Of a stretch of DNA of 64,000 bases, positions 1-64,000 are shown piece by piece (position 1 is the first letter of the stretch; every line of letters starts with the position of its first letter). Source of the DNA: Nitrosospira sp. (lineage in GTDB: Bacteria > Pseudomonadota > Gammaproteobacteria > Burkholderiales > Nitrosomonadaceae); assembly GCA_013821425.1 (NCBI GenBank), contig JACDGV010000001.1, forward strand, positions 310,001 to 374,000, written 5' to 3'. Below the pieces are notes generated by a model. It had not been told where the DNA came from and ran no database searches. It saw nothing but the letters and a program-made list of their open reading frames with translations. The translations under genes and the position numbers were made by a program.

Positions 1-669
1 GAGCGGCTTCGCGGCGCCTTCCTCCAGCCACGACCAGTCATTGCGAAACCAGAGCTGCGGCAATAGCCATAACGTGGCCTCATCGCTCCCCCGGTTGCTG
101 GCGAGGATACGGATGTGTAATTCGTCGGGCGATGCCTTCGCGTAGAAAACTTCGACGTCCCAGTAGCGCCGGTCGGCAAAGGCGCCGCTGTCGAGCAGCC
201 CAAAAGGCGGATCCTGGCGCGAGCGGCGGGCGTTTTCCTCAACCAGCCGGGCGTAAGGAAATTCGCACTGGGGATATTTATAAAGGTAATGGAGCCAGGC
301 GTGAGAAGGCGTAGCGTCAAGGTAGAAATAGCATTCTTTTACATCCTCGCCGCGATTGCCCTGGCTACCGGTGAGACCGAAAGCTCGCTCTTTCAAAATG
401 GCGTCCTTGCCATTCCAAAGCCCCAGCCCGAAACAGAGCCGCTGCGCCTCGTCTGAAATACCTCCCAGGCCGTCCTCATTCCACCGGTAGGCGCGGGATC
501 GAGATTGGTCGTGGTCGAAATAATCCCAGGCGCTGCCATCCGGACTGTAGTCTTCCCGAACCGTACCCCACGCGCGCTCCGACAGATAGGGGCCCCATAA
601 ACGCCAATTTTCGACGTGATATCGCTGATTTTTCAGCCGCTGCCGTTCCGCGTCCGGTTGAGTGGACAT
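1..669 (-). CDS. GH63-like glucosidase (MGH1-like), C-terminus cut off by window edge
   Basis: An open frame of exactly 223 codons runs from an ATG at 669 to the window edge without a stop, so only the N-terminal part is visible. The start is preceded by GGAG at good spacing. The protein opens with a Gln/Arg-rich stretch and then reads [19 protein letters not shown] and [20 protein letters not shown], the opening typical of the long (about 900 residue) bacterial glucosidase family related to GH63 and mannosylglycerate hydrolase. The catalytic acids of this fold lie further on, outside the window, so activity cannot be judged. It lies downstream of suhB on the same strand after a 233-base gap, in which I see no gene. 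A role in alpha-glucoside or compatible-solute breakdown is inference. Confidence 0.8.
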
Positions 670-902
670 GACGCTACTCCCTCCCTTTGTCGCCGTATAC
701 CACTCCACTTCCGCTTGTTACAGGCTTTCCCGGAAAACCCCAGCGCTTCCGCATTCGATGACCCCCGAGACGGAGGAAGCAGTTTTGCCGTCACAACCTC
801 GCGATGGTATCCATGCGCGCAGTTGCCTGATCCAGATCGTTGCGGACAGGCATCGAAATGGGCAGGAATAGCAGCTTCGATTCGGGTAATCGATCCGCGC
901 AA

Positions 903-1727
903 TTATTGATCGTTTGCGGCGGTCTCCTTCAAGCCCGTAGTCAAATGCGGCGCAATTACCTGTAGAAGTTGCCCGAATATTCTAGGGTTGCCCGCGACCA
1001 CATTGCCGCTGCGCAGATAGCTGTCGTTTCCTTCCATGTCTCCTACCAGCCCACCGGCCTCGGTAATGAGCAGGCAGCCTGCTGCCATATCCCAGGGCGA
1101 TAGCCCGAACTCCCAAAATCCGTCATAGCGGCCAGCCGCCACGTATGCCAGATCGAGCGCGGCAGAGCCGGGACGCCGGATGCCGGCGACTCGCGGCATG
1201 ATGTCCTTGAACATGGCGAGGTAAGCTTCCGCGTGCGTGAATTCGCGGAACGGAAAGCCCGTGCCGATCAGGCAGTCGCCGAGCTGGGTGCGCTTGCTCA
1301 CCCGCAGACGGTGATCGTTCAGATAGGCACCCTGCCCTCGGCTGGCGGTGAACAATTCATTGCCAGAGGGGTTGTACACAACCGCCTGCGTAAGAATCTT
1401 CTTGTGCATTAGCGCAATAGATACCGAGTAATGCGGAAAGCCGTGGAGAAAATTGGTCGTCCCATCGAGCGGGTCGATAACCCATTGGTATTCCGACTTG
1501 CCGGGGTCGCCTTGAGCGCCGCTTTCTTCTGCTAGAATAGCGTGATTGGGATAGGCATCCAGTAGCACGCCGATAATGGCCTCTTCCGCTGCCCCATCCA
1601 CTTCACTGACAAAATCATTGTGCGCTTTGCGCGACACGTGCAGCAAATCGAGATTCTGCGCAGCGCGATTGATAATGCCGCCTGCGCGGCGGGCGGCTTT
1701 TACCGCAATGGTGAGCATTGGCTGCAT
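903..1727 (-). CDS. suhB: Inositol-1-monophosphatase / NusA-associated factor SuhB
   Basis: This 274-residue protein belongs to the Mg-dependent, Li-sensitive inositol monophosphatase fold and has the usual SuhB length. The metal and phosphate signature [12 protein letters not shown] is intact, as is the second motif [17 protein letters not shown] near the C-terminus. The N-terminus [17 protein letters not shown] matches SuhB proteins closely, supporting the ATG at 1727. In enterobacteria SuhB also joins the rRNA antitermination complex; that role is known for the family, not shown here. The gene is divergent from trmJ with about 105 bases between the two starts, a common neighbour pair in proteobacteria. 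Confidence 0.95.
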
Positions 1728-1833
1728 TGTTTGAATTCGGAATTGGAAGGAGTGTGAATATTAACCCAAATCCGCGGTTCCACGGGTGGAGTGTGCGTTT
1801 TCGTGGGAGCGGGACACCTGCCGTCATGCCAGG

Positions 1834-2646
1834 ATGAGCGGCAGCTACGGATCGGGGATTAATATCAAACCTCATCATCCTTTTGCCAAGGTTCGCGTGG
1901 TGTTGAGCCGGCCCAGTCATCCCGGCAACATCGGCGCGGCGGCACGGGCAATGAAAACGATGGGCCTGAGTTCGCTCTACCTGGTGAATCCCCGGTCGTT
2001 TCCGGACAAAGAGGCGGAAAGGCGCGCCGCTGGTGCATGGGACATTCTGAGCAACGCCACGGTATGCGCAACTCTTGAGGAGGCATTGAGCGGGACGGTT
2101 CTGGCAGCAGCGGTGACGGCCCGTCCACGCGATCTTTCCCCTGAAGTTTTCGACGCCCGTCGAGGATCGCTGGAATTGCTTGATTTTGCGCGTCAGCATC
2201 CGGTCGCCCTGGTGTTCGGCACGGAAATGTCCGGTTTGACAACCTCGGAAGTGAGCAAGTGCCAAATTGTTGTGCATATTCCCGCCAATCCGGAGTACTC
2301 CTCCCTGAATCTTGCCAGCGCCGTGCAAGTAATAGCTTATGAGTTGCGCATGGCGCTGCCCGAAGCCGAATACCTGCCGAACACGGACAGCCGGGCCGCA
2401 AGCTTTGAAGAAATCGAGCTGCTTTATCGCCATCTGGAACGAGTTGCAATAAGTAGCGGCTTTCTCGATCCCGAGAAACCAAAACGGCTGATGCAGCGGG
2501 TACGGCGACTGTTTGGGCGGGCCCGGCTGGAAAAGGAAGAAGTCCATATATTGCGCGGCATTCTCGGTTCCTGTGAAAAACGGTTTCGGGCGCAAGACGT
2601 GATAGCATCAAACGGCTTGAACGGGGGTGACGAGCCATCTGAATGA
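1834..2646 (+). CDS. trmJ: tRNA (cytidine/uridine-2'-O-)-methyltransferase TrmJ
   Basis: A SPOUT-class RNA methyltransferase that methylates the ribose of nucleotide 32 in the tRNA anticodon loop using S-adenosylmethionine. The N-terminal motif SHPGNIGAAARAMKTMGL and the C-terminal knot region (VFGTEMSGLTTSE, then IPANPEYSSLNLASAVQV) are both intact. The ATG at 1834 gives 270 residues. An in-frame GTG at 1786 would add 16 residues that homologues lack, and no strong ribosome binding site separates the options. The gene stands head to head with suhB. It is followed by 274 bases without a convincing gene before iscR. Confidence 0.93.
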   Translation: MSGSYGSGINIKPHHPFAKVRVVLSRPSHPGNIGAAARAMKTMGLSSLYLVNPRSFPDKEAERRAAGAWDILSNATVCATLEEALSGTVLAAAVTARPRDLSPEVFDARRGSLELLDFARQHPVALVFGTEMSGLTTSEVSKCQIVVHIPANPEYSSLNLASAVQVIAYELRMALPEAEYLPNTDSRAASFEEIELLYRHLERVAISSGFLDPEKPKRLMQRVRRLFGRARLEKEEVHILRGILGSCEKRFRAQDVIASNGLNGGDEPSE

Positions 2647-2741
2647 ATCTGCGCGCGCTGCCAGTTCAATCAGCATCTTTTTCCAGGAGGCCATCTCCCA
2701 TCCGGTAAATTGGGGCGGCCTTGTTCAGAGTTTTTCCGGGA

Positions 2742-2772
2742 ACGGGAAACCGAAAAAACGGGAAACCGAAAA
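2742..2772. repeat. Short direct repeat upstream of iscR
   Basis: Two copies of ACGGGAAACCGAAAA (2742-2756 and 2758-2772) sit one base apart in the trmJ-iscR gap. They lie 79 bases or more before the IscR-type box. Their function is unknown. They could be a simple replication-slippage product or part of an activator site. Confidence 0.5.
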
Positions 2773-2850
2773 GTTAACGAGAGTTAATTTCCATCCAGTA
2801 TCTCAACAATTACCCCAACAAAATAGTTGACCGACATGGAGGGGCTTTAT

Positions 2851-2875
2851 ATACTTGACAAACTTTGTCGGGTAT
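2851..2875 (+). promoter_or_regulatory. IscR type 1-like operator upstream of iscR
   Basis: This 25-base element begins ATACTTGAC and ends TCGGGTAT, very close to the type 1 site of the E. coli iscR promoter (ATAGTTGAC ... TCGGGAAT pattern). It also supplies a TTGACA -35 hexamer at 2855-2860, so binding would block the promoter. It lies 46 bases before the iscR start codon. The expected behaviour is autorepression by [2Fe-2S]-IscR, inferred from the family. Confidence 0.7.
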
Positions 2876-2920
2876 TAGTCGATATTTCTAGAGAGATGAT
2901 ATGAATCACTGGAGCCGAAA

Positions 2921-3391
2921 ATGCGTTTGACGACCAAGGGGCGTTTTGCTGTCACCGCCATGATCGACCTTGCGCTGCATAGTGCGGATGGCCCGGTTAC
3001 GCTGGCGGGTATCAGCGAACGGCAAAAAATTTCATTGTCTTACCTGGAACAATTATTCGGGAAACTGCGGCGCAATAAGCTGGTGGGAAGCGTGCGCGGT
3101 CCAGGCGGCGGCTACTGCTTGACAAAACCGATGAATGAAGTATCCGTGGTTGACATTATTCTGGCCGTAGATGAGCCAATTGACGCGACTCAATGCGGCG
3201 GCAAGGAAAACTGCCTGAATGATCAGCGCTGCATGACCCATGACTTGTGGGCCAATCTTAATGCCCGAATACGCGATTATCTCGCACTGGTCACGCTGGA
3301 GCAGCTGGTTTCGAATCCGAAGGTGAAGGATATCTCGGTATTGCAGGATATGAGAGCGTGCAAGCCACGTGAAGGATCAGTCCTGGCGTGA
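2921..3391 (+). CDS. iscR: Rrf2-family iron-sulfur regulator IscR (first copy)
   Basis: This 156-residue Rrf2-family winged-helix regulator starts MRLTTKGRFAVTAMIDLA. The recognition-wing motif SVRGPGGGYCL is present. The three cluster ligands fall at C92, C98 and C104 with H107, exactly the E. coli IscR numbering, so it should bind a [2Fe-2S] cluster. An IscR-type box lies immediately upstream. It is followed by a cysteine desulfurase gene with a 32-base gap but not by iscU, iscA or hscBA, so the classical isc operon is reduced to two genes here. A second, closely similar paralogue heads the suf operon at 23472. Confidence 0.93.
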   Translation: MRLTTKGRFAVTAMIDLALHSADGPVTLAGISERQKISLSYLEQLFGKLRRNKLVGSVRGPGGGYCLTKPMNEVSVVDIILAVDEPIDATQCGGKENCLNDQRCMTHDLWANLNARIRDYLALVTLEQLVSNPKVKDISVLQDMRACKPREGSVLA

Positions 3392-3423
3392 TTGCCGCGA
3401 AATGCGTTGCGAGGAAATGACAG

Positions 3424-4581
3424 TTGACTTACGCCTATTTTGACCATAACGCCACAACTCCCGTCGATGATGCGGTACTGGAGGCGATGTTGCCATACTT
3501 TCAGAAGGAGTACGGTAATCCTTCCAACCGGCATGCACCGGGGATAGCCGCCCGCCGTGCGGTTAACGTGGCACGCGAGCAGGTTGCGGAGTCGGTCGGG
3601 GTGCAGCCTTCCCAGGTAATTTTTACCAGTGGCGGCTCAGAGGCAAACAACCTGTTCATCCGCGGAGCGGCGGGCTACCTCAAACCAGCGCGAATTACCA
3701 TCAGCTCGGTTGAACACCCCTGTGTGATGCGGTCGGCGCAGGAACTGGCAAGGAGCCGCGAAGGAGGCTGGGATTTGCGCCGCCTGGCGGTGGACAACGC
3801 GGGACGCGTGGAGCTTGCCAATGTTGACAACGCCATGTTGGAACGTCAGCCCGGCCTGGTATCGGTAATGCTCGCGAACAACGAAACCGGCGTCATCCAG
3901 AACGTGCCGGCAATCGCGGATAAAGCCCGTGCAGGTGGTGCGTGGGTGCATACTGACGCAGTGCAGGCGTTTGGCAAGATTCCGGTGGATTTCGCTTCAC
4001 TCAAGGTACACGCCATGACAATTTCCGCCCACAAGATATATGGTCCCAAGGGCGCCGCGGCACTGATAATGGATAAGCGGCTTTTGCTCAAGCCACTCAT
4101 CTTTGGCGGGGGCCACGAGAACGGATTGCGCTCGGGCACGGAAAACGTTCCCGCCATCGTGGGGTTCGGCATGGCCTGCGGATTGGCCAAAACGCGGAGA
4201 GTGGAAACGGTAGTGTCTATTACAACGATGCTTGCCCGGTTGGAACAGGGGTTGCGTGAGATGGGCGCAGTCATCTTCGGGCTGGACGCTGCGCGCTTAC
4301 CCAATACCTGCTATTTCGCATTACCAGAAATCGAAGGTGATACGCTGGTTGTCCGTCTCGACAAGGCCGGTTTTGCGGTAGCGAGCGGCGCCGCGTGCTC
4401 AAGCGTGAATCCGGGCCGTAGCCACGTGCTGGAAGCAATGGGCGTCGAACCGACGCTGACGCGCTGCGCGGTGCGGGTAAGCCTGGGCAGCGGTAATTCA
4501 CTTGCGCAGGTGGAGGCTTTTCTCGAGGCGTTAAATAACGTCGCCCGTGAACTGCGGCAGATGAGCATGGCCGCAATCTGA
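3424..4581 (+). CDS. iscS: Cysteine desulfurase, IscS/NifS type (TTG start)
   Basis: A PLP-dependent cysteine desulfurase of 385 residues that moves sulfur from cysteine onto an active-site persulfide. The PLP lysine lies in ISAHKIYGPKGAA and the catalytic cysteine in ASGAACSSVNPGRSHVLE, a loop arrangement of the IscS/NifS (group I) class. The start is TTG at 3424 (MTYAYFDHNATTP). The ATG seven bases upstream is out of frame, and a good GAGGAAA lies just before. It is shorter than E. coli IscS (404). Lacking scaffold genes nearby, it may serve tRNA thiolation or the remote suf machinery. It is the second desulfurase in the window, besides SufS. Confidence 0.9.
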   Translation: MTYAYFDHNATTPVDDAVLEAMLPYFQKEYGNPSNRHAPGIAARRAVNVAREQVAESVGVQPSQVIFTSGGSEANNLFIRGAAGYLKPARITISSVEHPCVMRSAQELARSREGGWDLRRLAVDNAGRVELANVDNAMLERQPGLVSVMLANNETGVIQNVPAIADKARAGGAWVHTDAVQAFGKIPVDFASLKVHAMTISAHKIYGPKGAAALIMDKRLLLKPLIFGGGHENGLRSGTENVPAIVGFGMACGLAKTRRVETVVSITTMLARLEQGLREMGAVIFGLDAARLPNTCYFALPEIEGDTLVVRLDKAGFAVASGAACSSVNPGRSHVLEAMGVEPTLTRCAVRVSLGSGNSLAQVEAFLEALNNVARELRQMSMAAI

Positions 4582-4674
4582 TTCGGATCAAGGCTAATTG
4601 CGGCCGCCCGGCGCGGCCGGTAAGGCCGGGGAGGCTGGTAAGCATGAACCGATCAACAAACCGCTCAACGAACG

Positions 4675-5490
4675 GTGAATCATCTCATGTTACTCGGTAC
4701 GCCATTGGTCAGATGTAGCCGGCTGGGCACGGCCGTGTTGCTGATATGCGTAATGCAGTTTTCAGGCTGCGCTACCACGCGCCATCCCGATAAAAGCACC
4801 GACTCGTTCGATCCGGTTGATCCCTACGAAAACGTTAACCGTGCGTTTTACAGGTTTACCGATGTGGTCGACCGCAAGATCGTCGAACCCGTCGCGGATT
4901 TTTATCTCGACCATGTGCCCGTTCGGGTGCGTCGTTCCGTTGGCAATTTTTATGACAACCTCGCTTACCCCAACGTTATGCTGAACAACTTTTTGCAGGG
5001 AAAAGTACGCCGGGGGCTTCAGGATAGCCTGCGTTTTGTCGTCAATTCGACCGTTGGTATCGGTGGGCTCTTCGATATGGCCTCCCCCATGGGTTTGCCG
5101 CTACACGACGAAGACTTTGGACAAACGCTGGGGGTGTGGGGTGTAGACGCAACAACCTATCTGTATGTCCCGTTGCTTGGTCCCAGTAGCAACCGCGACG
5201 TACCCGGCATCCCGGTGAGCGTGTTTACCAACGCTTTGTTCTACATCGGCACGTTCGTGGTGGGCGCTCCCGTGACGGTACCCCTCACTGTTCTGGGCGT
5301 TATTGACAAACGTGCGAGACTGACGGGTCCCATGCGGGTCCGCGACGAAGCTGCATTGGAGCCCTATCTGTTTGTGCGCGATGCGTATCTGCAACAGCGG
5401 CTGTATCTGATTTATGACGGTAGTCCGCCACCCCAGGCTTACGATGATCCGGCGGAGGATGACCCGCAGGCTGAACTTCCGACTGAATAG
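4675..5490 (+). CDS. mlaA: MlaA (VacJ) outer-membrane phospholipid-asymmetry lipoprotein
   Basis: MlaA is an outer-membrane lipoprotein that removes mislocalised phospholipid from the outer leaflet and passes it to MlaC. The N-terminus is a lipoprotein signal ending in a lipobox at QFSGCATT. The family core DPYENVNRAFYRFTD, NFYDNLAYPNVMLNNFLQGK and MGLPLHDEDFGQTLGVWGV follows, with the normal length of about 270 residues. The frame can start with GTG at 4675 or ATG at 4687, both upstream of an acceptable signal peptide. The other mla genes are not in this window. A Pro/Asp/Glu-rich tail ends the protein. Confidence 0.92.
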   Translation: MNHLMLLGTPLVRCSRLGTAVLLICVMQFSGCATTRHPDKSTDSFDPVDPYENVNRAFYRFTDVVDRKIVEPVADFYLDHVPVRVRRSVGNFYDNLAYPNVMLNNFLQGKVRRGLQDSLRFVVNSTVGIGGLFDMASPMGLPLHDEDFGQTLGVWGVDATTYLYVPLLGPSSNRDVPGIPVSVFTNALFYIGTFVVGAPVTVPLTVLGVIDKRARLTGPMRVRDEAALEPYLFVRDAYLQQRLYLIYDGSPPPQAYDDPAEDDPQAELPTE

Positions 5491-5676
5491 TTGCCCGAAG
5501 CATGGCAAGACAGGACTGAAGGTCTGGGGAGGTGCGTTCGCGACGAGCCGAGGTCGATTTCGGGAAGCTCATCGGTTTTACGTGCAGCGGCTTACGTGGG
5601 TTGCCTTGGGTTGCCATGGGTTACCGATCGGTCGTCTTCGCGGCAATTTCCCCGCATGAATTGAAGGGAGTAAAAT

Positions 5677-6084
5677 ATGAACTTATCCCGCTCTCAAGCC
5701 GGGTCGATCATTCCTCCGCCACATCTCGTCCGGCTCACGCATAGCATCTATCTGCTGCATGCTTTTAGCATTCTCATGGGAGTACTCGGTCCGGCGTTTA
5801 TCATAACGGCATTCCTGACCGGATGGCCGTCGATCATTGCAGTGATCATCAACTACGTGAAACGCAACGACGTTCGCGGCACTTATCTCGATTCCCATTT
5901 CGGCTGGCAAATACGCACTTTCTGGTATACGCTGTTTTGGCTCGTGGTTGCAGCGATGCTGTTCGCCACGGTCATTGGCATCGTTCTAGCCTATATCCTG
6001 GTGGTGGGAGCGGGCATCTGGGTCATCTACCGCATCATGCGCGGCTGGATGGCGCTCAATGACGCAAGGCACATGCCGGCCTGA
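5677..6084 (+). CDS. Small DUF4870-like membrane protein
   Basis: A 135-residue integral membrane protein with three or four hydrophobic segments (roughly residues 25-55, 75-95 and 95-120). The central stretch VRGTYLDSHFGWQIRTFWYT is the signature seen in DUF4870-type inner-membrane proteins. A GGGAG ribosome binding site precedes the ATG. No catalytic motif is visible and the function is unknown. It stands alone between mlaA and a cytochrome gene, with intergenic gaps of 186 and 258 bases. Confidence 0.8.
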   Translation: MNLSRSQAGSIIPPPHLVRLTHSIYLLHAFSILMGVLGPAFIITAFLTGWPSIIAVIINYVKRNDVRGTYLDSHFGWQIRTFWYTLFWLVVAAMLFATVIGIVLAYILVVGAGIWVIYRIMRGWMALNDARHMPA

Positions 6085-6342
6085 ACGCACTGCTCCAGGC
6101 TCCCCGGCTATAAGCCCCGGTGTGCGCGCTCATATTGCGCATGCCCGGGCTTCCGCAACAGTTCCCCTATCCCGGTTTCCATCCGCTTTTCCTAAGGAAG
6201 TATGGAGGGGAGAGTGTGCGGTTTCGAACAGACGGGTTTTCTCCGGGATGAGAATATTGCGTCGGGAACGCCGGTCTCGAATACGAGAGCAGGGAGAGAT
6301 CGGTTTACACCGGCACTCGCGGTTTTGATAACGGAGACTGAC

Positions 6343-7878
6343 ATGAAAAAAATAAATATCCTCGTTTTGAGTTTGGGGTTAGGCAGCTTGAGCACGGGAA
6401 TGAACAGTGCCTTCAGCCAAAACAATAACGAAACATCCCCCCCATCGCCGGATGCGATTCTCAACGCACAGACGGTTCGCGAGACACCCGTTACCCGGCC
6501 GGAGCAGAAAAAAAATGAACACGATCGATCAGGTACTTTTGAGGCCCCAAATGCAATGCCCTCCTCGCCGGCATTCCAGAATCAGCCCGATAACGGACGG
6601 ATATTGGGGTTCGATTTTTACCGCGACCCGCTGAATGCAAAGAAACCGATGCAGACTTTCGAGGAGACGATGAAGGCCGATGTGGCTCAACGTCCGGGGG
6701 TCATGAAAACGCAGCATGAGTTGCTGCTGAGACGCTACGATCTTACCCCTCGCTTGGACCCGGAAGCAACCATGACTCGCGGCAAGCCATTGGCGGTAGG
6801 GCCCACGGCCCGGTTGCAGGGCGGAATAAACTGGCAAAAATTAGCCGACATGTCTCCATCGGAAATACGCAACAAGAACCTGTTTCCCTATCCCGCGCTG
6901 CCGCATCCCAAACAAACCCCGGGAGGTCAGGTCTTTCCCCAGGTTCAAATCAAAATGTTTCCCCGGCTGGAGCGATTCGACGTGGAATTCGATTTGCCTG
7001 AAGCATTTCTGCCGGAGTTTCCCCCGGCAATTTTCCTTCAGAACAGGCCGGAATTAGGAGACGTTTCGCGGGGAGAGATAGTATCAATTAATAATTTCTA
7101 TCGCTTATTCAAGGATATATTGACACCTGTCCAGTTGGATGGGTTGCGGATGCTGCTCACCCCTTTCCCGCAGGAAGAATTCAATCCGACGGATGACCGC
7201 AAAAGTGCACAACCCAGCCTGGGAGTGACCTGTTTCGATTGCCACGTCAATGGTCACACTACTGGGCAGTTTCATCTTAACCCGGATATCCGGCCTGAGC
7301 AAAGACGCTTTCGCCTTGATACAACCAGCTTACGTGGATTGTTCAACCAGCAGATACACGGTTCGAAGCGGAGCCTGCGGTCGGTAGAGGATTTTACCGA
7401 GTTCGAGTTTCGCACGGCTTATTTCAACGGTGACCCGATCCACGCAATGAAGAAAGGGTTGACGATTTTTGACCGGATCCATGTAAGTCATATGGCTCAG
7501 CTTCAGAACATGCTGGATTTTCCACCCGCGCCAAAACTGGATACCCTGGGCCGGCTGGATCACTCAAAAGCGACAGCAAAGGAACTCCGGGGCGAAAAGG
7601 TTTTCTTTGGCAAAGGTCAGTGTGCGGGTTGCCACCAGCCCCCCGCGTTTCTCGATCATCAAATGCACGACCTCAAACTCGAACGTTTCGTAAACGAGCC
7701 AGGAGATGGGCCGATGAAGACTTTTACGCTACGCGGCATCAAGGACAGCCCCCCCTATTTTCACGACGGCCGTTTGCTGACTCTTGAAGATACCGTTGAA
7801 TTCTTCAACCTGGTGCTGCAGCTCAAGCTGACGGATGAGGAGAAGTCTGATCTCGTGGCGTACATGAGGCAACTATAG
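6343..7878 (+). CDS. Secreted di-haem cytochrome c, CCP/MauG family
   Basis: From the ATG at 6343 (GGAG upstream) the 511-residue product has a Sec signal peptide (MKKINILVLSLGLG ... AFSQ) and two c-type haem sites, CFDCH at residues 297-301 and CAGCH at 427-431. The C-terminus FTLRGIKDSPPYFHDGRL is typical of the di-haem cytochrome c peroxidase/MauG superfamily. A Pro-rich, low-complexity stretch of about 60 residues follows the signal. It is longer than classical CcpA (about 330), and the N-terminal 290 residues have no motif I can name. It probably acts in the periplasm in peroxide reduction or protein oxidation; the substrate is unknown. The frame stays open upstream to 6202 but nothing supports that extension. 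Confidence 0.82.
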   Translation: MKKINILVLSLGLGSLSTGMNSAFSQNNNETSPPSPDAILNAQTVRETPVTRPEQKKNEHDRSGTFEAPNAMPSSPAFQNQPDNGRILGFDFYRDPLNAKKPMQTFEETMKADVAQRPGVMKTQHELLLRRYDLTPRLDPEATMTRGKPLAVGPTARLQGGINWQKLADMSPSEIRNKNLFPYPALPHPKQTPGGQVFPQVQIKMFPRLERFDVEFDLPEAFLPEFPPAIFLQNRPELGDVSRGEIVSINNFYRLFKDILTPVQLDGLRMLLTPFPQEEFNPTDDRKSAQPSLGVTCFDCHVNGHTTGQFHLNPDIRPEQRRFRLDTTSLRGLFNQQIHGSKRSLRSVEDFTEFEFRTAYFNGDPIHAMKKGLTIFDRIHVSHMAQLQNMLDFPPAPKLDTLGRLDHSKATAKELRGEKVFFGKGQCAGCHQPPAFLDHQMHDLKLERFVNEPGDGPMKTFTLRGIKDSPPYFHDGRLLTLEDTVEFFNLVLQLKLTDEEKSDLVAYMRQL

Positions 7879-7901
7879 TTAATTAAGCTGAGCAATCGGA
7901 A

Positions 7902-7923
7902 TCCGGCTTATCGGAGTTTTTTT
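7902..7923 (+). terminator. Weak intrinsic terminator after the di-haem cytochrome
   Basis: A short stem TCCG (7902-7905) / CGGA (7912-7915) with a six-base loop is followed one base later by seven T residues, 24 bases after the cytochrome stop codon. The stem is short, so this is a tentative call. Confidence 0.4.
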
Positions 7924-7985
7924 ATATTTTCATATAAGGGTTTGAATCACTCGTAGCGCAACATAAACGAATCGGGAGACTATTC

Positions 7986-9029
7986 ATGAGTATTTCCGCC
8001 GCACCATCTTTAACTTTGAACCGAAAAGAACCGCTTTCGCTTAATGGCGGGACATCGACTCGTAAACCGGCGAAAGTGATACGCAAGGCCGTATTTCCCG
8101 TCGCCGGCCTGGGTACCCGTTTCCTGCCCGCCACTAAGGCGGTGGCCAAGGAAATGCTCCCCATCGTGGACCGGCCGCTGATTCAATATGCCGTCGATGA
8201 AGCTGCGGCAGCCGGTATCGAAGAGATAATTTTTGTAACGCACCGCAGCAAGCGATGCATCGAGGATCACGTTCATCGTGCCGTTGAGCTGGAAGGCGAA
8301 TTAGCCTCGCAAGGGAAACACGCATCCTTGAAAATGCTGCGGCAACTGATGCCGAACGGGATACACTTCAGTTTTGTTCGCCAGGAGGAGCCGCGAGGAT
8401 TAGGGCACGCGATTCAGTGCGCCCGCCACCTGATTGGAAATGAGCCCTTTGCCGTGCTGCTGCCGGATGATTTGATCGATGGCCATCCTCCCGTGCTGGC
8501 GCAGATGATTGCGCAATATGAAAAGGTGGCGAGCAGCCTCGTTGCGGTCCGGACGGTATCCCGTGAAGATACGCGCCGTTACGGGATAGTGGATGCTGCC
8601 GGAGAGGAATCCATGAGCCGCAGCATGAAAATAAGAGGCGTGGTGGAAAAACCTTCGCCCGAGACGGCTCCGTCCACATTGGCAATCGTCGGACGCTACA
8701 TCCTGTCTCCCATGATTTTTGAATGCATGGCGAGCCTCGACCCTGGGATAGGGGGAGAAATCCAGCTTACCGACGGAATTTCGCGTCTTCTTAAACTGGA
8801 ACCAGTGATGACTTACCGCTACCTGGGCAATCATTACGATTGCGGGAGCAAGGCTGGATTCCTGGAGGCAACGGTGGCATACGGTTTGCAGCACCCCGAG
8901 GTGGGCAAGGAATTTCGGGAGATACTGACGCGTGTTGCACGCCAGTTGTCGGAGGAGACGCCGTTTGCGGCAGACTTGAATCTCAAAAGGACCGACGCTC
9001 AAGCAGCCGCAGTATTGAAGAGTGCCTGA
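7986..9029 (+). CDS. galU: UTP-glucose-1-phosphate uridylyltransferase
   Basis: This enzyme makes UDP-glucose from UTP and glucose-1-phosphate for polysaccharide and envelope sugar synthesis. The nucleotide-binding motif AGLGTRFLPATKA begins at about residue 40. EEPRGLGHAIQCARHL, VLLPDDLID and the C-terminal GNHYDCGSKAGFL are all intact. Length is 347 residues, with about 30 extra N-terminal residues (Ser/Thr/Asn-rich) relative to most GalU proteins. The ATG at 7986 has GGGAG at good spacing, so the extension is probably real. It is monocistronic and convergent with psd. It connects functionally with the glycogen genes at the end of the window through glucose-1-phosphate. Confidence 0.93.
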   Translation: MSISAAPSLTLNRKEPLSLNGGTSTRKPAKVIRKAVFPVAGLGTRFLPATKAVAKEMLPIVDRPLIQYAVDEAAAAGIEEIIFVTHRSKRCIEDHVHRAVELEGELASQGKHASLKMLRQLMPNGIHFSFVRQEEPRGLGHAIQCARHLIGNEPFAVLLPDDLIDGHPPVLAQMIAQYEKVASSLVAVRTVSREDTRRYGIVDAAGEESMSRSMKIRGVVEKPSPETAPSTLAIVGRYILSPMIFECMASLDPGIGGEIQLTDGISRLLKLEPVMTYRYLGNHYDCGSKAGFLEATVAYGLQHPEVGKEFREILTRVARQLSEETPFAADLNLKRTDAQAAAVLKSA

Positions 9030-9177
9030 TCTCGTGGCTTTGGCTCATGACCCGATCCGCGAAAGCCCGCCCGGACTTCTTCGATTCCCGACGCTCCCCG
9101 ATCGCGGTAAGGCAGAAGTTCGAGGGAGGTGTTGCAATTTTTGACGCGAAAGGAGGAAAGCGCCGGACGACCGGTTT

Positions 9178-10044
9178 TTAGACTGTATTACCGCTGTCGA
9201 TACGGGTTGCCATCATTTCCCCGAACCGAACCGTTCTTCCGGGGGTCCAGAGAGGGTTGAATATCAGACCATTTTTTGGAAACAACATTATGACCGTCGA
9301 CCCGAGCTGAAACCGGCCCATTTCGTCTCCTTGCTCCAGAACTGGAGTTTCTTTGTCATATCGCCAGTCGCGAATCTCGCCAGAGCGGCGCGGATTGACT
9401 ATGCCGTGCCACACCGTGGATATGCTGCCAACGATGGTCGCTCCCACGAGGACCATTACAAACGGTCCAAGCTCCGATTCAAACACGCAAATTACCCGCT
9501 CATTGCGGGCAAAAAGGCCCGGAACTCCTCTCACAGTGAGGGGGTTTACCGAGAATAATGTGCCTGGCACATGGACCATGCGGACTGGTAGGCCCCTGCA
9601 TGGCATATGGACGCGGTGGTAGTCCCGGGGGCTCAGGTATATCGTTGCGAAACTGCCGCCCTGAAATTTCTCCGCCAGCTCTATATCACCGCCTATCAGC
9701 GCTGTGGCAGAATAATTATGTCCCTTGGCCTGGAATATCCGGTCTCCTGAAACAACGCCCAGCTGGCTTATAACGCCGTCCGCGGGGCACACATAGTCCG
9801 CCGGGGCAATGGGACGTTTCTCGGACCGCAACGCCCGGGTAAAAAAATCATTGAAGGTGAGGTAGCTGTGGATGTCGGGATTCACCGCCTCGTCCATGTC
9901 CACACCGTAGCGCTCAATGAAACGCCTGATTATGAAGGCGGTAAGCCGGCCCGCGGGTGCATTGGCAACTTGCCCCGCGAATGCCGTCATCGCGCGCTTT
10001 GGCAGCAGATATTGAGGAAGTACGGAAAAAGAAGTACCGGACAC
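9178..10044 (-). CDS. psd: Phosphatidylserine decarboxylase proenzyme
   Basis: Psd makes phosphatidylethanolamine at the inner membrane. The protein is 288 residues, the normal size. The self-cleavage motif LGST is at residues 247-250, where cleavage before the serine creates the pyruvoyl group. The upstream YLSPRDYHRVHMP motif with its catalytic Asp/His is present. The start is GTG at 10044, preceded by a GGGGG-rich ribosome binding site; no better ATG exists. The gene is divergent from the chemotaxis-like kinase locus and convergent with galU. Confidence 0.95.
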   Translation of the reverse strand: MSGTSFSVLPQYLLPKRAMTAFAGQVANAPAGRLTAFIIRRFIERYGVDMDEAVNPDIHSYLTFNDFFTRALRSEKRPIAPADYVCPADGVISQLGVVSGDRIFQAKGHNYSATALIGGDIELAEKFQGGSFATIYLSPRDYHRVHMPCRGLPVRMVHVPGTLFSVNPLTVRGVPGLFARNERVICVFESELGPFVMVLVGATIVGSISTVWHGIVNPRRSGEIRDWRYDKETPVLEQGDEMGRFQLGSTVIMLFPKNGLIFNPLWTPGRTVRFGEMMATRIDSGNTV

Positions 10045-10173
10045 TTTTACCCCCTAAAAGAATTGGCAAGGATTATAGTGCTTTGGTTCAACGAAGTCTC
10101 GCGATGCAGTATTGGCAGGGCATCTTTAATCCTCTGGACCGTCTTTAAACGTTTTTTCATACGGGCAAGAGCT

Positions 10174-11001
10174 ATGACCCAGGCAGACGAAAAAAAATCC
10201 ACGGCCGATGTCCTCCCACCCTCTCAACCGGGGAGCCTCCCGCTTACGTCGGCATCAGTAAAAAGCGAACTTCCCGACGCCCAACCGACGCGTGACCTTG
10301 GCGCTGGCCAGCAGGTGCCGTTTCCGATAGTTGGGGTTGGTGCGTCCGCGGGAGGGGTAGAGGCCTTGCAAAAGTTCTTCGATTCTCTCCCCGCAAATCG
10401 AGGAATCGCCTACATTGTCGTGGTGCACCTCGCGCCGGATCATCCCAGCCATTTGGCGGAGATCCTGTCTAAATGTACGTCTATGGCGGTCCTTCAGGTT
10501 GGCAGTGATGTGGCCGTCGAGCCGGACAAGATTTATGTCATCCCCCCCAATCATTACCTGACATTTAGCGATGGCCGGATACACCTTCAACCCATGTCAC
10601 ACCCGCGTGCTTTGCCCCAGGCTATCGATCGTTTATTCATATCGCTAGCGGAAGACCAGCAGGAAAGGGCGATCGGAATTGTCCTTACCGGCGCAAATCA
10701 CGACGGCACTGTGGGGCTCAAAGCCATCAAGGCCGCTGGCGGGATAGTCATTGCCCAGTTGCCGGCCACCGCACAGCATCCCAGCATGCCCCAGAGCGCG
10801 GTGGAAACCGGCCTGGTCGACTACGTATTGGCTGTCGAAGAAATGGGCCACGCTCTCCTGCAATATATTGATCGGTCCAGTTTGTGGCGGTGGGAACAGG
10901 CTCCGGAGTCGACGGAAGAAGAGGCCCGGGCGCTGAGGAAAATCGTTGCTCTGGTATCCACGCGTGGGGGCGGGGACTTCCGTGGGTACAAGGAATGCTG
11001 A
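10174..11001 (+). CDS. CheB methylesterase domain: first piece of a split CheB-CheR-PAS-HK-REC gene
   Basis: From the ATG at 10174 this 275-residue piece carries a CheB-type methylesterase domain with the catalytic Ser in GASAGGVEAL, the His in VVVHLAPDHPSH and the Asp in TGANHDGTVG. It then enters the first helix of a CheR N-terminal domain (ALRKIVALVS ... DFRGYKEC) and stops at TGA 10999-11001. Homologous sensor proteins read straight through this point as one CheB-CheR-PAS-kinase chain. Restoring a single base before 10998 would join this frame to the CheR frame. The stop overlaps an ATG as TGATG, so translational coupling is possible. The frame stays open upstream to 9868, but that part is antisense to psd. 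Confidence 0.8.
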   Translation: MTQADEKKSTADVLPPSQPGSLPLTSASVKSELPDAQPTRDLGAGQQVPFPIVGVGASAGGVEALQKFFDSLPANRGIAYIVVVHLAPDHPSHLAEILSKCTSMAVLQVGSDVAVEPDKIYVIPPNHYLTFSDGRIHLQPMSHPRALPQAIDRLFISLAEDQQERAIGIVLTGANHDGTVGLKAIKAAGGIVIAQLPATAQHPSMPQSAVETGLVDYVLAVEEMGHALLQYIDRSSLWRWEQAPESTEEEARALRKIVALVSTRGGGDFRGYKEC

Positions 11002-12218
11002 TGCGGCGAACGAAACGGCGCGTGGCCCTGCGAGGATTGGCGAACCTGGACGCATACGAGACTTACCTGCGTGAAAACCCCCCGAAAGTTCTGGCGCTGG
11101 GGGCCGACTTCCTGCTTAAGGTCACCGAATTTTTTCGCGAAGCCGCGGCGTGGGAAGCACTCGAGCAGAAAATAGTGCCTGCGATTATCGAAACCCTCGT
11201 TCCCGGCGAGTCCCTCAGAGTTTGGGTGGCGGGGTGCGCGACAGGGGAAGAGGCCTACAGCATGGGCATCAGTCTGCTGGAATTAATCAGGAAGGGCGGC
11301 CTGGACATAGAAGTAAATATCATTGCTTCCGATCTCGATTCCTTCGCTCTTGAGGTTGCCCGTGCCGCCAGCTATCCCGGAAGCATTGCTCTGGTTCTGA
11401 AGCCTGATTTGCTCGCTCGCTACTTTGTCAGAAGCGAGGAAGGCCGGTTCGCCGTGCGCAAGATCCTCCGGGAAAAGGTCATGTTTTCCCAGCATAATCT
11501 CCTAGCCGACCCGCCATTCTCTCACGTGCACTTGATCAGTTGCCGTAATCTTCTGATTTACCTGAAGCCGGAAGTGCAGGAAAAGCTGCTCAGCATGTTC
11601 CATTTTGCCCTCAACCCTGAAGGTTATCTTTTTCTGGGGAAGTCGGAGACTGTGGGAGAGCATCAGGAGTTCTTCACGCCCGCTGATAAACAGCACCGTA
11701 TCTACCGCTGTTTGCCTGTAAAACGGAAGATCCCTGTCAAGCTGCCACTGATTCCCCATACCCTGGCAACAAGGATAGGTTCGCAAGCCGGGGGAGGGGG
11801 AGGGCAGCAGGCGCGATCGGCACACGCCGAACTGGTGCGCGAACTCCTGCTGAAGCAACGGTCTGCGACTGCTGTGCTGATCGACCGCGATGGGCAGGTA
11901 CTCTATTTCTATGGACCGACTCGAGAGCTCTTGTGGCAGCCGGAAGGCGCGGCAACCCGGGATTTGCTGTCGATGGTATCGGAAGAGATGCGAATTGCAC
12001 TGCGCGCGGTCATCCATGCGGCCCGCACCGGGGACAAAACGGGCGAGATAATTCTCCCGCCCATGCCTGGCGGGGAGAATCGACAATTGCGTATCACGGC
12101 AATCAAGGCCGGCGATGACGACGATAATAGCCTTTTGCTCGTCACATTCGAGTATGAAGGCATAGCCGCATCGCCTGAGCGGGGCTTGGGCGATGCCGAG
12201 TCATGGGCGAGGCGGTAG
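11001..12218 (+). CDS. CheR methyltransferase domain: second piece of the split gene
   Basis: This piece holds a CheR-type SAM-dependent methyltransferase: the SAM loop VWVAGCATGEEAYSMG, then ISCRNLLIYLKPEVQEKL and GYLFLGKSETVG are intact. A PAS-like stretch follows (AVLIDRDGQVLYFYGPTREL). The ATG at 11001 overlaps the CheB stop; starting there removes the first helix of the CheR N-terminal domain, which is encoded in the other frame. Reading ends at an in-frame TAG at 12216-12218 (after AESWARR), and the same frame continues directly into the coiled coil of the next piece. The amber codon most simply reflects a CAG-to-TAG change. Whether this piece makes a working enzyme is uncertain. Confidence 0.75.
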   Translation: MRRTKRRVALRGLANLDAYETYLRENPPKVLALGADFLLKVTEFFREAAAWEALEQKIVPAIIETLVPGESLRVWVAGCATGEEAYSMGISLLELIRKGGLDIEVNIIASDLDSFALEVARAASYPGSIALVLKPDLLARYFVRSEEGRFAVRKILREKVMFSQHNLLADPPFSHVHLISCRNLLIYLKPEVQEKLLSMFHFALNPEGYLFLGKSETVGEHQEFFTPADKQHRIYRCLPVKRKIPVKLPLIPHTLATRIGSQAGGGGGQQARSAHAELVRELLLKQRSATAVLIDRDGQVLYFYGPTRELLWQPEGAATRDLLSMVSEEMRIALRAVIHAARTGDKTGEIILPPMPGGENRQLRITAIKAGDDDDNSLLLVTFEYEGIAASPERGLGDAESWARR

Positions 12219-12236
12219 CTCGAGGATGACTTGCGC

Positions 12237-14378
12237 ATGACACGTCTCGATCTCGAAGCCTCTATTCAGGCCCTGGAAACGAGCAACGTGGAGCTTCGCA
12301 TTGCCAACGAAGAGGCGATGTCGATGAATGAGGAGCTTCAGTCGGCCAATGAAGAACTGGAGACCACCAAAGAGGAGCTGCAGTCGGTAAATGAAGAACT
12401 GACCAGCGTCAACTTGGACCTGGAGCATACCGTCAACGAACTGCGCATAGCCAACGATGACCTAGCCAACGTACTGGCCAGCAGTGAGCTGCATATCCTT
12501 TTCCTCGATCGCGAACTCCGTATCAAGCGTTTCACCCCTGCTTCTTGCAAGTTGTTCAGCCTTATCCCATCCGACGTGGGCCGCCCTATCGGTGATTTTG
12601 CATGCCCCATTGAACCGGGAGACCTGGTAACCGTTGCACGCGAGGTGCTGGCCACGCGTTCGGTCAGTGAAACGGAGGTCCAGACCCCGGATGGCCACTG
12701 TTACCTGCGCCGCGTATTGCCCTACGTGGTCGAGGAAGACCATGTCGAAGGGGTCGTGGTTACCTTTGTTCCCATTGATGCGCTCAAGCATGCCGAGCGT
12801 GAGATTCGTGAGAGCGAAAAACGTTTTCGCATGCTGGCTGATACGGCACCCGTATTCATCTGGATCAGCGGGCCTGCGGGAAAACTGGAATTCGTGAACC
12901 GCCGATTTATTGACGAGACCGGACAGCCGGCGGAAAACCTGCACGGTACAAATTGGCACAGCCTGATACATGAAGACGATTTGCCCGGTTATCTGGCGGC
13001 CTGCGCGACTGCGGAAGCCGCCGGAAAGGGATATGATCACGAATTAAGGCTGCGCAAGGCAAATCAGACCTACTGCTGGATGCGCTTTGTCGGGGAACCG
13101 CGCTTCGAGGGCGAGCGGTTTGCCGGCTTCGTCGGATCCAGTGTCGATATTCAGTATCACAAGGATGCCGAGGAACAGTTGCGTACGGCCGATAGACGCA
13201 AGGACGAGTTTCTCGCCATACTGGGACACGAGCTTCGTAATCCGCTTTCTCCCATACGCAACGCGGCGCAAGTGCTGCGGCTAGTGGATTCGAACGAGCC
13301 GCGGCTCTCATGGGCCCGCGAGACCATTACCCGTCAGGTCGATCATATCACCCGCCTGGTAGATGATCTGCTTGACATTGCCAGACTCACCCGCGGGATC
13401 CTGACCCTGAGGATGGAACCTACAGACATGGCATTGATCGTGGATCACGCAGTGAATTCCATGAAGGCGATGATCGATGAGCGGCGACAGCAGCTGTCTG
13501 TCACGATTGCGGATGAGTCGCTCATGGTTAACGGCGACCCCGTGCGTCTTACACAGATCGTGGAAAATCTTTTCACCAACGCCGCGAAGTTCACCGAGGA
13601 AGGGGGCAGGATTTCGCTCGATGCCCACCGGGAGGGATCGGAACTCGTTCTGTCCGTCGAGGACAACGGCATCGGCATCCCCCAGCACATGTTGCCAAGG
13701 ATTTTTGAGCTTTTCATGCAGGAGGACCGCGCTATCAGGAAATCGAGCAGCGGTCTCGGCATCGGACTTTCCCTGGTGTCTCAGCTTGTTTCCCTGCATG
13801 GCGGCTCCATTCATGCCTCGAGCAGGGGATCCGGCCAGGGTAGCTCGTTTATTCTTCAGCTTCCTTTGCTTGGAACAGCGGCTGAACCTGCCGCGAAAGC
13901 CGAGGGTGCCGAGAGTGCTGAGGGGGCCGAGAGGGCCCGGTCGAACGGGGAAAACACGTTTTGCGAGGGGAAGGCGGCTGCCCGGGGGAATGAGCCGGAA
14001 CCCACGGAAGGCCGCATCCTGATCGTGGACGATAATGCGGACAGCGCCGATTCCATGGCTATGCTGATGGCCATGTTCGGATATGAGACGCGTGCAACGT
14101 ATGATTCGGCCTCAGCGCTAAAGGAGGCGTCGTCGTTTGCCCCGCATGTCGCCCTGCTCGATCTAAGCAGGCCTGAACCCGATGGCATAGGACTGGCCGC
14201 CCGCTTCCGGGAAATGGCGGAGACAAAAAAGACCGTATTGATTGCGTACAGCGGTTATGGACAGCCCGATGATATTGTGCGAAGCAAGGAAGCGGGATTC
14301 GCCCATCATCTTGTGAAACCGGTAGATCCGGAGTCGGTTCATGACCTGATCAAATCGATGGGATTGAAGGGCAGCTAA
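12237..14378 (+). CDS. Coiled-coil/PAS hybrid histidine kinase with receiver: third piece of the split gene
   Basis: This piece is in the same frame as the CheR piece, after the amber stop. It begins with a heptad-rich linker (MSMNEELQSANEELETTKEE), characteristic of CheB-CheR-kinase fusions. Two PAS domains follow, then a HisKA H-box (ILGHELRNPLSPIR), an HATPase domain (NLFTNAAKF, VEDNGIGIP, GLGIGLSLV) and a C-terminal receiver (ILIVDDNADSAD, LLDLSRPEPDG, LVKPVD). An Ala/Glu/Gly-rich linker joins kinase and receiver. ATG 12237 and TTG 12231 are possible starts, with GAGGA just upstream. All kinase and receiver catalytic residues are present, so it could act alone as a soluble hybrid kinase. 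Confidence 0.8.
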   Translation: MTRLDLEASIQALETSNVELRIANEEAMSMNEELQSANEELETTKEELQSVNEELTSVNLDLEHTVNELRIANDDLANVLASSELHILFLDRELRIKRFTPASCKLFSLIPSDVGRPIGDFACPIEPGDLVTVAREVLATRSVSETEVQTPDGHCYLRRVLPYVVEEDHVEGVVVTFVPIDALKHAEREIRESEKRFRMLADTAPVFIWISGPAGKLEFVNRRFIDETGQPAENLHGTNWHSLIHEDDLPGYLAACATAEAAGKGYDHELRLRKANQTYCWMRFVGEPRFEGERFAGFVGSSVDIQYHKDAEEQLRTADRRKDEFLAILGHELRNPLSPIRNAAQVLRLVDSNEPRLSWARETITRQVDHITRLVDDLLDIARLTRGILTLRMEPTDMALIVDHAVNSMKAMIDERRQQLSVTIADESLMVNGDPVRLTQIVENLFTNAAKFTEEGGRISLDAHREGSELVLSVEDNGIGIPQHMLPRIFELFMQEDRAIRKSSSGLGIGLSLVSQLVSLHGGSIHASSRGSGQGSSFILQLPLLGTAAEPAAKAEGAESAEGAERARSNGENTFCEGKAAARGNEPEPTEGRILIVDDNADSADSMAMLMAMFGYETRATYDSASALKEASSFAPHVALLDLSRPEPDGIGLAARFREMAETKKTVLIAYSGYGQPDDIVRSKEAGFAHHLVKPVDPESVHDLIKSMGLKGS

Positions 14379-14406
14379 AGCGCCAAAGCCCGTTCCCGCC
14401 GTAAGG

Positions 14407-16236
14407 TTATGGGATCGATGGTAGTGGCTGTGCCTCATCATTCACCAGTTTCCGCTCAATCTGCTCTTCGCGCTGCTGCAGAGTCCACATATGAGCATAC
14501 ATGCCATCTTCCGCGAGCAAATCCGGGTGAGTGCCGCGTTCTACAATGCGGCCTTTGTCCATGACCAGAATCTGGTCCGCATCCACTATTGTGGACAACC
14601 GGTGGGCAATTGTCAGCGTGGTACGATCCATGGCGATACGCTTCAGTTCGGCCTGGATCAGTTTTTCCGATTTCGAATCCAAAGCCGAGGTGGCCTCGTC
14701 GAAGATCAGGATTGACGGTTTCTTAAGTATTGCGCGTGCAATCGCAACCCGTTGTTTCTCCCCGCCCGACAGCTTTAATCCACGCTCGCCTACCGGGGTT
14801 TCATACTTGGCGGGCAAGCTCTCGATGAAGTGGTGAATATGGGCCGACTGGGCCGCTTCAATGACTTCCTCTTGTGTCGCTTCGGGGCGCCCGTAGGCAA
14901 TATTGTAATAGATGCTGTCATTAAACAGGACGGAGTCTTGCGGTACGATACCGACGGCCGCGCGAAGGCTTTGTTGCGTTACCTCTCTGATGTCCTGGCC
15001 GTTTATCAGAATGCGCCCGCTACTGACATCGTAGAAGCGAAATAGCAGTCGCGCCAATGTTGACTTGCCGGACCCGCTAGGCCCCACGACGGCCACGTTA
15101 CGTCCGGCTGGAATGTCAAAACTGACATCGAAGAGAATCTCGCGGTTGGACTCATAGCTGAAATTCACCTGCTCGAAGTGTACTGGAGCGCTTCCCGGTA
15201 TAAGCCGAATCGCCCCATGTTTGTCTTTTATCTCTTCATTTTCGCCCAGCAAGTTGAACATTTTTTCCATGTCTGCCAATGAATGCTTGATTTCGCGATA
15301 GACGAACCCGAGAAAATGCAGGGGCATATATAGCTGGAGCATGAAAGCGTTCACTAGCACCAGGTCCCCCAGGGACATGGTTCCGGCTATCACGCCATCC
15401 GCCGCGAGCCACAATAGCGCGGTTGCGCCAATCGCGATTATGGCACTTTGTCCGGAATTGAGCGCCGCGAGTGAAGTCTGGTTGCGCACCGCCGCTGATT
15501 CCCACTTGCGCATATGTTCATCGTAACGTCGTGCCTCCCATGCCTCATTGCCGAAATATTTGACTGTTTCATAGTTCAGGAGACTGTCGATCGCCTGGGT
15601 ATTTGCCTTCGAGTCCATATCGTTCATAGTGCGGCGGAAAATCATGCGCCACTCGGTCACGATCAAGGTAAGCGCAATATAAGCCACCAGGGTGGCAAGG
15701 ATGATTACCGAGAACCAGATGTCGTATCGGGAAATCAGGATGACCGCGACCAGCCCGATTTCAAGAAATGTCGGCAAGATATTGAACAGCATGAAATTGA
15801 GCAGGAAAGAAATTCCGCGTGTTCCACGCTCGATGTCCCGGGATACTCCTCCGGTTTGACGTTGCAGATGAAAGCGCAGTGATAGTGCATGCAGGTGACC
15901 GAACACCTTGATGGCGACCCGTCGTATGGCGCGCTGGGTTACCTTGGCAAATACTGCATCGCGCAATTCTCCGAACAGCGTGCTGAGTAAACGCAAAACC
16001 CCATAAGCTATCAGCAACATCACCGGCAGGGCGAGAAGCGCGCGAGGCTGGTCAAGAGCGTCGATGATTTCCTTCAGCACCAGCGGCACGGCGACATTGG
16101 CGAGTTTAGCCATGACCAGTAGTGTCAATGCCAGGACCACCCTGCCTTTGAACTCGAGAAGGTATGGCAGCAGGGAACGGATAGTGGCCCAATCGTTTCG
16201 GCGGATACTGGGTTTTTCCAGACGAGTAGCACGCAT
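14407..16236 (-). CDS. Atm1-type ABC exporter (permease fused to ATPase)
   Basis: A 609-residue half-transporter with a six-helix permease domain (about residues 20-320) and a C-terminal ATPase. Walker A GPSGSGKST, the signature LSGGEKQRVAIARA and Walker B ILIFDEATSALDS are intact. The permease motifs (SRDIERGTRGISFLLNF, NYETVKYFGNE) are those of the Atm1/HMT1 group, whose characterised members export glutathione-linked metal, sulfur or Fe-S precursors. In this setting a link to Fe-S or metal-thiol traffic is inference. It ends 28 bases from the split kinase locus, tail to tail, and its start is followed by a 257-base gap with no recognised element before the efflux operon end. Confidence 0.9.
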   Translation of the reverse strand: MRATRLEKPSIRRNDWATIRSLLPYLLEFKGRVVLALTLLVMAKLANVAVPLVLKEIIDALDQPRALLALPVMLLIAYGVLRLLSTLFGELRDAVFAKVTQRAIRRVAIKVFGHLHALSLRFHLQRQTGGVSRDIERGTRGISFLLNFMLFNILPTFLEIGLVAVILISRYDIWFSVIILATLVAYIALTLIVTEWRMIFRRTMNDMDSKANTQAIDSLLNYETVKYFGNEAWEARRYDEHMRKWESAAVRNQTSLAALNSGQSAIIAIGATALLWLAADGVIAGTMSLGDLVLVNAFMLQLYMPLHFLGFVYREIKHSLADMEKMFNLLGENEEIKDKHGAIRLIPGSAPVHFEQVNFSYESNREILFDVSFDIPAGRNVAVVGPSGSGKSTLARLLFRFYDVSSGRILINGQDIREVTQQSLRAAVGIVPQDSVLFNDSIYYNIAYGRPEATQEEVIEAAQSAHIHHFIESLPAKYETPVGERGLKLSGGEKQRVAIARAILKKPSILIFDEATSALDSKSEKLIQAELKRIAMDRTTLTIAHRLSTIVDADQILVMDKGRIVERGTHPDLLAEDGMYAHMWTLQQREEQIERKLVNDEAQPLPSIP

Positions 16237-16493
16237 TCAGGCGGGGAAATAAAATGGAGCGTGGAAAAGAGTATAAAAACAGTATATCGTTAATTCATAT
16301 TGGCGAAGGCGAGGGTAAAAGCGAAGCAAGGCACAGTTCTCTCACCCGTGCGGCGTGACCTGGCAACATGGCAAATTACCTTGCTCGCCCTGGCACCCTG
16401 GCATTGCCCGGCGTCGAGGAACGCCTGTTCCTGAATGGACAGGGCAATATACTGATTGCCGTTACGTGGCAAAATCCGGGCAGCAGGTTCAGG

Positions 16494-17909
16494 TCAATAC
16501 GGCGACCAGCCCCCACCCAGCGCCTTGTAGAGTTGCACGACCGACACCAGATGGAGGCGGCGTGTGGAAGTGAGCGCGAACTCCGCGTCAAACAGATTGC
16601 GTTTGGCCAGCAGTACATCAATGTAGCTCGTGATTCCCCCCTGGTAGCGTAGGTCAGCTACGTTCAGGGCCGAGCGTAGCGCGGCCACCTGATCCTGTTG
16701 CGCCGTGCGCTGTTCGTTAAAGGTGCGAATAGCTACCAGGGCGTCTTCAACCTCCTTGAACGCCACCAGGATAGTTTGCTCGTATTGAGCCAGTACCTGC
16801 CTTGCCTGCGCCTCTGCGGCACGCTGACCAAATCCCAGGCTTTGCGCATTTAGCACCGGTCCTGCCAGTCCGAGCCCCCCCACCCCGAATTCGCTTCCCG
16901 AGAGCAAAAGATTGGAAAGGGCCGGGCTCGCTACACCGAGAAACCCGGTTATCGTGAGCTTGGGAAATCGAGCCGCTTTGGCTGCGCCGATTCTTGCCGT
17001 AGCCGCAGCAAGCGCCTGTTCAGCCTGCAGGATATCGGGGCGCCGTTGCAGAAGCTCCGAAGGAAGGCCAGCGGGCACTTCTGGCGGCATCATTTGCTCA
17101 GTGAGGGAGCGGCCACGCATGATCGGCAGCGGGTTTTTTCCCAGTAATACGCTCAATTCATTCTCTTTTTGAATCATCTGCCGCTCAAGTTCCGCCACTC
17201 TGGTGGCCGCGTTGGCACGTTCAGCCTCGAACTGATCCAGGTCGAGCCTGGAGATGACTCCGCCCCGGAGTTGGGCCCGCGCAAGGGTCACGGATTCTTC
17301 CCAGGATTGCAGGGCGTCACGCGCGATTCCTAGTTGCATGTCGAATTGCAGCAGATCGAAATAGGCCTGCGCTACGGAACTCACCAATGTGAGAACCACC
17401 GCGCGGCGGTTTTCCTCTCGTGCCATCAGGTCCGCACGTGCGGCTTCGTTCGAGCGGCGAATTCTGCCCCAGATGTCCAACTCCCAGTTCAGGGTTCCCT
17501 GGCCAAAGTAACTGTATGGGGTCGGAAATCCACGAAAAGCGAACCCGCCGAGGCTGCCGAACACCGGAGCGTTTGTATTGACATCCAGTTGGGGAAGAAA
17601 GTCCATGCGGGATATCGCCAGGCGGGCCTGGAGCTCTTCCACGCTGGCCACCGCCTGCTTAAGATCCTTGTTTTCCAGCAATGCCTGTTCAATGAGACGT
17701 TGAAGCTGCTCGTCGCGAAGGAGTTCCCACCACGGAAGATTAGCGATGGACTGCCCTTCCGTTTCGGCCATGCGAAACCCCTCCAATGTATCAATTCGGG
17801 GCCGCGAATAATCCGGCCCCATTGCGCAGGACATAATCAACAGGCTCGAAAACAGCAATAATATCCGCGCCCGCCAGCCGCGATGAGTCTTGCCACCCGT
17901 CCAGGTCAC
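16494..17909 (-). CDS. RND efflux outer-membrane factor lipoprotein (NodT/OprM family)
   Basis: The outer-membrane channel of a tripartite pump. The start is the GTG at 17909, not the upstream ATG: it forms a GTGA overlap with the stop of the RND gene and has GAGGAGAAGG directly before it. The 471-residue product has a lipoprotein signal ending at LIMSCAMGPDYSRP, followed by two OEP repeats with the usual coiled helices (LLENKDLKQAVASVEELQAR; LPSELLQRRPDILQAEQAL; GGITSYIDVLLAKRNLFDAE). It is the last gene of the mfp-rnd-omf operon. Confidence 0.92.
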   Translation of the reverse strand: MTWTGGKTHRGWRARILLLFSSLLIMSCAMGPDYSRPRIDTLEGFRMAETEGQSIANLPWWELLRDEQLQRLIEQALLENKDLKQAVASVEELQARLAISRMDFLPQLDVNTNAPVFGSLGGFAFRGFPTPYSYFGQGTLNWELDIWGRIRRSNEAARADLMAREENRRAVVLTLVSSVAQAYFDLLQFDMQLGIARDALQSWEESVTLARAQLRGGVISRLDLDQFEAERANAATRVAELERQMIQKENELSVLLGKNPLPIMRGRSLTEQMMPPEVPAGLPSELLQRRPDILQAEQALAAATARIGAAKAARFPKLTITGFLGVASPALSNLLLSGSEFGVGGLGLAGPVLNAQSLGFGQRAAEAQARQVLAQYEQTILVAFKEVEDALVAIRTFNEQRTAQQDQVAALRSALNVADLRYQGGITSYIDVLLAKRNLFDAEFALTSTRRLHLVSVVQLYKALGGGWSPY

Positions 17910-20900
17910 GCCTTCTCCTCTGGCATCATTGCGGCTGGTTTCGGTGCCTGCTTCCGAGTGAGCCATGTGTAGAATAATGGGATGAAGATGGTAGCGACAA
18001 TGGCCAGCAGCATGCCGCCGAATACGCCGGTACCCATGGAGCGGCGAGCGGCGGACCCCGCGCCAGTGGCGATCACCAGCGGTACGACGCCTAGTACAAA
18101 AGCCATGGAAGTCATGACGATCGGGCGAAAGCGCTCCCGTGCCGCTTCAAGGGCGGCTTTTGCAACCGGCATCCCTTCCCGCATTTTCTGGCTGGCGAAG
18201 TCCACGATCAGAATGGCATTTTTTGCCGCCAGGCCTATAAGGACGATTAAACCCACCTGGAAATAGATATCGTTTGGCATGCCACGAACTAGAATGGCGA
18301 GCAGCGCCCCGACCAGCGCAAAAGGCACAGCCATGATAACGGCCATGGGCAACCCCCAGCTTTCAAATTGCGCCGCCAGGATCAGAAACACCATGATAAT
18401 GGCAAAACTGAAAGCGAGGATTGCCGCGGAACCAGCAAGTTTTTCCTGATACGCCTGGCCCGTCCAGGCAATCTGGTAGTTATCCGGGAGGCTGCGTGCC
18501 GCAATCTCTTCTACCAGTGCGATCGCATCTCCCGAGCTTACGCCCGGCGCACCGCTTCCGATTATCTTTGCGGAAAGCAGGCCGTTGTAACGCTCCAGTT
18601 GCTCTGCGCCCACAATGGTGCTGATTTTGCCCAATGCGGACATAGGTACCATCTCGCCCGATTGCGAACGCACGTACACTCTGCCGAGATCCTCCGGATC
18701 CATCCGATACTGCGGTTCAGCCTGCAGTTGCACCCGGTAGGTTCGCCCTGACCTATTGAAGTCATTGACGTAAAGCGACCCCATGGTGCTTTGCAGTGTG
18801 CTGTAGATATCGGCGATGCGGACCCCTTGCGAAATAGCCTTGGCCTCATCCACTTCAATGAAAAATTGCGGTACGGTAGGCCGGAAAAAGGTCGCCATGC
18901 CGATTAGACGGGGTTCCTGGTTCAATGCATCAATGAGATTGTTAACCGCCGCGGCCAATTGCTGCGGATTCTGGCCGCCGCGGCTTTGCACATAAGCTTC
19001 AAAGCCGCCCGCGGTGCCCAGTCCGCGTATGGCCGGCGGGTTAAAAGCTATCGCCATGCCATCGGCCTGCTGCATTCCGATTTCCGACAGCTTGTTGACA
19101 ATGTCGTCCGCTGTCGCTGTGCGCTCGGACCAGTCTTTAAACGGTACGAACATCGTTGCAGCGCTCGTTTTATTTCCCCCGCCAATAAGGTCGAAACCGT
19201 TGACCACGAACTGGTGGGACACCGCCGGGTCGTCGGCGATGGCCACGCGTACCGCTTCGGCGGTCCTGGTGGTCCGGGAGAGGGTTGCGCCATCCGGCAG
19301 AATCGTCGCGGCGACCACATAGCCCTGGTCTTCAGGCGGCACAAAGCCGCGGGGGATCGTCCCGATCAGATACACCGAGAGCCCGATAATGGCGGCAAAG
19401 ATGATCGAACCTATGACTTGATGATGCAGTGTCTTGTCGATCATCGCGATGTAGAAGTTGGTCAGGCGACCGAATCCGCGGTTAAATGCGCGAAAAAATG
19501 CGGACTCGCCATGAGTTTGCTTCAGCAGGATGGCGCACAGCGCCGGTGTGAGGGTTAACGCTACCAGACCTGAAATGGTGACGGCGACAGCTACGGTTAC
19601 CCCAAACTGCCGGTATAGTTCGCCCGACATCCCTCCCATGAAAGCGACGGGTACAAAAACTGCGCACAGCACCAGCACACTGGCTACGACCGCGCGCGAA
19701 ACCTGTTGCATGGAGCGGACAGCGGCCTGCATTGGCGACAGCTTTTCTTCGTCCATCAGGCGTTCGACGTTTTCCAATACCACAATCGCATCATCCACCA
19801 CGATACCGATCGACAGCACCATGGCGAATAGCGTGAGCGTATTTATGGTAAAGCCGAACAGCCACAATCCGGCAAAGGCACCTATCAGGGAGATGGGCAC
19901 CGCGATAATGGGGATCAGGGTCGCCCGCCAGCTTTGCAGGAAAAGATATACGACCAGTATCACCAATAATACCGCCTCGCCAAGAGTCTTGACCACCTCC
20001 CACATCGAGGCTTCGACAAACAGGCTGGTGTCGTAAGGCACCAGATAATCCATTCCTTCCGGAAACTGCTTCTTCAACTCTTCCATCTTGGCCACAAGCG
20101 CGTCCTTCGTATCCAGGGCATTCGCGCCAGGCTGCAAGAAGATAGGGATGCCTGCCCCCGGTTCGCCGTTCAGGGCAGTGCGGACGTCATAGCTTAGTGC
20201 CCCGAGTTCGACCCTTGCTACGTCCTTGAGGTACAGAACCCCCTCCGGCCCATCGGCGCGGAGGATGATATTGCCGAATTGCTCGGGTTCGATCAGCCTC
20301 CCCTCGGCGTTAACGGTGTAAATCAATTGCTGGTCCGGCGGCGCGGGCTCCTGGCCTATCTTGCCAGCCGCATACTGTGCATTTTGCGCCCGGATAGCGG
20401 CGGCAATATCCGTTGTAGCCACTCCCAGTTGCGCCATCCGGTCAGGGCGCAACCAGATGCGCATGGAATAATCCTGCCCCCCGAAAACTAACGCATCGCC
20501 GACGCCCTTTGTGCGTCTCAGTTCATCGAGGATATTGAGCGTGGCGTAATTGCTCAAATACAGCGGGTCATATTTCCCCTTCTCCTTGGAAACCAGCATG
20601 AATACGATCAGGATGTCGTTGGAGCGCTTTTCGATTTTGAGACCAGTCTGGCGAACTTCTTCCGGTAGCCGTGGCATAGCAATATTTACACGATTACTGA
20701 TGCTGAAAGTTGCCTGGTCGAGATCGGTGCCGACCTCAAAGGTGGCAGTGATAGTCAGCGTGCCGCTGGAGTCGGAACTGGAACTGAAATAAAGGAGATT
20801 GTCGACGCCGCTTAATTGCTCTTCAATAGGCGCAGCAACGGTTTTAGTCAGAGTCTCCGCACTTGCGCCAGGAAAGGTTGCAGTTATCAACACGGTAGGC

Positions 20901-21019
20901 GGGGCAATTTGGGGGTACTGCGCGATGGGCAGCTGAAAAGCGGCCACCAGGCCGGCCAGCACGATGATGATGGATACCACCGATGCAAAAATCGGTCGTG
21001 AGATGAAGAATCGGGTCAT
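17906..21019 (-). CDS. HAE1-family RND multidrug efflux pump (AcrB/MexB type)
   Basis: This 1,037-residue inner-membrane proton-drug antiporter has the twelve-helix, two-docking-domain layout of AcrB. The proton-relay residues are visible: the Asp pair in GIVVDDAIVVLENVER and the Lys in LIGLAAKNAILIVDFA. The opening MTRFFISRPIFASVVSIIIVLAGL is typical of the hydrophobe/amphiphile exporter class rather than the heavy-metal class. The ATG at 21019 overlaps the stop of the fusion-protein gene as ATGA. Likely substrates are organic toxicants, dyes or detergents; this cannot be narrowed from sequence. Confidence 0.95.
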   Translation of the reverse strand: MTRFFISRPIFASVVSIIIVLAGLVAAFQLPIAQYPQIAPPTVLITATFPGASAETLTKTVAAPIEEQLSGVDNLLYFSSSSDSSGTLTITATFEVGTDLDQATFSISNRVNIAMPRLPEEVRQTGLKIEKRSNDILIVFMLVSKEKGKYDPLYLSNYATLNILDELRRTKGVGDALVFGGQDYSMRIWLRPDRMAQLGVATTDIAAAIRAQNAQYAAGKIGQEPAPPDQQLIYTVNAEGRLIEPEQFGNIILRADGPEGVLYLKDVARVELGALSYDVRTALNGEPGAGIPIFLQPGANALDTKDALVAKMEELKKQFPEGMDYLVPYDTSLFVEASMWEVVKTLGEAVLLVILVVYLFLQSWRATLIPIIAVPISLIGAFAGLWLFGFTINTLTLFAMVLSIGIVVDDAIVVLENVERLMDEEKLSPMQAAVRSMQQVSRAVVASVLVLCAVFVPVAFMGGMSGELYRQFGVTVAVAVTISGLVALTLTPALCAILLKQTHGESAFFRAFNRGFGRLTNFYIAMIDKTLHHQVIGSIIFAAIIGLSVYLIGTIPRGFVPPEDQGYVVAATILPDGATLSRTTRTAEAVRVAIADDPAVSHQFVVNGFDLIGGGNKTSAATMFVPFKDWSERTATADDIVNKLSEIGMQQADGMAIAFNPPAIRGLGTAGGFEAYVQSRGGQNPQQLAAAVNNLIDALNQEPRLIGMATFFRPTVPQFFIEVDEAKAISQGVRIADIYSTLQSTMGSLYVNDFNRSGRTYRVQLQAEPQYRMDPEDLGRVYVRSQSGEMVPMSALGKISTIVGAEQLERYNGLLSAKIIGSGAPGVSSGDAIALVEEIAARSLPDNYQIAWTGQAYQEKLAGSAAILAFSFAIIMVFLILAAQFESWGLPMAVIMAVPFALVGALLAILVRGMPNDIYFQVGLIVLIGLAAKNAILIVDFASQKMREGMPVAKAALEAARERFRPIVMTSMAFVLGVVPLVIATGAGSAARRSMGTGVFGGMLLAIVATIFIPLFYTWLTRKQAPKPAAMMPEEKA

Positions 21020-22233
21020 GAGATTCCCGTTACGCCTGCCGATCGGGGTTGGGCTCGGCCGGAGGTGCGGGCGGGCGCTTCTCCCGGCGCATGCGGTGAC
21101 ACAAGCGTGCCGGGACGAAGCTTGATGATGTTATCGACAATTACCTTGTCGCCAGCCTTGAGTCCCTCAAGAATTACCCAGTCCGTGCCTATCCAGCGGC
21201 CGGCCACCACTGGTTGAACCGTCGCTTCATTTTCGTCGTTGACTACATATACGGTCTTGCCGAGATCGGAGGTCTGCACGGCGACCTGGGGTACCAGGAA
21301 AACCCCGTCACGTTCGCCTGTCACCACGCGTGCGCGTACGAATTGTCCCGGCAGCAAGCGTTGACCACTGTTATCAAATGTGGCGCGTAACTGTTGCGTC
21401 CCTAACGATGGGTCGATTTGGCTGGCGGCAAAATTCAGTTCGCCTTTTTTTTCATATTCGGAGCCGTCCGGCAATATCAATATTACCTGCCGTACCTTTT
21501 GTTCAGTCAGAGGGCCTCCGAGTTGCGCCAGTTCGCTGTCGGAAAGGCTGAAGCGCACCCATATGGGTGATAGCTGCACAATTGTGGTCAGGAGGCTGTC
21601 ATTGGCTTCCACCAGCGCGCCTTCGGAAAAGTGAAACCTGCCGGATATGCCGCTTACGGGCGCCACTACGTTTGTATAGGAAAGATTGAGTTCCGCGTCG
21701 CGCACGCGAGCTTCAGCCTGCTGCAGGGCGGCCCGCGCGATCTCGTTTTCAGATACGGCATTATCGTACTCGCGCTGGCTGATGGCCTGCGATTCGAGCA
21801 AGTCGTGCAGGCGTTTTTCTTCACGTTCGGCCTGAGCGATGCGGGCTTTCTGTTCTGCGAGTTGGGCTTTCGCGTGCGTCAAGGCGTTTTGATAGGGCAC
21901 GGGGTCAATAAGAAACATCGGCTGACCCGCGTCAACCGCGGCACCTTCTTCATACAAGCGCTTGAGCAGTATGCCGCCTACGCGAGGACGTATTTCGACC
22001 TCCTTAGCTCCCTCGGTTTGGGCGACGGCTTCTGCACTGATGGGCACGCTGGTGGGCTGCACTTCGATTACCGCGACAGGGAGAGCCAGTTCAGGCACGG
22101 CCGCGCCGGCTGTCTCATCATTTTTGGTACAGGCAATTACCGCAATGCTTATAATCACAACAAGGATTATCTTTAAGTGGCTATTCGCCAGCGGATTATC
22201 GGGTTTATTTTTATAATGCCGGATAGCTGACAT
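21016..22233 (-). CDS. RND efflux periplasmic adaptor lipoprotein (AcrA/MexA type)
   Basis: From the ATG at 22233 the product has 405 residues: a lipoprotein signal (IILVVIISIAVIACTKND), a lipoyl half-motif (VEIRPRVGGILLKRLYEEGA), a hairpin coiled coil (QLAEQKARIAQAEREEKRLH) and the second lipoyl half (APVSGISGRFHFSEG). It joins the inner pump to the outer channel. The frame stays open for 48 codons upstream through a 9-bp tandem repeat coding for Glu-Val-Val repeats; that extension is rejected because it would bury the signal peptide. It is the first gene of the operon and divergent from the TetR gene. Confidence 0.92.
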   Translation of the reverse strand: MSAIRHYKNKPDNPLANSHLKIILVVIISIAVIACTKNDETAGAAVPELALPVAVIEVQPTSVPISAEAVAQTEGAKEVEIRPRVGGILLKRLYEEGAAVDAGQPMFLIDPVPYQNALTHAKAQLAEQKARIAQAEREEKRLHDLLESQAISQREYDNAVSENEIARAALQQAEARVRDAELNLSYTNVVAPVSGISGRFHFSEGALVEANDSLLTTIVQLSPIWVRFSLSDSELAQLGGPLTEQKVRQVILILPDGSEYEKKGELNFAASQIDPSLGTQQLRATFDNSGQRLLPGQFVRARVVTGERDGVFLVPQVAVQTSDLGKTVYVVNDENEATVQPVVAGRWIGTDWVILEGLKAGDKVIVDNIIKLRPGTLVSPHAPGEAPARTSGRAQPRSAGVTGIS

Positions 22234-22269
22234 CTGATTCTGTGCCGGTAAACGAAACGATTTAACAAT

Positions 22270-22290
22270 ATATACCCCTACGGGGTATAT
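22270..22290. promoter_or_regulatory. CsoR-like palindromic operator candidate before the efflux operon
   Basis: A perfect inverted repeat of nine-base arms, ATATACCCC (22270-22278) and GGGGTATAT (22282-22290), around TAC, lies 37-57 bases upstream of the adaptor start. The ATACCCC-GGGGTAT form resembles operators bound by CsoR/RcnR/CstR-type repressors that sense copper, other metals, persulfide or formaldehyde. No CsoR-family gene is in the window. It could also be an mRNA stem near the ribosome binding site. Confidence 0.5.
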
Positions 22291-22291
22291 G

Positions 22292-22363
22292 TCAACAACC
22301 TCAACAACCTCAACAACCTCAACAACCTCAACAACCTCAACAACCTCAACAACCTCAACAACC
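22292..22363. repeat. Eight perfect tandem copies of a 9-bp unit
   Basis: Eight exact copies of TCAACAACC (GGTTGTTGA on the other strand) cover 72 bases between the CsoR-like palindrome and the TetR-type operator. In the direction of the efflux operon they lie in the promoter-to-start region, about 60-130 bases before the adaptor ATG. A perfect array of this kind can change copy number by slippage and so alter spacing or leader length. Confidence 0.95.
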
Positions 22364-22397
22364 GTTTCAGCTCGCAATCATGAGCAAAAACTGGTAG

Positions 22398-22413
22398 CAT
22401 ACATTCTTGTATG
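22398..22413. promoter_or_regulatory. AcrR/TetR-type operator candidate in the divergent efflux promoter
   Basis: The inverted repeat CATACA-TTCT-TGTATG is followed by a further TATG, giving a region similar to the acrAB operator recognised by AcrR (TACATACATT ... AATGTATGTA). It lies between the divergent efflux operon and TetR gene, about 165 bases before the adaptor start and 143 before the regulator start. It probably serves repression and autoregulation by the TetR protein at 22556. Confidence 0.55.
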
Positions 22414-22555
22414 TATGTAAATTATATACAAACGGACATTAATGTAAATAGTCATTGAGAAGCTCGGCGGGGAGTGCGGAAGATATCATGCCACTTCGAG
22501 GAACCTGGCTGAGCTGGCTAATATGACTACCGGAATGGCTACCTGAACGCGAACG

Positions 22556-23209
22556 ATGGTACGAAAAACAAAGGAAGATGCAGAGCTGACGCGACAGCGC
22601 CTGATCGACGCTGCGCGCCAGGTGTTCCTGGCGCGTGGGGTAAGCCGCACCACGATGGAACATATTGCGACCCAGGCCGGGGTCACGCGAGGCGCGATCT
22701 ACTGGCACTTCAACAACAAGCTTGATCTGTTTCATGCCATGCGTGAGCAGGTATTTCTGCCACTCATTGATCGCATGGACGACACTCTGCTGGTGGAAGG
22801 TCCTGAAGATCCGCTGACTTGTATTGAAAATTTTTTATGCGGCACTATACAGGTACTGAATGACAGTATCGAGACGCGCGAAATTTACGAAATCATGATG
22901 ATAAAGTGCGAATATGTAGACGAATTCGCCACCGTCTTGCAGCAAATTTTATCAAATTGCTCCGGCATTGCTGAAAAACTGCGGCTGGTTTACGAGCGGG
23001 CAAAGATCCGGGAGCAACTCAACGCCACTCACGATGCCTCTCAGCTCGCAATCGACACTCATCTTTTTTTTATTGGTCTACTGCATATGTGGGTGAAAGA
23101 TACGCGCGGCGATCAGTTTCGTCACCAGGCTATCGAATTGGTAAAAGCGCATATGAGACTCCGCCGTCACGGAGAGGATGCTGGCACAACACCCCTGCGA
23201 ATTTCCTGA
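22556..23209 (+). CDS. TetR-family efflux repressor (AcrR/TtgR type)
   Basis: A 217-residue regulator. The N-terminal helix-turn-helix is canonical: TRQRLIDAARQVFLARG, then TTMEHIATQAGVTRGAIYWHF, which matches AcrR, TtgR and MexZ-type repressors. The C-terminal ligand domain is of the AcrR-like class. It is divergent from the RND operon, the standard arrangement for a ligand-responsive local repressor, and an AcrR-like operator lies between. The ATG at 22556 directly precedes the conserved RKTKEDAELTRQRL stretch. No strong ribosome binding site is visible. Confidence 0.92.
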   Translation: MVRKTKEDAELTRQRLIDAARQVFLARGVSRTTMEHIATQAGVTRGAIYWHFNNKLDLFHAMREQVFLPLIDRMDDTLLVEGPEDPLTCIENFLCGTIQVLNDSIETREIYEIMMIKCEYVDEFATVLQQILSNCSGIAEKLRLVYERAKIREQLNATHDASQLAIDTHLFFIGLLHMWVKDTRGDQFRHQAIELVKAHMRLRRHGEDAGTTPLRIS

Positions 23210-23353
23210 TATCGCGGCCCGTTTTTTTGGATCCCTATCCGCCGGCGGACAGTTTGAAGACCTGCGGGCCGACCGCAATGGCAAACCGGGCCCGCGACAG
23301 TCCATTCGCTTCATGCCCCGGCAGTTTGTTCTTCTTCTCGTACGAATCCCATA

Positions 23354-23426
23354 GTAGTTGACTAAATCGATCAAGTATCATATAGTTGACTAAATCAGTC
23401 ATGTATTGACTGAACTGGTCACATTC
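23354..23426 (+). promoter_or_regulatory. Tandem IscR-type boxes in front of the suf operon
   Basis: Two clear 25-base boxes lie at 23354-23378 and 23382-23406, each of the form TAGTTGACTAAATC - TCA - GTAT, with TTGAC elements 28 bases apart. A weaker third copy (TATTGACTGAACTGGTCAC) lies at 23402-23426. All resemble IscR type 1 sites and the single box before the first iscR at 2851. They lie 46-118 bases before the iscR2 ATG, so they should overlap or flank the suf promoter and allow cooperative Fe-S-dependent repression. Confidence 0.7.
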
Positions 23427-23471
23427 TCTATTTCAATTGGAACCCACGAGAGTAAGAGGAAGGAGCTTATC

Positions 23472-24005
23472 ATGAGGCTAACAACTAAAGGACGGTTTGC
23501 AGTTACGGCGCTGCTGGATCTGGCGATGCAGCGCAGCGCGCATCCCGTGACACTCGCCGAAATCAGTCAGCGTCAGCAAATCTCGCTATCTTATCTTGAG
23601 CAATTGTTCGCCAAACTGCGCCAGCGCGGACTTGTCGACAGTGTGCGCGGCCCCGGCGGCGGCTATTACCTTGCCAAAGATTTGGCGCAAGTGTCGATTG
23701 CCGAGATTATTCTTGCGGTGGATGAGCCCATGGACTCCACCCAGTGCAATGGCAAGGAAAATTGCCACGACGACAAGAAATGCATGACTCATGATTTGTG
23801 GGTAAAGCTCAATGATCTTATTTTCGATCATCTTGGAGCGGTAAGCTTGAAACAGCTGGTTGATGAACAGAAAGCGAGACAGGATGAGCGGAAAGCGAGA
23901 GAGAACGGGGTAGTCCAGATGCTGGATATGCGGTCCGTGATATCCGACAAAACCGTATCTGATAAGGTTATGCCCGAACGCGAGCGCGCCGCGCTTTCTG
24001 CCTGA
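23472..24005 (+). CDS. iscR: Rrf2-family regulator IscR/SufR-like (second copy, heads suf operon)
   Basis: From the ATG at 23472 (AGGAG upstream) this 177-residue protein is nearly co-linear with the first IscR: MRLTTKGRFAVTALLDLA at the start, SVRGPGGGYYLAKD in the wing, and C92, C98, C104 plus H107 for the cluster. It has a longer Lys/Glu/Arg-rich C-terminal tail (about residue 140 onward) than E. coli IscR. As first gene of the suf operon, behind tandem boxes, it is probably the local Fe-S-responsive repressor. An open frame continues upstream to 23406 but crosses the operator and is rejected. Confidence 0.92.
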   Translation: MRLTTKGRFAVTALLDLAMQRSAHPVTLAEISQRQQISLSYLEQLFAKLRQRGLVDSVRGPGGGYYLAKDLAQVSIAEIILAVDEPMDSTQCNGKENCHDDKKCMTHDLWVKLNDLIFDHLGAVSLKQLVDEQKARQDERKARENGVVQMLDMRSVISDKTVSDKVMPERERAALSA

Positions 24006-24077
24006 TTAAGGGACCCGGCACCCGCGAAAACTTTACGTTATTTTGGTCGTCCTATTGGTAACAACTGGAGAATGGTG

Positions 24078-24419
24078 ATGGCGATAACTTTAACCGAGAA
24101 TGCGGCGAAACAAATCCGCAAGCAGCTTGCCAGACGCGGCAAGGGAGTTGCTTTGCGTGTCGGCGTGAAGAAAGTGGGCTGCTCCGGGTTTGCCTATACG
24201 TTTGATTATGCCGACGACGTCCGCTCGGGTGACCAGATATTCGAATCATGGGATGCGAACGTAGTGGTTGACGCGGCGAGTCTGCCGTTTCTCGATGGTT
24301 CGCGTATCGACTTTGTCAGGCAAGGGCTCAACGATTCATTTCGTTTCGATAATCCCAACGTCGACAACACCTGTGGCTGCGGTGAAAGCTTCAGCTTGAA
24401 GGAACCAGCCGGGGCCTGA
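24078..24419 (+). CDS. sufA: A-type iron-sulfur carrier (IscA/SufA/ErpA family)
   Basis: A 113-residue HesB-family carrier that receives Fe-S clusters and passes them to apoproteins. The three conserved cysteines are present: GCSGFAYTF in the middle and NTCGCGESF at the end. An ATG at 24072 is also in frame, but GGAG lies only two bases before it; the same GGAG is ideally spaced for the ATG at 24078 (MAITLTENAAKQIRK), which is therefore preferred. It sits between iscR2 and sufB, so sufA is the likely name. Confidence 0.9.
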   Translation: MAITLTENAAKQIRKQLARRGKGVALRVGVKKVGCSGFAYTFDYADDVRSGDQIFESWDANVVVDAASLPFLDGSRIDFVRQGLNDSFRFDNPNVDNTCGCGESFSLKEPAGA

Positions 24420-24521
24420 TTCGATTTCAGGTCTTTGAGGCAGCAGGGTGGGGCAAAAGGTAATTGGTAGTAGTGTATTTCCAGGAGTTATCTTCGACTT
24501 GAATGATATTGGAGCGATCTA

Positions 24522-25958
24522 ATGAGTGCAGTGTTACAAAATCTGGTTAATCAGCCTTACAAGCACGGTTTCGTTACCGAGATCGAGTCAGATATTGCGC
24601 CAAAAGGGCTAAACGAAGATATTATCAAACTCATTTCGACCAAGAAAAACGAGCCCGCATGGATGCTCGATTTCCGCCTCCAGGCATATCAGCATTGGCT
24701 CACGATGGAAGAGCCAAAATGGCCGAATGTCAAGTACCCAAAGATCGATTTTCAGGCGATCAGCTACTATGCGGCGCCAAAGTCGAAAAAAAAGCTGAAC
24801 AGCATGGACGAGGTCGATCCCGAGTTGCTGCGCACTTTCGAGAAGCTCGGCGTACCTATGCACGAACGGGCCGCGCTTGCCGGGGTGGCAGTCGACGTCA
24901 TTTTCGACAGTGTCTCGGTCGCGACGACTTACAAGCAGAAGCTCGCAGAGGTGGGAATAATCTTCTGTTCGATTTCGGAAGCGATTCAGATGCATCCCGA
25001 ACTCGTGAGGCAGTACCTAGGCACCGTGGTTCCAGTAGGCGACAACTATTACGCCGCCCTCAACTCGGCGGTATTTACCGACGGAACGTTCTGCTTCATT
25101 CCCAAGGGTGTCAAATGCCCGATGGACCTGTCTACCTATTTTCGCATCAACACGGAGGAGTCAGGCCAGTTTGAGCGCACTCTGATCGTCGGGGAGGAGG
25201 GATCTTCGGTCTCGTATCTTGAAGGCTGTACCGCGCCCAAATTCGATACCAATCAGCTGCACGCCGCGGTGGTTGAACTGGTTGCGCTCGACAACGCCGA
25301 CATTAAATACTCGACAGTCCAGAACTGGTACGCGGGCGACGAAAACGGCCTGGGCGGGATCTATAATTTCGTAACCAAGCGCGGCCTCGCCAAAGGCGTC
25401 AATTCCCGCATTTCGTGGACCCAGGTTGAAACCGGTTCGGCCATCACGTGGAAATACCCTTCCTGCATTCTGAGGGGTGATAACTCCGTGGGGGAATTCT
25501 ATTCGGTGGCTGTCACCAATCATTATCAGCAGGCGGATACCGGCACCAAAATGGTTCATATAGGAAAAAATACGCGCAGTACCATTGTCAGCAAAGGCAT
25601 TTCAGCCGGTCATTCCAATAACAGCTACCGGGGGCTGGTCAGAATTGCGCCTACCGCCGCCGGTGCGAGGAATTATTCGCAGTGCGACTCCATGCTGATT
25701 GGCGACAAATGTGGCGCCAACACGTTTCCGTACATCCAAGTACGGAACCAGGAGGCCAAGGTCGAGCATGAAGCCTCAACATCCAAGATTGGCGAGGATC
25801 AGTTGTTCTACTTTGCGCAGCGGGGCATCGGCAGCGAGGAAGCCGTGTCGATGATCATCAATGGATTCTGCAAGGATGTATTTCAGCAATTGCCGATGGA
25901 GTTCGCGGTCGAGGCGACCAAACTGCTCGGATTCAAGCTCGAAGGGAGTGTTGGATGA
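24522..25958 (+). CDS. sufB: SufB, core scaffold subunit of the SufBCD Fe-S assembly complex
   Basis: At 478 residues this is a full-length SufB, forming the SufBC2D scaffold on which clusters are built. Conserved stretches include [41 protein letters not shown] (the sulfur-accepting cysteine region) and the C-terminal [26 protein letters not shown] precedes the ATG. The stop overlaps the sufC start as ATGA, so SufB and SufC are translationally coupled. A 102-base gap separates it from the A-type carrier. Confidence 0.97.
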
Positions 25959-26743
25959 TTCACCAGGACAGCAGGACGTTGCTTGAGGTACGCGGACTGC
26001 GGGCCGTAGTCAATGGCATAGAGATACTGAAAGGCATCGACCTTACCGTCAGAAGCGGTGAAGTACACGCCATCATGGGAACGAATGGTTCGGGAAAAAG
26101 TACCTTCGCGAAGGTGCTGGCCGGTCATAGCGCTTATGAGGTTACGGGCGGTTCAGTAATATTCGAAGGCCACAATCTTTTCGATCTCAAACCAGAAGAA
26201 CGCGCTCGGGCCGGCGTATTCCTCGCTTTCCAGTATCCGATCGAAATACCCGGAGTCGCCAACAGCCATTTTCTCCGTCTGGCATACAACACTGTGCAGG
26301 AGCAACGGGGTCAGGACGAGCTTGATCCGCTGGAATTCGACGATTTTGTCCGGGAGAAAATGAAATTGCTAGAAATGAACCCTGATTTTCTTGACCGTGG
26401 CGTGAACGAAGGTTTTTCCGGCGGCGAAAAGAAGCGGAACGAAATATTGCAGATGGCGCTGCTGGAGCCACGGGTTGCGATTCTCGACGAAACCGATTCC
26501 GGCCTCGACATCGATGCCCTCAGGATTGTGACAAATGGGGTCAACCAGCTTTCCACGAAGGACAATGCAATTATATTGGTGACTCACTATCAACGCATGC
26601 TCAATTATATCGTGCCGGATTTTGTCCATGTAATGCACGCCGGGCGAATCATCAAGACTGGCGGCAAGGAACTCGCGCTTGAACTGGAGACACGTGGTTA
26701 CGATTGGGTCAGTGCGGAGCAACGTGCTGTCGCCGGGGCGTGA
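25955..26743 (+). CDS. sufC: SufC, ABC-type ATPase of the SufBCD complex
   Basis: A cytosolic ABC ATPase of 262 residues that drives conformational change in SufBCD. Walker [15 protein letters not shown], the modified signature [19 protein letters not shown] and Walker [17 protein letters not shown] (with the SufC-typical Asp after the Glu) are intact. The ATGA overlap with sufB and a two-base gap to the sufD ATG show a tightly coupled trio. Confidence 0.97.
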
Positions 26744-26745
26744 GC

Positions 26746-28071
26746 ATGAGCATGGTTACCAGCAACAGCTATCTCGAAAGTCTGCTTCAGGGGCGGCCGC
26801 AACTTCCACCAAGCCCGCTGGCATGGTTTAACCACCTGCGTGCAAACGCCGTTGACCGGGCTGGCACGCTAAAGGTGCCGACGACGCGCGATGAAGAGTG
26901 GCGCTTTACTGATATCTCGCCACTCGCCGCACTGTCGTTAAAGCCTGTACGTGCCGCCTCGTCATTGGAAGCGGCAGACGTGGAGCGTTTCTACCTGCCG
27001 GAGGCGAAAAACAGGCTCGTGTTTGTCGATGGCGTGTATATGCCGCATCTGTCCAGCCCGACAGGGCCAGATAGCGCCCAAGATCCAGAGGTGGTGGTCG
27101 TTACCGATCTGTCAACGGCCGTATTGGCCCATGCCAAGGCAATAGAGCCGCATCTCGGCCGGCATGCGGGGTTCCAGGATAATTTGTTCGCTGCGCTCAA
27201 TACCGCCTTCCTGCACGACGGAGCGGTAATCATCGCGCCGCGAAACGTGGCGGTTGAGAATCCGATGCACGTGTTATTCATCGCGACGCAATCGGGAGCG
27301 GCAAGCCATCCCCGCTGCCTGTTCATTGCTCAAGACGGCAGTACGGTAACGATCCTGGAGGATTACGTCACGTTGCGGGAAGATGTTTACGTCACCAATG
27401 CAGTGACGGAGGTCGTGCTTGGGAATAATGCCCAGATTAATCACATCCGCGTGCAGCGGGATAGCGCCCAAGCGTTTCACATCGCGAACTGTGCGGTTTC
27501 GCTCGCGCGGTCAAGTCGCTACCGGTCAGTCAGCGTGGCGCTGGGCGCGCGCATTTCGCGCTATGACCTGAATACCCGGCTTGAGGACGAAGGAGCGGAA
27601 TGCGCCATCGACGGGCTGGCATTGATCACCGGACGTCAGCTTGCCGATACGCATACCTGCATCGATCACGCTAAACCGAACGGCATAAGCCGGCAGTCGC
27701 ATAAGTGCATCGTCGATGGCGCCGCGCAGGCGGTATTTAACGGCAAGGTCCTGGTCCGCCCGGGCGCCCAGCGCACCGATTCCGCTCAATCGAGCCGCAA
27801 TTTGCTGCTGAGTGCCAAGGCGCGTGTCGACACCAAGCCGCAACTCGAGATTTTCGCGGATGACGTAAAATGCGCGCACGGAGCGACGGTGGGGCAGCTT
27901 GATAACGAGGAGTTGTTTTATCTCAAGAGCCGCGGACTCTCCGAGGTTGCCGCGCGCAATCTGCTGACTTATGCGTTTGGCGCGGAAATCATAGAACGTA
28001 TTTCCATCGCATCGCTCAGGCACCGGCTGGAGCAGACGGCACTCGAACAAACCAAGAAAACTGAATTATGA
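26746..28071 (+). CDS. sufD: SufD, scaffold subunit of the SufBCD complex
   Basis: From the ATG at 26746 (two bases after the sufC stop) this 441-residue protein pairs with SufB. It has the beta-helix core motifs AVFNGKVLVRPGAQRTDS and DDVKCAHGATVGQLDNEELFYLKSRG, the latter holding the Cys and His that with SufB line the nascent cluster site. The N-terminal part (TTRDEEWRFTDISPLAAL) is typical. An in-frame alternative at 26704 overlaps sufC and is not supported. The stop overlaps the sufS start as ATGA. Confidence 0.95.
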   Translation: MSMVTSNSYLESLLQGRPQLPPSPLAWFNHLRANAVDRAGTLKVPTTRDEEWRFTDISPLAALSLKPVRAASSLEAADVERFYLPEAKNRLVFVDGVYMPHLSSPTGPDSAQDPEVVVVTDLSTAVLAHAKAIEPHLGRHAGFQDNLFAALNTAFLHDGAVIIAPRNVAVENPMHVLFIATQSGAASHPRCLFIAQDGSTVTILEDYVTLREDVYVTNAVTEVVLGNNAQINHIRVQRDSAQAFHIANCAVSLARSSRYRSVSVALGARISRYDLNTRLEDEGAECAIDGLALITGRQLADTHTCIDHAKPNGISRQSHKCIVDGAAQAVFNGKVLVRPGAQRTDSAQSSRNLLLSAKARVDTKPQLEIFADDVKCAHGATVGQLDNEELFYLKSRGLSEVAARNLLTYAFGAEIIERISIASLRHRLEQTALEQTKKTEL

Positions 28072-29327
28072 AGCTCATCGATTCTACCTTGAAACCGGAA
28101 TTCACATCCATGTTCGACGTCGAACACATCCGCGCTGATTTCCCGATCCTCAAACTCCAGGTCGGGGGAAAGCCACTGGTCTATCTCGACAACGCTGCAT
28201 CGAGCCAAATGCCGCAACCGGTGATCGACCGCCTGGTGCGCTATCAGACAAGCGAACATGCCAACATCAACCGCGGAGTGCACTACCTTTCCGAGAAGGC
28301 CACTGCGGAATACGAGGCAGCACGCGGCAAGCTACAGCGTTTCATCCACGCGCGTGAAGACAGGGAAATTATTTTTACCAGCGGCACCACGGATTCAATC
28401 AACCTGGTAATGCACGGTTACGGACGGAAATTCATTGGCGCCGGGGACGAAATCATTCTGACCACGCTTGAGCATCATTCAAACATCGTACCATGGCAGA
28501 TGCTCGCGGAAGAGAAGGGTGCGAAGATTCGTGTCGTACCCATCAACGAAGCGGGAGAGCTTCTCATTGATGAATACGAGAAACTTTTTACCGAGCGTAC
28601 CAAATTCGTCGGTGTGCTGCACGTGTCGAATGCCCTCGGCACTATCAATCCCGTCAGACACATGATTGCGTTCGCCCACGCGCGTGGAGTGCCAGTGCTT
28701 GTTGATGGTGCGCAGGCCGTTCCGCATATGGAGGTGGATGTGCAGGATCTCGACTGCGATTTCTACGCTTTTTCAGGTCACAAGCTGTGTGGCCCGACAG
28801 GCATAGGGGTGCTTTATGGCAAGGCCGAGCTACTGGAGCGCATGCAGCCGTTCAAGGGCGGCGGAGACATGATTCTTTCGGTGACATTCGAAAAAACAAC
28901 ATACAATTCCATCCCGCACAAATTCGAGGCTGGCACTCCTCCGATTGCCGCCGCGGTCGGGCTTGGCGCTGCGGTGGATTATTTATCGGCGATCGGAGTT
29001 GATGCAATCGCCGCTTACGAACTTGAGTTGCTCGACTACGCGACTGAACAATTGTCCCGGTTGCCGGGCGTGCGTATTATCGGCACTGCTGCAAGTAAAA
29101 CCGCAGTGCTGTCGTTCGTGGTCGAGGGAGTGCATCCACACGACATTGGTACCCTATTGAACCAGGATGGGATCGCCGTTCGCACCGGGCACCATTGCGT
29201 GCAACCGGTGATGCTGCGCCTGGGCGTACCGGCTACGACGCGCGCGTCATTTGCATTTTACAACACGATGGCCGAGGCTGATGCATTTATCGCTGGTGTT
29301 CGCGACGTACAGAAGATTTTCGGGTAA
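28068..29327 (+). CDS. sufS: SufS, group II cysteine desulfurase
   Basis: A PLP enzyme that releases sulfur from cysteine for SufBCD. The PLP lysine is in FSGHKLCGPTGIGVLYGK and the catalytic cysteine in RTGHHCVQPVMLRLG, the group II loop. The ATG at 28068 is coupled to sufD by ATGA. A second in-frame ATG at 28110 (MFDVEHIRADFPIL) matches the usual SufS N-terminus better, so 14 residues at the front may not be made. It acts with the SufU gene directly behind it rather than SufE, which is absent here. Confidence 0.95.
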   Translation: MKLIDSTLKPEFTSMFDVEHIRADFPILKLQVGGKPLVYLDNAASSQMPQPVIDRLVRYQTSEHANINRGVHYLSEKATAEYEAARGKLQRFIHAREDREIIFTSGTTDSINLVMHGYGRKFIGAGDEIILTTLEHHSNIVPWQMLAEEKGAKIRVVPINEAGELLIDEYEKLFTERTKFVGVLHVSNALGTINPVRHMIAFAHARGVPVLVDGAQAVPHMEVDVQDLDCDFYAFSGHKLCGPTGIGVLYGKAELLERMQPFKGGGDMILSVTFEKTTYNSIPHKFEAGTPPIAAAVGLGAAVDYLSAIGVDAIAAYELELLDYATEQLSRLPGVRIIGTAASKTAVLSFVVEGVHPHDIGTLLNQDGIAVRTGHHCVQPVMLRLGVPATTRASFAFYNTMAEADAFIAGVRDVQKIFG

Positions 29328-29810
29328 ATGAACACTAAATCGATCTATCAAGAAGTTATTCTTGATCACAATAAAAAGCCTCGTAATTACGGCACCCTGG
29401 ATAGCCCGAGCCATCACGCGGTCGGCCATAATCCATTGTGCGGCGACCACCTCGACGTTGAGCTCAACCTTGACGGAGATCGCATCGATAGCATCGCGTT
29501 TCATGGCGAATCGTGCGCGATCTGCAAGGCATCGGCTTCAATGATGACCACCGTCGTGAAAGGCAGGTCGCGTACTGATGCGGAAACGATGATAAAGGAA
29601 TTCCGGGAGATGGCGACCGGCACGCTCGATCCGGAGGGTCAGCACCACTTGGGGCGGCTCAAGGTATTTGCCGGGGTGCGCGACCTGCCGACACGCGTAA
29701 AATGCGCCATTCTGCCATGGCATACGCTTCATGCGGCACTTAATTCCGTTAACACTACCTCGACCGAGGCCGAGGGCGACCCGATGCGCGCGGCGATAGG
29801 TGATGCTTAA
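29328..29810 (+). CDS. sufU: SufU-type sulfur-transfer/scaffold protein
   Basis: A 160-residue IscU-fold protein starting immediately after the sufS stop. Three ligand cysteines are present (NPLCGD, GESCAICKAS, RVKCAILPWH). The long insertion between the second and third cysteines (GQHHLGRLKVFAGVRDLPT region) marks it as SufU rather than IscU; SufU proteins are zinc-dependent sulfurtransferases that take persulfide from SufS. It has a non-conserved C-terminal tail of about 20 residues. SufU is best known from Gram-positive bacteria, so its presence in this operon is notable. Confidence 0.92.
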   Translation: MNTKSIYQEVILDHNKKPRNYGTLDSPSHHAVGHNPLCGDHLDVELNLDGDRIDSIAFHGESCAICKASASMMTTVVKGRSRTDAETMIKEFREMATGTLDPEGQHHLGRLKVFAGVRDLPTRVKCAILPWHTLHAALNSVNTTSTEAEGDPMRAAIGDA

Positions 29811-29899
29811 GAAGTTCCTGCCCACCTTCTGCTTGTTTGTCCGGTGGAGTGCCTTGGTTTCCGCGCGACCTATTCCGGGTTTCTCCAGTGGAGCTCCTA

Positions 29900-30460
29900 A
29901 TGCCAAAAATTGCTGAAATAGAGGGTACGCCGAACAGGAATGCGCTGAAGTTCATCTTGAAGGAACCTCTGACGTGGGGGGTGACGCGTTCCTATGACAA
30001 TGCCGAGCAGGCGCAAGACGATCCGCTTGCGGCTGCGCTGTTCGATATCGATCATGTTACCAACGTATTTTATGTCGATCGCTGGGTTACGGTCACGCAG
30101 GACGGTGGTGCGGACTGGCAAGACCTTGCACGCGAAATCGCGGACCCCATCCGCGCCGCACCTGCGGCGGATGCACAATCGGCGGATAAAGTCGCGGCAG
30201 CAACCGAAGCGATCGCAGGCCTAACCCATGAGGACCAGCAGCGTCTCGACGTGATTAACGAGATGCTCGATGAGGAAGTGCGCCCCTACCTGCAAAACGA
30301 CGGGGGGGATCTCCACGTTATGGGCCTTGAGGGGAACATACTCAGCGTGCACTACCAGGGCGCCTGCGGTACTTGTCCAAGCTCAATCTCGGGTACCCTC
30401 CGAGGTATCCAGAATATGCTAAGGTCAATAGAACCCGATCTTGAAGTGGTTGCCCTCTGA
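29900..30460 (+). CDS. Nfu-type Fe-S carrier (Nfu_N plus NifU-like C-terminal domain)
   Basis: From the ATG at 29900 (GGAG nine bases upstream) the 186-residue product has an N-terminal Nfu_N/scaffold domain (IEGTPNRNALKFILKEPLTW), an Ala-rich linker around residues 95-115, and a NifU-like domain with the CxxC cluster site in YQGACGTCPSSISGTL. It probably delivers [4Fe-4S] clusters from the SUF scaffold to targets. It is the last gene of the suf operon; the frame open upstream to 29837 has no start support. Confidence 0.9.
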   Translation: MPKIAEIEGTPNRNALKFILKEPLTWGVTRSYDNAEQAQDDPLAAALFDIDHVTNVFYVDRWVTVTQDGGADWQDLAREIADPIRAAPAADAQSADKVAAATEAIAGLTHEDQQRLDVINEMLDEEVRPYLQNDGGDLHVMGLEGNILSVHYQGACGTCPSSISGTLRGIQNMLRSIEPDLEVVAL

Positions 30461-30684
30461 ATCGGGCAGTCACCCATTTCTTTTTCTTCTTTAGCCCGGA
30501 ACCCCGATCCTGGCCCTGGCCTCCAAATGACTGCAATCATTTGCCCGGAGGGCAGTTGTCCCTGACGCATTGCCTTTGGGCCCGCCATTCCGGGTTTATC
30601 TCCATATTAGCCAATGGGGCTTAGCCAATGGGGCGCTCAAAAGACCTCATCTTGTTGCATTCCCCATACATTGATAGGCTATAG

Positions 30685-30737
30685 TATGCCGGACTTTCCC
30701 CGCCACCTGGCGCGGTGGCGCGGGTGAGCCCGGCATA
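30685..30737 (+). other. Strong hairpin in the suf-hemJ gap, terminator or leader structure
   Basis: The gap 30461-30765 holds no gene. Within it TATGCCGG (30685-30692) pairs with CCGGCATA (30730-30737), enclosing a second stem CGCCACC/GGTGGCG. The hairpin is followed after a few bases by CTTTTTCTATTT and lies only 28 bases before the hemJ ATG. It could end suf-operon transcripts or act as an attenuator in the hemJ leader. A direct repeat AGCCAATGGGGC occurs twice near 30610-30635. Confidence 0.55.
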
Positions 30738-30765
30738 AATCAACTTTTTCTATTTAAAAAGCCGG

Positions 30766-31182
30766 ATGCTCTGGATAAAATCATTCCATATAATTTTTGT
30801 AGTGACCTGGTTCGCCGGCCTGTTTTATTTGCCGCGTCTTTTTGTCTATCACGCCATGAGCGATGACTTCCCGGGTATCGAGCGGTTCAAGGTGATGGAA
30901 CGCAAACTCTATTATGGAATCATGACGCCCAGCGCCGTGCTGACAGTGCTTTTGGGGCTGTGGCTGTGGCTGGGTTATGGCATTACGGGCGACTGGCTTT
31001 ACGCCAAGCTCGTGCTGGTCGTGATGCTGATAGCTTACCATCTGTACTGCGGCAAGCTACTTGCGGATTTCAAGCATGACCGTAATCGGCATGGACACGT
31101 TTATTACCGGTGGTTCAACGAAGTTCCGGTACTGATTCTGGTTGCGGTGGTAATACTCGTGGTGGTGAAGCCGTGGCCCTAA
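30766..31182 (+). CDS. hemJ: Protoporphyrinogen IX oxidase HemJ
   Basis: A 138-residue membrane protein with four hydrophobic helices. The opening LWIKSFHIIFVVTWFAGLFY carries the conserved His in helix 1, and the family motifs FYLPRLFVYHA, MERKLYYGIMTPS and YRWFNEVPVL are present. This is the HemJ type of the enzyme that makes protoporphyrin IX, unrelated to HemG or HemY. HemE, another haem-pathway enzyme, lies 2.7 kb downstream. The haem demand of a cytochrome-rich organism fits. The ATG follows a GCCGG rather than a clear ribosome binding site. Confidence 0.9.
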   Translation: MLWIKSFHIIFVVTWFAGLFYLPRLFVYHAMSDDFPGIERFKVMERKLYYGIMTPSAVLTVLLGLWLWLGYGITGDWLYAKLVLVVMLIAYHLYCGKLLADFKHDRNRHGHVYYRWFNEVPVLILVAVVILVVVKPWP

Positions 31183-31259
31183 GGGTAAGGGTAACTTGCA
31201 CTCGGTTCCGTAACCCCTCCAAGCCGGCAATACCGCGAGATCGTGCCTCAACGTAAACA

Positions 31260-32360
31260 ATGAAAACAATCACGGTCAGTCTCGCGCGCGTGCCGGGCGA
31301 GCGCAGCTACCCGATACACATCGGCGAAGGCGTTTTGTCTCGACCGGGGCTTATGCTTGAGTACTTGCCGCAAAAGCGCGTCGTTATCGTATCCAATACT
31401 ACGGTGGCGCCACTTTATCTGGAAAAACTGGGTAGCGCGCTGGAGAGTCACGGCGTTGCACCGGTCCCCATCATTCTTCCGGACGGGGAGGAGTACAAGA
31501 ACTGGCAAACGCTAAACCTCATTTTTGATGCTCTTCTGACGCACCGCTGTGAACGCAGCACACCCATCATTGCCCTTGGTGGCGGAGTTGTCGGTGACCT
31601 GGCAGGATTTGCCGCCGCAACCTATCTGCGTGGCGTGCCCTTTATTCAAGTTCCGACCACACTTCTGGCGCAGGTTGACTCGTCGGTGGGCGGGAAGACC
31701 GGCATTAACCATCCGCTTGGCAAGAATATGATTGGAGCGTTTTATCAACCGCGGGTGGTACTGGCAGACACGGAAGCACTTGATACTTTGCCAGAAAGGC
31801 AGTTACGTGCGGGCATTGCGGAGATTATCAAGTATGGCCTTATCCGCGATCCCATTTTTCTAGAGTGGATCGAGTCGAACATGCCGGCACTTCTGGCGCG
31901 AGATGCCGGGATACTGATGCAAGCGATACAACGCAGCTGCATGAACAAGGCCGAAGTGGTCGAAGCGGATGAGCGCGAGAGTGGCGTTCGTGCACTGTTG
32001 AACCTGGGACATACCTTCGGTCACGCGATCGAGAATGGGATGGGGTATGGAGTATGGCTTCATGGAGAGGCAGTGGCGGCCGGAACGGTTCTGGCCGCGG
32101 AACTGTCACGGCGAATGGGCATGATTACGCAGGCTGACGTGGAGCGGATAGTGAACCTTTACCGACAGGCGGGGCTTCCCGTGGCTGCCCCCAACCTGGG
32201 TACGGCAAAATATTTGCGTCTGATGGGGCTGGACAAGAAAGTGGAGGGGGGGAAGCTGCGCTTTGTGTTACTCGAATGCATTGGCGGGGCCGTAGTCCGA
32301 TCCGACGTGCCTGCTGACATACTGGCTGAGACCCTTATGGAATGCACCGCCTATGCATGA
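31260..32360 (+). CDS. aroB: 3-dehydroquinate synthase
   Basis: This NAD-dependent enzyme performs the second step of the shikimate pathway, converting DAHP to 3-dehydroquinate. Length is 366 residues, as usual. Motifs seen: [55 protein letters not shown] and the metal-site region [17 protein letters not shown]. Its end overlaps the dgt start by eight bases, showing co-transcription. An aroK neighbour, common elsewhere, is not present. Confidence 0.96.
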
Positions 32361-33474
32361 GTTGGCCCCGTATGCGGTATCGCCGGAAAACTCGCGTGGG
32401 CGCCGCATCGCGGAACAGTCCTCCCCAGGGCGGACGCCGTTCCAGCGCGACCGTGATCGCATTATTCACTCGACTGCGTTCCGCCGGCTCGAATACAAGA
32501 CCCAGGTTTTTGTCAATCACGAAGGGGACCTGTTCCGCACGCGGCTGACGCACAGTCTGGAAGTAGCGCAGATTGGCCGCTCGGTTGCGAGAAACCTGTA
32601 CCTCAACGAAGACCTGGTTGAGGCTATCGCGCTGGCGCATGACCTGGGCCATACCCCATTCGGCCATGCGGGTCAGGAGGCATTGAACGATTGCATGAAG
32701 GATCATGGCGGCTTTGAGCACAATCTCCAGTCGTTGCGGGTGGTTGATGTTCTGGAAGAGCACTATGGGGCATTTGATGGCCTGAACCTGTGCTTTGAAA
32801 CCCGTGAAGGTATCCTCAAGCATTGTTCCAGGAAAAATGCCGATAAACTGGGCGACGTGGGCGAGCGTTTCCTTCTGGACCGACGGCCTTCCCTGGAAGC
32901 GCAGCTGGCCAATCTTGCCGATGAAATTGCATACAACAACCACGATGTGGACGACGGCTTGCGCTCCGGCCTCATTTCACAGGAACAACTTGAGGAAGTC
33001 GGAATATTCGGCCGGCATCTTGCCATGGCCAGGAAGGATTACCCCGGAATTTCCGGCCGCCGTTTGATTCATGAAACCGTTCGACGCATGATTAATACAC
33101 TAGTGGCGGATCTCACTCGGCAAAGTGCAATGAATATCCGGGATGCCGGTCCGGCCAGCTTATCGATGGTTCAGGAGGCGCCTTTTCTGATCGGTTTCAG
33201 TAATCAGATCCGGCAAGAGCAGCAGGAGCTGAAAAAATTCCTGCGCGACTATCTTTACCGGCACTACAAAGTGGCCCGGATGAGCGCAAAGGCGCGTCAC
33301 ACCGTCGAAATGCTCTTTAATGCGTTTCACTCCGACATTCTCCTGCTTCCACCGGCATTTCAGGCAAAGTATCATCAGGTCAGGCACCAGGCAATTGCGG
33401 ACTACATCGCCGGGATGACGGATCGCTATGCGATCCGGGAATATCGGCGGCTATTTGCAATCGAGGAGCGCTGA
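32353..33474 (+). CDS. dgt: Deoxyguanosine triphosphate triphosphohydrolase-like HD-domain protein
   Basis: A 373-residue HD-superfamily dNTP triphosphohydrolase. The metal-binding His/Asp set is visible in [15 protein letters not shown] and [16 protein letters not shown], with the later Asp in [15 protein letters not shown]. The size matches the shorter dGTPase-like type rather than E. coli Dgt (505). It hydrolyses dNTPs to nucleosides and triphosphate; the substrate preference is not readable. It is coupled to aroB by overlap, an arrangement common in betaproteobacteria. Confidence 0.92.
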
Positions 33475-33661
33475 ATGCCGATGTTGTATCTCGCGCCCGC
33501 GGCCCGCTGAGCAGCCGCAAGTTGTTGCAGGCAGCATGGCCGCGAAAATCTTCTTCGGGATTTCCCCGGCTACCGCACGGATGAGCCTGAAATATCAGGC
33601 ATTACAGTGGCCACGTATGCCACGGGGCATGTACCCGGAGGCCAATCGCTGGTAATATCTG

Positions 33662-33716
33662 GGGAATCCCTGAACAAGTCCCGCGCGGACGCGAGGGGTC
33701 TTGTTCAGGGATTCCC
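33662..33716. repeat. Perfect 17-bp inverted repeat in the dgt-hemE gap
   Basis: The 397-base gap 33475-33871 holds no convincing gene. Within it GGGAATCCCTGAACAAG (33662-33678) pairs perfectly with CTTGTTCAGGGATTCCC (33700-33716) around a 21-base GC-rich loop. No T-run follows on either side, so it is not a standard terminator. It looks like a palindromic repeat unit or a relic of a small mobile repeat. CTTGTTCAG followed by a T-rich tract also occurs at 2720 in another intergenic region. Confidence 0.85.
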
Positions 33717-33871
33717 AAGAGTCCGGGAAGGGCGAACGTGTCCCGGGCAAAGATGTGCTTCGATGGGTCATCGTCCATGTAATGGCGCGCGTGGATTTGT
33801 CACCCGGACATGCGGTGAACGCGATGCCACCGTGCCTTTTGCTGAATTTTTGTGCGATTGAACAGACGCGA

Positions 33872-34945
33872 ATGACCAGACTGAAGAATGATACTTTCCT
33901 CCGGGCTCTCCTCAGGCAGCCTACCGACCATACCCCCATCTGGTTAATGCGCCAGGCTGGGCGCTATTTGCCCGAGTATAACCAGACGCGGGCGCGGGCC
34001 GGCAGCTTTCTTTCGTTGTGCAAAAATCCCGACTTCGCCACCGAAGTAACGATGCAACCCCTCGCGCGATTCCCTCTGGACGCCGCGATCCTGTTTTCGG
34101 ATATTCTCACGATTCCCGATGCGATGGGACTAGGCCTTTATTTTTCCGAGGGGGAAGGGCCGAAGTTCGAGCGGCCCTTGCGCGAGGAATGGGAGATCCG
34201 CGCCCTTTCGGTACCCGATCCGGAAATGCATCTGCGTTATGTAATGGATGCGGTTTCCCAGATACGAAAGGCGCTGGATAACGCCATTCCGCTGATCGGC
34301 TTTTCCGGTAGTCCCTTCACGCTTGCCTGTTACATGGTCGAGGGACGTGGCGGTACTGATTTTCGCCAGATCAAGACCATGTTATATCAGCGGCCCGATC
34401 TGCTGCATCATGTTCTTAATATCAATGCGCAAGCCGTTACCGCTTATCTGAATGCCCAGATTGAATCCGGCGCGCAGGCGGTAATGATTTTCGATACGTG
34501 GGGCGGAGCCTTGTCTCATGCTGCTTATCAGGAATTTTCCCTGCGTTACATGAGTCAAATTCTGGCAGGGCTGACACGCGAACATGGCGGTGTGCGCATT
34601 CCGAGCATTGTCTTTACAAAAGGTGGTGGATTGTGGCTGGAAAGCATTGCCGACAGCGGGTGCGATGCAGTCGGGCTTGACTGGACAGTGGATATCGGCG
34701 AGGCGCGGCGGCGCGTCGGCCACAAAGTGGCTTTGCAGGGAAACCTCGACCCCAACGTACTATTTTCGGCGCCGGAAGTGATTGCTGCTGAAGCAGGCAA
34801 GGTCCTTTCCGGTTTCGGCAATGGCCCCGGTCACGTTTTTAATCTTGGTCATGGCATTTCCCAGTTTACTCCTCCCGAAAATGCCCGGACGCTGGTTGAG
34901 GCCGTCCACGCGTTGAGCCGGAAATATCACCAGTCCGATGCGTAG
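33872..34945 (+). CDS. hemE: Uroporphyrinogen decarboxylase
   Basis: HemE removes four carboxyl groups from uroporphyrinogen III to give coproporphyrinogen III. From the ATG at 33872 it has 357 residues, the family length. Motifs: [16 protein letters not shown] near the N-terminus, [13 protein letters not shown] with the catalytic Asp, [16 protein letters not shown], and GNLDPNVLF near the end. The open frame upstream to 33701 overlaps the inverted repeat and is rejected; no strong ribosome binding site is seen. A 119-base gap separates it from the response regulator. Confidence 0.96.
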
Positions 34946-35064
34946 GGTAACAGGGGTAACAGGAGTTCTGGCGAATAGAACAGGCCGGAACAGCTTTTTC
35001 CAGTGTGGTTTTATTTTATGAATCGGGTTAATAGTTTCACATACTTGTCCAGCGGGACGCTCTA

Positions 35065-35748
35065 GTGCGCATACTTATAATTGAAGACGATCCAGCGATA
35101 GCCAGCAATCTTTACGATTTTCTCGAAGCCCGTGGTCACGGGGTCGATGCCGCCGCCGATGGCATTACGGGGCTTCATCTTGCCGTTACACAGCAATTCG
35201 ACGGAATACTGCTCGATCTTGGATTGCCGGGCACGGATGGCATTACGCTCTGCCGCAAGCTTCGGCAGGAAGCGCATCTGGATACACCCGTGCTCATGCT
35301 GACGGCGCGCGACACGCTGGAGGACAAGCTGAAAGGTTTCGACTGCGGAGCGGATGATTATCTGGTCAAGCCATTCGCACTGAAAGAAGTCGAAGCGCGT
35401 CTGGTTGCCATTCACAAGCGCCGGAGAGGCACTGTTACCAGCCGTACATTGGAAACGGACGATCTTTCCTTTGATCCGAAGACGCTGTCGATTGTCTTTG
35501 CTGGGGCCAATGTCAAGTTGCCGCCAAAGTGCATCGGTTTGCTGGCGGTAATGATGAGTGAACCTGGCCGGGTTTTCAGCCGCAAGGAACTGGAATCGGA
35601 GGTGTGGGGCGATACGCACGAAACCAGCGATACCTTGCGCAGCCATATGCACGAATTGCGGCGTGCTCTCACCCGTGCCGGCGGCTATGACCCCATAGAA
35701 ACCGTCCATGGACTGGGCTACCGCCTGGCCACACGTGCCCGGGTTTAA
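35065..35748 (+). CDS. OmpR-family response regulator
   Basis: A 227-residue two-domain regulator with a GTG start. The receiver shows the acidic pair in ILIIEDDPAIASN, the phospho-acceptor in ILLDLGLPGTDG, the Thr/Ser switch in VLMLTARD and the Lys in DDYLVKPFA. The C-terminal winged helix includes VFSRKELESEVWG and DTLRSHMHELRRAL, close to the QseB/PmrA/PhoP group. The kinase gene begins inside its last codons. The three TCTTCAC repeats with 11-bp spacing in front of the SulP gene have the form expected of a target for this protein class. Confidence 0.93.
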   Translation: MRILIIEDDPAIASNLYDFLEARGHGVDAAADGITGLHLAVTQQFDGILLDLGLPGTDGITLCRKLRQEAHLDTPVLMLTARDTLEDKLKGFDCGADDYLVKPFALKEVEARLVAIHKRRRGTVTSRTLETDDLSFDPKTLSIVFAGANVKLPPKCIGLLAVMMSEPGRVFSRKELESEVWGDTHETSDTLRSHMHELRRALTRAGGYDPIETVHGLGYRLATRARV

Positions 35749-37003
35749 GCGTGGCCTTCGCCTTCGTGTTGCACTCGCATTTGCAACATTCTGCATCGTT
35801 GTCGTGGGCACCCTCGGGATCAGCCTTTATTTTGCTTCCGATGACATCGAAGAAGCGCATATCGAGCAGATCATCGAAACCGAGATGGATCACCTGCTTC
35901 TGCGTTATCGCGAACGCGCCGACTTCGTGCCGCAGGAGAGTTCGAACCTCGACAAATACATCATCCATGATTCCGCCGAGGAATCCCGGCTGCCTTCCCA
36001 TCTGCAAGGACTCAATTATCGGCGTCACAAGGTATTTCGGGGCCCGGAGGAGGTGCGGGTGGGGGTCCGCCATCTGGATGGGGTCAAATTTCTTGTCGCT
36101 TATGAGATAGGACTTCACGATCAGCGGCAGCAGGAGTTGAGGCTGCTTATCGTTTTATCGCTCATCTCGGTTGTCGGCGTCGCGCTCGTGGTCGGATACC
36201 TTCTGGCAGGCGTGCTGGTCCGACAAGTAACCGATCTTGCCGAACAAGTCAGGCATCTCGCACCGGGCGATTTTCAGGGCGAAACCCTTGCCCAGCCAGG
36301 GCAGGATGAGGAAGTGGCGCAGCTTGCGCGTGCGTTGGACGACTATCAGAACCGTATCTTTCGCATGATCCGGCGCGAGCAGGAGTTTACCGCCAACATC
36401 AGCCATGAGCTGCGCACTCCTATCACCACCATCCTTACGAGTTGCGAGTTGCTCGTTACCGAGCCTGGCCTGTCCGAGCGGACTCGCGTACGCGTAGGAA
36501 TGATCGAAAGCGCGGCGACGCGCATGGGCGAGCAATTGCAGGCCTTGCTGTTCCTTGCCCGCGAACAGGCCCTTGGCATCATGGAACCTGTTGATCTTGC
36601 GGAATGCGTGTACGACGCGGCTGAGCCCCTGTGCGCAGAAATTTATAAAAAAAATCTTAATTTCCAGGTCGAGGTCGAGCCCAAAGCCGTTCTCACCCTA
36701 AACCGGCAGGCGCTTCACACTGCCCTGGTAAACCTGCTCCGCAATGCGGTGCAGTACACCAACAGCGGCTTTATACGCGTGAGTTTCAGCGGCAAACGCC
36801 TTTCCATCGCCGATTCCGGCATCGGTATCGAGCCTTCCTACCTGCCTCTTCTTTATGAGCGCTTCTTTCGTGGATCTACCCAGGGCAAAGGCCTGGGGAT
36901 AGGGCTTGCCATCGTCAAGCGCATCTGCGATCACTATGGCTGGCGCATAGAAGTCGACAGTACGCCAGGGCATGGCGCGACCTTTCATATCATCTTTCCC
37001 TGA
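35735..37003 (+). CDS. EnvZ/QseC-type sensor histidine kinase
   Basis: The most likely start is GTG 35735 (VPGFKRGLRLRVALAF), overlapping the regulator stop; an ATG at 35708 is the alternative. The protein of about 422 residues has a helix at the N-terminus, a periplasmic sensor of about 100 residues (rich in acidic residues and His), a second helix (LLIVLSLISVVGVALVVGYLLA), a HAMP-like linker, the H-box EFTANISHELRTPITTIL and the ATPase boxes LLRNAVQYTNSG, IADSGIGIE and GKGLGIGLAIVKRICDHYG. The ligand is unknown. Its neighbours suggest an inorganic-carbon, pH or ion signal, which is inference. Confidence 0.9.
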   Translation: MPGFKRGLRLRVALAFATFCIVVVGTLGISLYFASDDIEEAHIEQIIETEMDHLLLRYRERADFVPQESSNLDKYIIHDSAEESRLPSHLQGLNYRRHKVFRGPEEVRVGVRHLDGVKFLVAYEIGLHDQRQQELRLLIVLSLISVVGVALVVGYLLAGVLVRQVTDLAEQVRHLAPGDFQGETLAQPGQDEEVAQLARALDDYQNRIFRMIRREQEFTANISHELRTPITTILTSCELLVTEPGLSERTRVRVGMIESAATRMGEQLQALLFLAREQALGIMEPVDLAECVYDAAEPLCAEIYKKNLNFQVEVEPKAVLTLNRQALHTALVNLLRNAVQYTNSGFIRVSFSGKRLSIADSGIGIEPSYLPLLYERFFRGSTQGKGLGIGLAIVKRICDHYGWRIEVDSTPGHGATFHIIFP

Positions 37004-37033
37004 TTTTTCCCCTCCCCGATCGCTTTGCAGTGC

Positions 37034-37062
37034 TCTTCACTAATTCTTCACAGCCTCTTCAC
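37034..37062 (+). promoter_or_regulatory. Three 11-bp-spaced TCTTCAC direct repeats before the SulP gene
   Basis: TCTTCAC occurs at 37034, 37045 and 37056, exactly one helical turn apart, 67-95 bases before the transporter ATG. Direct repeats at 11-bp spacing are the usual target of OmpR-family regulators, and such a regulator is encoded 1.3 kb upstream. The elements would sit in an activator position relative to a promoter in the A/T-rich stretch 37070-37110. Confidence 0.65.
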
Positions 37063-37128
37063 AGCTGCTGTGTTAATTTTTGCAAGTTGAATTAATTTCT
37101 ACTTTTCTTTAACGGGAGTCGGCTGAAC

Positions 37129-38499
37129 ATGAATTCGAATACTACAGATACGTCCGATACAGGAGCTCAATTCCCTAACGAAATACCGCCAGATGAGGTC
37201 GTCGAGCCGGCAGAACCTGTCGCCGTAACCGGAAGAGCGGCGTTTCAGGCCAAGTACTTTGCACGCGATTTCCAGGCTGGACTCATAACCGGATCCATGG
37301 CCATTCCCCTCTCGATCGGCATCGCGATGATGTCGAACTACCCGATCAAGGTCGGGTTGGCCACGGTCGCGTTTGCCTGTTACATCGGCTGGATCAACGC
37401 CTGGATCAGGCCCGGCAACTATATCGGCTGTCCGGGGATTGCAGCAGGTCTGGCGCCCGTGCTGGCAATGGGCGTCGCCCTCTTCGGTATCGAAAACATG
37501 GCGTTCGTTATTTTCCTGGTTTCGGCCATGCAGGCCGTGATATGGAAATTTAACTGGCAGAGATTTCTTTTAATAGCGGTGCCGGGATATCTCGTCGAGG
37601 GGTTGCTGGCTGGAATTGGTTTGAAGATCCTGCTCAAATTTATGGAGTTTACCTATGAAATCCCCCCTGATCAGGAATCTGCCACGGAGTTCTGGAATGG
37701 GGCGCGCCTACAGATGGCGCTCATATCGGGGGTCGGTTTTGCCGTGTTTGTCTACCTGTTCTCCAAGTTCAAGGATACCCAACCTGCCATTCCCTATTTT
37801 GCGTTGATCATCGCCGGTGGCGTGATAGCGCAATTTATGCCGATATCCATGCTGCATGTGGAAGACGTGGACCTGGCGCTGGCCATACCCATGCCAAATT
37901 TTGACAGCGCGCTGACCTGGATGTACGTGATCGGCTTTGCGGCCATGTTGGCAGTTATTGACGTGATCGAACAGGTGATGAGCAACGCCGCCATCGAGAA
38001 AATAGATCCGTTGAAACGCAAGTGCAACAGCAACAACAGCTTGCTGGCGATCTGGATTTCCAATATGGGTGCAAGTTTCTTCGGCGGCATGACCAACCTG
38101 GATGGCCTGGCGAAGAGCACGACCAATCGGCTGGCCGGCGCCATGACCAAGTTTTCCGTCCTGATCGTTGGTTTCGTCGTGACCTTTTTCGTCCTGAACT
38201 CGCAATATCTCGAGTACCTGCCGAAGTTCGCCTTGGCGGCGATCATGATGTTCTCGGGCTGGAAGATGATCCTGGGACTCGTGCACGTTTCCCATCATGG
38301 CCCATATGCCCTGATGCTCGCTGTGCTATGCGGCGGACTGGTCTATAAGGTGGGGATATTCGAGGGGCTGTTGATTGCGATGGCGGTGCATGGCATCGTC
38401 CACTATATGGTTTACCACAACGCCGACAAGATACCGAGCAAGACGATTGTCAAAAAATACTTTGAAAATCTTGCGAAGGGCGGCGGTACTCCTAGCTGA
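37129..38499 (+). CDS. SulP-family anion transporter without STAS domain, candidate bicarbonate importer
   Basis: A 456-residue integral membrane protein with about 11-12 hydrophobic helices. The first transport motif (DFQAGLITGSMAIPLSIGIAM) and the later VIDVIEQVMSNAAIEK and MGASFFGGMTNLDGLAKST match SLC26/SulP-type carriers. The N-terminal 40 residues are acidic and soluble. There is no C-terminal STAS domain: the chain ends soon after the last helix in a short Lys-rich tail. SulP members carry sulfate, bicarbonate (BicA) or other anions. The position next to a DabA cluster makes bicarbonate the leading guess, unproven from sequence. Confidence 0.8.
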   Translation: MNSNTTDTSDTGAQFPNEIPPDEVVEPAEPVAVTGRAAFQAKYFARDFQAGLITGSMAIPLSIGIAMMSNYPIKVGLATVAFACYIGWINAWIRPGNYIGCPGIAAGLAPVLAMGVALFGIENMAFVIFLVSAMQAVIWKFNWQRFLLIAVPGYLVEGLLAGIGLKILLKFMEFTYEIPPDQESATEFWNGARLQMALISGVGFAVFVYLFSKFKDTQPAIPYFALIIAGGVIAQFMPISMLHVEDVDLALAIPMPNFDSALTWMYVIGFAAMLAVIDVIEQVMSNAAIEKIDPLKRKCNSNNSLLAIWISNMGASFFGGMTNLDGLAKSTTNRLAGAMTKFSVLIVGFVVTFFVLNSQYLEYLPKFALAAIMMFSGWKMILGLVHVSHHGPYALMLAVLCGGLVYKVGIFEGLLIAMAVHGIVHYMVYHNADKIPSKTIVKKYFENLAKGGGTPS

Positions 38500-38582
38500 T
38501 CCAAGTAAAGCGGTGCGGGGAGGCGGTTCAAGTCCCCCGCCAAGTCCTGATGAACAGGTGCAGGAAGATTAAGGAGAAGTCA

Positions 38583-39002
38583 TTGTACAAAAAAGTGATG
38601 GTCGCGATTGACGACAGTGAAATATCGCGCGGCGCCCTCCAGGAAGCTGTGCAGATTGCGACTGCTTATGGCGCTCGGCTCAGCATCGTCCACGCGGTGC
38701 AGGGAGCGGAGGATGATTCCGCCGGCTCCAGGAGGCGAGGGGCTGCTCAACTCTTGGAGCAAGCGATGTCTGCGGCGGGTAATAACCTCGCCGCGGAGAG
38801 CCGCGTGTTGGAAGCGGAGGCAGACCTGGGGATTTCCGGCATTCCCGAGGCTATCGCCGGTGCCGTCACCGAGTGGGGAGCTGATCTGCTCGTGGTGGGA
38901 TCACAGGGCCGCCGGGGACTCCAGCGCCTCGTAATTGGCTCGGTGGCGGAGCAATTGATTAGCGAGGTTGGAATCTCTATCTTTCTGGTCCGCCTGCACT
39001 AA
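38583..39002 (+). CDS. Universal stress protein UspA family (first copy, TTG start)
   Basis: A 139-residue single-domain Usp protein. The start is TTG at 38583, supported by AAGGAG directly upstream and by exact alignment with the paralogue at 50075 (both begin with Tyr-Lys-Lys-Val after the start). The nucleotide-binding motif G-x2-G-x9-G-S is intact in GSQGRRGLQRLVIGS, so it probably binds ATP. It lies between the SulP gene and the antiporter-like operon. An upstream in-frame ATG at 38550 precedes the ribosome binding site and is rejected. Confidence 0.88.
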   Translation: MYKKVMVAIDDSEISRGALQEAVQIATAYGARLSIVHAVQGAEDDSAGSRRRGAAQLLEQAMSAAGNNLAAESRVLEAEADLGISGIPEAIAGAVTEWGADLLVVGSQGRRGLQRLVIGSVAEQLISEVGISIFLVRLH

Positions 39003-39271
39003 CCAGCAAACCATCTGGTATAGAGAATGAAAAAATACAGCTGACTTAGCGTCCACTTCCCCTTTGCTGGCCCCAAAGTGGTCGACGTCAGCAAATAAAC
39101 GGCCATCCAACCCCCCATTGCATCCTGACAGTTGCTTATTTAGCAGCGGGTCCTTGCTTTGCCCGGCGGTGGAGCACACAAGAGGAAGAGATGGATGAAT
39201 GCGTTGCCGAGTAGAGAGTTTCTGATACCTGAAGTAACGCCTCGCACCGAGCCTTGAGGGGCACTGTCAGA

Positions 39272-40744
39272 ATGGGAATTCTCAGCATACTTCTCTGGAC
39301 ACCGGCCCTGGGTGTGCTGCTCCTGGCGTTGACGCCCCGCGACAATATCCGCGCAATCCGGTTTTTGGCCCATCTGTTTGCCGCCCTGGCGTTCTTTCTT
39401 AGCTGCTGGCTGGTCGCGGTTTACAATCAGCTTGACGGTGGTTTGCAGTTTGGTGAACAGTTTATGCTTAACCCCAAGCTGGGTACGGCTTTTGCCCTAG
39501 GGATTGACGGCCTGTCGATACCCATGGTTGTTCTGGCAACCTTGCTGACGTCAATCGCGCTACTTGCCTCCTTCTCTATTTCCAGCAGCATCAAAGGTTA
39601 TCACATTTGTATTCTTCTGCTGGAATTCGGCATGTTGGGAGTATTCCTCGCCCAGGATTGGGCGCTGTTTTATATATTTTGGGAATTGACTTTATCTCCG
39701 CTGTTTTTCCTGATTGGCCGCTGGGGCGGATTACGGCGGCACGTGGCAAGCCTTAACTTCGTCCTTTACACGATGGGCGGGTCCATTTTCATGCTCGTCA
39801 GTTTGCTCGCCATCAGCCAGTATATGCCTGAACATGGGAACTCCCTAATGAGTTCGATGAGCATAGCGGCCCAACGGATGCCCCTGAATGAGCAGGTCTG
39901 GGTACTGCTCGGCTTTGTGATCAGCTTCGGTGTCAAGATGCCAATTTTTCCCCTGCATGGCTGGTTGCCGCTGGCTCACGTTGAAGCGCCCAGTCCAGTC
40001 AGTATTCTGCTTTCCGGAATTTTGCTGAAAATGGGTGCATACGGCCTGATCAGAGCGGTAGTGATGCTGCCTGAGGCTGCACAAGTGCTGCAATCGTCGC
40101 TGGTTTTTCTTGCACTGCTAGGCATGATCTACGGCGGATTGCTGGCTTGGCGTCAAACCGACCTCAAAGCCATGGTTGCCTATTCGTCTGTTAGTCATAT
40201 GGGCATTATATTGCTGGACATAGCGACACTGAACAAGACCGGAATGATCGGCGCAGTTTTGCAGATGACCGCGCACGGACTGATCGCGGGCGCGATGTTT
40301 CTGTTGGTCGGGCTGCTCTACGAACGCACTCATACCCGCAACGTCCAGGACTACAGTTCACTGGTCGTCGTGATGCCGCGTTTTGCCCTGTTTATGACTA
40401 TTACGCTGTTCGCCGCAATGGGTTTGCCCGGTTCCGTCGGCTTTATTGCCGAGCTGCATGCTATTGTTGGCGGTTTTCAGCAATGGGGCAACTTGATGGT
40501 GTTTTTCGGTGTGAGCATTCTGATCGGTTCCGCCTATGCCATGCGCACCATTGGCATGTTGTTTACAGGTCCGGTCAAGCCGCAAATGCGGGAGATCGAG
40601 GATTTGCGCACCCCGGAATTGCTGGCGGCGACCATGCTGATTGCGGGTATTGTTTTATTCGGCCTGTGGCCCGCGCCGCTGATCGATTTGTCGGCGGCGA
40701 CCATGAATGAAGTGAATAGCGTGATCAGTCAACGCATTCGATAG
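39272..40744 (+). CDS. NuoM/NdhD-like proton-conducting subunit, first gene of the Dab cluster
   Basis: A 490-residue polytopic membrane protein of the complex I antiporter-like family, about 14 helices. The key proton-path residues are present: Glu in YIFWELTLSP, Lys in FGVKMPIFPLHGWLP, Lys in GILLKMGAYGLIR and Glu in GFIAELHAIVGG. The ATG at 39272 follows TTGAGGGG. No NADH-dehydrogenase core genes (nuoB-I) are nearby, so it is not part of a complex I operon. The 269 bases upstream contain no recognised gene and presumably the operon promoter. DabA starts nine bases after its stop. Confidence 0.92.
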   Translation: MGILSILLWTPALGVLLLALTPRDNIRAIRFLAHLFAALAFFLSCWLVAVYNQLDGGLQFGEQFMLNPKLGTAFALGIDGLSIPMVVLATLLTSIALLASFSISSSIKGYHICILLLEFGMLGVFLAQDWALFYIFWELTLSPLFFLIGRWGGLRRHVASLNFVLYTMGGSIFMLVSLLAISQYMPEHGNSLMSSMSIAAQRMPLNEQVWVLLGFVISFGVKMPIFPLHGWLPLAHVEAPSPVSILLSGILLKMGAYGLIRAVVMLPEAAQVLQSSLVFLALLGMIYGGLLAWRQTDLKAMVAYSSVSHMGIILLDIATLNKTGMIGAVLQMTAHGLIAGAMFLLVGLLYERTHTRNVQDYSSLVVVMPRFALFMTITLFAAMGLPGSVGFIAELHAIVGGFQQWGNLMVFFGVSILIGSAYAMRTIGMLFTGPVKPQMREIEDLRTPELLAATMLIAGIVLFGLWPAPLIDLSAATMNEVNSVISQRIR

Positions 40745-40753
40745 GAGAAAACG

Positions 40754-43700
40754 ATGACGATATCATCTTCCGTATCTCAGGACAACCGCGCACAGATCAT
40801 TGCGGCGCTGGATCATATGGATCACGTCCTTCCTGGACAAGGACCGATTCATGATTTCGTCCACCACAACACTATTCATGGTTTTCAGCATCTGCCGTTT
40901 GAAGAAGCGCTAGCAGCATATGAAGATTTAACGGGCACCTTCGGTTATCTTCCTGAAGCACAAAACCGGGAGTTTTATCAGCGGGGCCGTATTAACGACC
41001 GGGACCTGTTTGCGGCGCTTGCCCATGATCCGGCATTGCAGGCCGAGCAATCCGTCTATACCTCAGATGGCATGACGATTAAACGGAAGGATCTTTACCG
41101 GATCGCTCTTTTATTTGACCTGCAAGCTATTACCGTGAGCCAGTTGAATTGGCAAATCGAAGAAATGAACGCGCTAGGCCGCGTGCAGGCCGATGTGCCT
41201 GAGGCCGTCAGTTGCCGGCTGCTTGCCGACAGTACTGACCAAGCAAGCTCTATCAGACAGTTATGGGAAAGGATTTTAGGTAAACTCGGTTTGGAAGAGG
41301 CAGCCCTGCACCCCGAGAATATGCTCGATTTGTCGGTAGAGCAGGCAGAGGACTGGCTCGAAAAAATTTATCATAGTCATTCACAGGGTAATGGCAGGCC
41401 CGTGCATCAGAAAATGCGGCAGGAAGCCGAGGCTGCATTGGATGAGCTGATGGATCAGGTCGGCGTAAGCATGACCTTGCGGGATTTAATCCTGGCATTG
41501 AGCGGTATCGACATACTCTTCTCTGTTCGCCCCCTGATTATACGTATTTGCGCATCAGCGATGGATGAAGGCATGGCCGCGTGGCAATTGCCTGACCGCA
41601 AGCAATTGGGTTTGTATGCGGCCTGGCGGGCAACAGCGCAATATGATGCCAATGCATTTTTACACGATTTGCCTGATTGGCAACGCATTGTCGCCGAGTC
41701 TCCTGAAGATCCGGTCGACGCCATAATCATGCAACTGACTCACCTCGAAATACCACCTGAAAAATGGGAAGGCTATTTGTGCCGGTTGGCGCTTGAGTTG
41801 CCCGGATGGTCCGGATTAATTAACTGGCGTGAGCATCACCAACAATACCACACTGAGAATGATGCGGCACCAAAACTGGCGGATTATCTTGCTATCCGAA
41901 TGATATTGAACCGGCTATGGCTGGATCAAGCCTGCCGGGAGACCTGGAATATCGAAGCCAGATTGGGATCATTGCAACACTATTTCCGCAAGAATCTTTC
42001 CGAATTCATGGTGCGAAGGCAACTTTATCGGGGCATCCTGCCAGAATACCTGACGCACCTTGCAAAGGCGCTCATCCTCCGCGTGGGATCGGAGCGTCAT
42101 CAGCAGTCAGACTGGCAGCAGCTTGCCGATCTGATGTGGACTTGGCAGCTAAGCCCAATGGCCGAACCCAAGTCCGGGCACTCCGCATTTAGTAGCGGCT
42201 GGCGCCTGTTCCGCTCATGTCAGCATCTGGGATTGAGTGCTGAGCATGTAGACAGAATGCCGCAAAAAGACTTACTGCAAATATTGACAACACTGGATGA
42301 GTTTAATGTCAGGAAGCGCGGTGAGGTCTGGCTTTACGCCTTTGAACATAACTACAGGGAAGATGTTTTCCAGGCCCTCCGCGCCAATCGTAATCGCGGC
42401 CGCTGGGCGAAGCGCGATAGACGCCCTGAAGCACAAGTGGTGTTTTGTATTGATGAGCGTGAAGAAAGTATTCGTCGTCATCTCGAAGAGATCAACCCTG
42501 CTATTGAAACGCTGGGAGCAGCAGGTTTTTTTGGAGTCCCGATGAATTATAGAGGACTGGACGATACTCACACGACAGCCTTGTGTCCAGTGGGCGTTAT
42601 GCCGGTTAACGGGGTCGATGAGATTCCGAGAGAGGGCAGTGAGGAGGTTCTGCGCGCACATAACCGCGGCCGTAATTTTTACAAGTGGCTCGCCTATCTG
42701 TTGAATCAAAGCCTTCGCAGCAGGCTGCTGTTATCTCACGCGGCCATTGATGCACTGGCTCCGTTTACTTTGGCTGGGCTGTTAGGTAAAACATTTTTGC
42801 CTACTTATTTGAACGCGGCCAATAAGAGCCTGCGTCAGAACATTGTAAGGAACGTGCCGACGCAACTCCAGTTCGTTTCTACAACTGCTACCCCGGCAAC
42901 TCAGGAAAATCCTCAGTCGGGTTTCACAGATCGTGAACAGGCTGATCGTATTGCCGGATTTCTGCGTAACGCCGGGTTGACTTACGGGTTCGCGCCGATC
43001 ATTTGCTTCATGGCGCATGGCTCGACGAGTCAGAACAATCCGCACGAAGCCGCCCACGATTGCGGTGCGTGTAGCGGGCGCCGTGGCGGACCGAACGCAC
43101 GTGTATTCGCCGCGATGGCCAATCGTCCTGAAGTGCGCGCATTATTGGCACAACGAGATATCGTGATTCCTGACGACTGCCGGCTCGTTGGCGCAGAACA
43201 TGATACGTGTAGCGACGTCATCACTTGGTACGATGTGGAAGATATCCCTTCGGATTTACGGCCTGCTTTCGATAATCTTAAAGCCCGCATATTGCAGGCC
43301 CGTGCTGCCTCCGCTCAGGAGCGCTGCCGACGTTTTTTTTCTGCCCACCATCCGGCATCCCCAGCGGCAGCCATGCGCCATGTAACGAATCGCTCCAACG
43401 ATCTAAGTCAGGTTCGTCCGGAATACGGGCATGCCACGAATGCTTCAGCAGTCATTGGTCGCCGCTCCGTCACACAGGGGATATTTCTGGACCGGCGCGC
43501 CTTTCTCATTTCCTACGATGCCACGCAGGATCCCGAGGGCAAACTTCTGGAAAACCTGCTACTGACCGTGGGCCCCGTCGGCGCCGGAATTAGTCTCGAA
43601 TACTATTTTTCCACCATCAACAATGAACGTTTTGGGTGTGGTACAAAAGTCCCGCACAACATAATTGGTCTGTTTGGTGTTATGGAGGGAGCTAGCAGCG

Positions 43701-44032
43701 ATTTACGCACTGGTCTGCCAAAACAGATGGTAGAAGTTCATGAAGCGATGCGATTACAAATCATAGTTGAGGCAAAGATTTCGGTGCTGGGGGAAATTTA
43801 CGGTCGCCAGGAAAGCTTGCGCGAGCTGATTGGAGGCGGATGGGTGCTTTTGAGTGCGATTGATCCTGTGACCGCTGAAATTTCTATCTTTGAACGTGGG
43901 GTGGGTTTCGTTCCCTGGCAATCTGAACTAAAAGAATTGCCGCTCCGTGAAAAGTCAGTGGATTGTTACCGAGATCTATCGGTACCGGTATCACCGATAT
44001 TAATAAAGCAGCCCGAAGAGTTCGGAGCTTAA
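40754..44032 (+). CDS. dabA: DabA, zinc-dependent inorganic-carbon transporter subunit (UPF0753/DUF2309)
   Basis: A 1,092-residue soluble, membrane-associated protein, larger than the roughly 830 residues of Halothiobacillus DabA. The beta-carbonic-anhydrase-like zinc site is conserved: C565 and D567 in VFCIDEREES, H755 in MAHGSTSQN and C770 in AAHDCGACSGRRGG. The 15-residue His-Cys spacing matches H524/C539 of the characterised protein. The N-terminus has the family motif VHHNTIHGFQHLPFEEAL. With a DabB-type membrane subunit it is thought to hydrate CO2 one way, energised by ion flow. AGGAG precedes the ATG. It is followed after three bases by the DabB-like gene. Confidence 0.93.
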   Translation: MTISSSVSQDNRAQIIAALDHMDHVLPGQGPIHDFVHHNTIHGFQHLPFEEALAAYEDLTGTFGYLPEAQNREFYQRGRINDRDLFAALAHDPALQAEQSVYTSDGMTIKRKDLYRIALLFDLQAITVSQLNWQIEEMNALGRVQADVPEAVSCRLLADSTDQASSIRQLWERILGKLGLEEAALHPENMLDLSVEQAEDWLEKIYHSHSQGNGRPVHQKMRQEAEAALDELMDQVGVSMTLRDLILALSGIDILFSVRPLIIRICASAMDEGMAAWQLPDRKQLGLYAAWRATAQYDANAFLHDLPDWQRIVAESPEDPVDAIIMQLTHLEIPPEKWEGYLCRLALELPGWSGLINWREHHQQYHTENDAAPKLADYLAIRMILNRLWLDQACRETWNIEARLGSLQHYFRKNLSEFMVRRQLYRGILPEYLTHLAKALILRVGSERHQQSDWQQLADLMWTWQLSPMAEPKSGHSAFSSGWRLFRSCQHLGLSAEHVDRMPQKDLLQILTTLDEFNVRKRGEVWLYAFEHNYREDVFQALRANRNRGRWAKRDRRPEAQVVFCIDEREESIRRHLEEINPAIETLGAAGFFGVPMNYRGLDDTHTTALCPVGVMPVNGVDEIPREGSEEVLRAHNRGRNFYKWLAYLLNQSLRSRLLLSHAAIDALAPFTLAGLLGKTFLPTYLNAANKSLRQNIVRNVPTQLQFVSTTATPATQENPQSGFTDREQADRIAGFLRNAGLTYGFAPIICFMAHGSTSQNNPHEAAHDCGACSGRRGGPNARVFAAMANRPEVRALLAQRDIVIPDDCRLVGAEHDTCSDVITWYDVEDIPSDLRPAFDNLKARILQARAASAQERCRRFFSAHHPASPAAAMRHVTNRSNDLSQVRPEYGHATNASAVIGRRSVTQGIFLDRRAFLISYDATQDPEGKLLENLLLTVGPVGAGISLEYYFSTINNERFGCGTKVPHNIIGLFGVMEGASSDLRTGLPKQMVEVHEAMRLQIIVEAKISVLGEIYGRQESLRELIGGGWVLLSAIDPVTAEISIFERGVGFVPWQSELKELPLREKSVDCYRDLSVPVSPILIKQPEEFGA

Positions 44033-44035
44033 GAC

Positions 44036-45604
44036 ATGGATTCACTGGTTGCTTTGATCCTCTTATTACCATTGGCCGGGGCTTTCTCGATCGGGATCGG
44101 TCAGCTATTTGGCAAGCTTCACGGTGAGGCCGGTGAAGCCCTCACAGCGAATATCGCCACCTGGGCCATTGCCCTCTCGTTTCTCTCGGCACTGGCTTTG
44201 TTGAGTTCGGATTTATTGGGAAAAAACGCCGGTTCATTCAGTGCGGGATCGTGGCTGGGCAGTAATGCCTTAAACATAGAAATGAATTTTATCACCACCG
44301 GTTTCAATGCGGGTCTGGCAACGCTGTTCTCGCTGTTATTGGTTATCGTGACGCGCTTCTCCATTAACTACATCCATAAAGAACCGGGTTTTCACCGGTT
44401 CTTTTTTGTCCTGAGCCTGTTTTCTTCGGCCATGCTGTTGCTCGTGTTATCCGGTAACGCTGTTGGTACTTTCATTGGTTGGGAAATTGCCGGACTATGT
44501 TCTTACCTGCTGATAGCCTTTGCGTATGATCGTCCGATCGCCGCTATTAATGCAACCCGCGTCTTTGTTACCAACCGTATCGGCGATGCCGGTTTTATTC
44601 TTGGGATAGCCCTTTGCTATACCCTGGTTGGGAGCGTCAACTGGAGCAGCCTCAATTCGGGGGCGCCCCAGCTCACCACTGGTACCGCCACTGTAATTGC
44701 CTTGTGCTTTGCCACAGCAGCTTTTGCCAAGTCCGCACAACTGCCATTTACACCATGGCTTGCACGTGCGATGGAAGGGCCGACGCCATCGAGCGCGATT
44801 TTCTATGGCGCGGTGATGATTCATGCCGGCATTTTCCTGATAATTATGCTGCGACCGCTTTTTGAACAGGCCCCATTTGCGATGGGATTACTTGCGGCGG
44901 TAGGTCTGGCAACCGCTGTTTACAGCTTTATTGTTGGCTTAACTCAAACTGATGTTAAAAGCTCGTTAAGCTTCGCTATATCTGGTCAGCTGGGTCTCAT
45001 GTTTCTCGAATGTGGCCTGGGCTTTTGGCAGCTGGCGACCTGGCATCTTTGCGCACACGCGGTCGTGCGTGGATACCAGATTCTGACGGCGCCATCGTTC
45101 CTCCACTATGTGCATGGTAACCCGATGAAGCCCGTCGGTCGCGACATTGCAGGATTACGCTGGGTGTACGTCGCGTCGCTGCAGCGTTTCTGGCTGGACC
45201 CGGTTGTGGATCGTATCCTGATAAGACCCACTTACGGACTGGCGAAGGACCTGGATTATTTCGATGACCATATCGTCGATCGCATCATGGGTGCGCCCGC
45301 CCCGGCCGGCCGCGCAATTTCGTCCCTGGCTCAACTGGAGGAGAAAGTGCTTCGCACCCAGTTTGGCGAAGATACCGGGACGTTCGGCCGCGGTAACGGA
45401 TGGGCCGCTCGGTTTCTTGAATGGCTGGCGGTCATCATGAGCTGGTTTGAGGAGCGCTTGGTATTGCAAGGTATCGGGATGGATGCCATCGATATGGGAC
45501 GCAAGCTCGGGTACGCCGCCAACAAATTTGAAAAACTGATACTTAAGCCCCGCTACCTCGTGCTATTTGTATTCACAGTGTTGCTTTTCGCAGCTTCACT
45601 ATAA
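44036..45604 (+). CDS. dabB: DabB-like (NuoL-type) membrane subunit
   Basis: A 522-residue antiporter-like protein starting three bases after dabA. The first half carries NuoL motifs: Glu in FIGWEIAGLCSYLL, Lys in FAKSAQLPFTPWL, and His in VMIHAGIFLI where NuoM has Lys. The second half is shortened relative to NuoL (613), ending in an amphipathic segment (about residues 365-500, DPVVDRILIRPTYGLAK onward) and one terminal helix. This short form next to DabA is the known DabB layout, so it is the most probable direct partner of DabA. Confidence 0.88.
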   Translation: MDSLVALILLLPLAGAFSIGIGQLFGKLHGEAGEALTANIATWAIALSFLSALALLSSDLLGKNAGSFSAGSWLGSNALNIEMNFITTGFNAGLATLFSLLLVIVTRFSINYIHKEPGFHRFFFVLSLFSSAMLLLVLSGNAVGTFIGWEIAGLCSYLLIAFAYDRPIAAINATRVFVTNRIGDAGFILGIALCYTLVGSVNWSSLNSGAPQLTTGTATVIALCFATAAFAKSAQLPFTPWLARAMEGPTPSSAIFYGAVMIHAGIFLIIMLRPLFEQAPFAMGLLAAVGLATAVYSFIVGLTQTDVKSSLSFAISGQLGLMFLECGLGFWQLATWHLCAHAVVRGYQILTAPSFLHYVHGNPMKPVGRDIAGLRWVYVASLQRFWLDPVVDRILIRPTYGLAKDLDYFDDHIVDRIMGAPAPAGRAISSLAQLEEKVLRTQFGEDTGTFGRGNGWAARFLEWLAVIMSWFEERLVLQGIGMDAIDMGRKLGYAANKFEKLILKPRYLVLFVFTVLLFAASL

Positions 45605-45611
45605 GGCGACG

Positions 45612-47183
45612 ATGGATGCCACCAATTCAATAGCGTTTCCTCTTCTGACGACGCTGACCTTCGTTCCGCTTGCGGCAATGGTTGCCATTTTGTTCTCGCC
45701 TTCAGCGGCTGTTGCACTGCGTTTCGGTTTTGCAGGAACATTATTGACAGTCATGCTAAGCATCTATTTGCTCGTCATTTTTGATGCTGATGTTCCGGGT
45801 ATTCAATTGGCGGAGCAAGTGCATAACCTGGGCTTTACCTACAGCGTGGGTGTCGACGGCGCCAATATTCTGTTTATTCCCCTGACCGCAATTCTTGCGC
45901 TGCTGGCTCTGGTCTACACCTTGACTACCAGACGTGTCACCGATCGCCTGTACATCGCCTGCCTGCTGGGCTATGAGGGTATTCTGATTGGTGCGTTTTG
46001 TGCAATGAATGCGATGCAGTTCTGGCTATGGTGTTTTCTGGAGCTTATTCCAGTTGTTCTGCTGACAATTCGCGGAGGCACGGGACAAAACAGGCGCTGG
46101 GTAGTGGGAATGTTGCTACAACACTGGGGTAGCGGCTTATTGATGACCCTGGCGGGTTTCGTACTGCTTGCGTTCGGCGTGATGGGTACCGGAGAGGTGC
46201 TCACATTTGAGTGGATTACGCTAAAAGAAAGCAATAGCCCTCTGCAGTACGGGACGCTGATTTTTTTCCTTCTGTTCTTTGGTTTTGCCATCCGTATGCC
46301 GCTGTTTCCATTTCACGGTTGGTTGCCGGTACTGGCCGAACAAGGAACGGTCGCCAGTGTGACCATTTTCATCGTGGGTTTGAAACTGGGCATTTATGCC
46401 GTCATCCGTTTTGTTTTACCGGTGATTCCCGATGTTGCCGAACAATGGACGGGTTTCGTAGTAACGCTCGGGTTAATCAGTATCTTCTACGGCGCATTGC
46501 TGGCCCTGATGCAGATCAATATACGGCGGTTGCTGGCTTTTGCCGTTCTTAGTCATACGGGAATGTTGATAATCGGCATTTTCGATTTTAACCTGCATGC
46601 CCTCGAAGGCAGCATTCTTCTGTCCATTGCATATGGGCTCGCAACAGCCGGCATGTTGTTCAGCGTAGGCATGATCTACAAGCGAACCCGCACGGCGTAT
46701 ATCCCTCGGCTCGGTGGGCTTTTTGACACCAGCGCCGCCATAGCATTCCTGTTCGTAATCTCCGCACTGAGCACGATGGTGATGCCCGGCACGCCGGGAT
46801 TCGACGGTGCTCATCTGCTGATTGAAGGCACAATCAAGGGGCAAGGCTGGTTGGTGGCGATTGCAATATTGATAGGAAACGTGATGGCCGCGGGTCTTTT
46901 ACTGCGCGCTTTTCAACAGATATTCATCACGGCGCCCCGGCGCGGCCAGCGGCCCTATGTGCATTCTCCGTACATGGACTCCCAACACTCAGTCAATAAC
47001 GAACGCATTATCGCGGTAGTCATCTGCTCTTTACTCATCGGCACTGGCTTTTATACTACACCGTGGGTGCACGTCATAGACCAGAGTTTACTTTCCGCAG
47101 GCGAGCCGAGCGCGATATACGAAAAGAAGAAGCAACCAAGCCCAGGAGCAGCGCCCCTGGATATCGGGCATGGCCATGACTGA
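45612..47183 (+). CDS. NuoM-like membrane subunit with altered proton-path residues
   Basis: The likely start is ATG 45612, after an AAGG and eight bases past the dabB-like stop, giving 523 residues. Overall layout is NuoM-like, with Glu in LWCFLELIPVVLL and Lys in VGLKLGIYAVIRF. The helix-7 Lys is replaced by Arg in FAIRMPLFPFHGWLP, and the C-terminal Glu of the GFxGE motif is missing (GFDGAHLLIEG). The C-terminal tail is hydrophilic (EKKKQPSPGAA, His-rich end). It overlaps the next subunit gene by 8-14 bases. The changes suggest a specialised or structural role. Confidence 0.85.
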   Translation: MDATNSIAFPLLTTLTFVPLAAMVAILFSPSAAVALRFGFAGTLLTVMLSIYLLVIFDADVPGIQLAEQVHNLGFTYSVGVDGANILFIPLTAILALLALVYTLTTRRVTDRLYIACLLGYEGILIGAFCAMNAMQFWLWCFLELIPVVLLTIRGGTGQNRRWVVGMLLQHWGSGLLMTLAGFVLLAFGVMGTGEVLTFEWITLKESNSPLQYGTLIFFLLFFGFAIRMPLFPFHGWLPVLAEQGTVASVTIFIVGLKLGIYAVIRFVLPVIPDVAEQWTGFVVTLGLISIFYGALLALMQINIRRLLAFAVLSHTGMLIIGIFDFNLHALEGSILLSIAYGLATAGMLFSVGMIYKRTRTAYIPRLGGLFDTSAAIAFLFVISALSTMVMPGTPGFDGAHLLIEGTIKGQGWLVAIAILIGNVMAAGLLLRAFQQIFITAPRRGQRPYVHSPYMDSQHSVNNERIIAVVICSLLIGTGFYTTPWVHVIDQSLLSAGEPSAIYEKKKQPSPGAAPLDIGHGHD

Positions 47184-48681
47184 AGCCGACTTTCCGCTAC
47201 TGAGTCTTGTTATCCTGTTGCCCCTGCTCGGTGCTATAGCGATTGGGTTTATTCACGACTTGAGGCGGGCAAAAAGAGTCGCACTTGCTGTCGCCGTCAT
47301 TGAACTGATTGCCACCCTCCTCGTTGTGTATCTTTTTACCCCTGCAAGCGGCGAGTTTCAGCTTGTGGAAAAATATGCCTGGATCCCGATATTGAATATC
47401 GAGTATCTCGTAGGTGTTGACGGCATATCCGTGCTTTTTCTCCCCATGTCGGCGCTGGTAACATTAATGGCGATTGTTGCTTCATGGAATTCGATACAGC
47501 ATATTCCCAGGTTTCATCTTTCCCTGTTGCTGGCATTGGAAGGCGTCACAATGGGAGTTTTTTCGGCGCTGGATATTGTGTTGTTCTTCCTGTTTTGGGA
47601 ACTCACCCTGCCACCGTTCTTTTTTCTGATCGGGCTGTGGGGCATAGGGTCGCATAGGCGCGGCGCGGCTATGAAATATACGCTGTTCATGCTGTTTGGC
47701 GGTGTGCCGCTACTTCTTGCTATCGTCATGCTCGCGGTCAATCATGCTACTGAGTTGGGTGGAGGGATTCCACAGGATTTATCTTTCAGCTTGCCCATTT
47801 TGCTGCAACACCCTTTGCCCGGGGATTTACAAGTGGTGGTTTTCTTTTTGTTACTGCTGGGGTTCGGGGTGAAAGCGCCACTTTTTCCATTTCACACCTG
47901 GTTGCCTACCGCGGCAATGGAGGGTCCTGCACATATAACAGCCTTGCTTACCGGTCTGAAACTAGGAGTCTACGGAATTTTACGCTTCACTATCCCGCTG
48001 ACGCCTTCCGCTTCTGTCGAGTTCAGCTGGATGCTGAGCATCCTCGGTGCTGTCACGCTAATCTATGGTGCGCTGATTGCCCTGCAGCAGACCAATTTAC
48101 GCTCATTACTGGCCTACGCCAGTATCAGTCACGTGGGGCTGGTGATAGTCGGAATCGCATCGCTGAACATGCAGGGGATTCAAGGCGCAGTTTTTCAGTT
48201 GATCAACTTTACCGTGGTTGCAAGTTCGATGATGCTTCTTGCGGGGTTTATTCAACACAGGTTAGGGAGCACCGAGGTTATCCACCTTGGCGGACTGGCG
48301 AAAGTGATGCCGAGGTTGGCGGCTTTTTATTTCCTGTTCACATTGGCAAGCATAGGAGTTCCCGGAACGAATGGATTCCCGGCGGAATTGCTGCTGATAA
48401 TCGGAGCGCTGAAGGCACATCCGAGTCTGGGGGTGGCCGCATTGGCCGGTGCGATCCTTGGCGCAGCCTATATGCTTTCGTTTGCCCGCCGCGCGTTCTT
48501 TGGCCCTATCGTGCATGGTGACGTCAGTCAGACGCAGGATTTGCGGCCCCGCGAACTCATATTATTGTGTGCCCCGGCTCTTTTGATTCTGGTATTTGGT
48601 TTTTTCCCCAATAGCGTATTGCATATTAGCCAGTCCGCGTCTGAAGCCTGGTTAAATAGACTGCTCAGCTTCGTCCCCTAG
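47170..48681 (+). CDS. NuoM-like proton-conducting subunit, last membrane gene of the Dab cluster
   Basis: A 503-residue antiporter-like protein overlapping the previous gene; ATG 47170 or 47176 can serve as start. All four expected residues are present: Glu in LFWELTLPPFFF, Lys in FGVKAPLFPFHTWLP, Lys in LTGLKLGVYGILRF and Glu in NGFPAELLLIIG. It has the usual 14 or so helices. Translational overlap ties it to the cluster. It is followed by a 178-base gap before the carbonic-anhydrase-like gene. Confidence 0.92.
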   Translation: MAMTEADFPLLSLVILLPLLGAIAIGFIHDLRRAKRVALAVAVIELIATLLVVYLFTPASGEFQLVEKYAWIPILNIEYLVGVDGISVLFLPMSALVTLMAIVASWNSIQHIPRFHLSLLLALEGVTMGVFSALDIVLFFLFWELTLPPFFFLIGLWGIGSHRRGAAMKYTLFMLFGGVPLLLAIVMLAVNHATELGGGIPQDLSFSLPILLQHPLPGDLQVVVFFLLLLGFGVKAPLFPFHTWLPTAAMEGPAHITALLTGLKLGVYGILRFTIPLTPSASVEFSWMLSILGAVTLIYGALIALQQTNLRSLLAYASISHVGLVIVGIASLNMQGIQGAVFQLINFTVVASSMMLLAGFIQHRLGSTEVIHLGGLAKVMPRLAAFYFLFTLASIGVPGTNGFPAELLLIIGALKAHPSLGVAALAGAILGAAYMLSFARRAFFGPIVHGDVSQTQDLRPRELILLCAPALLILVFGFFPNSVLHISQSASEAWLNRLLSFVP

Positions 48682-48859
48682 GGCTGATTGATGCAAGTTT
48701 AAAAGATGGGCGGCGGGTTCGAACATTCACTCGACGGAAGCGATTGCGATATGAAAACACTGAAAGGACAACGGCGCTTGGGGCCTCTCGCCTCCCTGAA
48801 ACAGCCATGCTATAGTTTTATAAACCTTTTAACTTTTCTTGATGGAAAATGGAGACCAC

Positions 48860-49936
48860 ATGAGTAACTCAAACACTGGAATTGACTATCTGCTTGAACT
48901 GAACGCACGCCACTCCCAGGCCTTTATTGATGTGGCGACGGAACGCCGAAGATACCGGGGAGAGCATCCGACGGAAATCGCAGCGCTCAAGTGCATGGAT
49001 GGCCGGCTACACCTGCCCGTTATGACTCAAACGGCGCTGGGTATCATCCAGCCTTTTCGTAATCTGGGCGGTAAATTCAACCTGGGGTGGCCATTTTTCC
49101 AGGCCACTTTGGATCATTGGGTCCAGTATTCCATTAGTCGTGGCCGGTACTGCGTGATTTTTGTAACTTATCATTATGCCCGTGGTGACGTACACCGCGG
49201 ATGCAGGGGATTCAATTACGATGTCGACGCTGCGAAAAATACCGCTATACAGCTCAAGGATCAGTTTGCCCGCGTGTACGGGAAGGGAGCCGTCGTTCCG
49301 ATTGTTTGCGGAATTGAGACCGATCTTGATGCTCTTATCTTGCACGCCGATGACGGGCGTGCCATCGACCTGGCGGAAGCGAGGGGCTCGTCCCAGTTCG
49401 AACTGGAAGGGCTGCTGCACTCGCTCTACCCCTCAATGCCTGAGCGCATCGTTCTGGACCTGGTGCCGCTGGTTGCGGGCAATATCAGGCACATCGCGGA
49501 AATCCGGGCTTCGAACAGGCCCATCGAGCAAGCCGAGCATAAGGAATGGGTATTGGGAATAGGACGCGGCTTCGACTGGCTGCATGCGATCAATACGGCG
49601 TTCATCGTCGGTCCTTTCGACCCCCATCTTTCCGAAGCTATCGAAACAGCCGCCAAGCTCCTGAAAGGAAACATTGATGACGGCCGCGTCGACCCGAGCG
49701 GTATCGTGCTCATGACCTCAGCCGCGTACCGCGAACTTGGGCCAGAACATGAGCTAGCCAAAGAGAAGGCGTTGTTCTTAAGCAAGTTTGCTCTCGATAT
49801 CATTAAAGACAAGGTTCAGGATCTAGTCCCTCATCTACAGATACTTACCGGCTACACGGATATGAGTACAAGGAAATTTGAAGTACTCGAGCGTATCGAC
49901 AGGGCCGGTGCCCGGGCTGTCGGTAAAGCGGCCTAG
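48860..49936 (+). CDS. Putative beta-carbonic-anhydrase-like zinc protein
   Basis: From the ATG at 48860 (GGAG eight bases upstream) this 358-residue soluble protein has no signal peptide or membrane helix. It contains the beta-carbonic anhydrase zinc signature: C45-x-D47-x-R49 in KCMDGRLHLP and H112-x-x-C115 in DVHRGCRGFNYD. The 67-residue spacing is somewhat longer than in classical beta enzymes and near that of the carboxysomal CsoSCA class. The rest of the chain (about residues 120-350) has no motif I can name. Position directly after the Dab cluster supports a CO2/bicarbonate role. Activity and zinc binding are inference. An alternative start at 48839 lies before the ribosome binding site. 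Confidence 0.7.
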   Translation: MSNSNTGIDYLLELNARHSQAFIDVATERRRYRGEHPTEIAALKCMDGRLHLPVMTQTALGIIQPFRNLGGKFNLGWPFFQATLDHWVQYSISRGRYCVIFVTYHYARGDVHRGCRGFNYDVDAAKNTAIQLKDQFARVYGKGAVVPIVCGIETDLDALILHADDGRAIDLAEARGSSQFELEGLLHSLYPSMPERIVLDLVPLVAGNIRHIAEIRASNRPIEQAEHKEWVLGIGRGFDWLHAINTAFIVGPFDPHLSEAIETAAKLLKGNIDDGRVDPSGIVLMTSAAYRELGPEHELAKEKALFLSKFALDIIKDKVQDLVPHLQILTGYTDMSTRKFEVLERIDRAGARAVGKAA

Positions 49937-50074
49937 ATCTGAGCCAGGGAACGATCTACTAATCAAGAGCCGGTGGATAAACGCCCAGCGCCGGCGAACG
50001 CTGGTGCAACGGTCCAGTTTGTTACCGGATCTCTGCCCTTTAAAAATGCAACAGCTCAAACGAGGACGCTTATC

Positions 50075-50491
50075 ATGTACAAAAAAGTCGTAGTTGCTAT
50101 CGACGATAGCGAAGTATCCCAGAGTGCGCTTCAGGAAGCGGTACAGATCGCCGCCAGTTACAGCGCCAGGCTTGTCATCATTCACGCCCTTCAGACAACG
50201 CGGGATACGTCGGATATAACCCGGTTCGCAGCCATCCAACTGCTGGAGCAGGCCAAGGCAGCCGCCGGTGAGGCAAAGACCGTCGAAACCCGCCTGGTGG
50301 AAGCCGATGCGGATCATGGCCTTAATGGGGTTGCGGAGACCATAGCCGATGCCGTTTCCCAGTCTGAAGCCGATCTGCTCGTGGTTGGGTCACAAGGCCG
50401 TCGCGGCCTCGAACGCCTCGTTATCGGTTCCGTAGCTGAAAAGCTGATCAGCACCGTGGGCATTTCCATCTTTATAGTCCGGCTGCATTAG
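50075..50491 (+). CDS. Universal stress protein UspA family (second copy)
   Basis: A 138-residue Usp protein, ATG 50075 with GAGG upstream. It is very similar along its whole length to the copy at 38583: shared MYKKV start, VAIDDSE, ALQEAVQIA, QLLEQA, ADLLVVGSQGRRGL and a common end in VRLH. The ATP-binding motif GSQGRRGLERLVIGS is intact. The two copies stand at opposite ends of the Dab cluster, pointing to duplication and probably joint expression with it. An upstream open frame from 49973 lacks support. Confidence 0.9.
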   Translation: MYKKVVVAIDDSEVSQSALQEAVQIAASYSARLVIIHALQTTRDTSDITRFAAIQLLEQAKAAAGEAKTVETRLVEADADHGLNGVAETIADAVSQSEADLLVVGSQGRRGLERLVIGSVAEKLISTVGISIFIVRLH

Positions 50492-50595
50492 TGAATACTC
50501 ACCCTCTGATGCCTGATGCTGATAGGGTCATGACCCAACCACGCGTCCAAGACTACGAAGACTACGCGCTTTCCAATCTTATCCGGAGATTTTTC

Positions 50596-51009
50596 ATGAA
50601 CAACAATAAAGTCGCTGCAACGGTCCTGCTGGCCGGAACACTGATCTTTTCCTTACCTGTTTCTGCGCAATCAGACGGAGTAGACGTGCCATGCATCCAG
50701 GCTGCAATCGATGCACGTGACACTGCGCTGGCCGAAATGGTCACCTCCTGGGGAACGACTACGGGACAAGCTCTTGAAAAACGGCGGGATGCATTAAAGG
50801 AAAGCTGGGAAATAGTCTCGTACAAAGCCAGGCGGCAGGTCCAAAGAAGGGCCTGGAGTGATTATGGCAAAACGCTTCGAGAGGCAAATACGACCAAAAC
50901 CACGGAACGTCGTAGCGCATGGAAGATATTCACACATGCCCGTAAGCAGTGTGAAGGGGCTTACGCGCCGGAGATGAAGACGGGCAGTACCTACGACGCC
51001 AATCTTTAA
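50596..51009 (+). CDS. Small secreted protein of unknown function
   Basis: From the ATG at 50596 (GGAG upstream) a 137-residue protein begins with a Sec signal peptide (NNNKVAATVLLAGTLIFSLPVSAQ). The mature part is about 112 residues, helical, rich in Arg, Lys, Ala and Trp, with two cysteines (near the start, VPCIQAA, and near the end, ARKQCEGAY) that could form a disulfide. It resembles no family I recognise. It follows the second usp gene after about 100 bases and may share its transcript. Confidence 0.75.
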   Translation: MNNNKVAATVLLAGTLIFSLPVSAQSDGVDVPCIQAAIDARDTALAEMVTSWGTTTGQALEKRRDALKESWEIVSYKARRQVQRRAWSDYGKTLREANTTKTTERRSAWKIFTHARKQCEGAYAPEMKTGSTYDANL

Positions 51010-51172
51010 AATTCCACGCTCGAACAATCAAAAAGCGTGCAGCGCGTACCCTACAGAAAACCGGGAAGCTGGCGTGCCGTGCACCCGCAGCACGGCAGTA
51101 ATGCGATGCGACCGGCAGCCGCAGGCTACCCTTGCGCGTCGAGATAAACCGGCGCGCTATTACGCGGCTTCC

Positions 51173-52072
51173 TCATACACTTCCCGGCGCGCTCAGTTTG
51201 CGATAGAAATCAAGCCGCCTGGCATCTATTTGTCGTTGTTGCACCGCCAACCCCAGCGCACAGCCCAGTTCGCCGATGTGGCGGCAATTGCTGAACTTGC
51301 AGCGGCCAATGTAGGGGTGAAATTCTATGAAACCCCAGGCCAGGTCTTCGCTGCTCATATGCCGCAGGCCAAATTGCTGCACCCCGGGAGAATCAATGAT
51401 GCAAGCATTTTCGCCCAGGTGATAGAGTCGCGCATGGGTAGTGGTATGGCGGCCAGCATCAAGTGCAAGGGAAAATTCGGCAGTCGCGCGTTCCGCCGCC
51501 GGAATGAGGGCATTGATGATGGTGGACTTTCCCATGCCGGATTGGCCTACCAATACGCTGAGGTGTCCCTGCAGATGGGGTAATATTGGCTCGATATCAG
51601 TCTTCGCGCTGAGTTGCAGCAGGGGGTAGCCCAGTTCGCGGTAGAGGGAAAGCGTGGCCAGGGCGGCGGATGCCGGCTCGACCAGGTCGGCCTTGTTGAG
51701 TACGATCAGTGCTCTGATGCGCTGGTTTTCGGCAGCAGCCAGGCAGCGATTGATCAGTTCTTCGTTAAAACTTGGTACCGCGGCCACTACAATAATCACT
51801 TGAGACACATTGGCGGCAATGAGTTTTTCACGCGACTCATTGCTCCGATAAAGTAGCGCGCTACGTGGCAATATGTTTTCGATTACGCCTTGTTCCGACC
51901 CCGTCAGCCGAATTTCCACTCTGTCACCGCACGCCGCGCCGCCTTTCTTCCCGCGCATCACGCAGGTAAGCGATGCCCCGCTTGCGGTTTCAACAATAAA
52001 ATGTCTGCCAAATGCAGCAATTATTTTTGCGGAAATAAGGGGCGCCGCCTGAAAGCGGCGGTTTGATCTCAA
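51173..52072 (-). CDS. rsgA: Ribosome small-subunit biogenesis GTPase RsgA
   Basis: A circularly permuted GTPase of 299 residues that checks late 30S maturation. The OB-fold is at the N-terminus. The permuted G-motifs are visible: VLNKADLVEP (G4), GQSGMGKSTIINAL (G1) and DSPGVQQFGL (G3). The C-terminal zinc site is intact in CKFSNCRHIGELGC. Its ATG overlaps the stop of the pterin dehydratase gene as ATGA. The orn gene, a frequent neighbour of rsgA in proteobacteria, lies 1.7 kb away on the other strand. Confidence 0.95.
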   Translation of the reverse strand: MRSNRRFQAAPLISAKIIAAFGRHFIVETASGASLTCVMRGKKGGAACGDRVEIRLTGSEQGVIENILPRSALLYRSNESREKLIAANVSQVIIVVAAVPSFNEELINRCLAAAENQRIRALIVLNKADLVEPASAALATLSLYRELGYPLLQLSAKTDIEPILPHLQGHLSVLVGQSGMGKSTIINALIPAAERATAEFSLALDAGRHTTTHARLYHLGENACIIDSPGVQQFGLRHMSSEDLAWGFIEFHPYIGRCKFSNCRHIGELGCALGLAVQQRQIDARRLDFYRKLSAPGSV

Positions 52073-52401
52073 ATTTTAAATAGCGTATCGACTTTTGCCG
52101 CGCATATAAAATCGTTCTCCGACAATCCGCCAATTGCGTGAGTCATGTATTCCACGCGGCACTTATTGTAACCAACGGTAACGTCAGGATGATGGTCTTC
52201 GCGGTGGGAAATCCAGGCAACCGCATTAACAAAAGCCAGGGTTTGATAGTGATTCTTGAAGCTATAGTCTTTCCTGATCATCTTATCCATAAACTCCCAC
52301 CCGTCAAGCTGCTGCATCAATAACGTTATTTCGGCGGGGGAAAGCGGTGGCATGGTGCCTTCACAAGGTTTGCACTGTTTCGTGGCCAGATCGTTGTTCA
52401 T
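52069..52401 (-). CDS. phhB: 4a-hydroxytetrahydrobiopterin dehydratase (pterin-4a-carbinolamine dehydratase)
   Basis: A 110-residue protein of the PCD/DCoH family with the active-site motif REDHHPDVTVGYNKCRVEY and the usual C-terminal GGLSENDFICAAKVD. AGGAGCG precedes the ATG. No phenylalanine hydroxylase gene is close, so it may act in pterin recycling or molybdopterin-related metabolism; this is uncertain. It is translationally coupled to rsgA and lies 40 bases after the M48 protease gene. Confidence 0.93.
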   Translation of the reverse strand: MNNDLATKQCKPCEGTMPPLSPAEITLLMQQLDGWEFMDKMIRKDYSFKNHYQTLAFVNAVAWISHREDHHPDVTVGYNKCRVEYMTHAIGGLSENDFICAAKVDTLFKI

Positions 52402-52441
52402 AAGCGCTCCTGATGAAGTTTGAGTTAATCCCTAAAACGGA

Positions 52442-53698
52442 TCAATTATGCGCCAGGTTTTGCAAGCGCGCTATTCTCAGCGCGGCTGGCGGATGGGAAT
52501 CGTGAAAAGCGGAATGCAGGGGATCTGGCGTAAGCGTTGCGGCATTATCCTGATAAAGTTTTACCAATGCGCGCGCGAGATCGCTGGCGGAAGCGTTGTC
52601 CGCCGCATATCTGTCAGCCTCGAACTCATGTTTCCGCGAATAGAGGCTTGAGAGCGGCTGGAACAGGAAAGTAAACACGGGCATGATCAGGAAAAATAAT
52701 AACAGTGCTACTGCCGGGGAAGGGATGGATGAAACGGTCACCCCCAGCCCCTCATAAAACCAGCTTTGCTGCATCAGATAGCCTAGTCCCCATAAAAATA
52801 CAAGACTCATGGCAAAACTCAAGGCGATGCGTTTGATAACATGACGGCGCTTGAAGTGGCCCAGTTCGTGGGCTAGCACGGCTTCGATTTCGGCTCCGTC
52901 CAGGCGGGAAAGCAAGGTGTCGAAAAAAACGATCCGTTTGGTCTTCCCGAAGCCGGTGAAATAAGCGTTGCCATGACTGGTGCGACGGGAGCCATCCATG
53001 ACGAAAAGTCCGCTCGACCTGAAGCCGCATTTTTGCAAAAGTTGCTCTATGCGCTCCTTGAGCCGTGCATCCTCAAGGGGGGTAAATTTGTTGAAAAGCG
53101 GTGCTATCCATGTGGGAAAAACGGCGAGTACCGCCAGGTTGAAACCCATCCACGCGACCCAGGCATAAAACCACCAGCTGGAACCCATTTTCTCCATCAG
53201 CCACAACATGCCCAGTATCAGGGGCACCCCAAGCAAGATCGCCAGTAGCGCCCGCTTGGCCAGATCGAGGACGAACATGCGCGGCGTCATTTTGTTGAAG
53301 CCGAACCGCTCTTCGATCACAAAGGTTCGGTAGTAACTTATGGGAATTTCGGCGATGCCCATCAGAACCACAACACTGATGATGAGCGCCGCACCATGGA
53401 CAATAGGGCTGTTCAACCAGTTTGCCCAGAAAGCCGCCAAAGCCGTTAATGCACCCCCCAGTGTGAATATCAGCAAAAGCCCGGTTTCCAGTGATATGCT
53501 GAAGTACCCCAGCCCGGTCTTGGCGCAGGTATAGTCTGCCGCCTTCTGATGAGCCTCCAGCTTGATCTGGGAGGAAAAATTCTCGGGTACGCGATTGCGA
53601 TGAGCCAGAACGTGGCGGATATGCCGTGTAGCCAGCCACACCCGCGTGACGAAGGTAAGTACCAGAGCGACGAGAAAGACGGCCGTAAAAGTGTGCAT
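52442..53698 (-). CDS. M48-family (Ste24/CAAX-like) membrane zinc metalloprotease
   Basis: A 418-residue integral membrane peptidase. The zinc motif HExxH is in AVLAHELGHFKRRH and the third ligand in SRKHEFEADRYAADN. The N-terminal Ste24 segment with several helices (LVLTFVTRVWLATRHIRHVL; FFLIMPVFTFLFQPLSSLY later) is present. Such enzymes take part in membrane protein quality control. It is probably the first gene of the protease-phhB-rsgA unit and diverges from orn with about 100 bases between starts. Confidence 0.93.
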   Translation of the reverse strand: MHTFTAVFLVALVLTFVTRVWLATRHIRHVLAHRNRVPENFSSQIKLEAHQKAADYTCAKTGLGYFSISLETGLLLIFTLGGALTALAAFWANWLNSPIVHGAALIISVVVLMGIAEIPISYYRTFVIEERFGFNKMTPRMFVLDLAKRALLAILLGVPLILGMLWLMEKMGSSWWFYAWVAWMGFNLAVLAVFPTWIAPLFNKFTPLEDARLKERIEQLLQKCGFRSSGLFVMDGSRRTSHGNAYFTGFGKTKRIVFFDTLLSRLDGAEIEAVLAHELGHFKRRHVIKRIALSFAMSLVFLWGLGYLMQQSWFYEGLGVTVSSIPSPAVALLLFFLIMPVFTFLFQPLSSLYSRKHEFEADRYAADNASASDLARALVKLYQDNAATLTPDPLHSAFHDSHPPAALRIARLQNLAHN

Positions 53699-53806
53699 AT
53701 GTTCGATATTTTACCTGTCGATTACGAAGGTTGGGAAAGTCCCGATGACGTATCGGTAGCGTTATGACACAATTACATATTGAAGATTCCGAAAAGCGGT
53801 TTAATT

Positions 53807-54352
53807 ATGGCACAAGATACCAACAATCTTATCTGGATAGACATGGAAATGAGCGGGCTTAACCCGGAGGATGACCGCATTCTCGAAGTTGCGCTGGTAG
53901 TTACCGATTCGCAATTGGACGTAGTCGCCGAAGCGCCGGTACTGGTTTTATTCCAGCAGGATTCGGTGCTGGATGGCATGGACAACTGGAATAAATCGAC
54001 TCACGCCAAATCCGGTCTGGTGGAAAAGGTCAGGTCGTCCAGGTTGCCGGAAGCCGAGGTGGAGGAGCGCATGATCGCATTTTTGCAAGAGCATATTCCC
54101 CCCGGAGTTTCTCCCATGTGCGGTAATTCCATTTGTCAGGACAGGCGGTTTCTGGTGCGCTGGATGCCACAGCTGGAAGCCCATTTCCATTATCGCAACC
54201 TGGACGTAAGTAGCTTGAAGGAATTGGTAAAACGTTGGAAACCGGAGATTCTTCCCGGTTTGACGAAACAAGGCAGGCATGAGGCGCTGGCGGATATTTA
54301 TGATTCCATCGCCGAGTTGAAATATTATCGCGAGCATTTTATCAGCGCCTAG
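53807..54352 (+). CDS. orn: Oligoribonuclease
   Basis: A DEDDh 3'-5' exonuclease of 181 residues, the normal size, that degrades 2-5 nucleotide RNAs including pGpG. Active-site residues are seen in [19 protein letters not shown] (Asp, Glu), [13 protein letters not shown] (Asp) and [13 protein letters not shown] (His, Asp). The ATG at 53807 gives the conserved [10 protein letters not shown] start; the upstream ATG at 53780 adds nine unsupported residues. Confidence 0.96.
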
Positions 54353-54440
54353 CCCGGCCTGAATCCAGTTCACAGAAACACGATCGCTCCCCGGGGTTGG
54401 GGCAATCTTCTTCGTCTCCCTTTTCCAAGGAAAATTACCT

Positions 54441-56993
54441 ATGCCCTCCGGCACTGCTTTTACGATCTCGGTCAACCCAAAAATACCTCAACGTCTGGCA
54501 CGGCTCGAAGAACTTGCCAATGATCTCTGGTACAGCTGGGATCGTTCTACCCGTTCGCTGTTTTCTCGTCTGCATCCCGGTCTCTGGGGAGCCGTAGGGC
54601 ATAATCCCAAGGCTTTTCTCAAGCGCGTGGATGAATCACTATTGGTGAAAGCGGCGGAAGATCAAGTTTTTCTGGCGAATTACAACAGCATCATCTCGGC
54701 CTATGATTCCTACCACTCCGAGCCCGTATGGAGCCCAGATGCGATGGGTTTTCAGCACGACCGGGTGGCTTATTTCTGTTTCGAGTTCGGTTTCCACGAG
54801 AGCTTTCCGATTTATTCCGGTGGTCTTGGTATTCTCGCCGGCGACCACTGCAAGGCTGCGAGCGATTTGCGTTTGCCGCTGGTGGGAGTTGGCCTGCTTT
54901 ACCGTCAGGGGTATTTTTACCAGACTATAGACATGGAAGGGAATCAGAACGTCATCTACGCGGACCCCGATTTCGAAGACCTGCCGGTAACGCCCGTGCT
55001 GGACCAAAATGGTTCGGAGGTGCGGGTCGAAGTGCAGATGCCGCAACGCAGGGTTGTGATAAAGGTTTGGCGCGCAAAAATAGGGCATGTCGCCCTTTAC
55101 CTGCTGGACACCGACTTGCCCGAAAATTCGGAAAATGACCGCTATATTACCCACCAGCTCTACGGCGGCGACAGGACGATGCGGATTGAGCAGGAAATCA
55201 TACTTGGAGTGGGAGGTGTACGGGCATTGAGGGAACTCGGGATCAAGCCGACGATATGGCATATCAATGAAGGCCATGCGGCGTTCATGATGCTGGAACG
55301 CATGCGCGACTTGGTGCAGCAGGGGCTGGATTTCCCAAGTTCTTTGGAGGCAGTGGCGGCGAATACGGTGTTTACAACTCATACCGCCGTCCCGGCGGGA
55401 CATGATCACTTCGGCGAAGAGATGATGGAACGATACTTTGGCGAGTTTTATCATGAGCTAAAAATCGGTCGCGAGGAATTCATGGCGATGGGCAGGGATC
55501 CGGAGACGCACGATTTCAATATGACGGACCTCGCTATTCGCGGCTCGCGCTATCACAACGGTGTGAGCAAGATTCACGGCAATGTATCGTCACGAATTTG
55601 CAAGGATTCGTGGCCGCAGATTGAGCCGGAAGAAAACCCGATGGCTTACATCACCAATGGCGTACATGTGCCGACCTTCCTGGCTCAGGAATGGTCTGAC
55701 CTGTTTGACCGCTATCTGGGTTACGAGTGGCGCAACAATCTTTGCGACCCCGACTTCTGGTCGCGTATTGATGCCATACCCGACCATTTGTTCTGGAGCG
55801 TGCGGCAATCCCTGAAGTCCCAGATGCTTTATGGCATACGTGCCCGCCTCGCCACACAGAATACCCGGAATCGCGGTTCTGAAGCGCATCTCGACCGCTT
55901 GCTGAAATTCTCCGATCCCCTTAACCCCAATATCCTGACGCTGGGCTTTGCGCGCCGCTTTGCCACGTACAAACGTGCGACGTTGCTCTTTGAAGACCTC
56001 GACTGGCTACGCAGGATCGTGCTTTGCAAAGAACGCCCGGTGATGATTGTTTTTGCCGGCAAGGCTCATCCAGCCGATGTTCCGGGACAGGATTTGATCC
56101 GGCGCGTCAGCCAGGTTGCGAGGATGCCGGAATTTGAAGGATTGCTTCTGCTAGTGGAGGATTATGACCTGCGTCTAGCGAGGCGACTGGTGGCCGGGGT
56201 GGATGTGTGGCTTAACAGCCCGGTCTATCCGCTGGAAGCCAGCGGAACTTCCGGCATGAAAGCGGGGATAAACGGCACGATCAACCTGAGTGTGCTCGAC
56301 GGCTGGTGGGGAGAAGGCTACAACGGTAAAAATGGCTGGGCTATCAAGCCGGGGCGGGAGAATATGGCTGCGTCTCTTCGCGACAAGGAGGAGAGCAGGG
56401 AGTTCTACGAAACGCTGGAAGAACATGTGGTACCGCTGTATTACAGCCGGGATAAGCTCGGCTATTCCCCGCAGTGGGTGAAAATGGCCAAGAACTCCAT
56501 GATGTCCCTTCTGCCGCGTTACAACGCAGCGCGGATGGTAAGCGAGTACGCATCTAAGTTTTACGTCCCTGCCAGCCGCCAGGGCGCCCGGTACGCCGAC
56601 AACGACTTCAATGCCGCAAAAAAAATTGCTGCCTGGAAAGCTTACGTCAGGCAAGCATGGAGCGGTGTAACGATCCGTCGCACGGATACGCCTTGCAAGC
56701 GCATCAGTTTCGGTAATGCCCTGCATTTTACAGTCGCTGTCAGGCTGAACGGTTTGCAACCCGATGATGTGGTAGTGGAACTCCTGATTTTCCGTCAGCT
56801 CAAGGCCAGTACATTATGCGAATTCAAGCACTTCCCATTCGAGTTTACGGGCGTCCAGGAATCGGATGAGCATATGTTCGCACTGGACCTGACGCCTGAC
56901 TTGTGCGGCAAGCTGGATTATTACATTCGTATATATCCCTATCAGACCTTGCTTACCGACCCGTTTGAAATGGGCATGATGAGATGGCTCTAG
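54441..56993 (+). CDS. glgP: Alpha-glucan (glycogen) phosphorylase, GT35
   Basis: An 850-residue phosphorylase of the short-N-terminus type. The PLP lysine is in EASGTSGMKAGINGTINLS. Other motifs: FCFEFGFHESFPIYSGGLGILAGDH and FARRFATYKRATLLF. The last 130 residues form an extra domain (from about ITIRRTDTPCKRISFG) shared with this subgroup. It releases glucose-1-phosphate from glycogen. AAGGAAAA precedes the ATG. It is convergent with glgA; the 81-base gap between them holds a small CCCGT/ACGGG stem only. Confidence 0.95.
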   Translation: MPSGTAFTISVNPKIPQRLARLEELANDLWYSWDRSTRSLFSRLHPGLWGAVGHNPKAFLKRVDESLLVKAAEDQVFLANYNSIISAYDSYHSEPVWSPDAMGFQHDRVAYFCFEFGFHESFPIYSGGLGILAGDHCKAASDLRLPLVGVGLLYRQGYFYQTIDMEGNQNVIYADPDFEDLPVTPVLDQNGSEVRVEVQMPQRRVVIKVWRAKIGHVALYLLDTDLPENSENDRYITHQLYGGDRTMRIEQEIILGVGGVRALRELGIKPTIWHINEGHAAFMMLERMRDLVQQGLDFPSSLEAVAANTVFTTHTAVPAGHDHFGEEMMERYFGEFYHELKIGREEFMAMGRDPETHDFNMTDLAIRGSRYHNGVSKIHGNVSSRICKDSWPQIEPEENPMAYITNGVHVPTFLAQEWSDLFDRYLGYEWRNNLCDPDFWSRIDAIPDHLFWSVRQSLKSQMLYGIRARLATQNTRNRGSEAHLDRLLKFSDPLNPNILTLGFARRFATYKRATLLFEDLDWLRRIVLCKERPVMIVFAGKAHPADVPGQDLIRRVSQVARMPEFEGLLLLVEDYDLRLARRLVAGVDVWLNSPVYPLEASGTSGMKAGINGTINLSVLDGWWGEGYNGKNGWAIKPGRENMAASLRDKEESREFYETLEEHVVPLYYSRDKLGYSPQWVKMAKNSMMSLLPRYNAARMVSEYASKFYVPASRQGARYADNDFNAAKKIAAWKAYVRQAWSGVTIRRTDTPCKRISFGNALHFTVAVRLNGLQPDDVVVELLIFRQLKASTLCEFKHFPFEFTGVQESDEHMFALDLTPDLCGKLDYYIRIYPYQTLLTDPFEMGMMRWL

Positions 56994-57074
56994 ATTCCAC
57001 CTTTGCCTGAATGGACCTCCCCGTTCATGACGGGCCAATCTACTGCCTGTGGGCGCCGCACGTTCAGGGCTTCC

Positions 57075-58556
57075 TCAGGGAGAATCCGGAAGCAACGACG
57101 AATAGATTTTACGGTAGGCCGCGGCGCCCGGGCCCCAACTGTAATCCCGGGCCATCCCATTCTGCATTAAGGCCCGCCAGACCGGTTTGTCATGGTAGGC
57201 AACAGCGACACGGCGGATGGCGCTGAGGAAACCATCAGCTGTCATGTCTAAAAACAGGAAGCCGGTTGCGCTTCCGTCCATCAGCGACGCCGGCGTGCAA
57301 TCCACGATCGTGTCCACCAGGCCTCCCGTGGCGTGGGCCAGCGGAGGCGTCCCGTAGCGTTGACTATACATCTGGTTAAGACCACAGGGCTCAAAGCGGG
57401 ACGGCATCAAAAAGCTGTCCGCCCCTGCTTCGATGAGGTGCGCAAGTTTTTCATCAAAACCGATACGTACGGCAATTTTTCCGCTGTGATTCTTGGCGAT
57501 ATCCGTTAATTCCTGCTCCAGCGCTGAATCACCGCTTCCCAGAATCATCAGTTGGGCCGGGATTTCGGTGAGTTGTGTCGCAATTTGCGGCAGCAGATCG
57601 TAACCTTTCTGGTGAGTAAAGCGGCCGACAACGCCAAATAGCGGAATGTGGGGATCGACGGTCAACCCCAGCAGCCGCTGTGCCGCCATTTTATTGACGG
57701 CTTTGTCAGCAAGGCTGCCAACTGTGTAGTTGCGAGCAAGAGCAGGGTCGGTGGCTGGGTCCCATTCGTCAGTTGCAATGCCGTTGACGATGCCGGTGAT
57801 GTCGGCGTGGCGGCGGGCCAGCAGGCCTTCCATGCCAAAGCCCAACGGTGCCGTCTGAATTTCACGGGCGTAAGTGGGACTTACGGTAGCGAGGTGGTCC
57901 GCATAGTAGAGCCCAGCCTTGAGAAAAGACATGTTTCCATAGTATTCCATGCCGTTCAAGTCGAAGCTTTCGGCGGGGAGGGCAAGTTCAGTTACGGTCG
58001 CCGGAGGAAACACGCCTTGAAAAGCAAGGTTATGGATTGCCATGAGCGACGCCGCTCTCTCTCCTTGATGGAAGCGCAGGTATGCAGGCGCGAGACCGCT
58101 TTGCCAGTCATTGGCATGAATCACCTGTGGGTGCCATGCCAACGGGCTGATGTCACTTCCAAGGATTGCGGCAATTCTCGAGAGCAGGCCAAACCGTAAC
58201 GCGTTATCCGGCCACGCGCGTCCGGCAGTATCCGCATAGGGACCGCCCGACCGCTGGTAAAGCGCAGGGCAATCGATCACGAAGATGGGAACCGACACGG
58301 ATGAGCATGCGGACAACAGGGCCGATGAGGGAAAGGGAGGTTGAGCGGGAAATTCCGCTATCTTCCGCTTGTTGTCAAGTCCCGCCAACACCGGCGGGTA
58401 CCCTGGAATAAGTATGCGGACGTCCACGTCAAGTTCGCGCAACGCGGCTGGCAACGCCGAGCTCACATCGCCCAAGCCGCCGGTTTTGTTGAGGGGATGA
58501 ATTTCTGGCGTGACGAACAGAACGCGAGGAACAGAACGAGTCAAAGCTGGTGCCAT
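57075..58556 (-). CDS. glgA: Glycogen synthase (ADP-glucose type), GT5
   Basis: A 493-residue GT-B enzyme that extends alpha-1,4-glucan from ADP-glucose. The substrate-binding motif KTGGLGDVSSALP is near the N-terminus, and the C-terminal half has GRFTHQKGYDLLPQI and the catalytic-site Glu in MPSRFEPCGLNQMYSQRYG. The ATG at 58556 gives a seven-residue extension before the usual start. It lies downstream of glgB on the same strand with a 161-base gap. Confidence 0.95.
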   Translation of the reverse strand: MAPALTRSVPRVLFVTPEIHPLNKTGGLGDVSSALPAALRELDVDVRILIPGYPPVLAGLDNKRKIAEFPAQPPFPSSALLSACSSVSVPIFVIDCPALYQRSGGPYADTAGRAWPDNALRFGLLSRIAAILGSDISPLAWHPQVIHANDWQSGLAPAYLRFHQGERAASLMAIHNLAFQGVFPPATVTELALPAESFDLNGMEYYGNMSFLKAGLYYADHLATVSPTYAREIQTAPLGFGMEGLLARRHADITGIVNGIATDEWDPATDPALARNYTVGSLADKAVNKMAAQRLLGLTVDPHIPLFGVVGRFTHQKGYDLLPQIATQLTEIPAQLMILGSGDSALEQELTDIAKNHSGKIAVRIGFDEKLAHLIEAGADSFLMPSRFEPCGLNQMYSQRYGTPPLAHATGGLVDTIVDCTPASLMDGSATGFLFLDMTADGFLSAIRRVAVAYHDKPVWRALMQNGMARDYSWGPGAAAYRKIYSSLLPDSP

Positions 58557-58717
58557 GCGTAAATCCGCTGGTTATTTCATAAACTATATTTTCTCTGCCG
58601 GTGGGGTAGCGTCACTTGCTCTGCCGGACCCATTGACCCAGTCGGCCCTGTTCCCGGATCAGCGGCCGGGGATAGTGCTCCAGGAGAGCTACGCCCTCAT
58701 CCGTTGATCTCGTCATG

Positions 58718-60940
58718 TCAGGGCGTTTCCAAGCAAAAAATAGCTCCGCCAAGCGGCGGCAAGGTGATGACGATGGAGCTTTCTCGCCCCATCCACGGCT
58801 GGCTGCTCGCATTGATATGCCCCATATTCCCCAGATTGCTGCCGCCGTAGTGGTGAGAGTCGCTGTTGAATACTTCATGATACGTCCCTTCCACGGGCAC
58901 ACCGATACGGTAATGCACGCGCGGTACAGGGGTAAAATTGAGCGCGATCAGAGCGAACGAGCCATCGCACGCATAGCGAAGATAGCTGATGACGGAATTG
59001 TCGGCGTCATGACAGTCTATCCATGCGAAGCCTTCTGGGGAAAAATCGAGTTGATGTAAAGCGGATATACTGCTGTACAAATGGTTGAGGTCGTGCAACG
59101 CTGCCTTCACGCCGCGGTGCTGTTCGCACCGTAGCTGGTCCCAGCTCAGGCCCCTCATGCAGTTCCATTCCGGCCCCTGCGCAAATTCGTTCCCCATGAA
59201 ATTGAGCTTCTTGCCCGGGTAAGTCATCTGGTAAGTAAATAACAGGCGCAGGTTTGCAAATTGCTGCCATGCATCGCCCGGCATCTTGCCCAGCAGCGAT
59301 CCCTTGCCATGCACTACCTCGTCATGCGAGAGCGGCAACACAAAATTCTCGCTGTACGCATACAATTGACCGAAAGTGAGCAGGTCATGGTGGAAGCGCC
59401 GGAAAACGGGATTATTCCGTAGGTATGAAAGCGTGTCGTTCATCCAGCCCATGTTCCATTTCATCGAAAATCCGAGGCCTCCAATGTAAGTCGGGCGAGA
59501 TACCCCGGGCCAGGATGTGGACTCTTCAGCCAGCGTCAGTGCACCGGGGAAGTCCTGATGCACCATGATATTCAGTTCGCGCACGAAATCCATCGCTTCG
59601 AGATTTTCCCTGCCACCGTATTTATTGGGCAGCCATTCGCCGGCTTCACGGGAATAATCCAGATATAGCATTGATGCAACGGCGTCAACGCGCAATCCAT
59701 CGAGGTGGAATTCGGCCAGCCAGTAGTGCGCACTCGACAGGAGAAAGGATTTCACCTCATTGCGTCCGTAATTGAAGATGCAGGTGCCCCAATCCTGATG
59801 GAGCCCCAAGCGCGGATCCTCATGTTCATATAACGCGCTACCATCAAATCGCGACAGGGCAAAGGCGTCCTGGGGGAAGTGTGCGGGTACCCAGTCAAGA
59901 ATCACGCCGATTCCTTCCAGGTGACAGGCGTTAATAAAAAATTTCAAATCCTCCGGTGAACCGTGGCGGCTGGTAGCGGCAAAATAACCCGTAGTTTGAT
60001 AGCCCCACGATTCATCCAGCGGATGCTCCGAAATCGGTAGTAGCTCGATGTGGGTATATCCCATTTCCCGTACATAAGGGATCAGATGTTGGGCAAGTTC
60101 ACGGTAAGAATAGAACCGGCCGTCATGATGGCGCTTCCAGGATCCAGCGTGAACTTCATAGATGTTGAGCGGAGCACGCAACCAATCCAGCACTGCCCGG
60201 TCCGCCAGCCACTTGGCGTCCTGCCAGAACGATTCTTCATCAGCGGGCGTGAGGGCGGCGGTTTGCGGACGTAGTTCGTACCGTGTGGCGTATGGATCGG
60301 TTTTGAGCAGGATTTCGCCGCTGTCGCGGTTGCGTATTTCATATTTGTAAAGTGAACCAGGTGGGAGGCCAGGAATGAACAATATCCATATGCCGCTGAA
60401 ACCATGGATCGCCATTTGATGTATCCGCCCATCCCACTGGTTAAATGCCCCGACGACGCTGACACGGCCGGCGTTGGGCGCCCACACCGAGAAAAGAACA
60501 CCATTGATGCCGCCGATCTCCATTGCATGGGAACCCAGCATGCGGTACGCCTGCCTTAATCGCCCCTCGTTAAACAGGTAGAGATCATAGTCGGAGATCT
60601 CCGGCGTAAAGGCATAGGCGTCATGAGTGTCATGGATGAGCGTTCCTGCCGTTGGGCCCCTTTCCTCCTCGATACGCAACCGGTAGGGCATTGGCGGCGT
60701 GGCGGCGCTCCGGAATTCGTAAACCCCCGCGGGATGTGCTCGCGCCATCGGCTCGAACTCGCTGCCGGTATTAATCCAGACGTGTCTGGCATACGGGTAA
60801 AATACCCGTACCAGGCTATAATCGTGTTCAACCCGGGCGCCCAGATAGCTGAAAGGATCGTGCAGTCGCGCCGCCAACAATGCTTCAAGCAAGGAGCTGG
60901 CCCCGACTACCGCGCCAGGTTTCATAAGGTTGGAGTGCAT
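58718..60940 (-). CDS. glgB: 1,4-alpha-glucan branching enzyme, GH13
   Basis: From the ATG at 60940 this 740-residue enzyme has the normal GlgB length: an N-terminal CBM48 pair, then the GH13 barrel with the nucleophile Asp in GLRVDAVASMLYLDY, the acid Glu in TLAEESTSWPGVS and the third Asp in PLSHDEVVHGKGS. It transfers alpha-1,4 segments to make alpha-1,6 branches. A longer open frame to 61063 includes Pro/Cys-rich residues unlike the family and is rejected. It is divergent from glgC. Confidence 0.95.
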   Translation of the reverse strand: MHSNLMKPGAVVGASSLLEALLAARLHDPFSYLGARVEHDYSLVRVFYPYARHVWINTGSEFEPMARAHPAGVYEFRSAATPPMPYRLRIEEERGPTAGTLIHDTHDAYAFTPEISDYDLYLFNEGRLRQAYRMLGSHAMEIGGINGVLFSVWAPNAGRVSVVGAFNQWDGRIHQMAIHGFSGIWILFIPGLPPGSLYKYEIRNRDSGEILLKTDPYATRYELRPQTAALTPADEESFWQDAKWLADRAVLDWLRAPLNIYEVHAGSWKRHHDGRFYSYRELAQHLIPYVREMGYTHIELLPISEHPLDESWGYQTTGYFAATSRHGSPEDLKFFINACHLEGIGVILDWVPAHFPQDAFALSRFDGSALYEHEDPRLGLHQDWGTCIFNYGRNEVKSFLLSSAHYWLAEFHLDGLRVDAVASMLYLDYSREAGEWLPNKYGGRENLEAMDFVRELNIMVHQDFPGALTLAEESTSWPGVSRPTYIGGLGFSMKWNMGWMNDTLSYLRNNPVFRRFHHDLLTFGQLYAYSENFVLPLSHDEVVHGKGSLLGKMPGDAWQQFANLRLLFTYQMTYPGKKLNFMGNEFAQGPEWNCMRGLSWDQLRCEQHRGVKAALHDLNHLYSSISALHQLDFSPEGFAWIDCHDADNSVISYLRYACDGSFALIALNFTPVPRVHYRIGVPVEGTYHEVFNSDSHHYGGSNLGNMGHINASSQPWMGRESSIVITLPPLGGAIFCLETP

Positions 60941-61262
60941 CCGGGGATTATAGCTTGCGCAAGGACGTGCGGGGCAGGGCATTAATTGCTCAAATTCCGG
61001 TGCGCGGAAATCCCGCAACTGTAATAATACATTTACCGTCGGGGGAATTCCTTGACCTTGCATGCGGAGGAAGTTCCGCGAGGATTGCGGTAGTGCAGTA
61101 GAATTGGGGTGCGGAGGGACCTCTTGTTGAGATAAGTTGAGGGGTGCCGCTCATCGAAATCACTGTGCTGTTGCCAGCAAAACGGCACGGAACGCCCCGT
61201 TTTTGGTTCCCATAGACATAGCAGGGCAATAAAAGCTCATCCACCCAGGAGGATATTGCCAG
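60941..61262. other. Divergent glgB-glgC intergenic region
   Basis: These 322 bases between divergent glgB and glgC presumably hold both promoters. I see an AGGAGG ribosome binding site at about 61247 serving glgC and a small GCGGA/TCCGC stem near 61063. I see no convincing sigma-70 hexamer pair, operator or gene. Confidence 0.5.
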
Positions 61263-62543
61263 ATGAAACGAGAGGCCGACCTGCGCTTTTACAGCCAGAT
61301 TACACGTAACTCGATAGCGCTGATTCTGGCAGGAGGGCGCGGCAGCCGCTTGCGGCAATTGACTGACTGGCGCGCCAAGCCCGCAGTCCCGTTCGGCGGC
61401 AAATTCCGAATTATCGATTTTTCTCTTTCCAACTGCGTCAATTCAGGCATTCGTCGTATTGGCGTCGCAACCCAGTATAAGTCGCAGAGCCTGATTAGCC
61501 ATATTCTGCACGGATGGGGTTTTTTAGACGGCCGATTTCACGAATTTGTGGAATTGCTCCCGGCTCAGCAACGGCTTGAAGAAACCTGGTATCAGGGAAC
61601 CACCGATGCGGTGTATCAGAATATCGATATACTTCGAGCCCATAATCCCGATTACGTACTGATCCTGGGCGGCGACCATGTATACAAAATGGACTATAGC
61701 AAGCTGCTTGCCTATCATGTCGAGAAACAGGCGGACATGACCGTTGCGTGTGTTGACGTGCCGGTGGCATTAGCGGCGGGCGGGTTTGGGGTCATGAGCG
61801 TCAATGATGACTTGCGTGTCACCCGCTTCGATGAGAAGCCCGCGGAGCCCGCGCATATTCCCGGCCGGCCCGGGTATGCGCTTGCAAGTATGGGCATCTA
61901 CGTATTCAATGCCCCGTTCCTGTTCGAACAGCTGATTCATGACCACGACGACGAAGGCTCGTCCCACGATTTTGGCAAGGATATGATTCCAAAGCTGTTG
62001 GACCACGGCCGGGTAGTTGCTCACCGCTTTGCTGACAGTTGCGTCAATATGGCCTCGGGTGTGCCATACTGGCGTGATGTGGGCACGATCGATGCCTATT
62101 GGGAAGCCAATCTCGATCTCACTCATGTAACACCAGACCTGAACCTGTATGACGAGGACTGGCCAATCTGGACCCACCAGGAACAGTTGCCTCCCGCCAA
62201 GTTTGTTTTCGACGACGATGACCGCCGCGGTCAGGCGCTGGACTCGATGGTTTCGGGGGGTTGCATTATCAGCGGGTCGTCGGTGCGCCGCTCGTTATTG
62301 TTTTCCAACGTACAAGTACGCAGCTACAGCAGTATTGAGGATTCGGTGATATTGCCCAACGCGGATATCGGGCGCCATGTGCGCCTGAGGCGGGTGGTCG
62401 TAGACAAGAATTGCATTATCCCGCCCGATCTGGTTGTCGGTTTCGATTCCGAGGAAGACCGCAAGCGGTTTTATGTCACGGACAGCGGCATCACGCTTAT
62501 TACACCGGAAATGCTGGGACAGAAAATACATTATGTGAGGTAA
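61263..62543 (+). CDS. glgC: Glucose-1-phosphate adenylyltransferase
   Basis: A 426-residue ADP-glucose pyrophosphorylase, the committed and usually allosterically controlled step of glycogen synthesis. The nucleotide loop [20 protein letters not shown] is intact. So are the [14 protein letters not shown] catalytic-Asp region, FDEKPAEP, and the C-terminal left-handed beta-helix with [11 protein letters not shown] and [19 protein letters not shown] precedes the ATG at a slightly long spacing. It leads a plus-strand unit with the GH57 gene. Confidence 0.96.
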
Positions 62544-62625
62544 GGCGAATTTCCAGGGCATAAATGAGAATGTCCCCTCGGCGGGAGCTGATTCAGAGGT
62601 TTTTGTCCTACGGGCCTAGAAAGAA

Positions 62626-64000
62626 ATGCAACCATTACACCTTGTCTTGCTGTGGCACATGCACCAGCCCGACTACCGCAATTACGAAACGGGCGAATTC
62701 ATGCTGCCCTGGGTCTACCTGCATGCCATCAAGGATTACAGTGACATGGCGGCCCACCTTGAAGCGCATCCGTCGATGAAAGCCGTGGTCAATTTCGTTC
62801 CGGTGCTACTGGATCAACTGGAAGATTATGCAGCGCAATTCGCCTCGGGGACGTTGAGGGATCCCCTCTTGCGGTTGCTTGGTGCCCCCGACCTTGACAA
62901 GGTATCTGCAAGCGACCGGCTGCGAGCGTTCGATAGTTGTTTTCGCAGCAACCATGTAACCATGATGCAGCCTTACCCGGCATACAAGCGCCTGTATGAG
63001 ATGCACGAAACGCTGCGGCAGCGGGGAGAGGCCGAGCTGGCTTATCTCTCAGGTCAATATCTGGCGGACCTGCTCGTCTGGTATCACCTCGCCTGGACAG
63101 GAGAAAGTGTGCGCAGAAACAATGAGGCCGTGGTGCGGCTAATGACGCAGGAAAGGGGTTACAGCTACGCCGACCGCGTTCAGTTACTAGGCGTGATTGG
63201 CGAACTGGTGCGCGGGCTGATTCCGCGGTATCGAGAGCTGGCCGAATCAGGGCAGATCGAATTGTCCACTACCCCGCATTATCATCCCCTTGCGCCGCTG
63301 CTCATTGATTTTGCATCCGCAAGTGACAGCATGCCCAGCGCGAGCTTGCCGGAAGAAGCCAGTTATCCGGGAGGCAGGAGCCGTATGGCCTTTCACTTGG
63401 CTTCGGCGACCGAGAGTCATGCGCGGCGTTTCGGTACTAGACCCGGCGGGGTTTGGCCTGCGGAAGGTGCTGTCTCAACGCCACTACTGGAAATCCTGGC
63501 GGATCATGGTTGCCAGTGGAGCGCGAGCGGGGAAGGAGTGTTGGCCAACAGCCTGCGGAAGTCGTACGCGGGCGGAGTCATGCCGGAAAGAAGCCATTAT
63601 CTTTACCGGCCCTATCGAGTGCAGGGTAAGGCGGACAGCGTAACCTGCTTCTTCCGTGATGAGAGACTGTCGGACATGATCGGGTTCGAGTATTCAAAAT
63701 GGTTTGGACGCGACGCCGCCGAGCATCTGGTGCATTCTCTCGAAGATATCGGCCGTCATGCGCCACCCGGCGAAAGCCCGGTAGTAAGCGTGATCCTGGA
63801 TGGCGAGAATGCATGGGAGTATTACCCCTACAATGGCTATTATTTTCTCAATGATCTCTACGAACTCCTTGAAAACCACGATTCCATCCGTGCTACCACT
63901 TATCGCGACTACATCCCCACGCTGAGCTACGCGGATGTCTCCCCGCTTCCCGTACTGGCGGCGGGAAGCTGGGTTTACGGGACATTCTCCACCTGGATTG
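62626..64000 (+). CDS. GH57-family alpha-amylase/4-alpha-glucanotransferase, cut by window edge
   Basis: An open frame of 458 codons runs from the ATG at 62626 off the end of the window. Family motifs are present in order: LLWHMHQPDYRN at the start, STTPHYHPLAPLL, the nucleophile-region GVWPAEGAVS, the acid motif VILDGENAWEYY, and GSWVYGTFSTWI at the cut end. This is the long GH57 type often found beside glgC and glgA, which acts on glycogen or maltodextrin. It lies 82 bases after glgC and is probably co-transcribed. The C-terminus and its domains cannot be seen. Confidence 0.9.
   Translation, partial: MQPLHLVLLWHMHQPDYRNYETGEFMLPWVYLHAIKDYSDMAAHLEAHPSMKAVVNFVPVLLDQLEDYAAQFASGTLRDPLLRLLGAPDLDKVSASDRLRAFDSCFRSNHVTMMQPYPAYKRLYEMHETLRQRGEAELAYLSGQYLADLLVWYHLAWTGESVRRNNEAVVRLMTQERGYSYADRVQLLGVIGELVRGLIPRYRELAESGQIELSTTPHYHPLAPLLIDFASASDSMPSASLPEEASYPGGRSRMAFHLASATESHARRFGTRPGGVWPAEGAVSTPLLEILADHGCQWSASGEGVLANSLRKSYAGGVMPERSHYLYRPYRVQGKADSVTCFFRDERLSDMIGFEYSKWFGRDAAEHLVHSLEDIGRHAPPGESPVVSVILDGENAWEYYPYNGYYFLNDLYELLENHDSIRATTYRDYIPTLSYADVSPLPVLAAGSWVYGTFSTWI

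Follow-up and report, generated by a model that had tools for sequence, protein, structure and literature searches.

A DabA gene cluster of Nitrosospira sp. with four antiporter-like genes that may encode a complex-I-like, CO2-hydrating membrane complex

We analysed a stretch of 64,000 nucleotides (the window) from the genome of Nitrosospira sp., in which five genes on the + strand at 39272–48681 follow one another in the order M1–DabA–DabB–M2–M3. The cluster and its neighbours comprise the following features:

35065..37003, +, two-component system (response regulator 35065–35748, histidine kinase 35708–37003; Pfam), a possible regulator
37129..38499, +, SulP-family transporter, 456 aa (PF00916, 83 bits), possibly for an anion or bicarbonate
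38550..39002, +, universal stress protein (Usp) (PF00582, 91.5 bits)
39272..40744, +, M1, NuoM-like antiporter-type subunit, 490 aa (PF00361, 223 bits)
40754..44032, +, DabA, 1092 aa (PF10070, 822 bits, cut-off 25)
44036..45604, +, DabB-like (NuoL-like) subunit, 522 aa (PF00361, 135 bits)
45612..47183, +, M2, NuoM-like subunit (PF00361, 126 bits; frame open from TTG 45567)
47176..48681, +, M3, NuoM-like subunit (PF00361, 203 bits; alternative start 47170)
48839..49936, +, CsoSCA/beta-carbonic-anhydrase-like protein, 365 aa (PF20686, a weak 19 bits, under the 21.5 cut-off)
49973..50491, +, second Usp, a paralogue of 38550–39002 with 62% identity

The genes of the cluster are separated by short gaps or overlap: M1 and DabA lie 9 bp apart and DabA and DabB 3 bp apart, DabB and M2 are separated by 7 bp (ATG start at 45612) or overlap by 38 bp (TTG start at 45567), and M2 and M3 overlap by 8–14 bp. 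Pfam and NCBIfam models confirmed the original prediction that DabA is packed here with four antiporter-like genes. Its statement that the cluster holds no other complex I genes was also borne out, as only PF00361 and PF10070 proteins occur among the five genes and gaps of at most 9 bases leave no space for another. The NuoL-, NuoM- and NuoN-type genes of the genome are on a separate contig (C4:15378–19792), and more PF00361 gene pairs are on C35 and C46; the names NuoL/M/N and Mrp for genes on these three contigs were assigned by reading the sequences. With this run elsewhere and DabA inside the set, a misplaced piece of complex I was ruled out. Scans for transcription signals yielded nothing usable (10 promoter-like sites versus 11.4 expected, and 25 terminator-like sites versus 16.6 expected).

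DabA carries the enzyme domain of the DAC/DAB family at 822 bits, and the NuoL-like DabB partner gene of this family is present at 44036–45604. In an alignment to 9rd0_A, residues C565, D567, R569, H755 and C770 match the zinc site of DAB2, for which the zinc ligands and Asp–Arg dyad of DabA2 (C351, D353, R355, H524 and C539) served as reference. Across the 48 DabA loci of the window type in our sample (window included), C351 was found in 47/47 and D353 in 47/47 readable sequences, R355 in 46/47, and H524 and C539 each in 48/48. The finger hairpin (approximately 630–681) carries Asp666 in place of Glu444, a residue that DAB2 requires. This position is glutamate in 23/23 DAB2-like and 9/9 readable DAB1-like sequences and in 0/48 window-type loci, 23 of which have no acid there at all; the loci that we call DAB1-like were assigned by gene order and tree. 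A comparison of the predicted DabA model with solved folds (library to 8 April 2026) gave no match at E 0.001 or better, and DAB2 entries were absent among the matches listed. The length of DabA was ruled out as the reason for the extra subunits, because DAB1-like DabAs of at least 1000 aa adjoin one antiporter-like gene.

With SulP and antiporter-like genes adjoining DabA, the cluster could also be read as an MpsAB-like importer of bicarbonate coupled to sodium, which might act together with the SulP transporter; excerpts of PMC13144422 present MpsAB as a proposed sodium/bicarbonate symporter. We regard this as quite unlikely given the conserved catalytic zinc site and the statement, again from an excerpt, that DAB2 does not require sodium.

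The DabB-like protein is best fitted by NuoL models (NCBIfam) over its first 370 residues, with scores under their cut-offs. The NuoL fold spans approximately the first 360 residues, the stretch for TM12–15 (about four helices) is missing, and the C-terminal tail is of unsure structure, with low confidence in the predicted model. An extended lateral helix of NuoL type in DabB was dropped as proof of an array, as the pLDDT of the model is mostly <50 there. The equivalent of NuoL Glu144, the TM5 glutamate of the complex I ion pair, is kept in 40/40 window-type DabBs, versus 0/22 DAB2-like and 0/13 DAB1-like DabBs (0/35 together).

All three remaining subunits score above the NCBIfam NuoM subfamily cut-off of 264 bits (M1, 469; M2, 278; M3, 470). 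The charged residues of the proton path are retained in M1 (TM5 Glu in 38/39 readable sequences, TM7 Lys in 39/40, TM8 Lys in 40/40 and TM12 Glu in 39/40) and in M3 (36/36, 36/36, 35/35 and 34/35, respectively). The TM11 His of NuoM is found in 0/35 M3 sequences, which makes M3 an imperfect NuoM; NuoN of the same genome also lacks this His. In M2 the four charged residues are mostly lost and the window copy is degenerate, but M2 of loci classified under other phyla retains TM7 Lys (5/5) and TM12 Glu (4/4), so the degeneracy is a trait of Pseudomonadota rather than of the whole type. In the antiporter tree, M1 rows cluster together, and M2 and M3 form one clade. Judged by these residues, the four antiporter-like subunits look like two complete channels (M1 and M3), one partial and one degenerate. 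The four proton channels originally predicted are therefore too many, owing to the residues lost from M2 and the TM12–15 stretch missing from DabB.

M1 and M3 bear the charged residues of a pumping NuoM and DabB retains the complex I ion pairs, features that would also suit a machine running the other way, with ions pumped outward by the dehydration of bicarbonate or by some other exergonic reaction of DabA. Such an ion-exporting direction of the DabA reaction was imagined in 2017, in the available passages of PMC5700660. This reading appears very improbable: DabA carries the zinc site of DabA2, and parts of PMC13144422 describe the DabA2 complex as hydrating CO2 in one direction only, driven by protons; RuBisCO is present in the host; and relatives hold simpler DABs at the same locus.

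The exact order M1–DabA–DabB–M2–M3 recurs in 34/48 loci, with a further 11/48 cut by contig ends and 3/48 deviating. For this type, then, the NuoM-like genes are not lost from most related loci, the outcome that had been named beforehand as refuting the prediction. An arrangement shared by so many loci is far from chance, and no more than 214 bases separate matched genes in the 34 exact-order loci, so that nothing sizeable is inserted. The full set also survives the break-up of the operon in three genomes: in G134, one contig carries M1–DabB–M2–M3 as a group and a different contig carries DabA, and M1 and M3 lie apart from DabA and the DabB–M2 gene in G128 and G259. In two lineages, DabB–M2 is one gene with no internal stop (L091 and L092, 1045 aa; L010, 1153 aa, with the M2 part shortened to approximately 375 residues). 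Apparent M1–DabA and M2–M3 fusions in L090, L113 and L114 contain too few hydrophobic segments and were rejected as read-ins in other frames. Only M1–DabA is visible in the stretch read of one locus (L102, genome G389). The recurrent order, the survival of break-up and the DabB–M2 fusions support the view that the additional subunits belong to this DabA type as a conserved feature.

The grouping of four antiporter-like genes without DabA in G134, together with a DabA that lies within a gene run including an Mrp-like module in G085 (L107), would be expected if M1, M2 and M3, with or without DabB, formed a separate proton or cation antiporter whose only link to DabA is co-expression, for instance to deal with the proton released by CO2 hydration. 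We consider this unlikely, because two lineages have M2 fused to DabB, which homology identifies as the partner of DabA, and M1 in front and DabB behind place DabA inside the set in 34/48 loci. The small Mrp subunits B, C, E, F and G, moreover, have no room in the gaps between the five window genes, to which this check was confined.

In the DabA tree, all 48 loci fall into one clade of 58 rows (100*), the other ten rows being L105 and nine loci whose DAB is built differently; the window-type loci are a third DAB clade. The nine simpler relatives also lack the finger glutamate (0/9) and retain the equivalent of NuoL Glu144 (8/8 readable DabBs), so these two features mark the lineage and not subunit number alone. 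In five genomes of the same genus, a DabA–DabB–SulP cluster occupies the chromosomal position of the window cluster. This position is recognizable in both types by the two-component system, which adjoins the different DAB type of these five loci at 85–94% identity. The simpler arrangement could mean that only DabA and DabB matter and that the extra subunits are dispensable, which we judge extremely improbable given that the set is conserved in 34/48 loci and kept even when scattered, and that the residues of M1 and M3 are strongly conserved.

Among characterized systems, DAB2 (DabA2–DabB2 of Halothiobacillus neapolitanus) resembles the window in its PF10070 enzyme, its C/D/R/H/C zinc site and its NuoL-like partner. 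It has one antiporter-like subunit, finger Glu444 and a DabB2 without the TM5 Glu ion pair, whereas the window has four subunits, Asp666, a retained TM5 Glu and a DabB without the TM12–15 stretch. The original description of characterized DABs as one DabA with one DabB was slightly too simple, as DAB1 is treated in excerpts of PMC13144422 as a three-subunit system that also has a small membrane protein. DAB1 shares the long DabA and a NuoL-like subunit with the window, but has a single NuoL-like gene preceding DabA, keeps the finger glutamate and belongs to a separate DabA clade; its gene order (NuoL-like and small gene in front of DabA) is not matched by the window type. In the passages of PMC5700660 available, extra NuoM genes adjoining DabA were already noted in 2017 and subunit number was proposed to set ion number. 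In the COG3002 clade C operons of COGNAT (2017), DabA lies upstream of a NuoL homologue, and NuoM and SulP genes are also present; the window type very probably belongs to these operons. The full gene order, the residues and the count of four are absent from those passages, which assume ion export.

The membrane arm of complex I shares NuoL- and NuoM-like subunits, conserved Lys and Glu residues and ion pairs with the window, but the cluster has no quinone, NADH or connecting subunits, and a carbonic-anhydrase-like protein replaces the redox arm. In cyanobacterial NDH-1MS the hydrating subunit differs from DabA, and the window cluster contains no redox genes. Parts of PMC13144422 describe NDH-1MS as a membrane complex of complex I type that is likewise linked to CO2 hydration and is driven by ferredoxin oxidation.

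Because many other bacteria carry this set of five genes too, its products probably form a single larger machine, in which the proton gradient across the membrane would drive the trapping of CO2 as bicarbonate. We propose, with a probability of about 0.6, that the five genes encode one putative membrane complex of the DAC/DAB kind, complex-I-like, proton-driven and CO2-hydrating, with a coupling route that differs from that of DAB2. The predicted larger complex with several channels is in keeping with the conservation of the set, its survival of operon break-up and the DabB–M2 fusion, although not with four channels. DabB would dock DabA and have M2 as its lateral neighbour; M3 and M1 would follow further out or lie on the opposite side, in the manner of the complex I membrane arm. 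Protons may flow inwards through M1 and M3, with a half-channel built by DabB and the DabA finger as a possible further route; M2 would act as a structural or relay subunit. Movement would be relayed along the ion-pair chain to DabA, which would convert CO2 to bicarbonate in one direction and deliver it to the cytosol of this autotroph, in which carboxysome genes were not detected. If each turnover used two or three protons, a given bicarbonate accumulation could be attained at a lower proton-motive force than with one.

A bolder version, to which we give somewhat less than even odds, would add a third class to the proton-driven carbonic anhydrases. Here a complex-I-like array of two complete NuoM-type channels, one relay subunit and a NuoL-type subunit of reduced length would power the hydration of CO2. 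Energy would pass through lateral ion pairs rather than the DAB2 finger glutamate, in effect like the membrane arm of complex I in reverse, using at least two protons per CO2. If so, one CO2-trapping enzyme exists in versions with a single and with four proton-channel-like subunits, and the long-standing bioenergetic question of whether the number of such subunits sets the protons per reaction could be tested directly; the one-DabB and four-subunit versions that share a chromosomal locus within one genus lend themselves to such a comparison. The inorganic carbon supply of carboxysome-free ammonia oxidisers and other autotrophs would be explained as well.

The host is a probable ammonia-oxidising bacterium. 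AMO genes were not found in its genome, in a first search and then in a search of 10 genomes that detected AMO in 7, and no carboxysome genes were detected. RuBisCO is present in the host and in 33/37 examined Pseudomonadota genomes; it was not found in the other 4/37, and was found in 0/5 MAGs classified under other phyla. Carbon fixation is thus not the sole setting of the five-gene type. The neighbouring genes recur elsewhere: a SulP gene lies near DabA in several other loci, and a beta-carbonic-anhydrase-like gene adjoins the DAB cluster in several relatives. The protein at 48839..49936 carries C52-x-D54-x-R56 and H119-x2-C122, a motif that is invariant in 5/5 aligned homologues.

The five genes form a tight same-strand cluster, listed here with its surroundings:

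39272-48681, forward strand: M1 (NuoM-like), DabA, DabB/NuoL-like, M2 and M3 (both NuoM-like), in this order
upstream of the cluster: two-component system, SulP transporter, Usp gene
downstream of the cluster: gene with a beta-carbonic-anhydrase motif, then a second Usp gene
31260-56993: region compared with loci L062-L066 for a swap of the chromosomal slot

Gene and junction mapping bore out the original observation that M1, a DabB-like subunit, M2 and M3 are packed around DabA: neighbouring genes are separated, or overlap, by 3 to 14 bases (starting M2 at TTG 45567 would give a 38-base overlap instead). It was also right that no other complex I genes belong to the cluster; the NuoL/M/N-type run of this 3.14-Mb genome of 66 contigs lies on a different contig. 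The closest named DabA loci are in Nitrosomonas strains (63-67% identity), and other genomes within the family reach 79%. This host probably belongs to the ammonia oxidisers of the Nitrosomonadaceae, because five near-complete same-genus genomes each carry three AMO genes; none was found in the window's own assembly, which is fragmented. The product of the downstream gene at 48839-49936 is CsoSCA-like and carries the full zinc motif of beta-carbonic anhydrases; no carboxysome shell genes were detected in the genome. The protein's role is puzzling, as a free cytosolic carbonic anhydrase would counteract bicarbonate accumulation.

Neighbourhoods were read for 93 DabA matches, window included, with genes placed by tblastn. 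Among the 48 loci picked for M1 or M2 beside DabA (the third type), 34 have the exact order M1-DabA-DabB-M2-M3, 11 are cut at contig ends and are consistent with it, and 3 deviate; L003/L004, L005/L110, L051/L052 and L011/L012 are near-copies. Across the 34 exact-order loci, no more than 214 bases separate the matched parts of adjacent genes. The NuoM-like genes have thus not been lost from most related loci of the type; such a loss would have counted against a larger unit. Six loci (L008-L013) come from metagenome-assembled genomes (MAGs) labelled Acidobacteria, Chloroflexi, Rubrobacter or Chthoniobacterales; these labels may be wrong because the contigs are just 8-16 kb long. In L008, L009 and L013, a fifth antiporter-like gene, truncated at the end of the contig in L008, lies 3′ of M3 and is related to one on contig C46 of the window's genome. 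That contig (66000-85500, locus L068) carries another antiporter-type cluster, an MnhB-like protein and two antiporter-like genes near Usp, acetate kinase and phosphoketolase.

A quick DabA tree, built after the 48 loci were picked and carrying long-branch warnings, places 23 rows in a DAB2-like clade, 11 in a DAB1-like one and 58 in a third clade, with L107 standing by itself, the DAB1 and DAB2 labels being our reading of gene order and similarity. Ten third-clade rows fall outside the 48: nine differently built DABs (L062-066, L106, L108, L120, L121) and L105. In L106 and L120 a single, diverged antiporter-like gene (26% to M2/M3) comes after DabA-DabB, possibly a two-subunit intermediate. 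L107, sister to the third clade, adjoins an Mrp/MBH-type module in a same-strand run (G085, contig C1, ~870-12780) of SulP-DabA-MnhE-MbhD/E-MnhB-NuoK-like-antiporter-NuoL-like-NuoM-like.

Deviating loci support the five genes as a set. Genome G134 (L105) has DabA alone, with M1-DabB-M2-M3 grouped on a different contig; in G128 and G259 (L091, L092) a single DabB-M2 gene adjoins DabA, and M1 and M3 lie elsewhere in the genome. L010 holds a third DabB-M2 fusion, its M2 portion shortened to about 375 residues, and all three fused frames lack internal stops. L102 shows M1-DabA alone within the stretch read.

The zinc site of DAB2 is retained in DabA (C565, D567, R569, H755 and C770 in the window). 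Replacement of the finger residue Glu444 is reported to have abolished DAB2 activity (PMC13144422). This position is Glu in 23/23 DAB2-like and 9/9 readable DAB1-like sequences and in 0/48 of the third type, where it is Asp in 25 (Asp666 in the window) and non-acidic in 23; the Glu is missing too from the nine simpler third-clade relatives. A DabA model (72.9) places a helical hairpin at 630-681, the expected finger position, and had no solved-fold match in a structure library ending April 2026.

According to PMC13144422, DabB2 lacks the complex I ion-pair glutamate, and restoring it halves growth yield. The glutamate is present in 40/40 DabBs of the third type and 8/8 readable DabBs of its simpler third-clade relatives, and in 0/22 and 0/13 in the two other clades. 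A stretch of ~180 columns (TM12-15 by position) is missing in 13/13 aligned Pseudomonadota DabBs of the type and present in 4/4 from other phyla. The window's DabB model (mean pLDDT 65, with an unreliable tail) aligns with complex I NuoL along some 365 columns.

Residues of the NuoM-like subunits were counted in rows of at least 270 amino acids without a stop. The charged residues of TM5, TM7, TM8 and TM12 are conserved, near-exceptionlessly, in M1 and M3; M3 lacks the TM11 His (0/35), as does NuoN. In Pseudomonadota M2, the usual TM5 position never holds Glu (0/37; an acid lies two residues further on in 31/37), Arg replaces the TM7 Lys in 37/37 and the TM12 Glu is lacking (0/35). M2 of other phyla retains the TM7 Lys (5/5) and TM12 Glu (4/4). 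The several proton channels originally proposed therefore cannot number four: with key M2 residues lost and the DabB TM12-15 stretch missing, only M1 and M3 of the window look, as judged from sequence, like complete channels, DabB being partial and M2 degenerate. In a quick-method tree of 100 antiporter-like proteins, M1 falls near complex I NuoM and DabB near NuoL; M2 and M3 share a single clade (97*), from which we infer that M2 probably arose through duplication of an M3-like gene.

Conserved residues support zinc chemistry in DabA, and conservation and fusion support a predicted single complex of five subunits; the presumed reaction direction is supported by homology to DAB2. We infer the coupling path and proton number: protons would enter via M1 and M3, driving DabA through DabB, and the arrangement would work like the complex I membrane arm in reverse. 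The proposed advantage at low proton-motive force is plausible for a low-energy autotroph. A 2017 paper (PMC5700660) noted that DabA genes upstream of a NuoL homologue frequently carry extra NuoM and SulP genes and proposed that subunit number might determine ion number. Extra NuoM genes beside DabA were thus already known; the literature searched, judged from titles, abstracts and passages, yielded no account of these five genes as a unit, of the residues in it or of what it does.

Full-strength matches to the profile of this DabA type (at least 1000 bits, or split pairs summing above 1000) occur in 18/369 genomes of the class and 11/300 of the order, the window's genome being counted in both. 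In the phyla to which the Acidobacteria and Chloroflexi seeds belong, the figures are 1/247 and 1/251, each the seed itself; one more genome of the Acidobacteria group (G887) matches partially, at 678 bits. RuBisCO was found in 33/37 Pseudomonadota genomes with this DabA type and in 0/5 such MAGs of other phyla; a carboxysome shell protein was found in 1/19 genomes searched that have this type, and not in the window's genome.

In a first-look set of the genus, DabA occurs in 14/23 genomes, as the long type in 5 and the short type in 9. Five of the nine short-type loci were read (L062-066); in these same-genus genomes a DabA-DabB-SulP cluster occupies the same chromosomal slot, sharing with the window dehydroquinate synthase, HD, URO-D, response regulator and kinase genes on one side and an M48 peptidase and the next gene on the other. 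The long and short DAB types are probably functional alternatives.
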